DNA of 64,000 bases, from assembly GCA_949358305.1 (NCBI GenBank), contig OX442316.1, positions 2,542,001-2,606,000 on the forward strand. The letters are read 5' to 3'. How positions within the stretch are numbered: position 1 is the first letter of the stretch; each line of letters starts with the position of its first letter. The position numbers and the translations under genes are program-made. This document shows positions 1 through 64,000 of the stretch, piece by piece. The notes under the pieces are model-generated. The model did no database searches, was not told where the DNA came from, and saw nothing but the letters and a program-made list of their open reading frames with translations. Origin of the DNA: Strigamia acuminata (Eukaryota > Arthropoda > Chilopoda > Geophilomorpha > Linotaeniidae).

Positions 1-1019
1 TTCAGTTGTTTTCTATTGTGTTTGGAAACTGTACTAAATAAAAAAAGTTTTGTGTGTTGACATGAAGCATTGTTACTGTGTTGTAAATATACAAACAGTA
101 AGATTAATTATTTATTATTACCACTTGTATTAACCTGTTTTATATATTTAAGTTATTTCCATTAGTTGTTTTCAAAGAGGACAAATCTCCTAATTGCTAT
201 TGTTTTAATTATTTGTTCTCACTTTTGGTATTCTGGGCCCTGGTAAAAGATTATACTCTTGTCCCAGCGTTTTTGTACATTTCTTAGTTGGCATTAAAAG
301 ATGGCAGACGCATGTGCTAATGTTAACGCCTTTATTGGCCTTGAAAATTGTGGTTTGCAACGGCATCTAACCAATTTAAATAATAAAAACCAAACAAACA
401 TCAACAATATTAACCAATTTGAACTAGAAAAATCTGAAATTGGGCCATAAAAACACAAAATGCCTATGTCTTATTTTAATTTTTAGTAACACACAAAAAC
501 AAAACTCTAGAAATTTTAATTTGCTTGCAAACCACGTTTTAGATTCCCATGATGACGCTACCTACAGTAATAATTTTTTTTCATCACTCAGAATGATGTA
601 AATAGAAAATTAATCAATTTCCATCCAGATAATCAACGAATAACAACCTTCATTTAACTTTTTAACGTTTTGTTTTCTCCTCCATCGATTTATCATCTTT
701 GATTAGTATACAGATACACAATGTGTTACACACAATGAAAAGTGTACTTTATTTCTGCCATTACACACCATTTTTACTCCATTTTGACTCCTTTTTAGGT
801 GTTAAGATTTTTTAAAACGTTTATTTCGGTATCAACTATGTATAAAAAAATGAAGTCAAAAGACCAGCAATTATAAAGTTATACATTGCAATTCCCTAAT
901 AATATAATAATTATTCAATTTAATTTAATGCTACATATTTTGACATTTAAATCAAAATAAGCATTGTAAAATATATATAATTTTGAACCATATATGCAAA
1001 TTTCGTTCTGCGCATCTCG
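1..1019. other. AT-rich noncoding sequence
   Basis: No reading frame of useful length and no recognisable domain on either strand. The stretch is AT-rich with homopolymer runs. I see no clear terminal repeats or RNA gene in it. Confidence 0.6.
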
Positions 1020-2791
1020 GACAATTGTTCTAAACAAAACGTGTTTTCCCGACAAAATCCACGGACTCCTCAACTCACTTAATTTTCGCGCTCCGTCTTA
1101 ATCGTGTTTTGATCTGTAGCAATCCGTTTTTGTCCATCTGACACGCGATATTTTCTAAAATCGAACCCTTCGAAATCCGAAGGTTTTTTCTCGTTGTTTC
1201 GATCTCGTCAGCAAAATACTTGTCGTGTATCTCCCCTATCCAGTAAATCTCGACCCGGAAAATCTCGTTGACAATAATCCGTCACGATCTTTATTTCGCA
1301 GATTTCGCACGAATCGCATTGTACAACCTATGACTCGTAACGTTTTTCATACGAAGCCGGATCGAAAATGGATTCGCACTTACGATTTGTACTAATTACT
1401 ACGCTCAAAATTTCGTTTTTTTCATTTTCCAATCCGTTCTCGTTCTGCTCGATTTTCGCGTTTGGCTCAACCATTTCGGCCCCTTCCACCATTCTTCGCT
1501 TTCCAGCAGTACCTTCGGCTCAATTCCTCGAGTCAGCAAATCTGCGGCATTTTCTTTACCTGGTCAGTGTTGCCATTCATACGTTCGAGTGTTCTGTTTG
1601 ATTTCTTCCACTAGTCTCGATACAAACGGAATCGATCGTTTTTCGTTTAGCCAGCACAAGACTATTGTCGAGTCTTTCCAGCAGATAATTCGATTTTCAT
1701 CCGACTTTGACACTCTGTGACTGATATGGTCTTCGCCAGTGCAATCAGGGGACTGAAGACACTGGTTTGGGACGCATACTCATGTAAATAACGGAAACTC
1801 CCCTAATATTGGTTGGTTGGCCTTTATTAGTGTTGTCTAGGGGTATGGGGAATCCCGCTACACGTTGCGGGGGTGCCATGAAGGCACGCCGCACCAGCAA
1901 CCGACCCGTCACACACTGGGCGAGAGCCCAATGGGTGACGTGGTCGGTTCGACTAAACATTCTACTCTGTTTCTTGTTTCTTGTTTCTCGAATAAACGAA
2001 CTATCCGTAGCGCAGAATAAATGGATTTCACGTCGTCCCATCTCGTCTTTTCCCCAGCAATGTCTCGGTATTTTTAGACTTGTCAGCTTCGTAATCTGTT
2101 TACGCCAATCCATCCATCGTACGAATATTTCGTTTGGGATTTCCTCGTCCCATTCGGTTTTTAGCTTCCATAATTCTTGTAATATCAGCTTACCCGTCAC
2201 AGTAAAAGGTCCAGCCATTCCCAATGGGTCGAATATCTTTGCAACGAGCTGCACGATTTGATTGTCGTTTCGTTGCTCGAGTCGGAGTTGACATCTGCAG
2301 AATCTCTTCGCGTTCCAAACTTAACTGATCCTCGACTGTGTTCCAGACCAGTCCTACAACCTACTGCTTTGTCACGAGTTCGTAATCTGGATGTTTTTCT
2401 GCGAATTTCTGCCGCAATCGCTTCGAATTCGAATTCCACTTCACGAGTTCCATGTTGGCTGACTTCATGACTGACGAGATTTGCACATACAGTGCGTTTT
2501 TTCAGCTTCCTCAGTCGTTCGCATGCTGTCCACGAAATCGTCCACGTAAGATTGTTCTAATCCGCGTCTCACTATTTCTGGGTACTGTCCTTCGAATTTT
2601 CGTAAATGCTGTGCGATCGTGGCATTCAGCAAAAACGGGCTTAGGTGCTGCTCCAAATAACGCTCGTATTCGGCGGAGTATTCGTAATTTTGCAGGTCCT
2701 CGTATTGCTTCTTCGATCGAAGGACGTTCCAACAAACCTCTTCCGATGAAGTGTAGTTCTTCCGGTTTAACGGATCGATCTTTAAATTCAA
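1020..2791 (-). pseudogene. Decayed BEL/Pao retrotransposon pol fragment
   Basis: Read on the minus strand this is a broken pol of the BEL/Pao type. From 2791 downward there is reverse transcriptase with the active-site box YVDDF (near 2550). The connection-like block containing FDPLGMAGPF follows at about 2240, closely matching the intact BEL element at 48085-53978. From about 1700 down to 1490 there is the RNase H-type block DSTIVLCW followed by PGKENAADLLTRGI. The pieces lie in different frames, so frameshifts separate them, and a stop follows the residues EWQH just before PGKE. A foreign ~220-bp segment (about 1742-1962) interrupts the RNase H region. No LTRs or integrase are visible. It is a different, older copy than the intact element, with the family match seen at protein level only. 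Confidence 0.8.
1742..1962. mobile_element. Unclassified ~220-bp insertion in the BEL relic, with a long hairpin
   Basis: The BEL/Pao protein similarity stops after the residues IHLFCATDS and resumes at DSTIVLCW. Between them lies sequence unrelated to the family. It contains an imperfect inverted repeat at 1899-1949, arms of about 22 bp starting AACCGACC and ending GGTCGGTT around a GAGA loop. This could be a short non-autonomous element or SINE fragment. I cannot assign it to a family and the boundaries are approximate. Confidence 0.4.
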
Positions 2792-2799
2792 AAAACAAA

Positions 2800-3420
2800 A
2801 AAATCAGAATCAAATCAAATCAATTAAAATCCACAAATCTATCTCTATCTTCCTTCATCATTTGTGATGTGAGGGTGCTTAGAAAGTACTTTCAACCGTT
2901 TGCAGAACAGAATTAATTCAAACCTTCACCTAAAAATGAACAAATAAAACGTAAATATAAATTAAAAAATAAAAAATAAATTTTTTAATTTTTTAAAATA
3001 ATCCTACCAACTTGTGAGCTAAATGTAGACATGGACACAGTTGAGTGCCCCACACACTTCCCGACGTCGTAGCAGTATTCAACCGTTGCGTGCCCCAAAC
3101 CGATCCCGATCCCGATCCGGACGCAGTTGCCGTGTTTAATAGCGACGAACCTTAAGTTGTGCCCGGCTGCGCTGCAGTATTCAACATCGATGTACCCCAC
3201 GTGGACCAACCCCAAGGTCCTGCACCCTACAAATTAAAAATATGTTCAATTAAATTTTAGAGATTTTCTATTCATGAGCACCAAAAGTGATGTACATCGA
3301 TAATGACATAAAATCATTCACTTTTTGAGCTGGTCTCGAGGAATCATCGTCATTCTATCCAACATGGCCGTCATTTCTATCACTCCTGATGAGAAGTTTG
3401 AATAGTTTCGCCTGAACTTT
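2800..3420. other. Noncoding; short degenerate repeat motif
   Basis: No gene seen. Between about 3040 and 3200 (minus strand) a motif of the form GGGGYAC...GTTGAATACTGC occurs two to three times, so this may be a degraded tandem repeat. Confidence 0.35.
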
Positions 3421-3439
3421 TAATGGTTTATCGTCCTCC

Positions 3440-3605
3440 AGCTAAACATTTGACGTCTTATTTTCAACCTGTTCAACATTTGTTGCCTTTTTTTCAACCT
3501 GTTCAACATTTGGCGTCTTCTTTTCCACCTGTTCAATGTTTGCGTCTTATTATCAATCGGTTCAGCATTAACCGCCATATTTGCAACGTCTCATTTTCAA
3601 TGAAG
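3440..3605. repeat. Degenerate tandem repeat, unit about 36-39 bp
   Basis: About four to five copies of a unit built around TTTTCAACCTGTTCAACATTTG are visible between 3440 and 3605, with increasing divergence to the right. No coding function is evident, although the repeat keeps one frame open by chance. Confidence 0.65.
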
Positions 3606-3619
3606 CCAATTTGAGCCGC

Positions 3620-4960
3620 CGTATTTGAATCAATTGACGCCTGTTTGACAAACATCTAGTCGAACTCGTCTCTTTTACAATGACACTCGGTGTCTGGATG
3701 ACTACTGCACGAGCTTACTGTGGCTTCGTAAATCATTTCATGGGCTCAAACACCCATTCCTTCTTCGATCCAAGGACGTTCCAATTCCCTCAACACGTTG
3801 TCATCATCTCCAAATGATTTTCCTGTCACAAAACAAAATTTTAAAACAAAAAAAAAAAAACTTTTTTTCCCAAACTTTTAACTTGCTCGCAAAAGAAGCA
3901 TCGTCGACGGTTTCCCCCGTGTCTAATTTCCCTAATACAACCAAAACAATAATTAAATCATCATCTTAATTCGTGCAAGCTGCATATTCTACCAATTTTG
4001 CTCTCAATGTGTTCAAACGTCGCACAAGTTTCTCTCAAATCGTCGACTTCTTTTTCATTTTTGGTCTATGACGCTTCACTTTTTCTCCCAACGCTCAAAT
4101 CCTCCTCGTCCGCACTCTGAAACGAATCGCTATCCGTCCGTATCACCCATTTCTGAAACAGAAAATCTTTAACTTGTAATCAATCGACACGTTTTATCCG
4201 CCATCTTTATACAGTTTGGTAGCCCTGATGCGCCACCTAGAAATTGAAAATTGAATTCATAGAAAATAAAATTTGAATTCAAAGTTTCAATTTTTTTTTT
4301 CAAAATTCAAATAGGAAAACTTAAAATAAAAATGAAAAATTGAAAAAATAAAAATAAAATTGTTTTGTTCGTTTCATGACGGTGCTATAAGTATAAACAA
4401 TACGAGGCGCTAAACAATAATATGGCACGTAATTTCGTCTCGATCAGCACAAGGCGAGGTGAAGAGCAAGATTTTGCTGTTCGACATGCTGGGTTCGTTT
4501 TTCACGGTTTTTCACGTTATTTACTTGGGTTTGATTTCCAAAAGGTCGGTTGGTTTCATAAACACGGCTTTAACATTTCCGCAAATTTCTCAGCAGGTTT
4601 GAATTCTTTGAAAAATGATCCATTTATTTTCTAACGTGTTTTTTGCTATCGTTTGGTTCCATTTTAGGCCTACTTTAGGCCTAGTTTGAATTATACGTAC
4701 TTCTGTATTTCTTCAGTTATGTGGCAGTTGAGTATTTATTTGGCAAGAATATTATTTGATGCGCCTTTTGGAGCTTTTTGGTGCTTTTTGGTGGTTATTC
4801 AAAGTTTGGTTTGAATTTTTCATTTGAATTTGAATTTGTCTTGTGGGTTTTCGTGACATCAAGTGTTTAGTTTGGGAGTTTCTTTCTCAGTGGCTCAGAG
4901 GATGGTCATAAACTTCAAAAACGACATTTTCAAGCCAAAAAATGTATTTTCTTAATGCAG
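3620..4960. other. Noncoding AT-rich sequence
   Basis: No supported gene. Around 3767-3790 a short stretch (CTTCTTCGATC-AAGGACGTTCCAA) resembles 2710-2735 in the BEL relic, so part of this region may be further transposon debris. Around 4750-4800 there is a short GCTTTTTGGTG-type repeat. Confidence 0.4.
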
Positions 4961-5045
4961 ATGGAGAAATGCATTTGCAGATGAAAAAAATTCAATTGTA
5001 GATGAAAAAAATGCATTTGCAGATGGAAAAAATGCTTTTGCAGAT
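4961..5045. repeat. Left half of a 21-bp minisatellite split by the large LTR element
   Basis: About four degenerate units of GATGGAAAAAATGCATTTGCA end abruptly at 5045, where the terminal repeat of the minus-strand LTR element begins. The array continues on the other side of that element at 22574. The last four bases here, AGAT, are repeated at 22574-22577 as the target-site duplication. Confidence 0.8.
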
Positions 5046-5871
5046 TGTCGCGTCCTACCTGGTGATAGGTTTAATGAGCTAACGTGTATTACTTTACCTG
5101 TGATCTTACTAAATATGTAAATTACCCAAATGAATACTAAGTATATGTAAATGAACAAATAGGTTTATTCAATAGGCGTAAGCCTTAAAATACACTCAGT
5201 ATAAAACTAGAGTCGACTTGGTCAGAGTCGAACAAAGGATTTCTCAAGATGGCGTCGTCGGTTCCGCGTGGTCGGCGGAACAAAGGCGGCGTCTCGAGTT
5301 GTCGTAAATTCGTCACGGATTCGTCGTTCACGGACGCGGTGGAATGCTCTTTCGAGTCTTCTATCCGTGCCTGTTGTCTAGGGGTTGGTTTTAGCGTCGC
5401 AAGGCTCCGTCCAGAAACGTGGAGTTTCTTACAGGGCACTCGGACACTTCGCAATGGAAATAATCGTGGGTCGCAATGGAAATAATCGTGGGTCGATTAT
5501 TTAGTGTGAATCCACAAGGGTTATTTTCCTGCTTTCGCGGAGAAATAACACACAGTGTAAATTCGTGAGAGTTACAGTTGCACTGGAATCAGCGGTCCTC
5601 TATCAATCCTAACTTTTGGTGGAGTTGGCCTGACGGTGAGGTAGTTGCTGTGTTCTTGGTGTCGTTTGTGTAAGTTCTGCTTTTAGGCGGGAAATTCTCC
5701 CTTTTATGGGTCAGTGTGAGGGGCCGGCGCAGCCAATGGGGGCTTGCCACCCGACGCCTCACTCCCCTCGGGGCACACACCTGCTCATGGAGAGGCGGAG
5801 CCAACACGAGGGGAACGACCGGTCTATTGCAGTGAGTTGGAGAGAAATATTTAACCCCCATGCTCACCACA
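5046..5871 (-). repeat. 3' LTR of the large minus-strand element
   Basis: Direct repeat of 21751-22573. It carries a 22-bp tandem duplication at about 5453-5496 (AATGGAAATAATCGTGGGTCGC twice) that is absent from the other copy, and lacks the 19 bp found in the other copy near 22521. Both copies keep the same roughly 89-codon open frame on the minus strand, which I regard as incidental. Confidence 0.85.
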
Positions 5872-5902
5872 CGTCCTTCCCCCAGCTTTGAACACGGGGT
5901 GT

Positions 5903-8900
5903 TCACAAGCGATCCCTAACTCTCCTCCAGCTCTCAGCCCGTGGTAAAGTATAATCAAAACTTAAGGCTGATGCCGGGATGTGAGGTGTCGGGAATAATC
6001 GGTTTCCATTGAGAATAGAGCGTGGGTCGCTTTGGTCATTCATGGAGAACCAAACATGTTTATTTTTTGGTTTGGATGTTGTTTTGGTCTGTGTACGCCT
6101 CGAGTATGTGAGGAATACAACAAGATTTTCACTGTTGTTGTGGGGGGTTGATGTCTCTATGGTAATGGTCAGTACAAATGGGCTAGCCATCTGAGTTGGA
6201 ATTGACTTTGGTGCTTTCGTTACTCTGGGTTGATTCTGTGAGTTCCGTGATGAGTCTTGTTGCTCGCGATTGTCAGTCGATGGTGAAGTTGTTGAGGGCC
6301 CAACTGCAACTGGTGAAATGACACACCAGGGATTGATTGGCTCTTGGCTAGCTGATGTGGGTGGCCGAGACAGTCGGTATTTGTCGGCTGTTGCTACATC
6401 CTTCCTCGGGAAATTTTCTACCATCAGAATTTGTTGCGTTCCTGTCTCTGACTTGGCCTTGTTATGTGTCAAACCATAGCAGATGTTGCTGGTCGAGGAG
6501 ACCATTTGGCCATTACCAGGTCTCAATGACGGAGGTATTCTTATACTTCCTTGATTAATGGTGGTCCATGCTTCTTTCGCCATCCATTGTAGGAGCGATT
6601 GGGTTATCGCCCAGTTGACGTGGGCTATTTGAGCGGGGTCGGTCTGAGTCAAAGCCAGCTTGGCAGCTGCTGGATCCTCAAACTTAGTCTGGTAAGCCTG
6701 CAGTTCTCCCAAGGTGGGATTTGTTGCTTCTCTTCGGTTCCGAGCGCCGAGATCACTGGAAAAAAAATCAGATTTACTCACTTGTAAAGAATTGTAAATA
6801 TATAGGTAGATGGATTTTACAAGTTTGTAAATTAGATTTACAAACAATTGAAAATAAGTCTTTTCCAAACATATTTTCAATCTGGAAAGAGACCATTTCC
6901 GTGACTTTTTTTACAATCACTTTACAAACATTTTCAATTGTGTAATTATAAAATTTCATAATATATTTCCGATCTATTTCCAATATATTTCCAATAAAAA
7001 ATCTACTACCCTCCATTTTGAAAAATTTAAATACATGAACTCAATTTTTTTTTAAACTGTTTGATTTTTTTTTCAAACACCATTCAACAATTAGTTTTTA
7101 TTGATTTGATCACAATTTGCATGTTTTATTAACAGTTTTATTTAAATTTATTTTAATCTTATAGTTTTCTTTTTTCTTACTTTGACCTCTGCTGGAATTG
7201 AACCTGGGACCCTTCGTTCTAAAGCCCACTGCCCTATCCACTAGGCTAGCATGGCTTGTGTTGCGGTCTGTCAACACCAAACAGCTAGGAATGGGGTTGG
7301 GGCTATTTGAATTTCCCGCCTCTAAAAACTCAAGTGATCGTATTGTTAAATTCGTACGAAAACCGCGCTGAGAACACAAATCCGCACTGAAAACTATTGA
7401 TGAATGCATGGAGCATTGATGGGAACACCGATGATTAATATCCAATGGAGTGCTGAATCAATGGCTAATTCAGGGAAAGGCTTAACTACTCACAACACAT
7501 TGAAAACTAAGGTTGAAAATAGAAAACACGGGAGTTAACAAAAAACAACTTGTTTATTAAAAAGTTGGTTGAGAACTGAATAAAATACACTGATTACATT
7601 GGTTCCTGAGGAACCGCACATGCGCAGTACCCAATTACGGCACGCGCCAAGCCGATAGCGGCGAAATACAGATACACAAGAAACTCCGTTGTCATAGCAA
7701 CGGAGGAAACGAAATCACAGCAAAGTTGTATTTACATAAAAACTGCACGAAATAAAGATTGTGATACACTAAAATGACCACAAGAATACCAGGAATAAAA
7801 TATCTAATCACAACAATAAGATCAGAAGAGTATAACAGTGCAAACGGAACGAAAACAATGATCGTCAAGCAGACGATCGAGACAGCCAATCAGCGTCAAA
7901 CAAAATGATGCAATCAAAACATTTGAATTCCGAACGGAATAAAAATGCAAAATTAGCATAGAATACAGGTGAAAACACTTCGAAATGAAATAGTAAATGC
8001 AGATTATAAGAATATAAAATACAAAAATAACGGTTACATTGTGTAATCGTCGCTTGGGACAAACATGGCGATCGGCGAACAAAACAAAGGTGTTGGATCA
8101 AACATGGCGTCCGGCGAACATTGCAAAAGCGACAAAACAATTTGAAATTGGAATAAAAGGCACTTAATGTAAATAACGAATAAAGTAGTGATTAAATTAC
8201 AAGAGTAATTAATAATTCCCATTACAAAATACTGAATTAATACACACAAGTTTAAATAATACGAAAATGTTGATTGAACCGAACATTCTCGGCTACGCTT
8301 TTACGGCAGCCGACAACGAACGTTTGAAACAACCGATCGAAGCATTTTGGGCAGTTCTAATGCATCCAGAAAGAAAGATCAGACCCGAATTAGTCTGAAA
8401 CAATAATAAAACAAACTCCAAATGAGTTTTAAAGCACTAAACGAAAGGTTAGAAGACGGAAGCAAAAGTCCGCTAGGAACCGAAAAATGACGTATCGAGC
8501 ATCGCAAATGTATGCCAGAAAACGAAGAAAACATTAGAACTGCACGCAATAAACACAAAATCATGGAAAATTAATAGAAAGGTTCATAAATGCACTCAAA
8601 AAGACACGAATAAAATAATAGCAAAGTATTAACACTACATTAAATTGAAAAGTGACAATAAAAATCAGTGAAAAACATTTTAATAAGTCAAAATTCCTGT
8701 AAAGTGAAAAATATCAATTAATTATGAAAAATAAAACACTAAAGGAAAATTAAACAAATAAAAGCAATTAGTAATATTTATTGACACAATCTCAGCACAA
8801 CAATTCTTCCACGCTGTCTTGCAACAGCTTGTAATAGTTTAATGCATAACTTCCTATAAATAGTAACTTCTTTGTTAAATAATCTATTTGAGATTCATTG

Positions 8901-11900
8901 TATTAAAAATACAATCAATCTCACATTGATTACCGTCGATGAAACAATCCGACTCCTGGAGTCAGATTGTTTCATCGACGGTACGTTTCATCGACACGAA
9001 TTTTTCCGTCCCTGCGCTCTGATTGGCCCGATTTCATATTGTCCATGTCGGTTCGAAATTGGACCGTTTTATACATTATTTTCTCTTCTGAGTTGAGATT
9101 TGATACAATTTTATTGTTCCTGACTGTATTTTACCTTGTTCTTGTTACATTTCAGATATTTAAATGTTACATTTAAATTTCAGGTATTTTCTTGCTTTTA
9201 CATTATTTTTACAATCATTGTGAAATGAAGTTTACAATACATATCCATCCAAAAGAAAATTGATTGGAAATATAACATTGGAAACAAAAGATTTACAACT
9301 AATTGAAAATATGACTTTTCATCTCTAGGATTTACTACACATTTTCAGAAGTTTGGAAATATATAAATATTTCCAACATATTTCCAACAAATTTCCGCAT
9401 CATAGTAAATTCAACTTTTCCATATAAATTTTCAACTTAGAAATGTTTGGAAATATGCTTTTTTTTCCAGTGGATCCCGCTCCTCATACCACATAACGTT
9501 GGGGTGTGGTTTTGGCGCCTGAGGTGGCGGTGGAATGGGTGGAGCGCATAGGTCAGATAGCTGGTATCCGACTGGCGCATGAGTCGCCGCTCCTGGTAGC
9601 AAGCTGTCAGGGGGCGACCACATGATCAGTGCCGTGGCCTTTACCTCAAGGAGAGGTGGCCACTGCGGTTGGACCTGATGGGAGGTTGGCGCGATTGGGA
9701 CGCTGTTTGCGGACGACTCTGGTCGATTTGCAAAGCATTCACGAAGGGCATGGGTCAGCGTCTCGGCCAGTTCCTTTCGGGAAATGGGTTTCTCCAGGTT
9801 CGGTTCTTCGTCCAATACCATTCGTTCTTCAATGGTCTTGCACCATCCCTCTGGATCTTTCGGTCGGTCGAAGGACGACTCGATCACGGGTTTGACCCCT
9901 GGTGGGTCGAAAGCTTTGGCGTCGGTCGCCTTCTTCTTTTCGGCTGCCAAGGTTGTCCACAACGTCTTGATCCGTTGTCGATGACAGAACCTGCGTTTCC
10001 GGTTCCGTATGGTGTTGGTCACGACGGTCTGTGAAGCGGTTGTCGTGGTCTTTTGATTCGGGCGATGGACGCCCATATGTTTGGAGATTAAAAGGGGAAG
10101 ACGTTGCCTTGTCAGTCGCCTGTCTCTCCTGCTCGTCGACGTGATCACTCCACAGGTTAGAGGGCTCGGCTTCTTGATTGACCCGCCCTTCGTTGGACGA
10201 GGCAGGTAAAACTTCGACTGATCGATGGCCTCCTTGGTGGACGACCACTTGAGTTCTTGAGCCGGAACTAATTCTTTGAACTGCCTGACTGGCAGCGGTA
10301 TCCTTGGTCGCACTGGGCAGTCTTTGAATTTCTTTCCAAACTTGGTCGTTAGCTTTGGAGTCCTTGAATGGAAGATCCGTTTCCAAATTGTGAATTCTCT
10401 CAAGTATGTCGGAAATCCGTGCAATCAGGGTTTGATTCCACTTGCACCCATATCCATATGGTTTGCTCGGGATATTCTTTAATTTGTCCCAGAAATCTTT
10501 GAGTATTTTAAAGACAAATTGCATGCCCTTGTCTGATAATACTTTTTTCATGAATTTGAATCTCCGTGCTGTGTCGCTTAAATTCTCTGTGCTCTCCTCG
10601 GCAAAGCGTTTGGCCAGGGCGCCGATCTTAATCCGCCCAGTGGCAACATCTTCGGGATATTGTCCAATGAGAAAAGAAGTGTTTTTTCTCATCTTCGGCC
10701 AACACGTTAGTTTTCTGGCTCGGTAATGGGTCTGCGCCCTGTCTGGATGGCTGGCAAGCGGGAGCTCGTGTAACGAACAGAGAATTTGTTTCTTCAGAGT
10801 TGACTGCACTGCTATCATTCTAGTGCTGTCTGGCTCACTCCAATTGTCCTTGAAGTTTGGACATAGTTTGTCTTGCTCATAATCTGTTTTTAATGCTCCT
10901 CTCTCCATTTTTGGCCTTTCTTGATTTTCTTCCAAAATTATTGTTGCTTTCTTTATCTCCTCCCCTCCCAAGATGTCTTCGTCTAACTGATTCGCTCTCT
11001 TGAGCTCTGAGAAGGAGCGGTTAGCCACAAACTCTTTATTGTGGTACCTCATAGTAAGATCGGGCGGTCGGCGCTTCATTGCAAATGGTTCACAATTGGC
11101 CGCTTGACTCTGCGCCGGTCGGTTCCTTTTTTCTCTTGTCTTTTTTCGTTTCTCTTTTTGGTTTTTCTTTCTGATGGGTTTAGTAACTTGAGGAGTTTGT
11201 AACGTCCCAACTGGAGGTGGTTGAGCCCTTTTTTCTAGCTGTTTTTGTTTCACCGTTGCTCTGGTTTTTATCGGGCTGCGTGCAGAGGCCCCAATTTGAC
11301 GGTCAACTTTGGGATTATGCGACGTGTTTGATTGGTTAGGCTCATGAACGCAGTGTTTTAGTTTTTTCCTTTCATTCAGACAGAGGGTGCATTTATATTT
11401 GTTCATTGGGGATAACAATCGATTCCATTGTCTGTCTTCTCGCTCAGGATGATGTTCGTCGCATTTCTGTTTGGCATGGTGAGGATGATGTGTTTTATCA
11501 TTTTCAGAAGTGCTTTCTTCTGCTTCCTCCCTCTCCGAAATCGCTTGCTCCGGTTGTTCTGGAGTTGTGGCGGGTTGAGATTCAGCGTTGAAAAATTCGT
11601 CCTCACTTCCTGCCGTCCCGTCAGTTTCGTCAATTTTTTGGAATGTGTCGACCCCGCTGCCACCTTGGCCGCTGTGAGTATGACCTGCCCATATTTCTTG
11701 GCGAAATTCTGGCGAGTATGGCTTCAATTCCCATTCTTTTCGGTTTATACCGATACATTCTCGTTCATCTGTTGTACGACTCGCGTCAATTTGCATTTGT
11801 TGCTCCACGATATCATCCAAACTGGTTAAATAAGTGTTCGTGCTCGAGATGTTCATATGTCGACGTGCTTGGCTGGTGCTTGTATTTCTCGTACCATCTC

Positions 11901-14900
11901 CTTCATCAAATTGGTTTGAGTTATTTTGTTTAATTAAATCTTTAATTTTTTCCATTGGTTCTAATATTGCTTGCCCTGCCTTATTTTTTTGTCCATGCTC
12001 ATCACTAATATTCATGATTGGCAGTGGAGACAGTGTAGAAGCTCGTACATCGTTTAGCGTTTTGTTTTCGTCTTGGTCGCAGTTCACTCCTCCCGAAAAA
12101 GAAAAGACTGTTTTTGTTAAATTCTTTTTCTGTACAGTCTTGCCGTCTGATGCTTTCGTTAACAGCTTGGTCAGGTGGCCGACCTCGCTCGTTACTTCGG
12201 TGTGGCTTGGATATGAAGGAAGCGTTGCTTTTCTGTCTCGAGCTTTTTTCTTTGGCTTGTGTTTATAATTTTCAAATTCAGACTCGAGGCAACTTAGTAG
12301 TGTTTTAGTTCTACTCGATGCTTCCCTTCTGTTGTCCTTTGTTGTTTGCTCGTTGACATGCGGCTTGGGATTGGTTACGAAATCCTTTTTCTTTTGTGAG
12401 CGAAGATGACAGCTCCGGGAAGATCGGTTTGAGGTGCTCGTGGGGTCAAGTCGGCGCTGGTCGCCGTCCCTGCCCGTTCGATTCCCCCTTGTGGACGACC
12501 GAGTTGGGTGGTCGTCGTCTGACGAGTCGGAGGGGTCGGAGGGGTCGCCATGGGGGCGATTCTCCGCTCCTCTAGGTGGAACTGTTGGTCTATAAGACCG
12601 TGACATGTCTCGATGTGATATAGAATCACATAATGATCTTTCATTTCGGTGTATATTTATACATTTATAATTATCCAGTCTGTTTTGTTAATATTCGATA
12701 TTTATTATCATTGATTGTATTTATGCATGCAGCACCATGCATTCGTTAGACTTTCTATTCAATTCCCAATGTATTATGTTCTTTTAATGCCATGCATCGC
12801 CACCAGAGTGTGTCCCACTCTCTCTTGTTTTCTTCCAACATGGCCGCACACAGTGCTTTGTGCTGTGTGATTTTCTCAACTCCAGAATGGAGCCTATTTG
12901 TAAGTTATTTCATTTCCATTAAATGTTTTATTATTTTAGTTGTTAGTGTTCATTATTAGAACACCTTTTAGTCCATCTCCAGCGCATATAAGCGGCCTTA
13001 AGCCGCGCGCCCGTCTCGTACGCATTGCCGTTATCGTCGTCGCCTCGTACGTGTGTGAAACACGCCTATCGCTTCCTTTTTCGGTGTGAAAACCGAACTG
13101 CGCCGCTTTCCTCTGCTACAAGTGGTAGCAGAGGATGGTTCCTTGCTAATCCACATTTGTTTTGCTAATTTTTCGACGTAATATTCGCAAAATTTGCGAA
13201 TTTTGCGCCGGAATTGTTCATTTGTAGGTTTACGACGATTTTCGCCCCGTGTTTCGTATTGGAGACGTTAGATACGCGTCGCCGTCGTTCCACGGCTGCC
13301 TACAACGTTTTCTACACGATTCGACGCCTAATTTTGTCGAAAATCACGCGGGATTCGCGGATTTCCAGACAAATTCATTTATTTTTGCAGACGTTTCGTC
13401 AATTTTCGCCCAGATTCGTGTCGAGGACGTTTCGAGACGTACTGCCGACATTTATAGACGACCAGTGTTGTCTATTTCATCGTTTTTCCTGCCTAATATC
13501 GTCCGAAATTCCGCGGTCTCGCGAATTTCGAGGCGAATTCTTTTATTTTTTTCAGATTTCGCGTCGATTTGTTTCGACAACGTCCCGACGACGATTTATT
13601 CCTCGAAACGAGACGATTCTCGCTGTGTTACACCCCGGCGTGTACACAGTATCGCCGAACTCATTAACACGGCGATTTTTCGACGATTTTTGCGTATTTT
13701 CGTGAAGAGCCTCGATTTATTCGAGAAGAATTTGGATTTTCGAATCCAAATTGCGTTTTTCAAACGGGTTTTTCGAGAAAACCCGCTCGTGCCTTTATCA
13801 CGAGCTCGCGTGACGTTACGCGAGAGATTCACCGACCTTTTCGCCTTCCCTGTCGTGAAACTCTGTTAATTATTAAGATAGTTTTAAGATTTTTGGAGAG
13901 GGTCCTTATTAGATTCGCAACAGCTCTTCGGACATTCCGTCCACCGCTGTTGTTGTATTCCAAGGCAAGGCTGAGCCCTGCGCCACCTAGCATTCCCGCG
14001 GCCCCAGGTGGTCACAAAGGACGCTAGGGGGACACTTGCTTTGGGTTATCAACTGATTATAGCATCAGTTCCCCTTTGTCGGATATCCGCTTTGACAGTG
14101 CTTCGCTTCGTGTCACCGAGAGCTTCATTGTGTGCAGTGCTACGACATCGCCGTCGCCATTCTCTGAGCCTTTGCGTTTTGTGCGGTGAGCTGAGTTTAC
14201 TCCAGCATGCAGAAGTCAGGAGAATCCTCGATGGGAAAAATCCCTATTTTGGGCATTTCGAACTACGAAACGTGGCAGCGCTCGATGCGCATGCTCCTCA
14301 AAGCGGAGGGCCTCTGGAGGCACGTAACAGAAGAGAAAGAGGCTGAACATTTATTAACTTTGACCGACAAAGAAAAAGAACGATTCGCGACGAAAAAGGA
14401 TAAAGCACTCGGCATTATCTACGTCCACGTGAGCGAGGCGAAACGTTCTGTGTTGGATGTCTGTAACACCCCCAAAGAGGCTTGGGAAGCGTTATCCAAA
14501 ATCTACGCCCCTAGTTCTCTGGCGAGACAGGCAGCCATGCGGTGGCAATTCTTGAGTCTTCACCTCGAGGCGAACGAGGAAATGGTCGATTTCATCGCAC
14601 GTGTCGACCACCACGTCCGCCAACTTAAGGACATTCAAGAAGACGTATCCGATAAGCATCATGCATACCAGTATTTAAACCGCATACCGCAGGAATACGC
14701 CCAAGTGACATTCGCCATCTATCACATGCCTTTGGCGGACTTTACGCCAAGCAAGGTTTCAGAACAGTTGATATCCGAATATTTACGTCTCAAATCGATG
14801 GGTTTGGCCCATAATTCTTCTTCAACATCGGTGCACGCGTCCGCCAAAGACCAATCGCGACCTCGGAATGATTCTCGTCGTCGACGACCGCTGTCATCCG

Positions 14901-17900
14901 TGAAGTGCTTCAACTGCGACCAAATGGGGCACTACGCTAACAAATGTCCCCTTCCTCGGCGCACTGACCCAAATCAGTCTTCGGCTTCGTTCCAACGCTC
15001 TAGAAGTAAGAGCAAGAAGCCTAATAAGAATTCTGCGCCGAAAGTTGATGACACGCGTCCCCGAGGCAACTCGCGTCCTGTGCGGAAGACGATTTTCTTC
15101 GTGAACGCACCGCAAGTGGTTGAGCGCCCGGTTGCTCACTTTATGCAATCCAACGAGTGGATTGTAGATTGTGGCGCTACAGACCACGTCTCGCATGTAC
15201 GATCATGGTTCTCCGACTTTACGAACATTGTACCTTTCGACATTGAATTAGGCCAGGGAAAATCCCAAGTTACTGGCAAAGGAACCGTACAATTATTGAC
15301 ACGCGTAGACGATTACGACAGTATTGTGGTCTTGACGAACGTTTTATACGCGCCGAGCTTCGAAGCCAATTTGATCTCGGTGTCCAAGATCGACAAGACC
15401 CGTCACCATATCCACATTTATAATGGTGAAGTTAACATCTATGAATCGTCGATTGAGAGTCCCATCCTACGCGCACGGGAGAAGAGTGGCCTTTATTATG
15501 TGGACGGGTTGTGCTCTAATCCGGCTGTCTCGACATTGATTTCTCCAATCACTCAACCTGAGCCTGTACAGACTTTCGTAACGACAGAGGTTGAATTCGA
15601 GAACATCCCGAAGCCTAAAAAGCAACAGTCAAAGCAACGTGACATTTCGGACTTTAGAATTCAAATGCCACCAATGCCAAACCAGAAGTCAATTCCGGTA
15701 GTGACCAATCCATTGCCTATTCCGCAATCCTTACCTCCTATCCACAATGAGCCACCTACCCCATCCTATGCTGATGTAATACAGCAAATCCCTTCCACAC
15801 CTTTGCCAGTGATCTCCAATCCTTGCAATGTCTCTCCGTCACAAAAAGAGATAATCCCGAAACCTTTTCAATCCCCGAAGAAGGTTATCGCCAATCCTGC
15901 TTCAATCAAAGATGCAACTGGTTTGTGGCATAGTCGTCTTGGCCACTTACACACTAATGCGATGCGATTGTTGGCGAACAACGATCATGTGCACGGTCTC
16001 GAGCCAGCTGAAGTACGCCAAGAACTGGCTTGCAACCACTGTCGGATTGCAAAATCAACTAGGGCTTCGCACAAACCGGATCCACATCCTTGCACGACAC
16101 AACCACTAGACCTTCTACACATGGACGTGTGGGGGCCGGCTCCTGTGACCTCTTTTGGTGGTGCTCGTTTTGTCTTTACCGTCATCGACGATGCGACGAG
16201 ATACACCTGGATAACGCCCCTTGCACAGAAATCACAAGTTTTTGAATGCTTCAAAGACCTCGTTGCCAGACTCGAACGGGTTGCAAATACCCGCATCAAA
16301 GCGATTCGGTCTGACAGAGGAGGTGAATTTATGTCCAATGAATTTCTTCAATACCTTAAAGAAAAGGGGATCCAGGGTCAGCGAACAAATCCGTCATCAC
16401 CACAGATGAACGGAACTGCCGAGAGAATCAACAGGACGATGGCCGACAACTTTCGATCTATACTCGAAGAAACACAACTTCCAGAGGGCCTGTGGGCTGA
16501 ACTAGCGGTTACATTCGCCTACATCAAAAATCGCAGCCCACATTCACGATTAAAGAATGAAGTGCCATACATCCTCTGGCGTCAACGTGCCCTATCACTT
16601 CGACATTTGAGAAAGATCGGATCCAAATGTTGGGTACACTTTACTGCACCAGGCCGAAAGAAACTCGATGCTCGGGCCTGGGAAGGATTTTTGGTTGGAT
16701 ATGCAACGGGAACACGAGGATATCGTGTGTGGAACCCCATAGATAACTCGATAACGGAATCCATTCACGTTAAAATAGACGAGTATCAATCCTACCGAAA
16801 ATTGCTTAGAAATCGTAATGGTCGCCAAAATCAAACTTTCGACGATCCAGATGCTGACCGACAACAAAGAGTATCATTCGACGACGACGTACATTACGTC
16901 GATTGGCCCAAACGGACAGATTCGGATGACGGATCGTCAAATGGTGAATCTGATGATGATGATGACGACGATGGAAATGGATCGGTTTCGAGATCGATAT
17001 CCATTCCTTGTGTTCACATTCCTCCACTTAATACTCCGGAACGTCAACTTATAGATGCATGTGCATTAGCATTGCCCAGTTCAGCAAGCGTGGGCCGCTC
17101 AGCATCATACCCGATTCTTTATCAAGAGGAAGGACAGGACACGGATGAAGATGTTGGACAGATCGTCGAGGAGGCAATTCAACCGGACGCAGCACAATTG
17201 CATCAAGTTCGATCCCCTCACATCTCACCAGAAACGTCTCAAGCAAGTTCTCCCGGACTCTCGCCGCCGGGATCACCACTACGTTTTGTCACAACACGTA
17301 GAAGAGATGGCCGAAACGTTTTGCAGCAAATGATGCCAATTTTCGATCAAGGTGCTTTATCTCCGTTACCTCCTGGTCCAACTCATGTTGCAGCCCCGTC
17401 AGCGGGAAAAACGTCTTTCTTTTGGCGCTATATCGGCGGAGATACAGTCTTTAGACGATGGGTTCGGGAGGAGCATCTTCGGAAAGATCAACGACCCGGC
17501 TGCATCGATATCGACGTTTATTATTTCCCGGAACCGAATCTTCGACTGCGTTCGAGACGAGACGTTGAAGAATTCTGTGTTATGAACGATCTCCCCTACG
17601 ACCCGGAACTGTTCTTTTTCGGCAATATGGAACACACGCTGCCCACGATTCCTGGTCCTCGTCACGTCGCACATCTATGTCGCACGGAACCGTCATCGTA
17701 TGCCGAAATCCCAAAATTTCATGACGCCCCAAAATGGCGCGAAGCCATCGATGAGGAGTTAGGGACATTCAAAGAAAGAGAAATTTACGTTGAAGTCCCG
17801 AGACCGCCCAAAACCACAGTGTTGGGCTGTAAATGGATTTTCAAGTTAAAATCGGACGCGGCCGGCACCATAACTCGTTATCGCGCAAGACTCGTGGCCC

Positions 17901-20900
17901 AGGGCTTTCGACAAACCCTGGGAGTGGACTACGACGAGGTCTTCAGTCCGGTCGTAAACTTTGTGCTCATCCGACTTTTCTTCTGTCTTCTGGTTGTTTT
18001 GAAAGGGTGGAAAGATGCGCACCTCGACGTCAGGTGTGCATACCTGTACGGGGACCTGAAGCACAAGGTGTACATGCGCATCCCGGCAGGTGCAACCTGT
18101 ACGAATCCCGACAACGTATGGCTGCTTGTTAAATCCCTCTACGGACTTCACCAATCAGGGAGGCAGTGGTACGAAAAGTTGGACGAGTCACTTCGAGCCC
18201 TCGGTTTCCGGAAAATGCCCGCCTGCAATTGCGTGTATATCTACGGCAATTGTGCAGTCATGCTGGTGTACGTCGATGACATTGTTCTGTTTTACGCTTC
18301 CGACACCGTGTTAAACCGAATTATCCAACTTATCACCTCGAAGTTCGATATCGTCAACCTCGGACCCATCACGAAACTATTAGGAGTCGAGTTCATCCGA
18401 GATATGGGGCGCACCTTTATTTCACAACGCGCCTATATTGCCAAACTGGTCAAGAAGTTTGAAGTATTGACGAATCGACTCGTGAAAGTCCCAGTTACAC
18501 CCGGGACGACACTCGTGAGGGGACCCACCGACAACTTGATTGACTTTCCATATCGATCGCTGATCGGATCGCTTCTGTTTCTGGCTTCGAGGACGCGCCC
18601 CGACATCTTATTTTCCGTCATTTCGCTGAGTCAATTCAATACGTGCTACGACAAAACCCACATTCGTGCCCTTTTGCAAGTACTCCAATACGTGGCAAAC
18701 ACCATGGATTATTGCATCGAACTTTCAGGCTGCACGTCCAGTCAGCTCTGGGCGTATACGGATGCGTCGTGGGCAAGCGACTTGGCTACGTCTTTAAGTT
18801 TCGGCGGTTTCATAACTTATATCGGAAATGTGCCTATTGGCTGGTCGTGCCGAAAACAATCAACGGTCGCATGTTCAACTATGGAAGCGGAGTTTATCGC
18901 CCTAGTTGAATGTGTGAAAGAAACTTACTGGCTCGATCACATTTTCACCGAATTTCCGATCCTCGACCGTATCTCGCGACCGATTATTTACTCCGACGCC
19001 CTGGCCAGTATTCAATTTACATCGAATGACGTGGAGAATGCTAAAACAAAGCATATCCGCGTCAAATACCATTGGCTCAGGGAGTGGTTCACGGCAGGAT
19101 GTTTTGATCTTCGTAAAGTGTCCGGTGAACGGAACGTCGCAGACATATTCACCAAATGGCTCAGCTCTGAACGTCTGCGATCACTAATTTCAAACATCTT
19201 CCGACTGTGAACTCTTACCGAGACCTTATCGTGACATTCTTTATTTCTTATACCGGATTATGAGGATCATCGAGTTTCTGAGGGAATATTCGGGCTTACG
19301 TAGTGTTTTTCAATGATAGTACCCGGCTCGATGATTCGACCTTATTATTTATCTTTTCCCGTAAATTATACTGTAATTCCAGTTTTTGCATAGGCTTTTC
19401 CCCTGATTCTATTTCCATCGATAGGGGGAATTGTTGGTCTATAAGACCGTGACATGTCTCGATGTGATATAGAATCACATAATGATCTTTCATTTCGGTG
19501 TATATTTATACATTTATAATTATCCAGTCTGTTTTGTTAATATTCGATATTTATTATCATTGATTGTATTTATGCATGCAGCACCATGCATTCGTTAGAC
19601 TTTCTATTCAATTCCCAATGTATTATGTTCTTTTAATGCCATGCATCGCCACCAGAGTGTGTCCCACTCTCTCTTGTTTTCTTCCAACATGGCCGCACAC
19701 AGTGCTTTGTGCTGTGTGATTTTCTCAACTCCAGAATGGAGCCTATTTGTAAGTTATTTCATTTCCATTAAATGTTTTATTATTTTAGTTGTTAGTGTTC
19801 ATTATTAGAACACCTTTTAGTCCATCTCCAGCGCATATAAGCGGCCTTAAGCCGCGCGCCCGTCTCGTACGCATTGCCGTTATCGTCGTCGCCTCGTACG
19901 TGTGTGAAACACGCCTATCGCTTCCTTTTTCGGTGTGAAAACCGAACTGCGCCGCTTTCCTCTGCTACAGGAACTTCATCGCCATCTTGTGGCTTTTTCG
20001 GGCTTCCGGATGGCGGCGGCTCCTTTCCGTCGCTGCTCCCACAAAAAGAATGCCATTTAGTTTCTTCATTCTCTGGGCCTTTGCAGTCCTTATTTGTATT
20101 CTCCCTATCGAGTGAAGCGTTAGTGGTTGCTCCAGTTTCGGATCCCTTCGAGGGCTGACGGTCCCTTGATTTCGGTTCCGGTCGGTCGTCCTCTTGGGAT
20201 CTTCCTAATTTTGCCGCTTTCGTCGGCTTTGTTCTGCGCTTTTTTGTTTCCGTGTCAGAGCCACAGGGGGGCTCTTGATTTATTTTTTGGTCTTCCTCTC
20301 TTTTATTTCTCTCCGAAATGTCTTGTTCGTATTTTCTTTGGAATTTCTCTGTTTCTTTTTTCCAATTCTCGGCTTCCCATCTTTTCTGTTCATCAATTAT
20401 AGCTTGTTTTTTAGCTTCATATTCTTCAGTCCATCTTTCTCGCTCCCATTCTTCCTGCTCTCTCAGGAATTGTTCTTTTTCCTTTCTAGCCTTTTCGGCT
20501 TTCATTCTTTCATAATATTGTTCTTCCCACTTTTGGTGCTGAATTATGGCTTCTTCTCGTAATTTTTGCAGCTTTTCCATTTTATGTTGCGCCAGGAGTT
20601 CTCGGAATTGGTCCTTGTAGTCTTGGACTTTTTTATGCTTTCCTTCTACGGTGACGTTCCATTCTTGCTTTATCTCGGCTTCCTGGTCTCCTCTCATTTT
20701 TTGTATCATCTTTTCCGTTTGCTCGGCTGTCCTTTTGTCGCGATGTTGTTTTTCTTCTTCTTCCTTCCAAAGTTCTTTTCTTTCTGCGCTCAGTCTTCGT
20801 TGCCGATTTATTGTTTCCAATCTCGCTTCTTCTCGAGCCTTTTCGCGAGCTTTGTGAAAGGCTTTATGGGGGTCTGGTACGAAACCTCCTGTGTCACTGG

Positions 20901-21669
20901 GCATTTCTTGTGTCATGGGCGTCTCCGCTACCAGTCTTGCGACTGGCGTCGGGGCCTGTGTCACGCAAATAGCCTCAGTAAGTATCGTAATCGACTCCCA
21001 GGCTGAAGTTCCAAACGGAATGTTTGTTGCGACTTTTAGTTGAGCCGCTTGTTGCGATAAATAGATCAAATGGGCGACTTCCGGAGAAACTGGGGCAGGT
21101 CTCGCCGGGCCTCGGGAGGCCATCGGGGTCCTGTTCGTGTTCCGTACCGGAGTTTGGTTTATGGCGGCAGACGTTTGGTACGTTGGTGGCAATGGGTTGG
21201 TGCTGACTGTGTTTGTTCGCTTTGGAGTTTTCGTGGTCTCCTCGGCCACTAGTATCGGTACTCGTCCTGTTGTTGTATTGCGAATTTCTTTTTGATTCTT
21301 TAGGACTTCTGTATCGGTATCTTTGGTGGAGGGCATATTCAAGGAGAGCGGCTCCCGCTCGGGCTCGGTTAGGGCCTCGAGCAAAGCTGCTTCTTCCTCT
21401 TTCTGCGCCTTCGCCTTTCTTCGATTCGCTCGGGCTTTCGCCTTCGCGGATGGTTCGGGGTTGGGGCCGCCCGACTGTAGATGGTAATCGGAGGCCCTTT
21501 TCCCTTTTTCGAGCATAGGTTGCTCGGTTTCAGATGTGGAGTGTTCGTCTTTGTCTGACTTTTCGAGCAAAGGTTGCTCGGTATCAAACGCAGATCGTTC
21601 GTCTTTGTTTGACTTTTCGGGCAAAGGTTGCTCGGTTTTAGACGTGGATTGTTCACCTTTGTCTGACAT
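5903..21669 (-). CDS. Giant coiled-coil, gag-like ORF of the large LTR element, split by two transposons
   Basis: The reading frame starts at ATG 21669 (MSDKGEQ) and runs 21669-19970. It continues, in frame across the copia TSD, from 12582 down to about 9830, then 9475 region, then 6753-5903 (TGA stop). Coding length without insertions is about 5.65 kb (roughly 1880 codons). The frame seen at 12582-9829 and the frame seen at 10424-9473 differ by one base. They overlap for about 600 bp, so a +1 shift (programmed or mutational) is needed around 9900-9950 (GAAAAGAAGAAGG). Visible features: three ~20-aa repeats with TEQP-LEK near the N-terminus (21499-21660). A long charged heptad-rich coiled coil follows (about 20200-20830), then acidic Ser/Asp tracts and a CTLC...HCVH cysteine/histidine cluster near 11370. 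The C-terminal part is Pro/Ser/Thr-rich. I do not recognise the family. A structural gag-like role is only an inference from position between LTRs. Confidence 0.65.
7174..7254 (-). repeat. tRNA-derived SINE head
   Basis: On the minus strand an A-box-like stretch (TAGCCTAGTGGATAGGGC) is followed at the usual spacing by a B-box-like stretch (GGTTCAATTCC), as in a tRNA promoter. The flanks do not pair into an acceptor stem and the anticodon arm pairs poorly, so this is not a functional tRNA gene. An A-rich segment follows (AAAGTAAGAAAAAAG). I read it as a SINE head carried inside the CACTG element; full SINE length not determined. Confidence 0.55.
8931..8983. repeat. 26-bp-arm hairpin inside the CACTG element
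   Basis: The arm TACCGTCGATGAAACAATCC (8931 onward, 26 bp in all) is followed after a single base by its reverse complement with one mismatch, ending at 8983. A second, smaller inverted repeat lies just upstream at about 8891-8922 (GAGATT..TATT / AATA..AATCTC). These are the strongest cruciform-forming sequences in the window. Confidence 0.85.
12583..13120 (+). repeat. 5' LTR of copia family A
   Basis: Starts TGTTGGTCTATAAGACC and ends TCTGCTACA. The TATA-like box is near 12985. The initiator tRNA-Met primer site follows at 13123. Confidence 0.95.
13121..14206 (+). other. Long untranslated leader of copia family A
   Basis: About 1.1 kb between the 5' LTR and the polyprotein start. It begins with the primer-binding site. 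Reading frames here (for example 13249-13869) lack similarity to gag and I do not count them as genes. The leader is rich in TTTCG/CGA motifs. Confidence 0.6.
14207..19210 (+). CDS. Copia family A gag-pol polyprotein
   Basis: A single 1667-aa frame from ATG 14207 (an in-frame ATG at 14231 is an alternative start) to TGA 19208. Approximate order: gag region with the UBN2/DUF4219-type N-terminus (NYETWQRSM) and a CCHC zinc knuckle CFNCDQMGHYANKC (aa 233-246). The aspartic protease motif is DCGATDH (aa 320-326; the usual DSG/DTG has Cys here). Next comes the GAG-pre-integrase HSRLGH...CNHC, then the integrase core with HMDVWGP (about 638), SDRGGEF (about 702) and NGTAERIN (about 735). Reverse transcriptase has YVDDIV (about 1355), and RNase H has YTDASW (about 1517) and SDALAS (about 1595). 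No stop or frameshift is seen. The protease-integrase-RT-RNase H order is diagnostic of Ty1/copia. The product assembles particles and copies and integrates the element. Confidence 0.95.
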   Translation: MQKSGESSMGKIPILGISNYETWQRSMRMLLKAEGLWRHVTEEKEAEHLLTLTDKEKERFATKKDKALGIIYVHVSEAKRSVLDVCNTPKEAWEALSKIYAPSSLARQAAMRWQFLSLHLEANEEMVDFIARVDHHVRQLKDIQEDVSDKHHAYQYLNRIPQEYAQVTFAIYHMPLADFTPSKVSEQLISEYLRLKSMGLAHNSSSTSVHASAKDQSRPRNDSRRRRPLSSVKCFNCDQMGHYANKCPLPRRTDPNQSSASFQRSRSKSKKPNKNSAPKVDDTRPRGNSRPVRKTIFFVNAPQVVERPVAHFMQSNEWIVDCGATDHVSHVRSWFSDFTNIVPFDIELGQGKSQVTGKGTVQLLTRVDDYDSIVVLTNVLYAPSFEANLISVSKIDKTRHHIHIYNGEVNIYESSIESPILRAREKSGLYYVDGLCSNPAVSTLISPITQPEPVQTFVTTEVEFENIPKPKKQQSKQRDISDFRIQMPPMPNQKSIPVVTNPLPIPQSLPPIHNEPPTPSYADVIQQIPSTPLPVISNPCNVSPSQKEIIPKPFQSPKKVIANPASIKDATGLWHSRLGHLHTNAMRLLANNDHVHGLEPAEVRQELACNHCRIAKSTRASHKPDPHPCTTQPLDLLHMDVWGPAPVTSFGGARFVFTVIDDATRYTWITPLAQKSQVFECFKDLVARLERVANTRIKAIRSDRGGEFMSNEFLQYLKEKGIQGQRTNPSSPQMNGTAERINRTMADNFRSILEETQLPEGLWAELAVTFAYIKNRSPHSRLKNEVPYILWRQRALSLRHLRKIGSKCWVHFTAPGRKKLDARAWEGFLVGYATGTRGYRVWNPIDNSITESIHVKIDEYQSYRKLLRNRNGRQNQTFDDPDADRQQRVSFDDDVHYVDWPKRTDSDDGSSNGESDDDDDDDGNGSVSRSISIPCVHIPPLNTPERQLIDACALALPSSASVGRSASYPILYQEEGQDTDEDVGQIVEEAIQPDAAQLHQVRSPHISPETSQASSPGLSPPGSPLRFVTTRRRDGRNVLQQMMPIFDQGALSPLPPGPTHVAAPSAGKTSFFWRYIGGDTVFRRWVREEHLRKDQRPGCIDIDVYYFPEPNLRLRSRRDVEEFCVMNDLPYDPELFFFGNMEHTLPTIPGPRHVAHLCRTEPSSYAEIPKFHDAPKWREAIDEELGTFKEREIYVEVPRPPKTTVLGCKWIFKLKSDAAGTITRYRARLVAQGFRQTLGVDYDEVFSPVVNFVLIRLFFCLLVVLKGWKDAHLDVRCAYLYGDLKHKVYMRIPAGATCTNPDNVWLLVKSLYGLHQSGRQWYEKLDESLRALGFRKMPACNCVYIYGNCAVMLVYVDDIVLFYASDTVLNRIIQLITSKFDIVNLGPITKLLGVEFIRDMGRTFISQRAYIAKLVKKFEVLTNRLVKVPVTPGTTLVRGPTDNLIDFPYRSLIGSLLFLASRTRPDILFSVISLSQFNTCYDKTHIRALLQVLQYVANTMDYCIELSGCTSSQLWAYTDASWASDLATSLSFGGFITYIGNVPIGWSCRKQSTVACSTMEAEFIALVECVKETYWLDHIFTEFPILDRISRPIIYSDALASIQFTSNDVENAKTKHIRVKYHWLREWFTAGCFDLRKVSGERNVADIFTKWLSSERLRSLISNIFRL
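19432..19969 (+). repeat. 3' LTR of copia family A
   Basis: Same length and, by eye, the same sequence as 12583-13120. Preceded by the purine tract ATAGGGGGAAT and followed by the GGAAC duplication. Confidence 0.95.
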
Positions 21670-21750
21670 AATTTTCACCTGGGCAATTTTATCAAGAGAG
21701 ATCACAAGTTCAGATGAGATTTATTTCTAAATCCCGGCCAGGCCCCTACG

Positions 21751-22573
21751 TGTCGCGTCCGACCTGGTGATAGGTTTAATGAGCTAACGTGTATTACTTT
21801 ACCTGTGATCTTACTAAATATGTAAATTACCCAAATGAATACTAAGTATATGTAAATGAACAAATAGGTTTATTCAATAGGCGTAAGCCTTAAAATACAC
21901 TCAGTATAAAACTAGAGTCGACTTGGTCAGAGTCGAACAAAGGATTTCTCAAGATGGCGTCGTCGGTTCCGCGTGGTCGGCGGAACAAAGGCGGCGTCTC
22001 GAGTTGTCGTAAATTCGTCACGGATTCGTCGTTCACGGACGCGGTGGAATGCTCTTTCGAGTCTTCTATCCGTGCCTGTTGTCTAGGGGTTGGTTTTAGC
22101 GTCGCAAGGCTCCGTCCAGAAACGTGGAGTTTCTTACAGGGCACTCGGACACTTCGCAATGGAAATAATCGTGGGTCGATTATTTAGTGTGAATCCACAA
22201 GGGTTATTTTCCTGCTTTCGCGGGGAAATAACACACAGTGTAAATTCGTGAGAGTTACAGTTGCACTGGAATCAGCGGTCCTCTATCAATCCTAACTTTT
22301 GGTGGAGTTGGCCTGACGGTGAGGTAGTTGCTGTGTTCTTGGTGTCGTTTGTGTAAGTTCTGCTTTTAGGCGGGAAATTCTCCCTTTTATGGGTCAGTGT
22401 GAGGGGCCGGCGCAGCCAATGGGGGCTTGCCACCCGACGCCTCACTCCCCTCGGGGCACACACCTGCTCATGGAGAGGCGGAGCCAACACGAGGGGAACG
22501 ACCGGTCTATTGCAGTGAGTCATGGGGCAAATATCCGCTTGGAGAGAAATATTTAACCCCCATGCTCACCACA
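21751..22573 (-). repeat. 5' LTR of the large minus-strand element
   Basis: Direct repeat of 5046-5871. On the minus strand it runs TGTGGTGAGC to GGACGCGACA. The leader between it and the ATG at 21669 is only about 80 bp. A candidate primer site CCTGGCCGGGATTT lies about 10 bases inside, but I could not match it to a particular tRNA. Confidence 0.85.
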
Positions 22574-22860
22574 AGATGGAAAAAATGCTTTTGCAGATGG
22601 AAAAAATGCTTTTGCAGATGGAAAAAATGCTTTTGCAGATGGAAAAAATGCTTTTGCAGATGGAAAAAATGCTTTTGCAGATGGAAAAAATGCTTTTGCA
22701 GATGGAAAAAATGCATTTGCAGATGGAAAAAATGCATTTGCAGATGGAAAAATGCATTTGCAGATGGAAAAAATGCATTTGCAGATGGAAAAAATGCATT
22801 TGCAGATGGAAAAAATGCATTTGCTGATGGAAAAAATGCATTTGCTGATGGCTTTATCAG
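22574..22860. repeat. 21-bp minisatellite, right half
   Basis: About 13 units of GATGGAAAAAATGCTTTTGCA. The first seven carry GCTTTT, the next ones GCATTT and the last two TTGCTGATG, so blocks of units have been homogenised. Because 21 is a multiple of 3 and no frame contains a stop, several frames on both strands stay open through it. These are not genes. Confidence 0.95.
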
Positions 22861-24532
22861 ATGTACTGACATTCCATCAATTGTTTGTGTTTGATTCTCT
22901 TATTTCTGTATACATAATTTCTATTTTTCTATTTCTTGAGCTGTAGTATGAAGAATGCCTTAAGGCAAAAATTGGAGTGTGAACAAGATAGGATGGTTTC
23001 TCTGAGAATTCCAATAAGAATTAAGATTAAGTGAAATTGAAATTGAAATCACGCACTTGTCGATTATTTCCTCAGCCTAACCTAGCTTAAAGGTTGCACT
23101 TTATCTTTTGTGGTTTTCTATCTAGTCAACCTGGTGGCTGCATGCTTACAATGATCCCTAATTTTGTATTTTTTTTTTATCGTAATTTTAATCCCTATTC
23201 TGGCCATTGCCACTATTCCTGGTCCTAATGACAGACTGTTTGAAATATCAGCTAGTGTTGCAGTATTGCTGAAGAAAATAATGAAAAGCCCAGTCAAAGA
23301 CCTAGCCATTGATATAAAACTGATAAACACTGATATAAAACTGATAAAACATTGATATATAGGAAATGCTGTTCCTCAGCTTTCCATGCATTTGTTTGTA
23401 CGTGTGATTGGGTATGAAGCATTGACGACTCTGTCTGTCTTTAGAAAGTAATTCACTGGGTAATTACTGTACAGTTCTGTCAAATACTTGAATTGTAAAT
23501 TTGATTAGTATGTGGGTAGGATGTTTCTTTCTTTTGCGTCTTGATAAGTCCTTGATAATAACTATTTTAATTTCTAATTTCCAATAATTCAATCTAAGCT
23601 TTTGTCCTTCTATCCTTTCTATCAATGTCAGTTTGGTGGCCACTTTGTCAGCTTTAGCCTAGAAGTAATTTGCAAGCAGGAAATAGCCTGTATACTGTAT
23701 TTACCAATTGAAAAAATGCATTTATAGATGAAAAAATGCATTTACAGATAGAGAAATGCATTTGCGAATGGCTTTTGCAGGTGTACTGATATTCCATCAT
23801 TTTTTTGTGTTTGATTCTCTTATTTCTGTGTACAAATTTCTATTTTCTATTTTTTGAGGAATAGAATGAAGAATATTTTAAGCCAAAAATTTGGGTGTAG
23901 TTCTCTTCTGTAGTGGTAATCATAGTGATTTCTGGCATCTTTCTTCACGTTCGATTTTGGTGGTTTTTATGGTTAGATTTGTCTAATTCTGCGAAATTAA
24001 AAAAAAAATCTTGACTCACATCTTGATTTAACAAATGTTGCCATCCTTGATTTTGTATTGCTGTGGTTTCATTTTGTCTTCTACCTCAGCCTAACTTAGC
24101 TTAAAGGTTGCACTTTATCTTTTGTGGTTTTCTATCCATCCACCGGGTGGCCGCATGATTACAATGACCCCTACTTTTGTAGTTTTTTTTGTTACCATAG
24201 TTTTAACCCCTCTTCGGGCCATTGCCACTATTCCTGGTTTAATGGCACACTTTAAGAGAAGCAGACTGATTGAAATATGCTGTTTTCAAGAGTGAAGTTG
24301 AAATTGACTTATAAAAGTGACTTATCTCTTCTCTTCTGCGTCTACATTTCTTCAACCTTGCATCCTGTATTTTCCGGTCTTTGCATTTGTGGTTTATTTC
24401 CTCAGCCTAACCTAGCTTAAAGGTTGCACTTTATCTTCCGCGGCACTTGTTCTGAATGTAAACCTCTATGTGCGACTTGTACGATAGAAAGAAAAATCAA
24501 TGAAAAATCAATTTATAAAAATGTTTTGTAAA
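22861..24532. repeat. Locally duplicated noncoding sequence
   Basis: Two diverged copies of one segment are visible: 22836-23250 and about 23700-24275. Both contain a few minisatellite-like units, then GTACTGA-ATTCCATCA, GTTTGATTCTCTTATTTCTGT, CCTCAGCCTAAC-TAGCTTAAAGG and GGCCATTGCCACTATTCCTGG. The CCTCAGCCTAACCTAGC block occurs a third time at about 24400. No coding signal found. Confidence 0.7.
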
Positions 24533-24698
24533 TGTGTAATTGGCTAGTGTTACGTACGTCGTACATACGTACGACGTGTCCTGATTGGTGAGCTGTTACT
24601 GACCAGTCGTATATATGTTACCTGTTTTCATTTGAATAAACACTTGTTAGTTAACCATTGAACTGATCAGTCATTCATTCGTCATTCCTGATAATACA
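24533..24698 (+). repeat. 5' LTR of the Ty3-type element
   Basis: 166 bp with a TATATATG box near 24609 and AATAAA near 24636, the usual promoter and polyadenylation order for a short LTR. It contains the near-palindrome TACGTACGTCGTAC. Confidence 0.93.
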
Positions 24699-24757
24699 TG
24701 GTGGCAGCGGTTAAACCGACTTAAATAACTCAAATTATTCGTAGAATTCTTGCTACG

Positions 24758-25721
24758 ATGACAACTATGGCACACGCCACTCCTTTTCCCGAGCCATTCG
24801 ACTTTTCGACCGCATCCGATTGGCCGCAATGGAAAAAGAGGTTCGTACGATTTTTGAACTTCTCGGGACTCCGCGAGAAATCTGACGAAGACAAGATCGA
24901 CGGATTGTTATACTGCATGGGTAGAAAAGCGGAGGACATTCTAACAAAAGCGAATTTGACTCCGAAACAATTAAAAAAGTTCGATTCCGTCATCGCCGCG
25001 TTCGATGGATTGTTTATCGCGAAGAAAAACCTTATCTTCGAAAGGGCGCGTTTTAACCAGCGGGTCCAGCAAGAAAACGAACCGGTGGACGATTTCATCA
25101 CCGCGTTATACGCAATGGCCGACATTTGCGAATTGGATAAATTGACCAGCAAAAACATCCGTGAGACACTGATCTGCGATCGTATCGTCGTTGGCATGCG
25201 GAATCGTCAATTATGCGAAAAATTACAATTGGTGGAAGATTTGACGCTGGCGAAAGCAATTAATACGGTTCGGATGAACGAACAAGTTCGACGACAACAA
25301 GGAGAACTACAACCATCGTTCGACGTCAAATCGGAGGTCAAAACCGAAGTGGGACGCGTTCACCAACCGGAGAAAAAACACCAAGGAAAAACAGCGCGAC
25401 CGACTTCGAAAACAAAAGACAACAGCGGACCGTGCGGAAACTGCGGATACGATACGCATTTTACACCCAAATGCCCTGCTATCGCGTCGAAATGTGCGAA
25501 TTGTAAAAGGGTGGGACATTATTCACGTATGTGCCGATCAAACAAATCAGCGACGGTTGAGATTATACACGCGGACGACGAAACGCCTGAATATCATTTT
25601 TTGGGGCACATTTCGGCCAAAAAACCAGTACAAAGAACAACTCGATGGAACGTTTCGGCCGAGATAAGAAACGTGCGGTTATCATTTCGGGCCGACACTG
25701 GAGCGGACGTCACGTGTATTT
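24758..25721 (+). CDS. Ty3-type gag-pol, 5' part (gag and start of protease)
   Basis: Starts at ATG 24758 (MTTMAHATPF). A gag-like N-terminal domain is followed by two zinc knuckles, CGNCGYDTHFTPKC (about aa 227) and CANCKRVGHYSRMC (about aa 246), then the protease active site DTGADVT (about aa 313). The frame runs directly into the copia LTR at 25722 and meets a stop soon after, so the protease is cut a few residues past its catalytic Asp. Gag packages RNA and the protease would process the polyprotein; this copy cannot do the latter. Confidence 0.9.
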
Positions 25722-26187
25722 TGTTGGGATATGCCCAACTGTTTGAGATTTATTAGTTGCATATTTATGGCTAAATGCAACGTGCATGTCTTTACTTTGC
25801 TGTGACTTAGTTAAACTAGTTGATCCTGATTTTTTACCCTGCTTGTTATGTGCCGCAACTAGTTTATTTACTTGTAAAGATGTGCCTTCTCGTCGTCCGC
25901 TCAAATGAGCAATATTCGTTTAGTTTTTCCATTGCTTTTGAGTTGTTTATCGCTTATTTGCTCCTCCCTTATTGTTTATCATGTAAAGGACAAGTCATTG
26001 CTTGCTAACAATGATTTGTTCTATTGTAAGCTTGTATTCATACTTTGAGGGCGGCTAGCCTCAAAGCAGTCGTTTTTACTGTGGTTCGTGACGATTAAAG
26101 ATGGCGGTCGCGCAATGCGAGTTCCCGCACCCATTAAATCATGTCTCAGCTCTATTTTCCTGATGTCCGGCGCCTACAATCTCATCA
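25722..26187 (+). repeat. Copia family B LTR 1
   Basis: Full-length LTR (466 bp). Its left junction with the Ty3 ORF is GTATTT/TGTTGGG. The expected duplication is not cleanly visible at the right end because LTR 3 is truncated. Confidence 0.9.
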
Positions 26188-27295
26188 TTTGGTAGCAGAG
26201 GATGGTTGACGACGCGGCCAACCGTTTGTGATGAATTGGCGGCGATTTTTGTGAAGGAACGGACATCGCGACTTCGTCGGTATCGTCGCAGAGACGTATC
26301 GCCGTTTTCGGGATTTTAGCAAAGCGGACGAGCTTTGACAACGTGTGCGGGCAATTCGCCAACGAATTTGGAACAAAACAGTGTGAGAATTGTCGTTTTT
26401 TCGTGCGAAATAAGCACATTTGCCGATATAAAGAAGATTTTTCTTCTGCGGCGCCATTTTTTTTTGACTTCATCGCGTACGGCCGTGAAGCCAGCAGAGA
26501 ATCGTGTGTACGGATCGACACACGCTCTCATCACGATTCAACAAAGAATACGTCGAAACGACGTAATTTTTGGACCGTTTTTCGTTGAAAATCAACACGG
26601 AAGTCATCGTGCGAATCGATTTTTCGACGGCGGCCGGATTTTTCGTCAAAGCAGACGAAAAACGACGTGTGAGAATAATTTTCAACGTAAGGACCTGTGT
26701 GGGCATAAATTTGCACACAGGCATCAGCTATTTGAGCACCTAGAAGACCAGTTAGCGGGTTAAACGTACGCGCTGGCATTTTCCCGAGGTTTTGTGCACG
26801 GAGCACATCCTACGAAGGTGCGGACGAGCACGTTGAGTCGACGTGCATCGATTTCACGACGTGGGATCAACGAGGGAATTTTTGCGACGCAAACCAACCC
26901 GCAAAACAACGGATTTTCACCTTGCCAACTATTATTTAGTTTTAAGTTGTCGAAATTCATTGTTAATAAGTTTAAGGTTTTGTTTGGGGGTCTTGTAGTA
27001 TCCTTTCCACCCTTTACGCAGTCGCGTAGTGGAATTGTATTTTTGCGTAGGCTTTCTCTGGCCACCGAGTGTCCCGCGGTCCTAGGAGTCCGGTCGGAAC
27101 TCGGGAGATACTACGTAAAGTTTTGCATCTCACTTAGTGAGATTTGTCCAAGGGAGACTGTATAATTTTTCGCCTAAACCTTTTGGGGGTTTACGCCATT
27201 TATAAAAGCGTAAAGAGTGTGTTTTGTGCTTCATTTGGTGTGTGCGACGATTTATTTAGTGATAAAGTGTAATCTTCGCGACGAATCGACTAGAT
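26188..27295 (+). other. Leader of copia family B, copy 1
   Basis: 1.1-kb untranslated leader beginning with the initiator tRNA-Met primer site at 26190. Short open frames here lack gag similarity. A T-run at about 26457-26465 has nine bases, against eight in copy 2. Confidence 0.6.
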
Positions 27296-30200
27296 ATGGC
27301 GTCGGAGGAGAAATGCGACGATTATAAGTCGATCAAAAAACTAAATGGGACAAATTATGCACAATGGGCGATTGGTGCGAAGTTGTTGTTATCCCAGCAA
27401 GGCGTGTGGGACCACGTGACGGGCGACGAGACCGCGCCGGGTCCCAACGCCACAGCCAAAGAGAAACGGGATTTTAGAGTGCGTGAGAAGCGAGCATGGT
27501 CCACGATATGCTTGAGTTGCGAAGAAGCGCAACAGCTCGTGGCCGTTGCCAAAGATACTTCTAAAGGAGCGTGGGAAGCAATCCGAGATGCTTACCAGCC
27601 CACCACACGCGCCCGGAAAGGCAGATTGAGGCGCGAGTTCCTGCAAATGCATCTAATGGACAATGAGGAGATGATGTGTTTTCTGGCCCGTGTCGACAGA
27701 AAAGTCGCGGAACTCGCGAATGTCAAAGTAATACCGACGGATGAGGAAATTGCATTCCAATACATGGATTTCCTCCCTACAACTTATGAGACTATAAAAC
27801 AAATAATGTATCACTGGGAGGATTTGGACTTCACCCCTGCAAAAGTGAAAGACCGATTATTAGGAGAGTATAATCGTTTATTTGAAGCTTCAGACTCCTA
27901 TGGTATGCGTACACAGGATTCCACTGATAATGCAGGCGCATTCTTTGGAAAAGGGCGATTCCAACGCGGAAAAGGCGGAAATCAGCCATTTACACCTCGG
28001 ACTTGTTTTTCCTGTGGCGGCACTGGTCACTTCGCGAGAGAATGCCCGTCACCGCCCAAACAACAAGCGAATATGCAAAGCCAACGAGGTGGCACCTCTG
28101 CACAGCTAGCAAAAGGCACTGCACGAGGACGTGGCCGTGGTGGAAAGACCAAAAAGGCCAATTTGGGACAAGTTGACATTTTTGATGAGCCCTTGACAAT
28201 GTTTTCAGCGGCAGTTCACCAAACTGAAGAGGAAGTCACCTTGTCACCACCATTGTCTTTGATGTCACATTGCGACTTTGATCCGCACTGGTACATAGAT
28301 ACCGGTGCGACAGATCACTTTTCATTTAATAGAAGTTGGTTCGTGACCTTCAAGCCACTGTCCGGCTATAGTGTCCAGCAGGGGGAAGGGAAGTCTAAAA
28401 TCGAGGGCATTGGAAACGTGTTGATTACATCTTGTTATGCAGGCAGATGTAGGGAAATCACACTGCAAAATGTGTATTTTGCGCCAAATTTTAAGAAAAA
28501 TCTCTTATCGCTGGGCCGGACAGATGAAGCTGGTTTCACAACTTTTATCAAAAATGGAAAGTTGACCATGTTTAGAGACCGAATTGGTGAGCCTTTCCTT
28601 GTTGCAGATAAAACTAATGATCGGATGTACAAAGTTAACTGCAAAATAGAGGCCAATATTGTGAACACAACTGCACCTTCTGCGCAACAGAGTGCAGCGG
28701 TGGGTGGAAATTCGGTCAAAAATGTTGTAAAAAGTGAAAGTGTCATTAATCCTTTACTAAAAACAGTAGATTTTAAGGCAGCATTACTAAACACATTGAG
28801 TGGCGCAGTGCAGACTGCAGCGAAGCAGCAAGTGAGCGTAAATGCGCTAGTAAATGCGTCAAATCTTAAGAAAAGCGATTTAAATGATACTAACGGGCAA
28901 AATAATTCGAATGGGGGAAAAATCGAAAAGATCAAAGTGAAACCACAGCCAATGGACATTTGGCACTCCAGAATGGGCCATTTTAACGCAAGTGGGATTG
29001 CAAAAATGGAAATTTCACCGGATATTTTCGGAGTTAAACTCTCCGACAAAGAACTTTCACCCTGTGACGCGTGTTCGAAGGCAAAGAGCACTAGGGCAAC
29101 CTTTTCCCCAATCCCGGAAATTTCTACAAAGGGAATTTTGGAAGTAATCCACATGGATCTGTGGGGCCCCCAGCCTTTTAAATCTTTGGGAGGGGCCAGC
29201 TATTACCTAATAATTGTAGATGATTATTCGCGTTTCATGTGGGTGGAAATTATCAAGAATAAGGGGGATACATTTGAGCGCTTCAAACGATGGCAAACAC
29301 AAGTTGAGCGCAGCACCGGGAAAAAGGTCAAATGCATCAAGACAGACAACGGCGGGGAGTTTGTGTCGAAAAAGTGGGATGACTATGCGGCTTCTATTGG
29401 GCTTAAGTGCATCCAAACAAACCCCTACTCCCCAGAAATGAATTCCGTGGCCGAAAGAGCAAACAGAACAATTGTTGGGGGAATTAGAGCCATGCTTTTC
29501 GAAAACAATTTTCCAAAGGGTTTGTGGGCAGAATTAGCCGTGACAGTTGTCTATCTTAAAAATAGATTCCCACATGCAAGCTTGAGTGGGAAAACCCCTT
29601 ACAACTTGTTTCATAACAAGAAAATGTCGTTGAGACATCTAAGATGTATCGGTTCTAAAGTTTTCGTGCACATTCCTTCGCAAACAAGGAGAAGCAAGTT
29701 GGAAGAAAGGGCATGGCCTGGGGCCCTAGTCGGTTACGCAATTAAGACGCGTGGGTATCGAGTTTGGGACCCCAAGTCCAACCAAGTGATTGCTTCAAAG
29801 CATGTAAAGATTAATGAAAATGTTTTTTGGCATGAATCGGTGCAATCAAATTCCATCCCACGTGAGCCAGATTTTGTAGCGGCATCATGGGATGAAGATT
29901 CAGATGATGAGATCCTACCTGCTGTACAACAGCAACAGGTGCCCCCTGTCATACAGCAGTTGTTTCAGGCCCCGAAACATGCGATTCCGAATCCCCAATT
30001 AGTCCAACAGGCGGTCGAGCCTGAAGCTGTGGAAGAAATCGCCCAAGCTGTTGGTGGGATCGAAGAAGAGGAGGAGCAACAAGTGGAAGTTCGGCTTCCA
30101 AATCCGACTCTCACCCCCCCACCAGTTAGGAGGAACCCACCACGGGGTGTTAAGTTAAAGGGGGACACAGTGAAACAGCGTGCAGCTGCTCCCGAGAAGT

Positions 30201-31969
30201 TAAAAATTTTAGATATGACACAATGGCAGCGGAGAGAAACCGTTAGGCAGAGTGGTGAAACTGCTGGCCAGGTAGATGTAATCTACATAACACCACTTGG
30301 CGATAGAATCCGCAGTCGGATTGATGTTGTACGATGGTGCAAAGAGGAAAACTATCAGTACGATGGGGGTTGTTTCGACTTTAAGGCAACAGATGAGACC
30401 GTTGGGTTCGCCGGTCATGCATCCGTCGAGCCGGATACTTTCGAAGAAGCTATGTCCAACCCCAATAAATCCGACTGGCAGGATGCCATGGATGATGAGA
30501 TTAATATCTTTAATGACAGGAAAGTTTACGAGGAAGTTGATAAAACCGAGGGGATGAATTTACTGGGAACAAAATGGATTTACAAAATCAAGCGTGACTA
30601 CACTGGGGCAATTAAGCGTTGGAGAGCACGTTTAGTTGCGCAAAGTTTTGGGCAGAAGGAGGGAGTTGACTTCACTGAGATATTTTCACCAGTGGTCAAC
30701 TTTGTTCTCGTGCTTATATTCTTTTGTTCTCTTGTGGTTCTGCAAGGCTGGCGAGATACACATCTCGACATCAAGTCTGCGTACTTGTACGGAGACCTTG
30801 ATGTGCCACAATACATTAATATCCCCAAGGGCTTCCGGACCAAGGAGAACCAACACAAGTGTTGGCGTCTAGTCAAATCCTTATACGGACTTCACCAGTC
30901 CGGAAGGATGTGGTATTTCAAGCTCCACGAACGATTACTGGAAATAGGATTTACTCCAGTCTTAGGACTGAATTGCGTATATAATTACGGCTCAGATGCC
31001 GTACTTTTGTTTTACGTGGACGACATTGTTTTGTTTAGTCGTGATGCTTTCGTTGAACAATGTATCATCGAGTGGATTCAAGAGAGCTTTGAAATTGTCA
31101 ACCTTGGACCGGTGACTCTTTTATTAGGGATTCATTTTGAAAGGAAAAATGGGGACATTTTAGTACATCAAAAGAGTTATATTGCGAAATTAGTCGAGAA
31201 ATACGACATTGATCCGTGCCATAAAATTAAAATCCCAGTCACAGTCGGTACCATGATACAGAAGGTACAACCGGGTGAACAAATAAACTCGACGTTCCCA
31301 TACAGGTCCCTAGTAGGGAGTTTACTCTTTATCGCGAATAGAACGCGTCCAGATATTCTCTTCAGCGTTATTGTATTATCTCAATACAATGAGACCCATT
31401 CTAACAGGCATGTTAAAATGCTAATACAAGTGTTGAGATATCTGGCGAATACCCCCAACTATGTTATCAACCTGGCAAATTGTAAGAACAATAATTTAAC
31501 GGTTTACACCGACGCGTCCTTTGCCTTGGATCAAGACAGTAGGAGAAGCTTTGGTGGCCACATAGTTTATTTAGGAGGGGTTCCGATTTCATGGAATTGT
31601 CGAAAACAATCCATGACTTCATTGAGTATAATGGAAAGCGAATTTCTCGCAGTTGTCGATGGCGTGAGAGAAGTGATATGGCTTGAACGCCTGTACGAAG
31701 CCGATATCATCTTGTGTTTCAACCGAAATGTCCCTTGCGTCTACGCCGATAGCATGCCGGCAATCAATTATGCGAAAAACAAGATCGAGAACCGTGCAAA
31801 TAAACATATAGATGTTAAATTGCACTTTCTTCGTGATTGGTATGAAAAAGGCGTGTTTAGTATTAAACATGTGCCTGGCGAATTGAACATCGCGGATTTG
31901 ATGACAAAATGGTTGCCGCGCCCCAGATTATGTCAGCTCTGTGAGCATATTTTTGTTGCAGTCAAATAG
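27296..31969 (+). CDS. Copia family B gag-pol polyprotein, copy 1
   Basis: A 1557-aa uninterrupted frame from ATG 27296 (MASEEK). Order: gag with N-terminal NYAQWAIGAK, zinc knuckle CFSCGGTGHFAREC (aa 236-249), protease DTGATDH (about 335) and pre-integrase HSRMGH...CDAC (about 555). The integrase has HMDLWGP (about 619), TDNGGEF (about 683) and NSVAERANR (about 715). Reverse transcriptase has YVDDIV (about 1240) and RNase H has YTDASF (about 1404). At 30644 this copy has AGT (Ser) in the conserved RLVAQ-G-F box of the RT, where copy 2 has Gly. That may weaken its RT. The pol is more similar to family A than to other groups in the window (shared NFVL..FFC.LVVL.GW). Confidence 0.95.
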   Translation: MASEEKCDDYKSIKKLNGTNYAQWAIGAKLLLSQQGVWDHVTGDETAPGPNATAKEKRDFRVREKRAWSTICLSCEEAQQLVAVAKDTSKGAWEAIRDAYQPTTRARKGRLRREFLQMHLMDNEEMMCFLARVDRKVAELANVKVIPTDEEIAFQYMDFLPTTYETIKQIMYHWEDLDFTPAKVKDRLLGEYNRLFEASDSYGMRTQDSTDNAGAFFGKGRFQRGKGGNQPFTPRTCFSCGGTGHFARECPSPPKQQANMQSQRGGTSAQLAKGTARGRGRGGKTKKANLGQVDIFDEPLTMFSAAVHQTEEEVTLSPPLSLMSHCDFDPHWYIDTGATDHFSFNRSWFVTFKPLSGYSVQQGEGKSKIEGIGNVLITSCYAGRCREITLQNVYFAPNFKKNLLSLGRTDEAGFTTFIKNGKLTMFRDRIGEPFLVADKTNDRMYKVNCKIEANIVNTTAPSAQQSAAVGGNSVKNVVKSESVINPLLKTVDFKAALLNTLSGAVQTAAKQQVSVNALVNASNLKKSDLNDTNGQNNSNGGKIEKIKVKPQPMDIWHSRMGHFNASGIAKMEISPDIFGVKLSDKELSPCDACSKAKSTRATFSPIPEISTKGILEVIHMDLWGPQPFKSLGGASYYLIIVDDYSRFMWVEIIKNKGDTFERFKRWQTQVERSTGKKVKCIKTDNGGEFVSKKWDDYAASIGLKCIQTNPYSPEMNSVAERANRTIVGGIRAMLFENNFPKGLWAELAVTVVYLKNRFPHASLSGKTPYNLFHNKKMSLRHLRCIGSKVFVHIPSQTRRSKLEERAWPGALVGYAIKTRGYRVWDPKSNQVIASKHVKINENVFWHESVQSNSIPREPDFVAASWDEDSDDEILPAVQQQQVPPVIQQLFQAPKHAIPNPQLVQQAVEPEAVEEIAQAVGGIEEEEEQQVEVRLPNPTLTPPPVRRNPPRGVKLKGDTVKQRAAAPEKLKILDMTQWQRRETVRQSGETAGQVDVIYITPLGDRIRSRIDVVRWCKEENYQYDGGCFDFKATDETVGFAGHASVEPDTFEEAMSNPNKSDWQDAMDDEINIFNDRKVYEEVDKTEGMNLLGTKWIYKIKRDYTGAIKRWRARLVAQSFGQKEGVDFTEIFSPVVNFVLVLIFFCSLVVLQGWRDTHLDIKSAYLYGDLDVPQYINIPKGFRTKENQHKCWRLVKSLYGLHQSGRMWYFKLHERLLEIGFTPVLGLNCVYNYGSDAVLLFYVDDIVLFSRDAFVEQCIIEWIQESFEIVNLGPVTLLLGIHFERKNGDILVHQKSYIAKLVEKYDIDPCHKIKIPVTVGTMIQKVQPGEQINSTFPYRSLVGSLLFIANRTRPDILFSVIVLSQYNETHSNRHVKMLIQVLRYLANTPNYVINLANCKNNNLTVYTDASFALDQDSRRSFGGHIVYLGGVPISWNCRKQSMTSLSIMESEFLAVVDGVREVIWLERLYEADIILCFNRNVPCVYADSMPAINYAKNKIENRANKHIDVKLHFLRDWYEKGVFSIKHVPGELNIADLMTKWLPRPRLCQLCEHIFVAVK

Positions 31970-31986
31970 TTGCGCAAAGGGGGATT

Positions 31987-32453
31987 TGTTGGGATATGCC
32001 CAACTGTTTGAGATTTATTAGTTGCATATTTATGGCTAAATGCAACGTGCATGTCTTTACTTTGCTGTGACTTAGTTAAACTAGTTGATCCTGATTTTTT
32101 TACCCTGCTTGTTATGTGCCGCAACTAGTTTATTTACTTGTAAAGATGTGCCTTCTCGTCGTCCGCTCAAATGAGCAATATTCGTTTAGTTTTTCCATTG
32201 CTTTTGAGTTGTTTATCGCTTATTTGCTCCTCCCTTATTGTTTATCATGTAAAGGACAAGTCATTGCTTGCTAACAATGATTTGTTCTATTGTAAGCTTG
32301 TATTCATACTTTGAGGGCGGCTAGCCTCAAAGCAGTCGTTTTTACTGTGGTTCGTGACGATTAAAGATGGCGGTCGCGCAATGCGAGTTCCCGCACCCAT
32401 TAAATCATGTCTCAGCTCTATTTTCCTGATGTCCGGCGCCTACAATCTCATCA
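31987..32453 (+). repeat. Copia family B LTR 2 (shared)
   Basis: 3' LTR of copy 1 and 5' LTR of copy 2. It has seven Ts at about 32095-32101, where LTRs 1 and 3 have six. Confidence 0.9.
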
Positions 32454-33560
32454 TTTGGTAGCAGAGGATGGTTGACGACGCGGCCAACCGTTTGTGATGA
32501 ATTGGCGGCGATTTTTGTGAAGGAACGGACATCGCGACTTCGTCGGTATCGTCGCAGAGACGTATCGCCGTTTTCGGGATTTTAGCAAAGCGGACGAGCT
32601 TTGACAACGTGTGCGGGCAATTCGCCAACGAATTTGGAACAAAACAGTGTGAGAATTGTCGTTTTTTCGTGCGAAATAAGCACATTTGCCGATATAAAGA
32701 AGATTTTTCTTCTGCGGCGCCATTTTTTTTGACTTCATCGCGTACGGCCGTGAAGCCAGCAGAGAATCGTGTGTACGGATCGACACACGCTCTCATCACG
32801 ATTCAACAAAGAATACGTCGAAACGACGTAATTTTTGGACCGTTTTTCGTTGAAAATCAACACGGAAGTCATCGTGCGAATCGATTTTTCGACGGCGGCC
32901 GGATTTTTCGTCAAAGCAGACGAAAAACGACGTGTGAGAATAATTTTCAACGTAAGGACCTGTGTGGGCATAAATTTGCACACAGGCATCAGCTATTTGA
33001 GCACCTAGAAGACCAGTTAGCGGGTTAAACGTACGCGCTGGCATTTTCCCGAGGTTTTGTGCACGGAGCACATCCTACGAAGGTGCGGACGAGCACGTTG
33101 AGTCGACGTGCATCGATTTCACGACGTGGGATCAACGAGGGAATTTTTGCGACGCAAACCAACCCGCAAAACAACGGATTTTCACCTTGCCAACTATTAT
33201 TTAGTTTTAAGTTGTCGAAATTCATTGTTAATAAGTTTAAGGTTTTGTTTGGGGGTCTTGTAGTATCCTTTCCACCCTTTACGCAGTCGCGTAGTGGAAT
33301 TGTATTTTTGCGTAGGCTTTCTCTGGCCACCGAGTGTCCCGCGGTCCTAGGAGTCCGGTCGGAACTCGGGAGATACTACGTAAAGTTTTGCATCTCACTT
33401 AGTGAGATTTGTCCAAGGGAGACTGTATAATTTTTCGCCTAAACCTTTTGGGGGTTTACGCCATTTATAAAAGCGTAAAGAGTGTGTTTTGTGCTTCATT
33501 TGGTGTGTGCGACGATTTATTTAGTGATAAAGTGTAATCTTCGCGACGAATCGACTAGAT

Positions 33561-36500
33561 ATGGCGTCGGAGGAGAAATGCGACGATTATAAGTCGATCA
33601 AAAAACTAAATGGGACAAATTATGCACAATGGGCGATTGGTGCGAAGTTGTTGTTATCCCAGCAAGGCGTGTGGGACCACGTGACGGGCGACGAGACCGC
33701 GCCGGGTCCCAACGCCACAGCCAAAGAGAAACGGGATTTTAGAGTGCGTGAGAAGCGAGCATGGTCCACGATATGCTTGAGTTGCGAAGAAGCGCAACAG
33801 CTCGTGGCCGTTGCCAAAGATACTTCTAAAGGAGCGTGGGAAGCAATCCGAGATGCTTACCAGCCCACCACACGCGCCCGGAAAGGCAGATTGAGGCGCG
33901 AGTTCCTGCAAATGCATCTAATGGACAATGAGGAGATGATGTGTTTTCTGGCCCGTGTCGACAGAAAAGTCGCGGAACTCGCGAATGTCAAAGTAATACC
34001 GACGGATGAGGAAATTGCATTCCAATACATGGATTTCCTCCCTACAACTTATGAGACTATAAAACAAATAATGTATCACTGGGAGGATTTGGACTTCACC
34101 CCTGCAAAAGTGAAAGACCGATTATTAGGAGAGTATAATCGTTTATTTGAAGCTTCAGACTCCTATGGTATGCGTACACAGGATTCCACTGATAATGCAG
34201 GCGCATTCTTTGGAAAAGGGCGATTCCAACGCGGAAAAGGCGGAAATCAGCCATTTACACCTCGGACTTGTTTTTCCTGTGGCGGCACTGGTCACTTCGC
34301 GAGAGAATGCCCGTCACCGCCCAAACAACAAGCGAATATGCAAAGCCAACGAGGTGGCACCTCTGCACAGCTAGCAAAAGGCACTGCACGAGGACGTGGC
34401 CGTGGTGGAAAGACCAAAAAGGCCAATTTGGGACAAGTTGACATTTTTGATGAGCCCTTGACAATGTTTTCAGCGGCAGTTCACCAAACTGAAGAGGAAG
34501 TCACCTTGTCACCACCATTGTCTTTGATGTCACATTGCGACTTTGATCCGCACTGGTACATAGATACCGGTGCGACAGATCACTTTTCATTTAATAGAAG
34601 TTGGTTCGTGACCTTCAAGCCACTGTCCGGCTATAGTGTCCAGCAGGGGGAAGGGAAGTCTAAAATCGAGGGCATTGGAAACGTGTTGATTACATCTTGT
34701 TATGCAGGCAGATGTAGGGAAATCACACTGCAAAATGTGTATTTTGCGCCAAATTTTAAGAAAAATCTCTTATCGCTGGGCCGGACAGATGAAGCTGGTT
34801 TCACAACTTTTATCAAAAATGGAAAGTTGACCATGTTTAGAGACCGAATTGGTGAGCCTTTCCTTGTTGCAGATAAAACTAATGATCGGATGTACAAAGT
34901 TAACTGCAAAATAGAGGCCAATATTGTGAACACAACTGCACCTTCTGCGCAACAGAGTGCAGCGGTGGGTGGAAATTCGGTCAAAAATGTTGTAAAAAGT
35001 GAAAGTGTCATTAATCCTTTACTAAAAACAGTAGATTTTAAGGCAGCATTACTAAACACATTGAGTGGCGCAGTGCAGACTGCAGCGAAGCAGCAAGTGA
35101 GCGTAAATGCGCTAGTAAATGCGTCAAATCTTAAGAAAAGCGATTTAAATGATACTAACGGGCAAAATAATTCGAATGGGGGAAAAATCGAAAAGATCAA
35201 AGTGAAACCACAGCCAATGGACATTTGGCACTCCAGAATGGGCCATTTTAACGCAAGTGGGATTGCAAAAATGGAAATTTCACCGGATATTTTCGGAGTT
35301 AAACTCTCCGACAAAGAACTTTCACCCTGTGACGCGTGTTCGAAGGCAAAGAGCACTAGGGCAACCTTTTCCCCAATCCCGGAAATTTCTACAAAGGGAA
35401 TTTTGGAAGTAATCCACATGGATCTGTGGGGCCCCCAGCCTTTTAAATCTTTGGGAGGGGCCAGCTATTACCTAATAATTGTAGATGATTATTCGCGTTT
35501 CATGTGGGTGGAAATTATCAAGAATAAGGGGGATACATTTGAGCGCTTCAAACGATGGCAAACACAAGTTGAGCGCAGCACCGGGAAAAAGGTCAAATGC
35601 ATCAAGACAGACAACGGCGGGGAGTTTGTGTCGAAAAAGTGGGATGACTATGCGGCTTCTATTGGGCTTAAGTGCATCCAAACAAACCCCTACTCCCCAG
35701 AAATGAATTCCGTGGCCGAAAGAGCAAACAGAACAATTGTTGGGGGAATTAGAGCCATGCTTTTCGAAAACAATTTTCCAAAGGGTTTGTGGGCAGAATT
35801 AGCCGTGACAGTTGTCTATCTTAAAAATAGATTCCCACATGCAAGCTTGAGTGGGAAAACCCCTTACAACTTGTTTCATAACAAGAAAATGTCGTTGAGA
35901 CATCTAAGATGTATCGGTTCTAAAGTTTTCGTGCACATTCCTTCGCAAACAAGGAGAAGCAAGTTGGAAGAAAGGGCATGGCCTGGGGCCCTAGTCGGTT
36001 ACGCAATTAAGACGCGTGGGTATCGAGTTTGGGACCCCAAGTCCAACCAAGTGATTGCTTCAAAGCATGTAAAGATTAATGAAAATGTTTTTTGGCATGA
36101 ATCGGTGCAATCAAATTCCATCCCACGTGAGCCAGATTTTGTAGCGGCATCATGGGATGAAGATTCAGATGATGAGATCCTACCTGCTGTACAACAGCAA
36201 CAGGTGCCCCCTGTCATACAGCAGTTGTTTCAGGCCCCGAAACATGCGATTCCGAATCCCCAATTAGTCCAACAGGCGGTCGAGCCTGAAGCTGTGGAAG
36301 AAATCGCCCAAGCTGTTGGTGGGATCGAAGAAGAGGAGGAGCAACAAGTGGAAGTTCGGCTTCCAAATCCGACTCTCACCCCCCCACCAGTTAGGAGGAA
36401 CCCACCACGGGGTGTTAAGTTAAAGGGGGACACAGTGAAACAGCGTGCAGCTGCTCCCGAGAAGTTAAAAATTTTAGATATGACACAATGGCAGCGGAGA

Positions 36501-38234
36501 GAAACCGTTAGGCAGAGTGGTGAAACTGCTGGCCAGGTAGATGTAATCTACATAACACCACTTGGCGATAGAATCCGCAGTCGGATTGATGTTGTACGAT
36601 GGTGCAAAGAGGAAAACTATCAGTACGATGGGGGTTGTTTCGACTTTAAGGCAACAGATGAGACCGTTGGGTTCGCCGGTCATGCATCCGTCGAGCCGGA
36701 TACTTTCGAAGAAGCTATGTCCAACCCCAATAAATCCGACTGGCAGGATGCCATGGATGATGAGATTAATATCTTTAATGACAGGAAAGTTTACGAGGAA
36801 GTTGATAAAACCGAGGGGATGAATTTACTGGGAACAAAATGGATTTACAAAATCAAGCGTGACTACACTGGGGCAATTAAGCGTTGGAGAGCACGTTTAG
36901 TTGCGCAAGGTTTTGGGCAGAAGGAGGGAGTTGACTTCACTGAGATATTTTCACCAGTGGTCAACTTTGTTCTCGTGCTTATATTCTTTTGTTCTCTTGT
37001 GGTTCTGCAAGGCTGGCGAGATACACATCTCGACATCAAGTCTGCGTACTTGTACGGAGACCTTGATGTGCCACAATACATTAATATCCCCAAGGGCTTC
37101 CGGACCAAGGAGAACCAACACAAGTGTTGGCGTCTAGTCAAATCCTTATACGGACTTCACCAGTCCGGAAGGATGTGGTATTTCAAGCTCCACGAACGAT
37201 TACTGGAAATAGGATTTACTCCAGTCTTAGGACTGAATTGCGTATATAATTACGGCTCAGATGCCGTACTTTTGTTTTACGTGGACGACATTGTTTTGTT
37301 TAGTCGTGATGCTTTCGTTGAACAATGTATCATCGAGTGGATTCAAGAGAGCTTTGAAATTGTCAACCTTGGACCGGTGACTCTTTTATTAGGGATTCAT
37401 TTTGAAAGGAAAAATGGGGACATTTTAGTACATCAAAAGAGTTATATTGCGAAATTAGTCGAGAAATACGACATTGATCCGTGCCATAAAATTAAAATCC
37501 CAGTCACAGTCGGTACCATGATACAGAAGGTACAACCGGGTGAACAAATAAACTCGACGTTCCCATACAGGTCCCTAGTAGGGAGTTTACTCTTTATCGC
37601 GAATAGAACGCGTCCAGATATTCTCTTCAGCGTTATTGTATTATCTCAATACAATGAGACCCATTCTAACAGGCATGTTAAAATGCTAATACAAGTGTTG
37701 AGATATCTGGCGAATACCCCCAACTATGTTATCAACCTGGCAAATTGTAAGAACAATAATTTAACGGTTTACACCGACGCGTCCTTTGCCTTGGATCAAG
37801 ACAGTAGGAGAAGCTTTGGTGGCCACATAGTTTATTTAGGAGGGGTTCCGATTTCATGGAATTGTCGAAAACAATCCATGACTTCATTGAGTATAATGGA
37901 AAGCGAATTTCTCGCAGTTGTCGATGGCGTGAGAGAAGTGATATGGCTTGAACGCCTGTACGAAGCCGATATCATCTTGTGTTTCAACCGAAATGTCCCT
38001 TGCGTCTACGCCGATAGCATGCCGGCAATCAATTATGCGAAAAACAAGATCGAGAACCGTGCAAATAAACATATAGATGTTAAATTGCACTTTCTTCGTG
38101 ATTGGTATGAAAAAGGCGTGTTTAGTATTAAACATGTGCCTGGCGAATTGAACATCGCGGATTTGATGACAAAATGGTTGCCGCGCCCCAGATTATGTCA
38201 GCTCTGTGAGCATATTTTTGTTGCAGTCAAATAG
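33561..38234 (+). CDS. Copia family B gag-pol polyprotein, copy 2
   Basis: 1557 aa, same start and stop context and the same domains as copy 1 at +6265 bp. It differs from copy 1 at codon 1117 (GGT Gly at 36909), giving the family-typical VAQGF box in the reverse transcriptase. All catalytic motifs are present (protease DTGATDH, integrase D-D-E, RT YVDD, RNase H). With LTR 2 upstream and the truncated LTR 3 downstream, this is the better candidate for an active polyprotein, although the damaged 3' LTR would affect full-length cycling. Confidence 0.95.
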   Translation: MASEEKCDDYKSIKKLNGTNYAQWAIGAKLLLSQQGVWDHVTGDETAPGPNATAKEKRDFRVREKRAWSTICLSCEEAQQLVAVAKDTSKGAWEAIRDAYQPTTRARKGRLRREFLQMHLMDNEEMMCFLARVDRKVAELANVKVIPTDEEIAFQYMDFLPTTYETIKQIMYHWEDLDFTPAKVKDRLLGEYNRLFEASDSYGMRTQDSTDNAGAFFGKGRFQRGKGGNQPFTPRTCFSCGGTGHFARECPSPPKQQANMQSQRGGTSAQLAKGTARGRGRGGKTKKANLGQVDIFDEPLTMFSAAVHQTEEEVTLSPPLSLMSHCDFDPHWYIDTGATDHFSFNRSWFVTFKPLSGYSVQQGEGKSKIEGIGNVLITSCYAGRCREITLQNVYFAPNFKKNLLSLGRTDEAGFTTFIKNGKLTMFRDRIGEPFLVADKTNDRMYKVNCKIEANIVNTTAPSAQQSAAVGGNSVKNVVKSESVINPLLKTVDFKAALLNTLSGAVQTAAKQQVSVNALVNASNLKKSDLNDTNGQNNSNGGKIEKIKVKPQPMDIWHSRMGHFNASGIAKMEISPDIFGVKLSDKELSPCDACSKAKSTRATFSPIPEISTKGILEVIHMDLWGPQPFKSLGGASYYLIIVDDYSRFMWVEIIKNKGDTFERFKRWQTQVERSTGKKVKCIKTDNGGEFVSKKWDDYAASIGLKCIQTNPYSPEMNSVAERANRTIVGGIRAMLFENNFPKGLWAELAVTVVYLKNRFPHASLSGKTPYNLFHNKKMSLRHLRCIGSKVFVHIPSQTRRSKLEERAWPGALVGYAIKTRGYRVWDPKSNQVIASKHVKINENVFWHESVQSNSIPREPDFVAASWDEDSDDEILPAVQQQQVPPVIQQLFQAPKHAIPNPQLVQQAVEPEAVEEIAQAVGGIEEEEEQQVEVRLPNPTLTPPPVRRNPPRGVKLKGDTVKQRAAAPEKLKILDMTQWQRRETVRQSGETAGQVDVIYITPLGDRIRSRIDVVRWCKEENYQYDGGCFDFKATDETVGFAGHASVEPDTFEEAMSNPNKSDWQDAMDDEINIFNDRKVYEEVDKTEGMNLLGTKWIYKIKRDYTGAIKRWRARLVAQGFGQKEGVDFTEIFSPVVNFVLVLIFFCSLVVLQGWRDTHLDIKSAYLYGDLDVPQYINIPKGFRTKENQHKCWRLVKSLYGLHQSGRMWYFKLHERLLEIGFTPVLGLNCVYNYGSDAVLLFYVDDIVLFSRDAFVEQCIIEWIQESFEIVNLGPVTLLLGIHFERKNGDILVHQKSYIAKLVEKYDIDPCHKIKIPVTVGTMIQKVQPGEQINSTFPYRSLVGSLLFIANRTRPDILFSVIVLSQYNETHSNRHVKMLIQVLRYLANTPNYVINLANCKNNNLTVYTDASFALDQDSRRSFGGHIVYLGGVPISWNCRKQSMTSLSIMESEFLAVVDGVREVIWLERLYEADIILCFNRNVPCVYADSMPAINYAKNKIENRANKHIDVKLHFLRDWYEKGVFSIKHVPGELNIADLMTKWLPRPRLCQLCEHIFVAVK

Positions 38235-38251
38235 TTGCGCAAAGGGGGATT

Positions 38252-38693
38252 TGTTGGGATATGCCCAACTGTTTGAGATTTATTAGTTGCATATTTATGG
38301 CTAAATGCAACGTGCATGTCTTTACTTTGCTGTGACTTAGTTAAACTAGTTGATCCTGATTTTTTACCCTGCTTGTTATGTGCCGCAACTAGTTTATTTA
38401 CTTGTAAAGATGTGCCTTCTCGTCGTCCGCTCAAATGAGCAATATTCGTTTAGTTTTTCCATTGCTTTTGAGTTGTTTATCGCTTATTTGCTCCTCCCTT
38501 ATTGTTTATCATGTAAAGGACAAGTCATTGCTTGCTAACAATGATTTGTTCTATTGTAAGCTTGTATTCATACTTTGAGGGCGGCTAGCCTCAAAGCAGT
38601 CGTTTTTACTGTGGTTCGTGACGATTAAAGATGGCGGTCGCGCAATGCGAGTTCCCGCACCCATTAAATCATGTCTCAGCTCTATTTTCCTGA
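38252..38693 (+). repeat. Copia family B LTR 3, 3'-truncated
   Basis: Matches LTRs 1 and 2 up to TATTTTCCTGA and lacks the following TGTCCGGCGCC...CATCA. The Ty3 pol frame continues directly from here. Confidence 0.88.
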
Positions 38694-41679
38694 AACTTTT
38701 AACGATTATTTTTCAGCGATCACATTACGTAAACCCGAGAGACGATTGAAAGGCGCGGATCAAAATGCTTTAGAAACGGTTGGAAGTTTCTGGGACGACA
38801 TTTTATATCGGGGAAAAACGAAATTAACGGAGATATTTGTGGTCAAAAACCTCGGCCGACCATTATTGGACGGCGACACATGTGAGGATTTAGGGATCGT
38901 GAAACGCGTACAACACGTAAAAACGACGGAGACAAGTCACACTTCAGTACGACCGGAAATCGAATATCCTGAACTTTTCCAGGGTCTTGGACGTGTCAAA
39001 ATCCCGTACAAAATTCGATTACGAGATGGAGCGATTCCGCATGCTTTGACCACACCGCGTCGTGCCCCGATTCCGAAATTGAACGAGATTAAGAAAAATT
39101 TGGATAAAATGTTACTGTTGGGCGTTATTGTACCAGTGGACGAACCAACCGATTGGTGTTCTGGCCTCGTTACAGTTCCGAAACCAGATGGGACCATCCG
39201 CATGTGCGTCGACTACGTCCCACTCAATGTTTACATCAAACGCGAAATTTTTCCGATGCCAAACACAGAGAATTTATTCGGACGCCTGGGAAAAGCGAAA
39301 TATTTTTCGAAATTAGATGCGAATCATGGATTTTGGCAATGCGAGTTGGACGAAGAATCCCAACTCCTCACCACGTTTATAACGCCATTCGGACGTTTTA
39401 AGTTTACTCGTTTACCATTCGGGATCACGGCAGCTCCAGAAGTTTTTCAAAAACGGATGACAGAGATTCTTGAGGGACTGATGGGTGTCCAATGTAACGT
39501 CGACGACATTTTAGTTTACGGAGACACGATCGAAGAACACGACGAACGATTGCGGGCTGTTTTAAAACGATTATTTGAGAAAAACGTAACGATGAACAAA
39601 GAAAAATGCGTTTTCGGCGTAACGAGCATTAAATTTTTGGGCCATGTTATCGATTCCAATGGAGTACACATCGACGAAGATCGAATCGAGGCAATAGCAA
39701 AAATGGCCGCACCGCAGAACAAATCGGAACTTCGTAGTTTTCTTGGCACGATTAATTACTTGGGACGTTTCATCCCACATTTAGCTACGGTAGCTCATCC
39801 GCTGAACGAATTATTACGAGAGAAAAACGAATACTTGTGGAGCCCGATACAAAACGAGGCGTTTGTGAAATTAAAACTCGCACTATCGGCTAAACCTGTC
39901 CTTGCGTGGTTCGATCCAAAGAGAGAAACCGTAATCTCTTCCGACGCATCCAGTTACGGAGTTGGAGCTGTTTTGAAACAAAAACAGGATAGCGGCGAAT
40001 TTCGACCGATTGCATACGCGGCAAAAACATTTACATCAGCTCAAACGAATTGGGCACAAATTGATAAGGAGGGGTACGCGCTCACTTGGGCGTGCGACCG
40101 CTTCCAAGATTTCATTACAGGTATTCCTATTCGATTAGAGACCGATCACAAGCCGCTCGTCCCGATCTTTATGACGAAACCACTGGACGAATTAACTCCG
40201 AAACTCCAGAGGATGCGCTTACGGTTACAGCGTCACGCTTATACGGTAGTTCATATTGCGGGAAAAGATTTAGGGCTAGCCGATACTCTCTCTCGCCGAC
40301 CAATCGAAAGAACTGGAGACGATTACGATTTGGATCAAGAAATTGTCGCTTACGTACGTTTGGTGGCCGAGTCGTTTCCAACCACGGACGAACGACTGCA
40401 GCAGATTGTGAAAGCACAACGGGACGACGAAATTTGCAAACATTTGATCCAATTTTCACGACATTGTTGGCCGCCGAAAAACGAAGTTCCTCCGCTACTT
40501 AAAGATTACTGGCAACATCGAACGGATCTGACAGTCGACGAGGGAATTTTACTCAAAGCATCTCGTATTGTAATTCCGCCAGCTCTTCAGAAGGAAACAT
40601 TGGCAAAAATTCACGATGCCCATCTCGGAATAACCAAATGCAGAGCATTGGCAAAACAATCTGTTTGGTGGCCTGGTTTGTCAACACAACTTGAAAAATT
40701 AGTTAAGAATTGTCCGGAATGCATCAAAGAGACGATAAATCGACACGAGCCATTAATGCCATCCGAATTCCCGAAACGGCCATGGCAAAAGATTGCGATG
40801 GATTTGTTTAAACTCGAAAACAAATGGTACCTCCTCGTCACCGATTATTTCTCGCGATTTCCATTTATTTACCCAATGTCAAGTCTTCACGAGCGGACAA
40901 CAATAACACATTTAAAATCTTTATTCTCAGAGCAAGGATCACCGGAAATTGTTTACAGCGACAACGGGACACACTTTGGACCATTGTTAAACTCCGAATT
41001 TAGAGAATTTGCCAAAGAATGGAAGTTCACACACGTTACGAGCAGCCCCGGATTTCCTCAAAGTAACGGATTTGTCGAAGCTGCGGTAAAAATTATAAAA
41101 CGGAGTTTAAAGAAAGCAGACGATGGATATCGGGCACTGCAATTATATCGCGCGACTCCCCTCGCAAATGGATTCTCACCTGCCGAACTTCTAAATGGAA
41201 GAGCCATTCGAAATTTATCAGTCCCAGTCATCAGCTCAAAACTGATCCCAAAAACACCTGACGAATCGATATTACTTCGAAAAGAAGAAGACAGACGGAA
41301 CGCGCAAAAGAAAAATTACGATAAACATCACGGAGTCCGAGAATTAATCCCACTAAAAGTCGGTGAAGATGTCTGGATCACCGATTTACGACGAGAAGGA
41401 CGGATTAAACAACTCGATTCATCACCCAGATCGTACATCATTGAAACTGATAAACGAACAATTCGACGGAACCGATTCCATTTATTACCACTTCCCAGCG
41501 TTACTCTGGAAACCGAGAATGAGGAGGCGATTCCCGAAGAAAAAGAAGAAGAACCAATTAACACAGATCACTCAGCAGCTCCTAACAAAGAAGTCACTTG
41601 TCCTAGGGCTCCCACAGGATCTTCGTACGTTACTAGATCGGGCAGAGGAGTAAAGCAACCGAATCGTTTGAATTTATAA
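38688..41679 (+). CDS. Ty3-type gag-pol, 3' part (RT, RNase H, integrase)
   Basis: Frame open to TAA at 41677. The first residues continue the protease region interrupted at 25721. Reverse transcriptase follows with the palm box VPKPDGTIRMCVDY (about 39175) and the catalytic box NVDDILVYG (about 39500). RNase H has SSDASSYGVG (about 39940). The integrase has the HHCC finger H-x4-H...C-x2-C (40608-40730), then catalytic Asp in AMDLF (40797), Asp in YSDNGTHF (40957) and Glu in FVEAAVK (about 41075). No chromodomain is visible after the integrase. The apparent N-terminal methionine at 38671 (MSQLYF) lies in copia LTR sequence and is not a real start. The gene is intact except for the insertion. 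Confidence 0.92.
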
Positions 41680-41707
41680 GAAAAAAAAAAGAGCTTAAAA
41701 GGGGAGA

Positions 41708-41873
41708 TGTGTAATTGGCTAGTGTTACGTACGTCGTACATACGTACGACGTGTCCTGATTGGTCAGCTGTTACTGACCAGTCGTATATATGTTACCTGT
41801 TTTCATTTGAATAAACACTTGTTAGTTAACCATTGAACTGATCAGTCATTCATTCGTCATTCCTGATAATACA
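41708..41873 (+). repeat. 3' LTR of the Ty3-type element
   Basis: 166 bp, matching 24533-24698 except one C/G difference near the middle, and followed by GTAAA. Confidence 0.93.
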
Positions 41874-42079
41874 GTAAAGAAAAGCTTTCTATCAATTTCT
41901 GTTTGGTGGTTGCTATTTCGTTGGTTACTACGCATATCCGGATTTGAGGAGGCCTTGTTAAAAAAATTAAATATTGAATTAAATATCGAATATCTAATAT
42001 TAATGCAGTGGAATGTAGAAAATCCAATATAAAGTGGTCTAAAGACTAGAAATGCAAATGTTTTGGATGTAAATACAAT

Positions 42080-42375
42080 TGAATCCAGGATAAGGTCATT
42101 GAAGCTGCAAAGTGGACAAATTTCAAAGTTTGGTAATTGTTTTCTTTGGATTTCCTCTAACTGCCTCTTTATGAGGTTTGAAAACAGTTCAGGCATTCAC
42201 AGATTCTGTAGTTCAATTGTTGGGAATTCGTCTCTGCATGTCATGTCCATGCAGGTGATGTGGCATTTGTTATTGCTGAGGAGAAACTCGGCGTGCTGTG
42301 AGATACAATTGGAGCAGAAAAGGTGGCCTCGTAGGCAATGTCTAATCTGTTCCACTAAGAATTTAGGATCCGCCT
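42080..42375 (-). pseudogene. RNF216/TRIAD3-like RING-type (RBR) E3 ligase fragment with in-frame TGA
   Basis: Read on the minus strand from 42375: a cysteine-rich block containing CLRGHLFCSNCI, then CHITCMDMTC-DEFPTIEL, and farther on ICPLCSFNDLILDS. The spacing and the companions GH.FC, C-x3-C...FPT.EL and CP.CSF..LLDS match the first RING and following segment of RNF216-type RBR ubiquitin ligases. One TGA (42199-42197) interrupts the frame between ELQNL and MPELF, and both sides are in the same frame. The first CxxC pair of the RING would be in an upstream exon that I could not find. A splice acceptor (GTTGAG/GCG) could begin the fragment. It could be a pseudogene or a partial gene whose remaining exons were displaced by the Ty3 insertion next door. 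Confidence 0.6.
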
Positions 42376-42399
42376 CAACGTTAAGTAAATGAATGAATT

Positions 42400-43870
42400 A
42401 GATTAATGTAAATTAGCCTTGTGTACTGTATACAATCCCCTAATGCTGGACTTGCCGAATGGGATACCTGGAACTTCACGGTTTTCTGGTGTGCGTGGAA
42501 ATAAATTTTGTTTTAAAATTTGCCATTCTCTTTCTTGCAGAACTGGCAATAAGCCGCAAAGATTGCAAGTCCTGATCAGGATCAATCTGTTCTCTAACGG
42601 ACTGAAAACGTAGTAGTGTTTTCTAAAAATTAAAACGTTTTAATTTATAAAACATTGTTCATGCATTACGTTTGTATCAGCCGGGCATTATAATAACAGT
42701 ATAGATAAAGATTAAGATGAGAGCAGTAATACCGAAATTATCGGTAAACTGTGCAAAACCGGTAATTTTGTTACTATTAAAACTAGTCATTTTGCCTACA
42801 AAAATGGAGCTATCACTTTTCTATCTATCTATTCTTTTAGAATTCTGGCTTCGCAACTTCTATTAACAATGTTGTTTGGACAATGGCAGTTGAATTTAAA
42901 TCCAGCTTGAAGAATGGCACTCGTCAAACTCATAGGATGAGTCTGGTTCGTTATTCGAGCGCTGATTGTCGCGGCGCTCCCTCTGTGTTAATGTTCTGCG
43001 GTTAGCTTCTTCAGAATCTATTCTTGGAGGCACCATCACAAACTGAATTTAAAAACGGTAAAAAAAACCTTTATTTTTTCTTGGTATATATTTCCCTTCA
43101 ACCGGAAATATAGCCGCCCTTGTCGTAATATTTGTTTGAAACATTGTACTTACGGTACTTGAGCCCTTTCTACTACTTCTGCTTCAGCTGGTTGTGCAAC
43201 ATCTTGCACAAACCAGCGCTCCTACTATCTGTGGGCCTATGAAAAACTACATACGGCATACATTTGACGCAGAGATGGGTGATAAAATATCTCTATATTT
43301 GGATGCCAGGTGATGGTTGAGTGACCGTGAGGAGATTATATCCGGGGACACGGGAAAAGTTCCTTCGCGTATGATATGTTTTATCGGTGTTCATGTGCCA
43401 GGTCCAGTAAGCCAAGGCTGCTGATAAGCTTGGTGAAAATGGGCCACGACGTTCTAATTAAATTGTATTTTCCAGATAACCAAGCTGAGTTTGCTACAGA
43501 ACAGATAAAATGGAAAACCAATTTATTTATTAGTAAATTCAATTCGAAATGTCATTACACGGAACCATGCAGCAAATACTTTTCATGTACAATAGTTACA
43601 ATAACTGGCGCAAAATGAACAAACGCGGAAAATAAACAGTCAGGCTTAATTGCTGTTTATAAAAACATCAAAAACCACAGAAACAAAAACTCTGAATGCA
43701 CCTACTGTTTAATTAAAAAATCATATAACGCATCTACCGAAAGATAAATTACAATGTCATTAATTTTCTGTTTTAACACCTTTATTTTGTATTTTTAATA
43801 ATGTTACAGGTTGATTATTTGTGCTGGATATTGTTAGTGATTAGTCTATCTTACAAATTGAATTAAATAT
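42400..43870 (-). other. Possible coding exons, otherwise noncoding
   Basis: Two minus-strand stretches look exon-like. About 43202-43155 ends ...VVERAQVP at a GTAAGT donor. About 43030-42890 (acceptor AAG or TTCAG) reads IDSEEANRRTLTQRERRDNQ and ends SSSWI-stop. A third open stretch lies at about 42604-42480 after TTTTCAG. They could belong to the RNF216-like gene but I cannot join them in phase with confidence. The rest (43260-43870) shows nothing clear except an AATAAA on the minus strand at 43786-43781, likely the poly(A) signal of the DEG/ENaC gene. Confidence 0.3.
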
Positions 43871-43875
43871 ACATC

Positions 43876-46800
43876 TTAGATTTTGACACTCTTTTTGTTT
43901 CTTTTGCGGACGAATGAGAATGCATTAGAAAATTCGAAATGGATTGCAGTTAAAACAGAAAGGCCAAGAGTGAGACCAAAGGTGTTGGCAATGTCAGAAA
44001 CGAGGGCCACAAAAGAATATTTAAATTCTTCGGCAATAGTTTCGATTTTATTGGTGGGGAAAACAACATTAATTACTGTGTTATCTGGTAGAAAAGCAGG
44101 GAAACTGAATTCATTGATTTTGTAGAATGGATGTTCACAAGGTGGTACACACAAACATTCCTTTTCGACATCAGTTTTGGTGTGCATTTTATAATACAAT
44201 GTTTGCACTGCTTTGGCTTTTGTTGAAGAGTTGCAGAAGGCGACGTTTTCCTTGATTGCAAATGGCATACTAGTAAAAAAAAAGGAAATGAATGATTCAA
44301 ACAAGTCTACTGCCGTCCTTCCGTGTATTTTCGAAATTACCTGCACAATTGTTTGCTTTTAACCTTATTTTCTATGCATTAACCTTTACACTTGTAATAT
44401 TCCGTTAAATTAGCATTGCACGGTTTGGTTTTGGTGTTTAGTCGATTTATCTGAAAATTGATTTTAAGAAGAAGAAAACATTAAACATAATTTCTAGTTC
44501 ATGTAAAGTTATAATTATTTTGCAAATCTCTGAGGCAAGAATACAAAATAAACACATTTAGTCTTCTAATCATAGCAATTGTGGTCATATTAGGTGGTAC
44601 AGCAAAATTTAAATTATAAGAAAAATTAGGGTCTTCTGTAGGAGTGATGTAAACCTGAAATTAAAATGATTACAATATTCAAGTAGCTGAAATCATTCAC
44701 TCGAGGTACAGACATGTAAGTAATCTGGGTAGCAAGGATTTTCTGGTTTAACGGAAATACCATCCATAAACATTGTGTACAATTGATATTTTATTGGACC
44801 TGTACGAATAAATAGAATAAATAGAATTTTTTTATTTGTTTCTCGCTGCTCAGTTATTAATTACCAAAGGAATGTTTAACGCAAGTTCCTTGTGGATTAG
44901 GGAGCCTAGTGTATGTCCGAACATCACATAGTGTATAAGGAAATTGACTCTGAAAAATATAAAATGCATTCAAAAATCCAGAAACATTTTTAAAAAAAAT
45001 TTAAGCAAAGATTGTTAGTATTAAGTTTTTTTGAAAGCTGCGTGCTTATGATTTGTTAACGCGAGCATTATACACTGTTGCGTACAGCTACAGCTGTTCT
45101 CGTTGTTCCTAATGTATTCTAAGAAGAAGTAAACTTTATGTTCGTTTTGCAACTTTAATTCGGCTTGATTCACTTCATTTGCTGCCAACTATAAAGATTT
45201 ATATTTGCTTCGATAATCTCTGATGATATTGTGTCAGAGATAAACATTAATATAAGAATAAGAATGTACTTACAACAAACGTGAATATTTCTGGAGGTGG
45301 TGGATCTACATAAGCTAGTTCCCACAGTTTTTGAACAGTAAATGTTTTCCAATTGACAAGCTCCAATAAGTCTACTTGGCATTTTGTATTGTTTTGCTTC
45401 TGCTGTTTGAAATACTTTGACTTATGAAATAGAAGTTTTGGATTATATGCTCCTCCACAAATGATAATATTAGGGAAAGTCACATTAACTGGATCTTCTA
45501 TTGAAACAGTCATTTGAATAACCTTATTCATATAGAGTGATATTTTTTTCTGAACCAAAAATACACTAAACCCAAACAAGCAAACGTATGACAGCAAATA
45601 TAACATTTGCTTCCACGACAGGTTTTTGGGCATTTGAATTGTATTCGTTGTTTGATAGGTTTTGAAGCAAGCTTCAATTCTTCTGGTCAAGTTATTGTTC
45701 TTCGGTAGTTTTACTCTATTCCAATTTGCAACAGTCAAAACCAAGTTAACGATAGAAAGTAAAGAGAGTCCCAACCAAAGTCCAAGATTTCCACCAAAGT
45801 CAGACAGCAGACTGAACAAATCATAGATCAAGCGTTCTTTCAGAACTGTTATATCATTGTTAAGGTAAAAGGTGAATTCAGATAAGCTGTTGTTGTGTTT
45901 TTGGAATTGGAATTCAGGATTAATATCTATGTTTTCACAGCTTCTTGTACAACCACAGTCGAGTTGTGGAGTCGGCCCAATAAGACTGTCAGTGTTTTTT
46001 CTGTACATTGTTAAAGTTTCTCTTGAATTGTTGCAGAGCTGAAGGAGCTTTCCATAGGAATGTTTTGGTCTATAGGGTAGCCTGTTAATTATTAATACGA
46101 AACAAATAACAAAATCATGTTCCGCCTACATCTTTCATTACGCACTTACCAACATGGGTTTTTGTCTAAAATTGTTTCCACACATTTTTTACCGCAAGCT
46201 ATGTAATCTTTCATTTCTACGCAAGGATTCTTTCTTGTATTAATAAACTGATGCTGAAAGAAAACTTACTTCAGTTCAAATATTCAAAATTTAAAATATT
46301 ACAGAAGAGTTGGTATTTGTCTGCCAAATTCCATTTTTTGCACACAAAAATACATGAGTCTCAATTATTTGAGTTATTTCACAGAAATGAAAGTGTTATT
46401 TACTGTCAATTATGATTTTTACTTGTTGTGCTTATGTGTGTGCACAGAGAGTGATTTCTCAGTTAGATTTTGGCATCTGGATACCAATCAGACACTTTAA
46501 AAACTTGTTTTACCATTCTAAACTGCAGTCCTATTTTTACATTGGTAGATGATGGTGTAGGAATTGCGTATTGAAAATCTAAAGGTAATGATAATGCTAC
46601 CTATAATTAAATTCATGAGGAGATGAGTTTGCGAAAGGATACAAGTGGGTTATACAGTAATAGTTATACTCTAATACCTTGTTTGCACTAGAAAGTTTGG
46701 GGCTAGCGGCTAACCCAAAGTTTAAATATAGTTCTGGCCTGATATTGGCTTAAAAAGTTCAGGCTAGATCGTTTGCACCAAAAAGCAACAAGCCACATAT

Positions 46801-48083
46801 CTAGGCTACCATACAATAAACTGACCAGGTTACGCACAGAATTGTGGGAAGTGACCTTGGCAGTTATCTAGTTCACACAACTGGATTAAAATTATATAGT
46901 TTAAACATTTTTAAACTAGATAATTTTGGGCTAGATGCGTTCGCACCAACAACCAGAACTAGATTTAAACTTTGGGCTAGCCTAAACTTTCTGATGCGAC
47001 ACAAAGTATTACAACGGCATATAACTTAATTATAACTAAGGCCTGAATTACAACCTCATTTTATGAAATAAGTGGGTCAATTCAATGCAAGTATGGTTTC
47101 TTATAATTTTGCTAATATGATTTACATAGTATTAATCTCAGAGTTAAGTTAGAATCTTTACTGTTATTGCCCCTTGTGAATGTAGGTTTAGTTTGTGAAT
47201 TCATTTCCTTCTAATTAAAAGTAGCTTACAAGGGTTTGAGATCTTCCTGGCATTAATTCTGGTATTTGCATGAGAGCAGTAAATTTTGTATTTATTTTTG
47301 AACCACTCATTGCTCTGACAACTGAAATTGAAAAGTAAATTTTTATTTTATTTTTGCTGCAAAAGAAAACTTTAGTTTTAGCTCGCCTTCTATTTTTGTA
47401 CATGTTCCCATAGGAAATAGTTGCTGACTGGTTCGTATGTCTAAAGGAATGTGTACCTAAATGACAACCGAGGATATAAATTATACATCGTTGCTGTCAG
47501 GCTACTACTGCTTAAATCCATTAAAAACTTACTTTTCTATGTCGTCTCGTATCATATGCAAATACATTTTGAACAACATGAAGACTGTAGTTCATATTCC
47601 ACACTTTAGTAAGATCTGCATCAGTGGCAGTTATAAGTCTGTTCAGTGGGAGCATAATAACAGATAAATCTACACTTTCAGGGTGTGATTTATAGTAATC
47701 CAACACATACTCATTTACTGGAATACATATGTGTACATTGGGGAACTTGTACGTTTCAAGCTTTTCCTCATACACATCAACGGCTTTTGGGTTTTCCAGA
47801 TAATAAGAAATACGATCAGAGGTTTGATAAGTGTAGACGATGATGCAGGCAATGACAAGAAGAGTCCAAAATAAACGAAATGTAAACGAATTATTTTTAT
47901 CAATCATTGGCCGGAACTCTCGAGGGATATTTTTTTCTCTTTCTAGTCGTCTGTAAACATCTTTTACTGCTCGTGTAAGCCTCACACTGGACTTTTGGTT
48001 AATTCTCATTATCCTCTGCATAAAGTAAAGTGGAAATGAGTTTGTCATTATTATGAGAGAGAGTATTTTTATTTACTTACCAT
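43876..48083 (-). CDS. Tandem (double-unit) DEG/ENaC sodium channel gene, second unit with in-frame TAA
   Basis: Exons by eye on the minus strand: ATG 48083-48081 (GTAAGT donor follows); 48015-47533; 47456-about 47415; about 47314-47230; 46253-46150; 46081-45274; 44949-44865; about 44800-44733; about 44660-44555; 44448-44339; 44271-43876. Unit 1 has TM1 (FRLFWTLLVIACIIVYTY), a finger segment with GTCTKIE, a cysteine-rich thumb (NPCVEMKDYIACGKKC) and TM2 with the G-x-S selectivity motif (LGLS). The 808-bp exon 46081-45274 carries thumb, TM2, a ~34-residue linker (45720-45619) and TM1 of unit 2 without a stop. Unit 2 repeats the plan: GTCVKH, INRLNTKTKPC, CLCVPPC and TM2 with LGLS. Intron positions and phases match between units. 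TAA at 44381-44379 interrupts unit 2 in the thumb. DEG/ENaC channels are trimeric Na+ channels of the plasma membrane. The first exon and the 47415/47314 junction are uncertain. Confidence 0.75.
45541..45807 (-). other. Fusion joint: TM2 of unit 1, linker, TM1 of unit 2
   Basis: One open frame in one exon encodes FGGNLGLWLGLSLLSIVNL (TM2 and selectivity motif), then a basic linker with KLPKNNNLTRRIEACF, then MLYLLSYVCLFGFSVFLV (TM1 of the next unit). No stop, splice acceptor or AATAAA lies between. An internal Met (IQMPKN) just before TM1 could in principle start a separate unit-2 protein. Confidence 0.8.
46676..47008. mobile_element. MITE-like inverted-repeat element in a DEG/ENaC intron
   Basis: Left end CTTGTTTGCACTAGAAAGTT and right end (as complement) CTTTGTGTCGCATCAGAAAG continue for about 100 bp as imperfect inverted repeats, with GGCTAGC and CCCAAAGTTTAAAT shared. 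No coding content. It lies entirely in the intron 46254-47229. Superfamily not assigned. Confidence 0.6.
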
Positions 48084-48084
48084 T

Positions 48085-48385
48085 TGTGGAAACTGGCGGT
48101 TTCCAAAGTGAAATAATTTAGTTGAGTGTTTTGACCACCGTGGCACAAGTGAAAACTTACTTGTGACCCGGATTAAATGTATTCTTGGAATTTAAGGATT
48201 AACTTAATCCTCTTGTTTTATATATCTAAAATTTTGAAAAAAAACTCACTGTCTTTTCAAATGTAACCTTGTCTACATCGTTTCTTTGAGTCTACAACAA
48301 ACTTCGATCCGAATCCGACTCCATCCGTCGTTTTAACAAGTTTTAGGAGTGTTTCATTTATACAAGTTGCTCGTGCAACGTCTCA
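48085..48385 (+). repeat. 5' LTR of the BEL/Pao element
   Basis: 301 bp, TG...CA ends, same as 53678-53978 by eye. Confidence 0.95.
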
Positions 48386-48434
48386 TGGTGCCGAAACCCG
48401 GGAAACATTTTTGAAAACGAACCAGAACGCGAAA

Positions 48435-51400
48435 ATGGACGATTTGGCAAGAAGTCGTGCACAAAGGGAAACACAAAGAAGAAGCGTGCGTGCGCTTTTT
48501 GAGAAATTGAAGAAAGAAATGGCCGAGGATCCCCTCAACGAGGTACGATTATTATGCATACAAGCCCAACTAATCACAAAACGTTTGAAAATCGATAAAC
48601 TGGACGCAATAATCGCCGACGGGATCACCGACGTGAACGAGGTGGACCAAGACGAATTCGAAGCGGAAGAACTGCAAGACGAGATGACCGCCGCCCGAAT
48701 CACACTCGAAGTCGCCTTGAAAGAACTCGCGCCAATGAAACAAACACCACCACAACAACCACCACAAGTACCACTCGTAAATATACCACCAGTTAACCCT
48801 CTTTTCGTTCCACCTGTGCAAAACCCAAATCCAGTCCAACCACAATGCGCAGTGATGAAACTGCCGAAGCTCGAGGTCGCCAAGTTTAAAGGCACACCAG
48901 AAACCTGGACGGGGTTCTGGTCAGATTTTGAATTGAGTGTCCATAATAACGCTTCTTTGCCCAAAACAGCCAAATTTGTGTACCTACGCTCGTTAGTTGA
49001 AGGTCTTGCAGCGAATGCAATCAGCGGACTGACTGTAACCGAGTTAAATTACGACACTGCCATTTCCCTCCTCACAAATCGATTTGGGCAGAAGGAACAA
49101 ATTGTCGGTGCACACATGGCCAAACTGCTCGAAATGCCATCCGTGAAACGAGTAGAAGATGTGGCGGCCCTACGGAGACTCTATGATTTCTGCGACCTGC
49201 ATGTTAAAAGCCTCGAAAACCTCGGAGTACCGACGGAAACCTTTGGCCCATTGTTATGCCCAATACTCGCGCGTGCTGTGCCAACCAGCATACAACATGA
49301 TTTTGCACGTCCACGAGGAGATGCACCTTGGGTTGTTAAAGAATTTTTGGACTTTTTTAGATTCGAAGTAGCGATGCGCGAACGTACGGAAGCCGCCGAT
49401 AAAACCAGTAAACCACAGCAAGACTCGACGGAAGTCCCGAATACCAAAAAAGAAGAGGTGAAGAAAACAAATTACAAATCTAATAATCACAGTTCCGCTT
49501 CAGCCCTTTCCAACATCGTTTACAAATGCACGTTTTGCGAGAAAGAAGATCACAAGAGTCCAGACTGTCCGTTGTCCGTGGAGAAACGAAAGGAAGCGTG
49601 TTTCAAAGCCCGACGTTGTTATCGATGCTTAAAAGAGAATCATCAGGCTCGCCAATGCAACACCCGATTTAAATGCCGAAAATGTGAGCAGAAACATCAC
49701 ACGTATTTGTGCGACAAGGAAGACAACAAGAAGACGGAAACAACTTTGACTTCGGCCGTTCAAGAATCAACAGGTACGGAAACCGTGATGTTCCTGCAGG
49801 TCGTCGTGTTGGAGGCCAACGGAAACAACGAGAAGAGAAGAGTCCAATGCTTCTTGGATGGGGGATCCCAAAGAAGCTTTATAACTGAAAAACTGTCGAG
49901 AGAACTGCAACTAGAGAAGATTGGTGAGCAGTCAATCGCCCTCTTGACTTTCGGATCTACTGAACCAACAATTGCCAAACGGAAACAGGTGAAGTTAAGT
50001 TTGAATAACTGTGAAAATAAAAATTGCAATTTAGAGATCAAAGCGCTTGAGTCACCCTGGATAACTCCGACATTACGAGGAAAACCTGACGAACGAGTGT
50101 TGGAAAAACTGAAGAAATACAACATCAAACTGGCTTACGACAACAGCGTTCACAGGGACGACGGCGTTTCCATCTTAATTGGCGTCGACAACTTTTGGAG
50201 AGTTACAACGGGAAAACAGCAACGCATCGACGAAAATCTCATGGCAATCGAAACCATATTTGGATGGACGTTACACGGCTCAACCGGAGAGACTGAAACA
50301 ACCGTGTCGTCTTTAGTACGGGTAAACAAGATTTTAATTGCCGATAATACAGATGAACTTTTAGAAAAATTCTGGAACTTGGAATCGATTGGGATTCGCC
50401 ACGAGACTATGGAACCGGGAATCGATGAAGTGGACACGTTGAAACGATTCAAAGAGCAGATCGAGTGGGTAGATGACCATTACGAAGTGGGATTCCCGTG
50501 GAAGATTGACCGCAAGGAATTGAACGACAATCGAGATGTTGCAAAAAAGCGTTTGTGGAGTTTAATTAACCGTTTTCGAAAAAATCCCAAGTTATATTTA
50601 GACTATAAAAAAGTGATCGACGAACAACTCGCCTCCGGAATCTTGGAAAAAGTTCCGAAGAACTCGAAACCAGACAACCCGTATTATATCCCTCATCGAC
50701 CAGTAATTGACGAAACTCGAGCCACAACAAAGCTAAGAATTGTGTATGACGCGTCGTCACACGCAAAAGGATGTTTATCGCTAAACGACTGTCTGAGTAA
50801 GGGTCCCAATATGTTACCTCATCTAATAAACATTGTTTTGAAGTTCCGAACCGGCAAATACGGCGCAATCGGCGACATCGAGAAGGCCTTCCATCGAATA
50901 CATCTCAAGACGGACGAACGAGACGTCACACGACTTTATTGGATTGAGGACGGGTGGAACGGTGAAGAGTCGGTAAAACTAATTGAATTACGCCAAACTC
51001 GAGTTCCATTTGGGACAGGACCCAGTCCATTTTTACTAAATGCAACAGTAAAAGAACACGTCGACAAGTTTGAAGACCAATACCCGGACACATGCGACAA
51101 GCTGAAAGAAGACTTGTATGTAGACGATTTTGTAACGAGTATTGACAATTCGAACAAGTTAATTCAAGTTTATGATGAGAGTCGTGAGATTTTGCAAGCC
51201 GCGAACATGAAATTAACCAAATGGAAGTCGAATGATGTGAAATTACAAGAGAAAATTATACGAGATGACCCAGATTGTGACGTGACAGTTTTTCAAAAGA
51301 AAACTAAGGTTTTGGGGGTAGTTTGGGATATTGAGTTAGATAAATTGGGATTAGACATTAGTGCATTGATTAACGAGATTAACTTGACCAAATACACCAA

Positions 51401-53714
51401 GAGATTTATTGTGAGAATTACCGCCATGATTTTTGACCCGTTGGGAATGGCAAACCCCTTTGTGATAACTGCTAAAATTATTTTTCAGGAACTTTGGAAA
51501 TTAAATGTTGGGTGGGATGACGTCATTCCAGAATATGTGAAGATAAAATGGGAAAATTGGTATGTTCAGATACCCTACCTCGAAAATTTAAATTTAGAGC
51601 GCAAATTGTTAAATTGGGGAGGAAATTGTAGGAAGAGGATTCACATCTTCTGTGATGCCAGTCCGAGAGCGTATGGCGTAGTAGCCTACACTCGAGTTCT
51701 GGACAAAACAAATGCTGTTAATATTGATTTTATCATTTCCAAGTGTAGAGTGGCGCCTGTAAAGGAACTAACATTACCAAAGCTGGAACTGATGGGCGCG
51801 CTACTGGCAACAAGACTGATTCCAACATTGAAAGCGACTCTTGGGTGTGAGGATTTCACAATTTGGACCGATTCCAAGATAGTTTTGCACTGGATCCGCG
51901 ACACCAAGAACCGACCAGCGACATTCGTGTACAATCGTGTACGAGAAATTGTCGAGAATACATCGAGAGACGATTGGCGCCACTGCCCTGGAAAGGATAA
52001 TCCAGCCGACCTGGTTACGAGGGGAGTGAACGTAAAACAGCTCACAGAAGAACCATTTTGGTTGAAAGGACCGGCGTGGCTTGCAGACAACGAATCGAGA
52101 TGGCCAAATGAAGACGTGAACGTGAATCCAATCATCGAGGACGACGAAGAAGAAGTAAAAGTGACATTAATAACAATTGCAGAACCAGACATCGATTACA
52201 CTCGATTTAGCACTTGGAAGAAATTAAAGAGAGCCACCGCTTGGACGTTTCGATTCATAACAAATCTGAAAACGAAAACTCGAAATGGTGAACCGTTAAC
52301 AAACAACGAACTGAAACTAAGTGAACAATATTGGGTGAAATACTTGCAGCAAACCAACTTCGGAGATGAACTTAAACAATTAAAAAACAAAAAACTGTTG
52401 CAAAAAACCTCGCTAATATTTAAACTTGCGCCTATTCTAGATGACAACGAAATAATTCGAGCAACCCACAGATGGCAACTGGCAGACGTGCCTCGAGACG
52501 TTCGAGAGCCCTGTATTCTTCCTCATTCGCACCCGATTACCAAACTAATCATACGTGGTGAACACGAGAGATTACTCCACGGTGGACTGGCCGACACACT
52601 AGCCAGTTTTCGAGAGCAGTTTTGGGTATTACGAGCACGAAAAACCATCAAGAGTGTGATCAACAAATGCGTGCAGTGCAGGAAAGTACAGGGGCGGTTG
52701 GCTAAAGAAAAGTGGGGTTTACTGCCTGTGGATCGAATTACACCTTGTGAACCTTTTGCAATTTGTGGTATTGACTTTGCCGGACCTCTCTACACCAAGT
52801 TAGGGGCAAAAACGTATATTGCGCTGTTCACATGCGCAGTCACGAGAGCGATCCACCTCGAGTTGGTTTCAAATTTGTCAACTGAGCGTTTCATAGATGC
52901 GATGAAGCGTTTTATTTGTCGGCGAGGAATCCCTAAAACGATATATTCCGATAATGCGAAAACATTTATACGAGCAGATAAGGAGTTGAATTTATTTTTA
53001 AAAAGTTTGCCAGAAGACCAGTTTCAGGGATTCGTTACGGAGAAACAAATTAAATGGAAGTACATAGTTGAGACCGCACCTTGGTGGGGCGGTTTCTGGG
53101 AGCGCATGGTGCGTTCCGTAAAACTTACATTGAAGAAAACGATCGGGAAAAACTCGCTTGACTACGAAGGACTTGTTACGATCTTGGCAGAGGTTGAGGC
53201 CGTTGTAAATTCGAGGCCTTTAACCTATGTGTATGATAATCCTAGTGAGCAACTACCCCTTTCCCCTTCTCATTTTTTAATAGGAAGACGAATATCATTC
53301 CTGCCAACACTACAGAAGTATTCAACCGGCACGGGATCGAAGGAAATTGTTTTGAGAGCGTGGAAATATCGTCAGACGTTGGTGAGTCGGTTTTGGGATC
53401 GTTGGACCAAAGAATACCTCATTGAGCTTCGACAACATCGTGGAAATACAAGTCAAACAAAATTTGATGTTGGCGACGTTGTCATCATCGAAGACCAGAA
53501 CAAACCGAGAATGACGTGGAAGCTGGGCCGCATCACCTCCGTGAAGGAAGGACGAGACGGTTTGATTCGCTCCTGCGAAATTCGGATGTCGAATGGAACT
53601 CTGCTTCGAAGACCCATCCAGAGACTGTGCAACCTCGAGGTAGAAACCGAAGTTCCAGTCTGCCGGGACGGGGGGACTGTGGAAACTGGCGGTTTCCAAA
53701 GTGAAATAATTTAG
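48435..53714 (+). CDS. BEL/Pao gag-pol polyprotein
   Basis: 1759 aa from ATG 48435 (MDDLARSR), chosen because codons upstream of it in the open frame contain no ATG. Order: coiled N-terminus; gag (DUF1759-like) around KLEVAKFKGTPETW (about aa 146). Three CCHC-type knuckles follow, CTFCEKEDHKSPDC (364), CYRCLKENHQARQC (394) and CRKCEQKHHTYLC (414). The protease is of DUF1758 type with FLDGGSQRSFI (473). Reverse transcriptase has RPVIDETR...RIVYDASS (755) and YVDDFV (895). RNase H has FCDASPRAYG (1072) and WTDSKIVLHW (1144). The integrase has the HHCC finger (about 1376-1418), GIDFAGP (1445), YSDNAKTF (1504) and the Glu in PWWGGFWERMV (1549). A DUF5641-type C-terminus starts near 1677. The stop codon (53712) lies 37 bases inside the 3' LTR, so the last 11 residues are LTR-encoded. 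Confidence 0.95.
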   Translation: MDDLARSRAQRETQRRSVRALFEKLKKEMAEDPLNEVRLLCIQAQLITKRLKIDKLDAIIADGITDVNEVDQDEFEAEELQDEMTAARITLEVALKELAPMKQTPPQQPPQVPLVNIPPVNPLFVPPVQNPNPVQPQCAVMKLPKLEVAKFKGTPETWTGFWSDFELSVHNNASLPKTAKFVYLRSLVEGLAANAISGLTVTELNYDTAISLLTNRFGQKEQIVGAHMAKLLEMPSVKRVEDVAALRRLYDFCDLHVKSLENLGVPTETFGPLLCPILARAVPTSIQHDFARPRGDAPWVVKEFLDFFRFEVAMRERTEAADKTSKPQQDSTEVPNTKKEEVKKTNYKSNNHSSASALSNIVYKCTFCEKEDHKSPDCPLSVEKRKEACFKARRCYRCLKENHQARQCNTRFKCRKCEQKHHTYLCDKEDNKKTETTLTSAVQESTGTETVMFLQVVVLEANGNNEKRRVQCFLDGGSQRSFITEKLSRELQLEKIGEQSIALLTFGSTEPTIAKRKQVKLSLNNCENKNCNLEIKALESPWITPTLRGKPDERVLEKLKKYNIKLAYDNSVHRDDGVSILIGVDNFWRVTTGKQQRIDENLMAIETIFGWTLHGSTGETETTVSSLVRVNKILIADNTDELLEKFWNLESIGIRHETMEPGIDEVDTLKRFKEQIEWVDDHYEVGFPWKIDRKELNDNRDVAKKRLWSLINRFRKNPKLYLDYKKVIDEQLASGILEKVPKNSKPDNPYYIPHRPVIDETRATTKLRIVYDASSHAKGCLSLNDCLSKGPNMLPHLINIVLKFRTGKYGAIGDIEKAFHRIHLKTDERDVTRLYWIEDGWNGEESVKLIELRQTRVPFGTGPSPFLLNATVKEHVDKFEDQYPDTCDKLKEDLYVDDFVTSIDNSNKLIQVYDESREILQAANMKLTKWKSNDVKLQEKIIRDDPDCDVTVFQKKTKVLGVVWDIELDKLGLDISALINEINLTKYTKRFIVRITAMIFDPLGMANPFVITAKIIFQELWKLNVGWDDVIPEYVKIKWENWYVQIPYLENLNLERKLLNWGGNCRKRIHIFCDASPRAYGVVAYTRVLDKTNAVNIDFIISKCRVAPVKELTLPKLELMGALLATRLIPTLKATLGCEDFTIWTDSKIVLHWIRDTKNRPATFVYNRVREIVENTSRDDWRHCPGKDNPADLVTRGVNVKQLTEEPFWLKGPAWLADNESRWPNEDVNVNPIIEDDEEEVKVTLITIAEPDIDYTRFSTWKKLKRATAWTFRFITNLKTKTRNGEPLTNNELKLSEQYWVKYLQQTNFGDELKQLKNKKLLQKTSLIFKLAPILDDNEIIRATHRWQLADVPRDVREPCILPHSHPITKLIIRGEHERLLHGGLADTLASFREQFWVLRARKTIKSVINKCVQCRKVQGRLAKEKWGLLPVDRITPCEPFAICGIDFAGPLYTKLGAKTYIALFTCAVTRAIHLELVSNLSTERFIDAMKRFICRRGIPKTIYSDNAKTFIRADKELNLFLKSLPEDQFQGFVTEKQIKWKYIVETAPWWGGFWERMVRSVKLTLKKTIGKNSLDYEGLVTILAEVEAVVNSRPLTYVYDNPSEQLPLSPSHFLIGRRISFLPTLQKYSTGTGSKEIVLRAWKYRQTLVSRFWDRWTKEYLIELRQHRGNTSQTKFDVGDVVIIEDQNKPRMTWKLGRITSVKEGRDGLIRSCEIRMSNGTLLRRPIQRLCNLEVETEVPVCRDGGTVETGGFQSEII

Positions 53715-53978
53715 TTGAGTGTTTTGACCACCGTGGCACAAGTGAAAACTTACTTGTGACCCGGATTAAATGTATTCTTGGAATTTAAGGATTAACTTAA
53801 TCCTCTTGTTTTATATATCTAAAATTTTGAAAAAAAACTCACTGTCTTTTCAAATGTAACCTTGTCTACATCGTTTCTTTGAGTCTACAACAAACTTCGA
53901 TCCGAATCCGACTCCATCCGTCGTTTTAACAAGTTTTAGGAGTGTTTCATTTATACAAGTTGCTCGTGCAACGTCTCA
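53678..53978 (+). repeat. 3' LTR of the BEL/Pao element
   Basis: Begins within the end of the pol reading frame and is followed by CCATT. Confidence 0.95.
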
Positions 53979-53983
53979 CCATT

Positions 53984-55788
53984 GTACAAGTTACTTTTCA
54001 CGAACTCAAAATGTACTTGCAGTCGGTGCGCTGCACTCAAAATTATGCAAGAAATTTTACTGCAATGCAGATGTATTTTCTAAATTTAATTATCTGAAAT
54101 AATTAATTAGACGTGAAATGCAAAACGAAGAAATTAATTAACTTGAGAATAAATTACAGAATTGATTAACCTTGTTTCGCAATTTAAAACATGTGTTTCA
54201 CAATTGATTTACCAGTCTAGAGTTCTACATTAAATTGTGGATTCAGAGTGAGAAACAAATTTATTCAGCATATTAAGGAAACATTTTGTAAATTGTTTTA
54301 ACTTTTTGACAATCTAAGTAAAGCTGCAGAAATACACAAGAAATGTATTTCAGTTAATGCTAAAGGGCTGAAGATGTGACATGAGGGCATACCCATATGG
54401 TTTTTCACTTTTGAAGCAGTCGGCAAGCAGCCCCTTGACTTTTAAAACCTGTGCTCGCAGGCTCTAACTTGTTATAAGGTGAGAAATAGCACAATTTCGT
54501 TCAAACAGTGAGACACAATTCGTTCATTGGGTGAAAATGAAAAAAAAAAATTACCGTTTACATATAACTCAGAGTAAAGGACATACGGGATAAAAGCGAC
54601 ATAAGCTTAATTTGTTTTTACTGTTTGTAGAAATAACAAAAGCCAGTTAAACAGAAATTTTAAATGCAATCTATAGCGATTTTTATTTGCCAAATTTGGT
54701 AGCTCAAGTATCGAGTTTCAAACATGAAGAATGACACCTCGCTAAAACGTAGCACTGAGCTTCCATTAGCATACTCCAGCGTCGCTAAAGTGGGGTCGCT
54801 AAAAAGTATCTTTTTTTTGGAAATTTCGCTAAAATGACAGTTATTAAAATCTCGTCTTAATATAACGTGGATCAGGCAACTGAATTAAGTGTTCTTTCCA
54901 AAGTTCTTAAAAAAAGAGTGGTTTTAAACTGCTGAGAATTTGTAGTGGAGAAAACAGACACGATGCTCACAGGCTGACAGAGTGAAGACTACTAACATTT
55001 ATTGCCTAACGTCTACAAGGGGGCGACACACAACATGGGTGACATCACAGATATCACAAACAAACCAGTTCAAGGTTGGAGTGCAGATTGCAGAACATCC
55101 CTCAACAAACTCGCCCTAAGGCGATCACAAATAAATCCAAAACTTTCATCAAATAAACACATAATCAAAACAAACTCAAATCACCAAATCAACCAATAAA
55201 TAAATTATATCACTAAATACACTAAATCCAAATAACCCAAACTGATGATAAAACACAAATCGATATAAAATTGACAATACATCACAAACAAATATAAATT
55301 GATAAACACTGTAAAAAAAATCGATATAAAACTGATAAACACTGATAATTAATTATAAAACACAATAAAATGAAACAAATGAACAACACTTCAATTTGAT
55401 AAGCTACCCCTTTGGTGTTCGCTTCACAACAACACAACTTTCATTTTAAAAACTCTCTACTTGTAGTTTTAACAACAGTCGCTACTGTGGCGTTTTCCCG
55501 GTTATTTGGTTGTCCACACTTGAACTCTTTCTTGGCAACGTTCCAGGGTACGTATTGGTTTGGTATACACACAGAACTTGTGCAAGGAAACCATTAATTT
55601 CTTCATCCTGTTTACACAAAGCTCTTCATGCAATCCACCCACTAGGTATGTGGATTTTCAATGCTTTAGGAAAACCAAAATACAAATTATCTTCTTTCCG
55701 CCATGTTTAATTTTTAAATTTCCTTTGTTACGTGCTGATTTCAGGGTCGCCAGAACTGCTACTGTGTAATTAGTTAGATTCAACCAAG
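53984..55788. other. Intergenic region between DEG/ENaC and OATP genes
   Basis: The part next to the BEL element (53984 to about 54050) should hold the displaced 5' UTR or promoter of the DEG/ENaC gene, read on the minus strand. Around 54735-54840 short GTCGCTAAA motifs recur. 55000-55400 is A/C-rich sequence with repeated GATATAAAA-TGATAAACACTG-like stretches. No further gene found; the OATP promoter must lie at its right end but no clear TATA box is seen. Confidence 0.4.
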
Positions 55789-58700
55789 ATGGAGCCTCAA
55801 AGCTCACGGTAATTTTGCATTTAATATATTTATTGCTTTAACAATACAATAACACCGGTTGTCATGTCCAGAGGGGAGGGGCTAAAGAGAGATTGAAACG
55901 GTTATTCAATTAAGAAGTTAGAAATAGTTCTTAGATTCAGCCCTGCCAAATGACCTTGTTATGGTGCGACACAGGGATGTTAAAGCTTAAAAATAGTTAA
56001 TGGACCCACAAATCCAAATGAAAATGCGTGTGGTGATAGAAAGTAAAAACCCTGGAAAACTGTATAAGGAAAGACAGAAATAAGCAGACAGCTTAATTTG
56101 ATGATGATCGTAAAACGAAGGATAAAAAGACAGGAAAGGTATTGCAGTGAAGCAAAACACAGTAAACACAATAAAGAAAAAAAATTCTCTCTAAATCTTA
56201 TTATTAAGTAGTATTATTAACACATTAGCTCTTTCTGTCAATTTAACAGTTGATAAATTAAAAAGTCACTTCCTTTCCTTAGGTCAGAGATCAAATTTAT
56301 TGCAAATTTAAATTCACCATAACTTTTATGGTCCTAAGGTTTCGACTGAATAATTATACGCCATAAATTATTTGAACTCTCATTATTCCTCCTTTTTCAC
56401 TAAGTATAATTTAATTACGCACTACTTTTTTTCACATTAGAAATTACTAAATTCTGCACTAATGTTTAAAATTATGCCAACAGTGCCTTTTTGGCCATAG
56501 ATGGCCTACCTCGTTTTCTTTTCTCCCCGGGAGATGGCAACCTAAGTTAAATTAAACCTAAATTATATATTTTTACAATTTTTTCAGCTCTGATTCTAAA
56601 GATGAAACCTGTCGCTTATTATTATGCTATTCGCCTCCATGGGCTCGCCACTTGGCCACACGCAAAGTGTTCATGTTTTGCTACGGCATCTTGAACATAG
56701 TGCAAGGAATGCTATTCTTCTACACAATAGGATCTCTGACAACTATTGAATCCCATTTTCAGTTGCACAGTGAAACATTTGGTTTGGTTATCAGTGTGGC
56801 TGAAGTAGCTTGCATGCTGTCAAGTGTTGTCGTCGGGCTACTCGTCAACAACAAAACTCACAGGCCTCACAGCCTTGGAATCTGTTTCTTACTAATGGGT
56901 GTTGGAAACAACTTATTTGCATTACCCTATTACATATATGGCAGTCCAATACCACTTGAGAACACTATTAATGGCACCTCAACACATACTTTGTGTGTTG
57001 AAAATTCTACCGACAACATGGAATGTGTTTCTTCATTGCTGGCACCACCAGGTTCCAGTACATGGGCAGTTGGGTCCATTTTTTTTCTTGCTTATGCAAC
57101 ATCGGTTATTGGGTCTAATTCTATGTTCATCGTTGGGACTGCATTTTTGGATGACAATGTTGAAAGCAAAAATTCACCAATGTATTTAGGCAAGTCGAAA
57201 AACCATATGAACAGATTCTTTCAAGGCAATGCATTTCTAATACTTTTTTTTGTCGTTTTACAGGTATCATGTGCGCTATCCGCACAATTGGTCCCATGTT
57301 TGGTTCTCTTTTCAGTACAGTTTGTCTTGCAATATACGTTAATCCAAATGGTAAATATTAACCTAACCTAACCTACGGCTTTAACGTAACCAAACAGTAT
57401 GGCATTTCTTCGATTCTAAGATGCACTTTCCCCCTAACATACAAACATCTAAATTGCAAAATCCAGATTTCCACCTCAAACTAGTAGAGACCCATGCACA
57501 ATATAAAATGACATAAAATGACATGCTGAAAAATATAAATTTTATCAATTTCGTAATTTTTGGAAATTTATAACAGTAGCACACAATTGTTACGCGTTCG
57601 GACTGTTCCGCTTATCGGACGATTCGTATTCTATATTGTTACGTGGTTCCTGGGGACTAGCTAACCCACTCAACTTATTAATTGAAGATCAAGAACGACT
57701 CGTTTAATTAACGTAAATCCTTTCTTTATTTAAAGTCGGAGAATTCTTATCAGGAAATGTCCGCACAAACAACTATTGTTGTTACGAGATCAGACAATTC
57801 TAGAGCTACGGATCAGCCGACAACCGGAACGGTCCGTAAGCGTAACAATATACTACAATACTATGCAAAATATAATAGTGCAGTAAATTAAATATTAACT
57901 GTAAAAAAGGTCCGTAACCTACTTTCTGCGGCAGCTACAATTCAAGGGCGGTTACTAATCAAATGCAACTCCTAATCGTGAAAAATACAGTTTTTTTTAA
58001 ATTCTTTTTATAATTAGAAGCTGTTTCGTTTGATAACCGTGATTCCCGTTGGGTCGGTGCTTGGTGGTTGGGGTATCTGATCACCGGTTGGATATCTATT
58101 CTGTGTGCCCTTTTGATTGCTCAATTTCCCAGACGACTACCATCACTGCAACTCACACCAGCAATGCAAATGGAGCTCGAAGAAGAAAAAAGCAGAGAGA
58201 AAATTGCAGAACAAGACGAAAAACCTACCAAAATTCCATCGTTTAAAGGTAGAGATATCTGATTTATAACATAAATTAATAGATAGACTTCACAAAAAAA
58301 CGTGATATCATATTTACTCATTCGTATGTAAGGACCTACTGCATGTATGTTTTACTTGTTAGTCAAATTACTCTATTTTGTGGATCATAAGACGCACTTT
58401 TCTTACTTTGAAAAGTCAACCAAAGATCTGAGTTGGAGTGCCTCTTATAAGTTAGTTTGAAGTATGTGTCTTATAGTTCAAACTTAAATACGATACGTGG
58501 CAAATCGGGAAATACCATAAAGTTAATTCAGGGAATTATGAAAATAATAATTAAAAATAAAATGTAAGAATTATTTGTAATCATTATATATTTTTTTATA
58601 AAAAAAATTGTCTCTTAAGTCTGATGTGTCTTAGCGTCCAAAAAAATTTTTTTTATATCAATATTGACTGAGAAATTTGGGGTGCGTCTTATGGTCAGAA

Positions 58701-60644
58701 AAATACATTTATTGCAGAAATGATTCCTGGACTTCGTCGAATTTTTCGAAATTTGTTGTTGTGGCTGCGGATATTAAGCGCAATATTCACCTGGTTTGCA
58801 CTGGACGGCTTTTCGATGTACTTGCCCAAGTATTTAGAACACGAATTTCACGTTACAGCATCTCAAGCAAGCATTTGGACAGGTAAGAACTAAAAAAGTT
58901 GAATAATTCAATACAATAAATTTATTTGGATTAGGAACTGCGTTTTTGATTCCTGCCATGGTGGGTGAACTTGTGGTCGGGTTTCTTGTGCAACGCTTCA
59001 AGCCAACAACAAAACAGTTGGCTGGCATCTTGACCGTGGCCAAAACCACAGAAGCGATCGTAATGGCAGTTCTTCCAGCTTTACACTGCAAAGACACTGT
59101 TTTACTAGGAAGTGGTAGCAAGTAAGCAACTTTCCAGGTCGAGTGTTTCGCACTCCATTGGAAAAACAATATAAACCAAATAACAGCAGAATACACCCCA
59201 ACCCCCACAGTGATTAAATAACTAAATAAATAACTTATGCCTCGCCCATATTTTGTGTTCAGAATACCTGTATGTGAGGTTGCAGTTTGCGATTGTTCGG
59301 ACGCGGTGTTTTTACCAATCTGTGGTGCCGATGGTCAGTCGTATTACTCCGCTTGCCATGCGGGTTGTGGTCCAGGAGAACAAGCACACAATGCAAGTAA
59401 ATGTGATAGTAGGTAGTAATAATTTAAACCTTCGGTTCAATTCCAGGAATCATTTCTGACCAATTGCTCATGCATTTTGGATGGAGGATTAGCTTCTGCA
59501 TCAATGTGTGATATTGACTGTCCGCAAAAAATTGGATATTTATTACTCATAGCTGTCAGTAAATCGTGTTTAGCCGTTGAAATCATTGCAGCGACCTTAT
59601 TTCTGTTAAGGTAATTGATCAAATCTTGAGTACAGTATGTGTATACTGTTTCGTGGGTAAAGAGGATGATTTTACCCAGCAACAAGGAATCTTAACAATG
59701 GCTGAAATTAATTAAAACTGGATTTATAATTATGCAACACCTAAAAATTACATTTTTGCTATAACAATATAAAAAAAAATTTCCTTTTAACGAAAACTTC
59801 TTAAAATCTTGTAAAAACACATGTTATAATCAAGTAGTATAAAGAAATTTATTGTTGGGAAGAATTTTTGGCTGTAACACAGAATTTGTGGGTGGATTTA
59901 TAATTATGAAACGCACCTTAATTATTCATCTAGGCGATAAACCCATGTCCAATGGCATGCGGCTTAAAGCGGGGTAATAAAGGAACATTCCAAGAAAAGA
60001 ACAAAGTTAATTTTTTTCTTTGCTTAATTGGATTTAAAAATGAAAGTAGTGACCACGCAGACCAAATCTGCATTGGTTTATGTTCAACTTATCTAAAATT
60101 ACTATATAAATAGAGGGATTACTCCTTGAATATGGTAACCTTGCAAAAAACATGTGAATGACCATATGTTGTGTAGACAACGCATGCATGTGAACTTAAC
60201 TTTACAGTGCCGATAAATGCCAACTATATTTTCAGGTGTGTTGAACCGCGAGATAAAACACTCGCCTCAGGATTCCTGGGTACAATTTTAGGACTATTCA
60301 GTAAAACTATTTGTATAATTAAATAAATGAGAAATAACGGAGTTCCTTTTTTTATAGCTTTCATACCATGTTCAATTGTGTTTTCAGCTCTTGTTGATGG
60401 CACCTGTAAGGTGTGGGGAGAACAATGTGGCCGTACTGGCGCGTGTAATGTTTACGACATGGATGCACTTCGTGCAGTGATGCACTTTATACCTGCAAGT
60501 TTGCTCGCTGTAGCTGCATTTTGGGATGGGCTGTTTTGGTGGTTGTCAAGAAATAAAGTCGAGTTATTTCAAGACGAACCAAAGTCACAAATTCACAATA
60601 TTTCTGCAACGATTACTGAACTGCCAGAGTGTAACAAAATGTAA
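55789..60644 (+). CDS. Organic anion transporting polypeptide (OATP/SLCO family), ten coding exons
   Basis: Exons, all in phase: 55789-55808, 56588-57189, 57264-57350, 58018-58248, 58718-58882, 58935-59121, 59263-59392, 59447-59610, 60236-60300, 60358-60644; total 1938 bp, 645 aa. It has the OATP signature D-x-R-W-V-G-A-W-W-x-G (exon 4, DSRWVGAWWLGYL) and the early motif YLDDNV-like FLDDNVESKNSPMYLG. In the large loop before the last TMs it has a Kazal-like cysteine domain (exons 7-8: CDCSDAVFLPICGADG...ACHAGC and NCSCI). About 12 membrane segments are expected. These are plasma-membrane carriers for amphipathic organic anions such as steroid conjugates. Introns after 57189 and 59392 must start GCAAGT to keep the frame (GC-AG type). 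AATAAA at 60644-60649 overlaps the stop codon by one base. No frameshift found; N-terminus is short (MEPQSSR). Confidence 0.92.
57588..57847. mobile_element. Short element with ~30-bp inverted ends in OATP intron 3
   Basis: Left end TGTTACGCGTTCGGACTGTT; the right end is its imperfect complement (AACGGTCCGTAAGCGTAACA). It is 260 bp, noncoding, with an internal TTAATTGAAG/TTTAATTAACG palindromic stretch. Inverted ends favour a MITE. Its TG...CA ends would also allow a solo LTR, but I see no 5-bp duplication. Confidence 0.6.
58372..58711. mobile_element. MITE-like element in OATP intron 4, abutting exon 5
   Basis: Left end CTATTTTGTGGATCATAAGACGCAC and right end, as complement, GTATTTTTCTGACCATAAGACGCAC are inverted copies. 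Internal sequence repeats the CTTATA-type motif. The right end finishes about seven bases before the exon 5 acceptor (58716-58717). The general form, TATTTT-...-ATAAGACGCAC, is a common animal MITE end; I do not assign a superfamily. Confidence 0.6.
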
Positions 60645-60649
60645 ATAAA
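60644..60649 (+). terminator. OATP poly(A) signal overlapping the stop codon
   Basis: AATAAA begins at the last A of the TAA stop (60642-60644). No other AATAAA lies on the plus strand in the next 100 bases, so the 3' UTR is probably only a few tens of bases. Confidence 0.6.
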
Positions 60650-60969
60650 AGGAATTTGTACAACATTTTGTATTTATTTTCAATTTTAAATTGATGATTT
60701 TCTGTCTTTTAATCGTCCTTACCCAAATCTAGTGTCAATTTTAGCTTCCTAAAGTGTTTTTATTTTTTTTCTTGAAAACTATGAGGACTTTCTTTCTGAA
60801 ATTTCATAAATTTTTATTTAACATCATAACAAACAATAAAAAAAAATCTTAGGTATAAAAATCTCCAAAAATTTTTTCCACAAAATCCTTTGTTTATCCA
60901 CTACTTAGTATTTACTTTTTTTTATCTACAATATTTTTCAACTATTTAATTTTTCATGAATATTTACAA
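60650..60969. other. Tail-to-tail intergenic region
   Basis: AT-rich space between the convergent OATP and serpin genes. A minus-strand AATAAA at 60818-60813 could serve the serpin (about 150 bases after its stop). Nothing else seen. Confidence 0.5.
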
Positions 60970-62278
60970 TTAGGCATTCACTTCTTGCACAGCAGCGCCC
61001 GGGTTGGGATTAATGAGCCGTCCCCAGAACATGATAGCGCCACTTCGATTATCTTTGACGAATAGGAGGAAAGGATGGTCTGCTCTAAATTCAGGCTCCT
61101 CATCGCATTCGCAATCTAACGAAATCATTCCAGCTGTTGACACGGTCGCCTCGCTTCCTTCCTCGTCCACTTCAAGAAAAGCTGCGTGCAAAACGTCAGA
61201 AACGAACAAATCTTTCTCGCCCGTAATTCCCGATAAATTCGCCTTGTTTTCATTGAATAGATCACTCATACCCATACTACTCAAAATATCTTTGAGAGAT
61301 AACGAGGATTCCATTTTAAATTTCGGAAATGTCAAAATTACTTCGGTACGGTTCTTAAAATTCATAAAACTTTCCAAATCTGAAACGGTAAGCGTTTCTT
61401 CCAATGCCTTTAACCCATTAATGTCATGTGGAAGGATAACAAACATGCTAAAGGTTTCTCTCAAATATGGTAATTCGATTATTCTACAGTGTAGAGTATC
61501 AGCCACTTCGTATCTGAAGTAATTCGTTATGTGCATAAAATCCGTCATTACTGCCTTGTTAACATCCACGTAGAAATGATGAGCATTCGTGCGATCAGGC
61601 TCAAATTGCTGTTGCCAATCGCCTTTAAAGTAGATCGCGTTCACCAAAACCAAACGTGTAAGATCATCCAGTATTCCTGGTGGAATCAAATCTTTGATTT
61701 TCGTTTGGGTTTCTTCTTCCACCCACTTATTAATCTCGAATCGAATTTTTTCAGCGTCCGAACCGAAATCAACGACAGTCGGTGCAGTATTGTAATGTTC
61801 TTCCAATACGCCTCTGAAGTCTGCCAAAATGTTTGCATCGTTGTGGACGTACATGCGATTAGCAATGTGTAATTCTGTGGCAGAATCCTGCGAGCCCAGA
61901 AGAGAATCAAGAATTTCAAGGAATGCTTCGTGAATGGCTAAATCGGTGGCGAATGATGATTCCAACTTGAGGACATCTTTAATCTGTTGTGCAGTGTTTT
62001 CTTTGGCGCCAGCTAGAGTCATAGCTAGCGACACACTAATGCTGAGTGGACTGATCAATACATTTTCATCATTTCCAGCTACACTTTGCTGAAAAAATAA
62101 AACACAAGAGAATTAGTAGATTTATTTTTTGGTTTTACACACTCTTCGTGGGTTGTGACTTTACCCGGTAAAGATTCCAGGTGAATTCCAGCCCCTTTTG
62201 GGCTAATATACGGACGTCGGAATCGTCGGAATCGTCGGAATCGCCGGAATCGTCGAAATCGTCGGAATTCTCTGCCAT
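60970..62278 (-). CDS. Cytosolic serpin (serine/cysteine protease inhibitor family), two exons
   Basis: Exon 1 is 62278-62165 (ATG in AACATGG context; donor GTAAAG) and exon 2 is 62088-60970 (acceptor TTTTTTCAG), phase 0, 410 aa. Exon 1 encodes an Asp/Ser-rich repeat (DDSDDSDDSD) and helix A (LAQKGLEFTWNLYR). Exon 2 starts QSVAGNDENVLISPLSIS and includes LVNAIYFKGDWQQQF, the hinge EEGSEATVSTAG and the C-terminal block ADHPFLLFV. A small-residue hinge of this kind is typical of inhibitory serpins. There is no signal peptide, so it should act in the cytosol or nucleus. Counting from hinge Gly (P15) places Asp at P1 and Cys at P1' (ISLD/CECD). The distance from there to ADHPF equals that of human SERPINB9, whose P1 is acidic too. 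Target protease not known; Asp at P1 would suit caspase- or granzyme B-like enzymes. Confidence 0.9.
62217..62268 (-). repeat. 9-bp coding repeat in serpin exon 1
   Basis: About five units of GACGATTCC (minus strand) encode the DDSDDS tract between the start codon and helix A of the serpin. Multiples of three keep the frame, so copy number may vary between individuals. Confidence 0.8.
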
Positions 62279-62288
62279 GTTTGAGGTG

Positions 62289-62690
62289 TTGGCACTGTCA
62301 GATCTCCAGTAATGACACACGAATTGATTTCAATAGATAAATGTTGCTTTTAATCTCCAGGCGTTAGTCAAAGTTACAACTCGTACGATAATGTTAATGT
62401 TCTTTTTGAATTGCTCGTTTTCTATCAATATTGTCTTCTTACATTTTTGCATATATTGTTAGTTGTCAAATAATATGTATAATAATATGTATAATATTGT
62501 ATAATATTATTTCAGTTTTCACACGAGTCACAATAAAAATATGCGATCATTTACATGTTTATTAGGATTAATGATTATTATTAACCGAATCATAACAGGC
62601 ACTGATGTCATAATCTGTCGCTAGTTGGCGCAGTTGTAGCAATTAATATTGCAAAACACATGGCGCGGTTTCTAATGCTAGTTTTATGTA
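62289..62690. other. Upstream region of the serpin, noncoding
   Basis: AT-rich. ATAATATGTATAATATTG-type short repeats lie near 62470-62510. No TATA box or further gene identified. Confidence 0.4.
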
Positions 62691-63260
62691 ATCAAAAAAT
62701 GGAAAATGTCATCAAAAAATGGAAAATGTAATCAAAAAACGGAAGATGTCATCAAAAAATGGAAAATGTAATCAAAAAATAGAAAATATAATCAAAAAAT
62801 CGAAAATATACCGTATTTTACCGAATAAGAGTCGCCCTCGAATTGTAGCCGCCCTCGAATAGTAGCCGCGGCCGAGATAGGCGATTTGATATAAGAGCCG
62901 CCCTCAAATACTAGCCGCGGCTATATACGTTCAATGAACGTAATAGTACGACTTTGGCCACTATTTAAAATAAGAGCCGCCCCCGAATTGGAGCCGCCCC
63001 CGAATTGGAGCCGCCCCCGAATTAAAGCCGCAGCTCAAAGTGGCAGTTTTCAATAAGAGCCGCGGCTCTTATTTGGTAAAATACGGTAATTCAAAAATTG
63101 AGAATGTAATCCAAAAATCGAAAATGTAATCCAAAAATCGAAAATGTAATCCAAAAATCGAAAATTTAATTTAAAAAAGTCGGACATTTCATCAAAAAAT
63201 AGGAAAAAAACATGAAAAAAGTCGAATAAAACAACAAATATTCGAACATTTCATTAAAAA
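62691..63260. repeat. ~20-bp minisatellite interrupted by a MITE
   Basis: Units of the form AATGTAATCAAAAAATCGAA occur from 62691 to about 62818 and again from about 63090 to 63260, with the right-hand units more diverged (ATCCAAAAATCG). The MITE 62819-63088 separates the two blocks. Confidence 0.8.
62819..63088. mobile_element. GC-rich MITE with ACCGTATTTTACC ends
   Basis: Ends are inverted repeats: TACCGTATTTTACCGAATAA at the left and TTATTTGGTAAAATACGGTA at the right, probably with TA as target duplication. The inside has repeated AATAAGAGCCGC / GAATT-GAGCCGCCCC modules and the palindrome GAGCCGCGGCTC next to the right end. No coding content. Superfamily not assigned. Confidence 0.75.
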
Positions 63261-63654
63261 ATCGAAGCGACAGATATTATGATTAACAGATTGATTATTA
63301 ACGGTGATTATTTGACAACTCAATGTATGAATACAGGGTGTCTCGCCGAACACCTACCAGGTGAATTATTTTATAATCATGTTAATTCAAAAAACTTTTG
63401 ATTATGAATTTAAGTAAATGACATGTCACGAATTCAATGAAACATGTTAAATTCATGTGACATTGTTGCATCACTGTTTTGCAACTCGTAACTTTTAAAC
63501 CAACAATGCTACGCAAAAAATGTCAATTGCAAAGTTGTAGAGAACCATCTAATTAGTACAGAACTGTTCTTAAAACAATTATTTCTTCCGGAAAAGTTTT
63601 GAGAAAAATAGGTTTGAAACATTGGTCTACTCAGCTTTGTAACTCTGTTTTGCA

Positions 63655-64000
63655 ACTTAAAACTTATTTGTAAATTTGTAAAATTTGTAAAATTTGTAAA
63701 ATTTGTAAAATTTGTAAAATTTGTAAAATTTGTAAACTTTGTAAAATTTGTAAAATTTGTAAAATTTGTAAAAAAAATTTGTAAAATTTGTAAAAAAAAT
63801 TTGTAAAATTTGTAAAATTTGTAAAATTTGTAAAAAAAATTTGTAAAATTTGTAAAAAAAATTTGTAAAATTTGTAAAATTTGTAAAATTTGTAAAATTT
63901 GTAAAATTTGTAAAATTTGTAAAATTTGTAAAAAAATTTGTAAAATTTGTTAAAAAATTTGTAAAATTTGTAAAATTTGTAAAATTTGTAAAATTTGTAA
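63655..64000. repeat. (TTTGTAAAA)n microsatellite, continues past the window
   Basis: A 9-bp unit ATTTGTAAA repeats for about 345 bp with several A-run expansions (GTAAAAAAAATT). It reaches the window edge and so is incomplete. Confidence 0.95.

Follow-up and report, generated by a model that had tools for sequence, protein, structure and literature searches.

Two head-to-tail DEG/ENaC units in one reading frame: a likely recently damaged member of a large centipede gene family in Strigamia acuminata

DEG/ENaC channels have been studied as trimers of separate subunits with two transmembrane segments (TM) each. Among solved structures, the best sequence match to the gene analyzed here is BRTNaC1 (PDB 8ymr, 8ymw; 64.6 bits with unit 1, 55.6 bits with unit 2 and 49.2 bits with the Strigamia maritima protein T1ITL7 discussed below), the broad-range thermal receptor 1 of Scolopendra, a centipede antennal sensor with the DEG/ENaC thumb and TM2 seen in both of our units, but described as a single unit of 431 aa and called trimeric (PMC12804983). 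The next match by molecule is PDPNaC1 of Scolopendra (PDB 9jf7; 55.1 bits with unit 1, 29.8 bits with unit 2), another centipede antennal DEG/ENaC, presented as a homotrimer of two-TM subunits of 421 aa (PMC12714832). Subunits joined head to tail are known from engineered ASIC1a dimers, trimers and tetramers, which gave functional channels in a study that argues for ASIC1a tetramers (PMC4529235); these are laboratory constructs of identical subunits, whereas the centipede units are natural and non-equivalent. No natural DEG/ENaC concatemer was found in the open-access literature searched, in agreement with the preliminary description of this locus, which knew of none.

The window, that is, the whole stretch of S. 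acuminata DNA that was analyzed, spans 64 kb; tRNA and Rfam scans of it found nothing, and one Copia stretch gave no match when compared with a phage collection. The gene and the element adjoining it comprise the following features, with TM coordinates derived by hand from the splice model.

48081..48083, minus strand: E0, start codon at exon end, ATG followed by a gtaagt donor, adjoining an LTR
47533..48015, minus strand: E1, unit 1 from its N-terminus through TM1 into the early ectodomain (ASC 40.4 bits, splice model)
47830..47886, minus strand: TM1 of unit 1, model residues 45-63 (hydropathy)
47387..47456, minus strand: E2, unit 1, GTCTK motif, non-canonical GC donor (splice model)
47230..47321, minus strand: E3, unit 1 ectodomain (splice model)
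46514..46600, minus strand: E4, unit 1 ectodomain (splice model)
46150..46253, minus strand: E5, unit 1, ends in NPCW, phase-2 intron (splice model)
45274..46081, minus strand: E6, junction exon running from the unit-1 thumb and TM2 across the linker to the N-terminus and TM1 of unit 2 (open frame)
45730..45786, minus strand: TM2 of unit 1, GLS filter, residues 379-397 (hydropathy, filter pattern)
45610..45729, minus strand: cytoplasmic linker, residues 398-437 (basic composition, GxS-to-FPN spacing)
45553..45609, minus strand: TM1 of unit 2, residues 438-456 (hydropathy)
44865..44949, minus strand: E7, unit 2, GTCVK motif (splice model)
44714..44799, minus strand: E8, unit 2 ectodomain (splice model)
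44556..44654, minus strand: E9, unit 2 ectodomain (splice model)
44341..44450, minus strand: E10, unit 2, ends in KQLC, phase-2 intron, premature stop (splice model)
44379..44381, minus strand: in-frame TAA, codon 663 of 806 (splice model)
43876..44269, minus strand: E11, end of unit 2, TM2 and final stop (ASC 42.5 bits, splice model)
43954..44010, minus strand: TM2 of unit 2, GLS filter, residues 763-781 (hydropathy, filter pattern)
48085..53977, plus strand: BEL/Pao LTR element inserted at the start codon in antisense orientation (identical LTRs, target duplication)

The central feature is E6, an 808-bp exon that sits within an unbroken frame of 292 aa (45247-46125) and reads, as first proposed, from the thumb, TM2 and GLS filter of unit 1 through the linker into TM1 and the ectodomain start of unit 2, joined by GT-AG splice sites to the exons upstream (46253-46150) and downstream (44949-44865). 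Both units exceed the Pfam ASC cut-off (PF00858; 23.6 bits), with 84.6 bits for unit 1 and 69.4 bits for unit 2, the latter computed with X replacing its stop, and E1 and E11 exceed it as single exons. The splice model also bears out the matching exons and intron phases claimed for the two units, which follow the same order (0, 1, 0, 0, 2) and include the phase-2 intron after NPCW in unit 1 and after KQLC in unit 2. Four hydropathy peaks fall at the expected places, and the linker is basic, with a length of about 40 residues in place of the 34 or so first given. One such copy alone would be weak evidence, because a neutral linker of 37 codons would stay open with a probability of about 0.08 (assuming 62% AT).

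The layout recurs throughout the S. acuminata genome, where at least 181 exons, E6 included, span TM2, linker and TM1 on several chromosomes; no stop interrupts the matched stretch in 171 of them, and stops occur in 10. This figure is the union of two own-genome searches, one with E6 as query (137 of 143 matches spanning TM2 to TM1) and a second in which 143 of 144 matches did so; the exons are related and not independent, and a junction-exon query finds fused copies only, so that 181 does not address the number of unfused relatives. The genome also has single-unit DEG/ENaC genes. At least 102 of 137 junction exons have an E1-type exon ahead of them at no more than 8 kb, the other 35 having none at that distance among the matches listed, and an E1-type exon lies between the members of all five adjacent junction pairs closer than 6 kb. 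Three-unit genes, sought through missing E1 exons among the E1-type matches listed and in these five close pairs, were not seen.

Spliced paralog models share the intron phases of the window gene. Paralogs L033 and L034 (with E0 placed by eye) and the tier-2 paralog L069 are open from ATG to stop across both units; L039 is open with a start only inside E1, L032 is open without a clear start, and L071 needs one frameshift in its model. The open two-unit paralogs are about 800 aa long. The tier-1 cluster lies on contig C6 at 3.72-4.18 Mb. Among tier-1 loci, 24 of 29 are free of stops and frameshifts as far as they are covered and five are damaged; the spliced-aligner profile was seeded by the window model, and most of these loci cover only part of unit 1. 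The four hydropathy peaks occur at the expected places in seven of eight models, the window gene included, L071 lacking the third at the threshold used. An ATG followed by gtaag upstream of E1 was also seen by eye in four of seven paralog stretches inspected (L064-L067).

A counterpart exists outside S. acuminata. A profile search with the paralogs recovered UniRef T1ITL7 of S. maritima (annotated as Uncharacterized protein; 805 aa, with 111.1 ASC bits spread over three stretches), which aligns head to tail at 36% over 798 columns; a full-length search with the window model gave one weak nematode match only. A nematode origin of the DNA was rejected, a serpin being 67% to S. maritima. T1ITL7 shares the two-unit head-to-tail layout of the window family, but is a database prediction only, and a term search of the main text of the S. 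maritima genome paper found no mention of ENaC, degenerin or pickpocket. In our tree, a branch recovered in 96% of bootstrap trees (97/52) sets the 19 unit 1 rows apart, and another does so for the 17 unit 2 rows (100/96; 100% of bootstrap trees), with an identical order of tiers within the two groups. T1ITL7 joins L069 in both groups and L070 in unit 1, and BRTNaC1 falls outside both, beside L006, in a join flagged as two long branches meeting. Because the two units form separate groups with the same tier order, the tree supports one fusion that would have preceded the expansion of the family. The AlphaFold model of T1ITL7 (alignment A4; mean pLDDT 45.9, pTM 0.29) is unusable, so any packing of the two units is unsupported.

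The two-unit coding architecture is thus evident from the sequences of many paralogs and of S. maritima, with one open frame across both units in L033, L034, L069 and T1ITL7. We consider it likely that the window gene belongs to a large centipede DEG/ENaC family with two head-to-tail units in one frame and was damaged recently, and that its undamaged paralogs are made as one chain. The natural four-TM concatemer with a cytoplasmic linker envisaged in the preliminary description is well supported for the gene family by the open junction exons, the open paralogs, the S. maritima protein and the tree, but not as a working product of the window copy, given its nonsense codon and LTR element.

The two units are under similar constraint between paralogs (dN/dS of 0.26 and 0.25 for L043-L032, for example), and the filter is retained, with G-x-S in TM2 of all 34 unit-1 rows and, by pattern, in 24 of 25 unit-2 rows, the remaining one reading VGLS, outside the allowed pattern. 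The residues GG precede the filter in 33 of 34 unit-1 rows versus none of 25 unit-2 rows. Linker dN/dS (30-39 codons) ranges from 0.30 to 2.00 in 16 of 17 pairs and is not computable in one; by such comparisons the linker sequence is weakly constrained. A basic linker that is free to vary while staying open would suit a polyprotein, in which one chain is cut in the cytoplasmic linker to release A and B at a fixed 1:1 ratio, the fusion then setting the expression ratio and not a covalent stoichiometry. We regard this reading as unlikely: linker length is narrow (91-103 residues from GxS to FPN in 33 of 36 sequences; the search motif is absent from three), and no cleavage motif stands out, because only one linker residue, a lysine, is invariant among the seven paralogs of alignment A2.

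The proposal of two subunits in a single reading frame holds at the junction exon, but in the window copy a TAA at codon 663 of 806 interrupts the frame within the unit-2 ectodomain, ahead of TM2. That site is a sense codon in all 29 paralogs covering the position (33 examined), and the E2 donor is canonical in all 16 in which the aligner placed the intron (33 examined; the aligner disfavors GC). Two escapes from the TAA were considered and rejected: a tiny intron of 36 bp would keep the frame but delete cysteine-region residues common to unit 1, the shortest intron of the window model being 59 bp, and skipping of E10 is ruled out as it changes phase. The BEL/Pao element has identical LTRs (48085-48384 and 53678-53977), which show that the insertion is recent, and is flanked by the target duplication ACCATT (48079-48084 and 53978-53983). 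By eye, paralog stretch L066 resembles the far flank of the insertion. Since unit 2 is interrupted by a nonsense codon and the LTR element abuts the start codon, a working product is unsupported, and a complete two-unit channel is probably not produced from the window copy. It might still function if the TAA were read through or were a haplotype variant, or if the truncated chain, which would comprise all of unit 1 but only TM1 and some of the ectodomain of unit 2, had a role; its remaining frame is intact, and its dN/dS with paralogs (0.38-0.63) resembles that between paralogs (0.27-0.66 in 13 other pairs). Yet a recent insertion leaves little time for decay, so that an intact remainder is expected even of a dead copy, and the LTR element, as a second lesion, together with the GC donor makes loss likelier; we find continued function decidedly improbable.

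Alternatively, one locus could yield two proteins through alternative promoters, splicing or poly(A) sites, the open junction being a minor read-through form, as a Met just before unit-2 TM1 in some tier-1 paralogs and an AATAAA that the window copy carries in its E6-E7 intron might suggest. A poly(A) site in that intron would, however, still include unit-2 TM1; neither AATAAA nor ATTAAA occurs inside the window E6; and, with the matched stretch free of stops in 171 of the 181 junction exons, a product of unit 1 alone would require a splice or transcript end that is not visible in the DNA. With T1ITL7 also predicted as one protein of 805 aa, we hold this arrangement very unlikely. Finally, an assembly artefact or chance read-through between neighboring genes, conceivable in tandem clusters prone to misassembly, can be dismissed given a HiFi assembly of QV 59.6 (PMC10556566), at least 181 homologous exons on several chromosomes and the recurrence of the layout in S. 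maritima.

Family members that have escaped this kind of damage probably specify natural A-B concatemers, each contributing two unlike subunits to a pore. The undamaged paralogs would be translated as one chain of four TMs, with N-terminus, linker and C-terminus all cytoplasmic and with A and B as neighbors in a pore; since DEG/ENaC pores take three subunits, a unit of a separate chain would have to occupy the third position, a single-unit DEG/ENaC protein being the likeliest candidate. A sensory role (heat, acid or chemical) is suggested by the large expansion in tandem and by the antennal channels BRTNaC1 and PDPNaC1. The two-unit chain may also affect stoichiometry. It is possible, though in our judgment somewhat short of an even prospect, that more than 150 Strigamia genes form a sensory receptor superfamily built on covalent A-B DEG/ENaC pairs with a fixed pore-helix asymmetry (unit 2 without GG before the filter), so that native pores would have to be heteromeric, in a stoichiometry (2+1, double trimers or 2+2) not known for the family.

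In the laboratory, subunit ratio and order are fixed by engineered concatemers, as in PMC4529235. A natural, evolutionarily kept concatemer, if true, would determine in vivo how two unlike subunits pair and in what order, and would therefore make the stoichiometry question testable. The S. maritima genome is described as without insect odorant receptors and known arthropod light receptors (PMC4244043), and our finding draws attention to a large family of candidate sensory receptors in centipedes.

The DEG/ENaC two-unit gene of the window resolves into a splice model of 12 exons (E0-E11), encoding 806 codons and a final stop, with the following landmarks:

48083-43876, minus: DEG/ENaC gene with two channel subunits, unit 1 and unit 2, head to tail
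46081-45274, minus: 808-bp junction exon E6
45188-45021, minus: 55-codon open stretch within the E6-E7 intron, perhaps an insertion
44381-44379, minus: in-frame TAA in E10

The preliminary description had proposed an exon open across the unit junction, intron phases matched between the units, and phase-2 introns after NPCW and after KQLC. The model bears this out: E6 is open across the junction, within a 292-aa open frame, the phases run 0, 1, 0, 0, 2 in order in both units, and the two phase-2 introns are present. E6 encodes, in order, the thumb and TM2 of unit 1, a basic linker, and TM1 with the early ectodomain of unit 2. Splice sites are GT-AG throughout, with a GC donor after E2 as the one exception. 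Each unit exceeds the Pfam cut-off for the DEG/ENaC profile (ASC), and a hydrophobic segment is present at each of the four expected positions. ASICs carry a His-Gly motif before TM1; direct reading of both N-terminal stretches of the window model found this motif absent, and it was not used as a criterion of DEG/ENaC membership. The E6-E7 intron measures 324 bp in the window copy versus 132 bp in the paralogs L032 and L033.

The fusion is a trait of the gene family and not of the window copy alone. Searching the S. acuminata genome with the E6 protein returned at least 143 scored matches, 137 of which span TM2 to TM1 (129 of the 137 without a stop). The junction exon of a distant paralog, used as second query, returned at least 144 matches, 143 of them spanning, and added 44 spanning exons absent from the first set (42 without a stop). 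United, the searches yield at least 181 spanning junction exons, the window exon counted, of which 171 are open; scoring was restricted to the best candidates, so the true numbers may be higher, and the use of the junction as query biases the set toward fused copies. By identity to the window exon, the 137 exons of the first search divide into tier 1 (49-100%, n = 46, including the window exon), tier 2 (35-48%, n = 35) and tier 3 (20-34%, n = 56), with 31 of the 46 tier-1 exons on contig C6 at 3.72-4.18 Mb. Using the 149 E1-type exons among the matches listed (the true total is higher), such an exon was located upstream of at least 102 of the 137 junction exons, no more than 8 kb away and with no other junction exon intervening; in 5/5 adjacent junction pairs less than 6 kb apart, one lies between the two. 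Two triplets of junction exons score identically or nearly so, one at C4:3023090, 3036455 and 3049804 (~13.4 kb spacing) and one at C8:11121935, 11151894 and 11212860, which suggests that double channel genes were duplicated very recently.

Paralogs were modelled with a purpose-written spliced protein-to-DNA aligner. Its scores were 363-3472 at paralog loci, compared with 32-46 for seven controls in which the DNA was unrelated, shuffled or of the wrong strand. The covered part is free of stops and frameshifts in 24 of 29 tier-1 paralog loci, the exceptions being L035, L036, L041, L048 and L054; most loci cover unit 1 only partly, since the locus stretches are ~3.8 kb each. Seven loci were extended by joining neighbouring loci. 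Three models have an uninterrupted frame between ATG and stop: L033 and L034, whose E0 ATG was identified by eye, and the tier-2 locus L069. L039 and L032 are likewise open, but the start of L039 falls only within E1 and L032 has no clear one. Both units are present in L071 (tier 3), with one frameshift in the model, and the partial models of L070 and L072 extend to positions 675 and 541.

A search of the genome for ASC gave 93 matches, the best 30 of which were examined. A TM2 region is present in 29 of these best 30, L014 being an N-terminal exon, and all 29 have a stop no more than 75 codons beyond the modelled segment, which is what single-unit genes, or the ends of unit 2, should show. 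Six loci (L011, L012, L015, L024, L026 and L027) give single-unit models from near TM1 to TM2 within one locus, some carrying a frameshift or stop; single-unit DEG/ENaC genes thus coexist with fused genes.

A tree was built from 50 thumb-TM2 segments (19 unit 1, 17 unit 2 and 14 of the single group). Within the single group, L001, L002, L004, L006, L020 and L022 are modelled in their C-terminal part only, and L002 and L004 have an N-terminal ASC exon just upstream, among the matches listed. A single branch sets unit 1 apart from the rest of the tree (97/52; recovered in 96% of bootstrap trees), another does so for unit 2 (100/96; 100%), and in both groups tier 3 comes first, then tier 2 together with S. 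maritima, and finally tier 1; deeper joins are unsure, because the tree program flags several long branches. The separate unit groups and their common tier order fit a single fusion followed by whole-gene duplication, which would predate the split of the two Strigamia species. A protein-database search (3303 candidates) with the profile A2, built from seven spliced paralogs, gave two matches at the threshold of E 0.001 or better, both from S. maritima and named Uncharacterized protein: T1ITL7 (805 aa), whose alignment to the window model is head to tail (289/798 identical), and T1ILX1 (362 aa), which covers the unit junction. The lack of matches outside S. maritima means little, since candidates were pre-filtered by short words in common and by length (0.55 to 1.75x query length). 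Purifying selection between paralogs is similar in both units, and the linker varies in sequence within a narrow length range. The GG before the filter is missing from unit 2 in 25/25 rows and from unit 1 in 1/34, a difference by which the units are predicted not to be interchangeable.

The window copy itself carries damage. The TAA in E10, at codon 663 and ahead of unit-2 TM2, had escaped the preliminary description, as had the GC donor and the transposon insertion; codon 663 is sense in 29/29 paralogs covering the position (33 examined). The GC donor of E2 is canonical in the 16/16 paralogs whose intron was placed by the aligner (33 examined), which disfavours GC donors. A BEL/Pao element with Pao peptidase, RVT_1 and integrase H2C2 domains (Pfam), two identical 300-bp LTRs and a 6-bp target duplication adjoins the start codon, in the opposite orientation to the gene; it appears to part the coding region from its former 5' region, because sequence upstream of the paralog L066 resembles, by eye, the far flank of the element. 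Stop, donor and insertion together make the copy probably non-functional. The loss is judged recent, since dN/dS is 0.38-0.63 in four pairs of window copy and paralog, similar to the 0.27-0.66 seen in 13 pairs of paralogs. Sequencing error is an unlikely source of the lesions, given the QV of 59.6 and 98-fold HiFi coverage stated for the assembly (PMC10556566).

Other features were observed elsewhere in the window:

22403-22894, plus: short tandem repeat whose translation reiterates CRWKK-like units
24725-25756, plus: gag-like ORF (by eye), on one side of the tandem Copia pair
27266-31969, plus: Copia-type polyprotein ORF, with a methyl-CpG-binding domain (PF01429, 41.6 bits) between integrase and reverse-transcriptase parts
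33531-38234, plus: near-identical Copia-type polyprotein ORF, in tandem with the preceding one
38668-41679, plus: pol ORF (RVT_1, RNase H, integrase), on the other side of the Copia pair
60970-62112, minus: open serpin ORF (Pfam Serpin, 379 bits), with 67% identity to an S. maritima serpin

Direct repeats at ~6.26 kb spacing suggest that the tandem Copia pair shares LTRs, and the pair lies as if inserted into one Gypsy-like element.

The solved DEG/ENaC relatives, the Scolopendra antennal single-unit channels PDPNaC1 (a homotrimer; PMC12714832) and BRTNaC1 (called trimeric; PMC12804983), have trimeric pores. The two-unit chain alone cannot fill a trimer. Most likely, each pore combines one pair with a third chain: the covalent pair of units 1 and 2 would occupy two neighbouring positions, and the third would be supplied by another chain, probably a single-unit protein. 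A heteromeric pore fits the asymmetry of TM2 between the units, and engineered ASIC1a dimers are functional (PMC4529235), which makes the joining of two subunits mechanically feasible. Less likely, three pairs would form two trimers, or two pairs a tetramer, an arrangement for which the same paper argues in ASIC1a. No paper on a natural DEG/ENaC concatemer was found in the open-access literature, a scope mostly excluding subscription papers and preprints, and a term search of PMC9949801 gave no match. Among lineage-specific duplicates of S. maritima, sodium transport and taste perception are reported to be over-represented (PMC4244043); ENaC, degenerin, pickpocket and sodium channel gave no hits in a term search of the main text of that paper. 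Since the family is expanded and its relatives are antennal, we infer that the fused channels may serve a sensory role.
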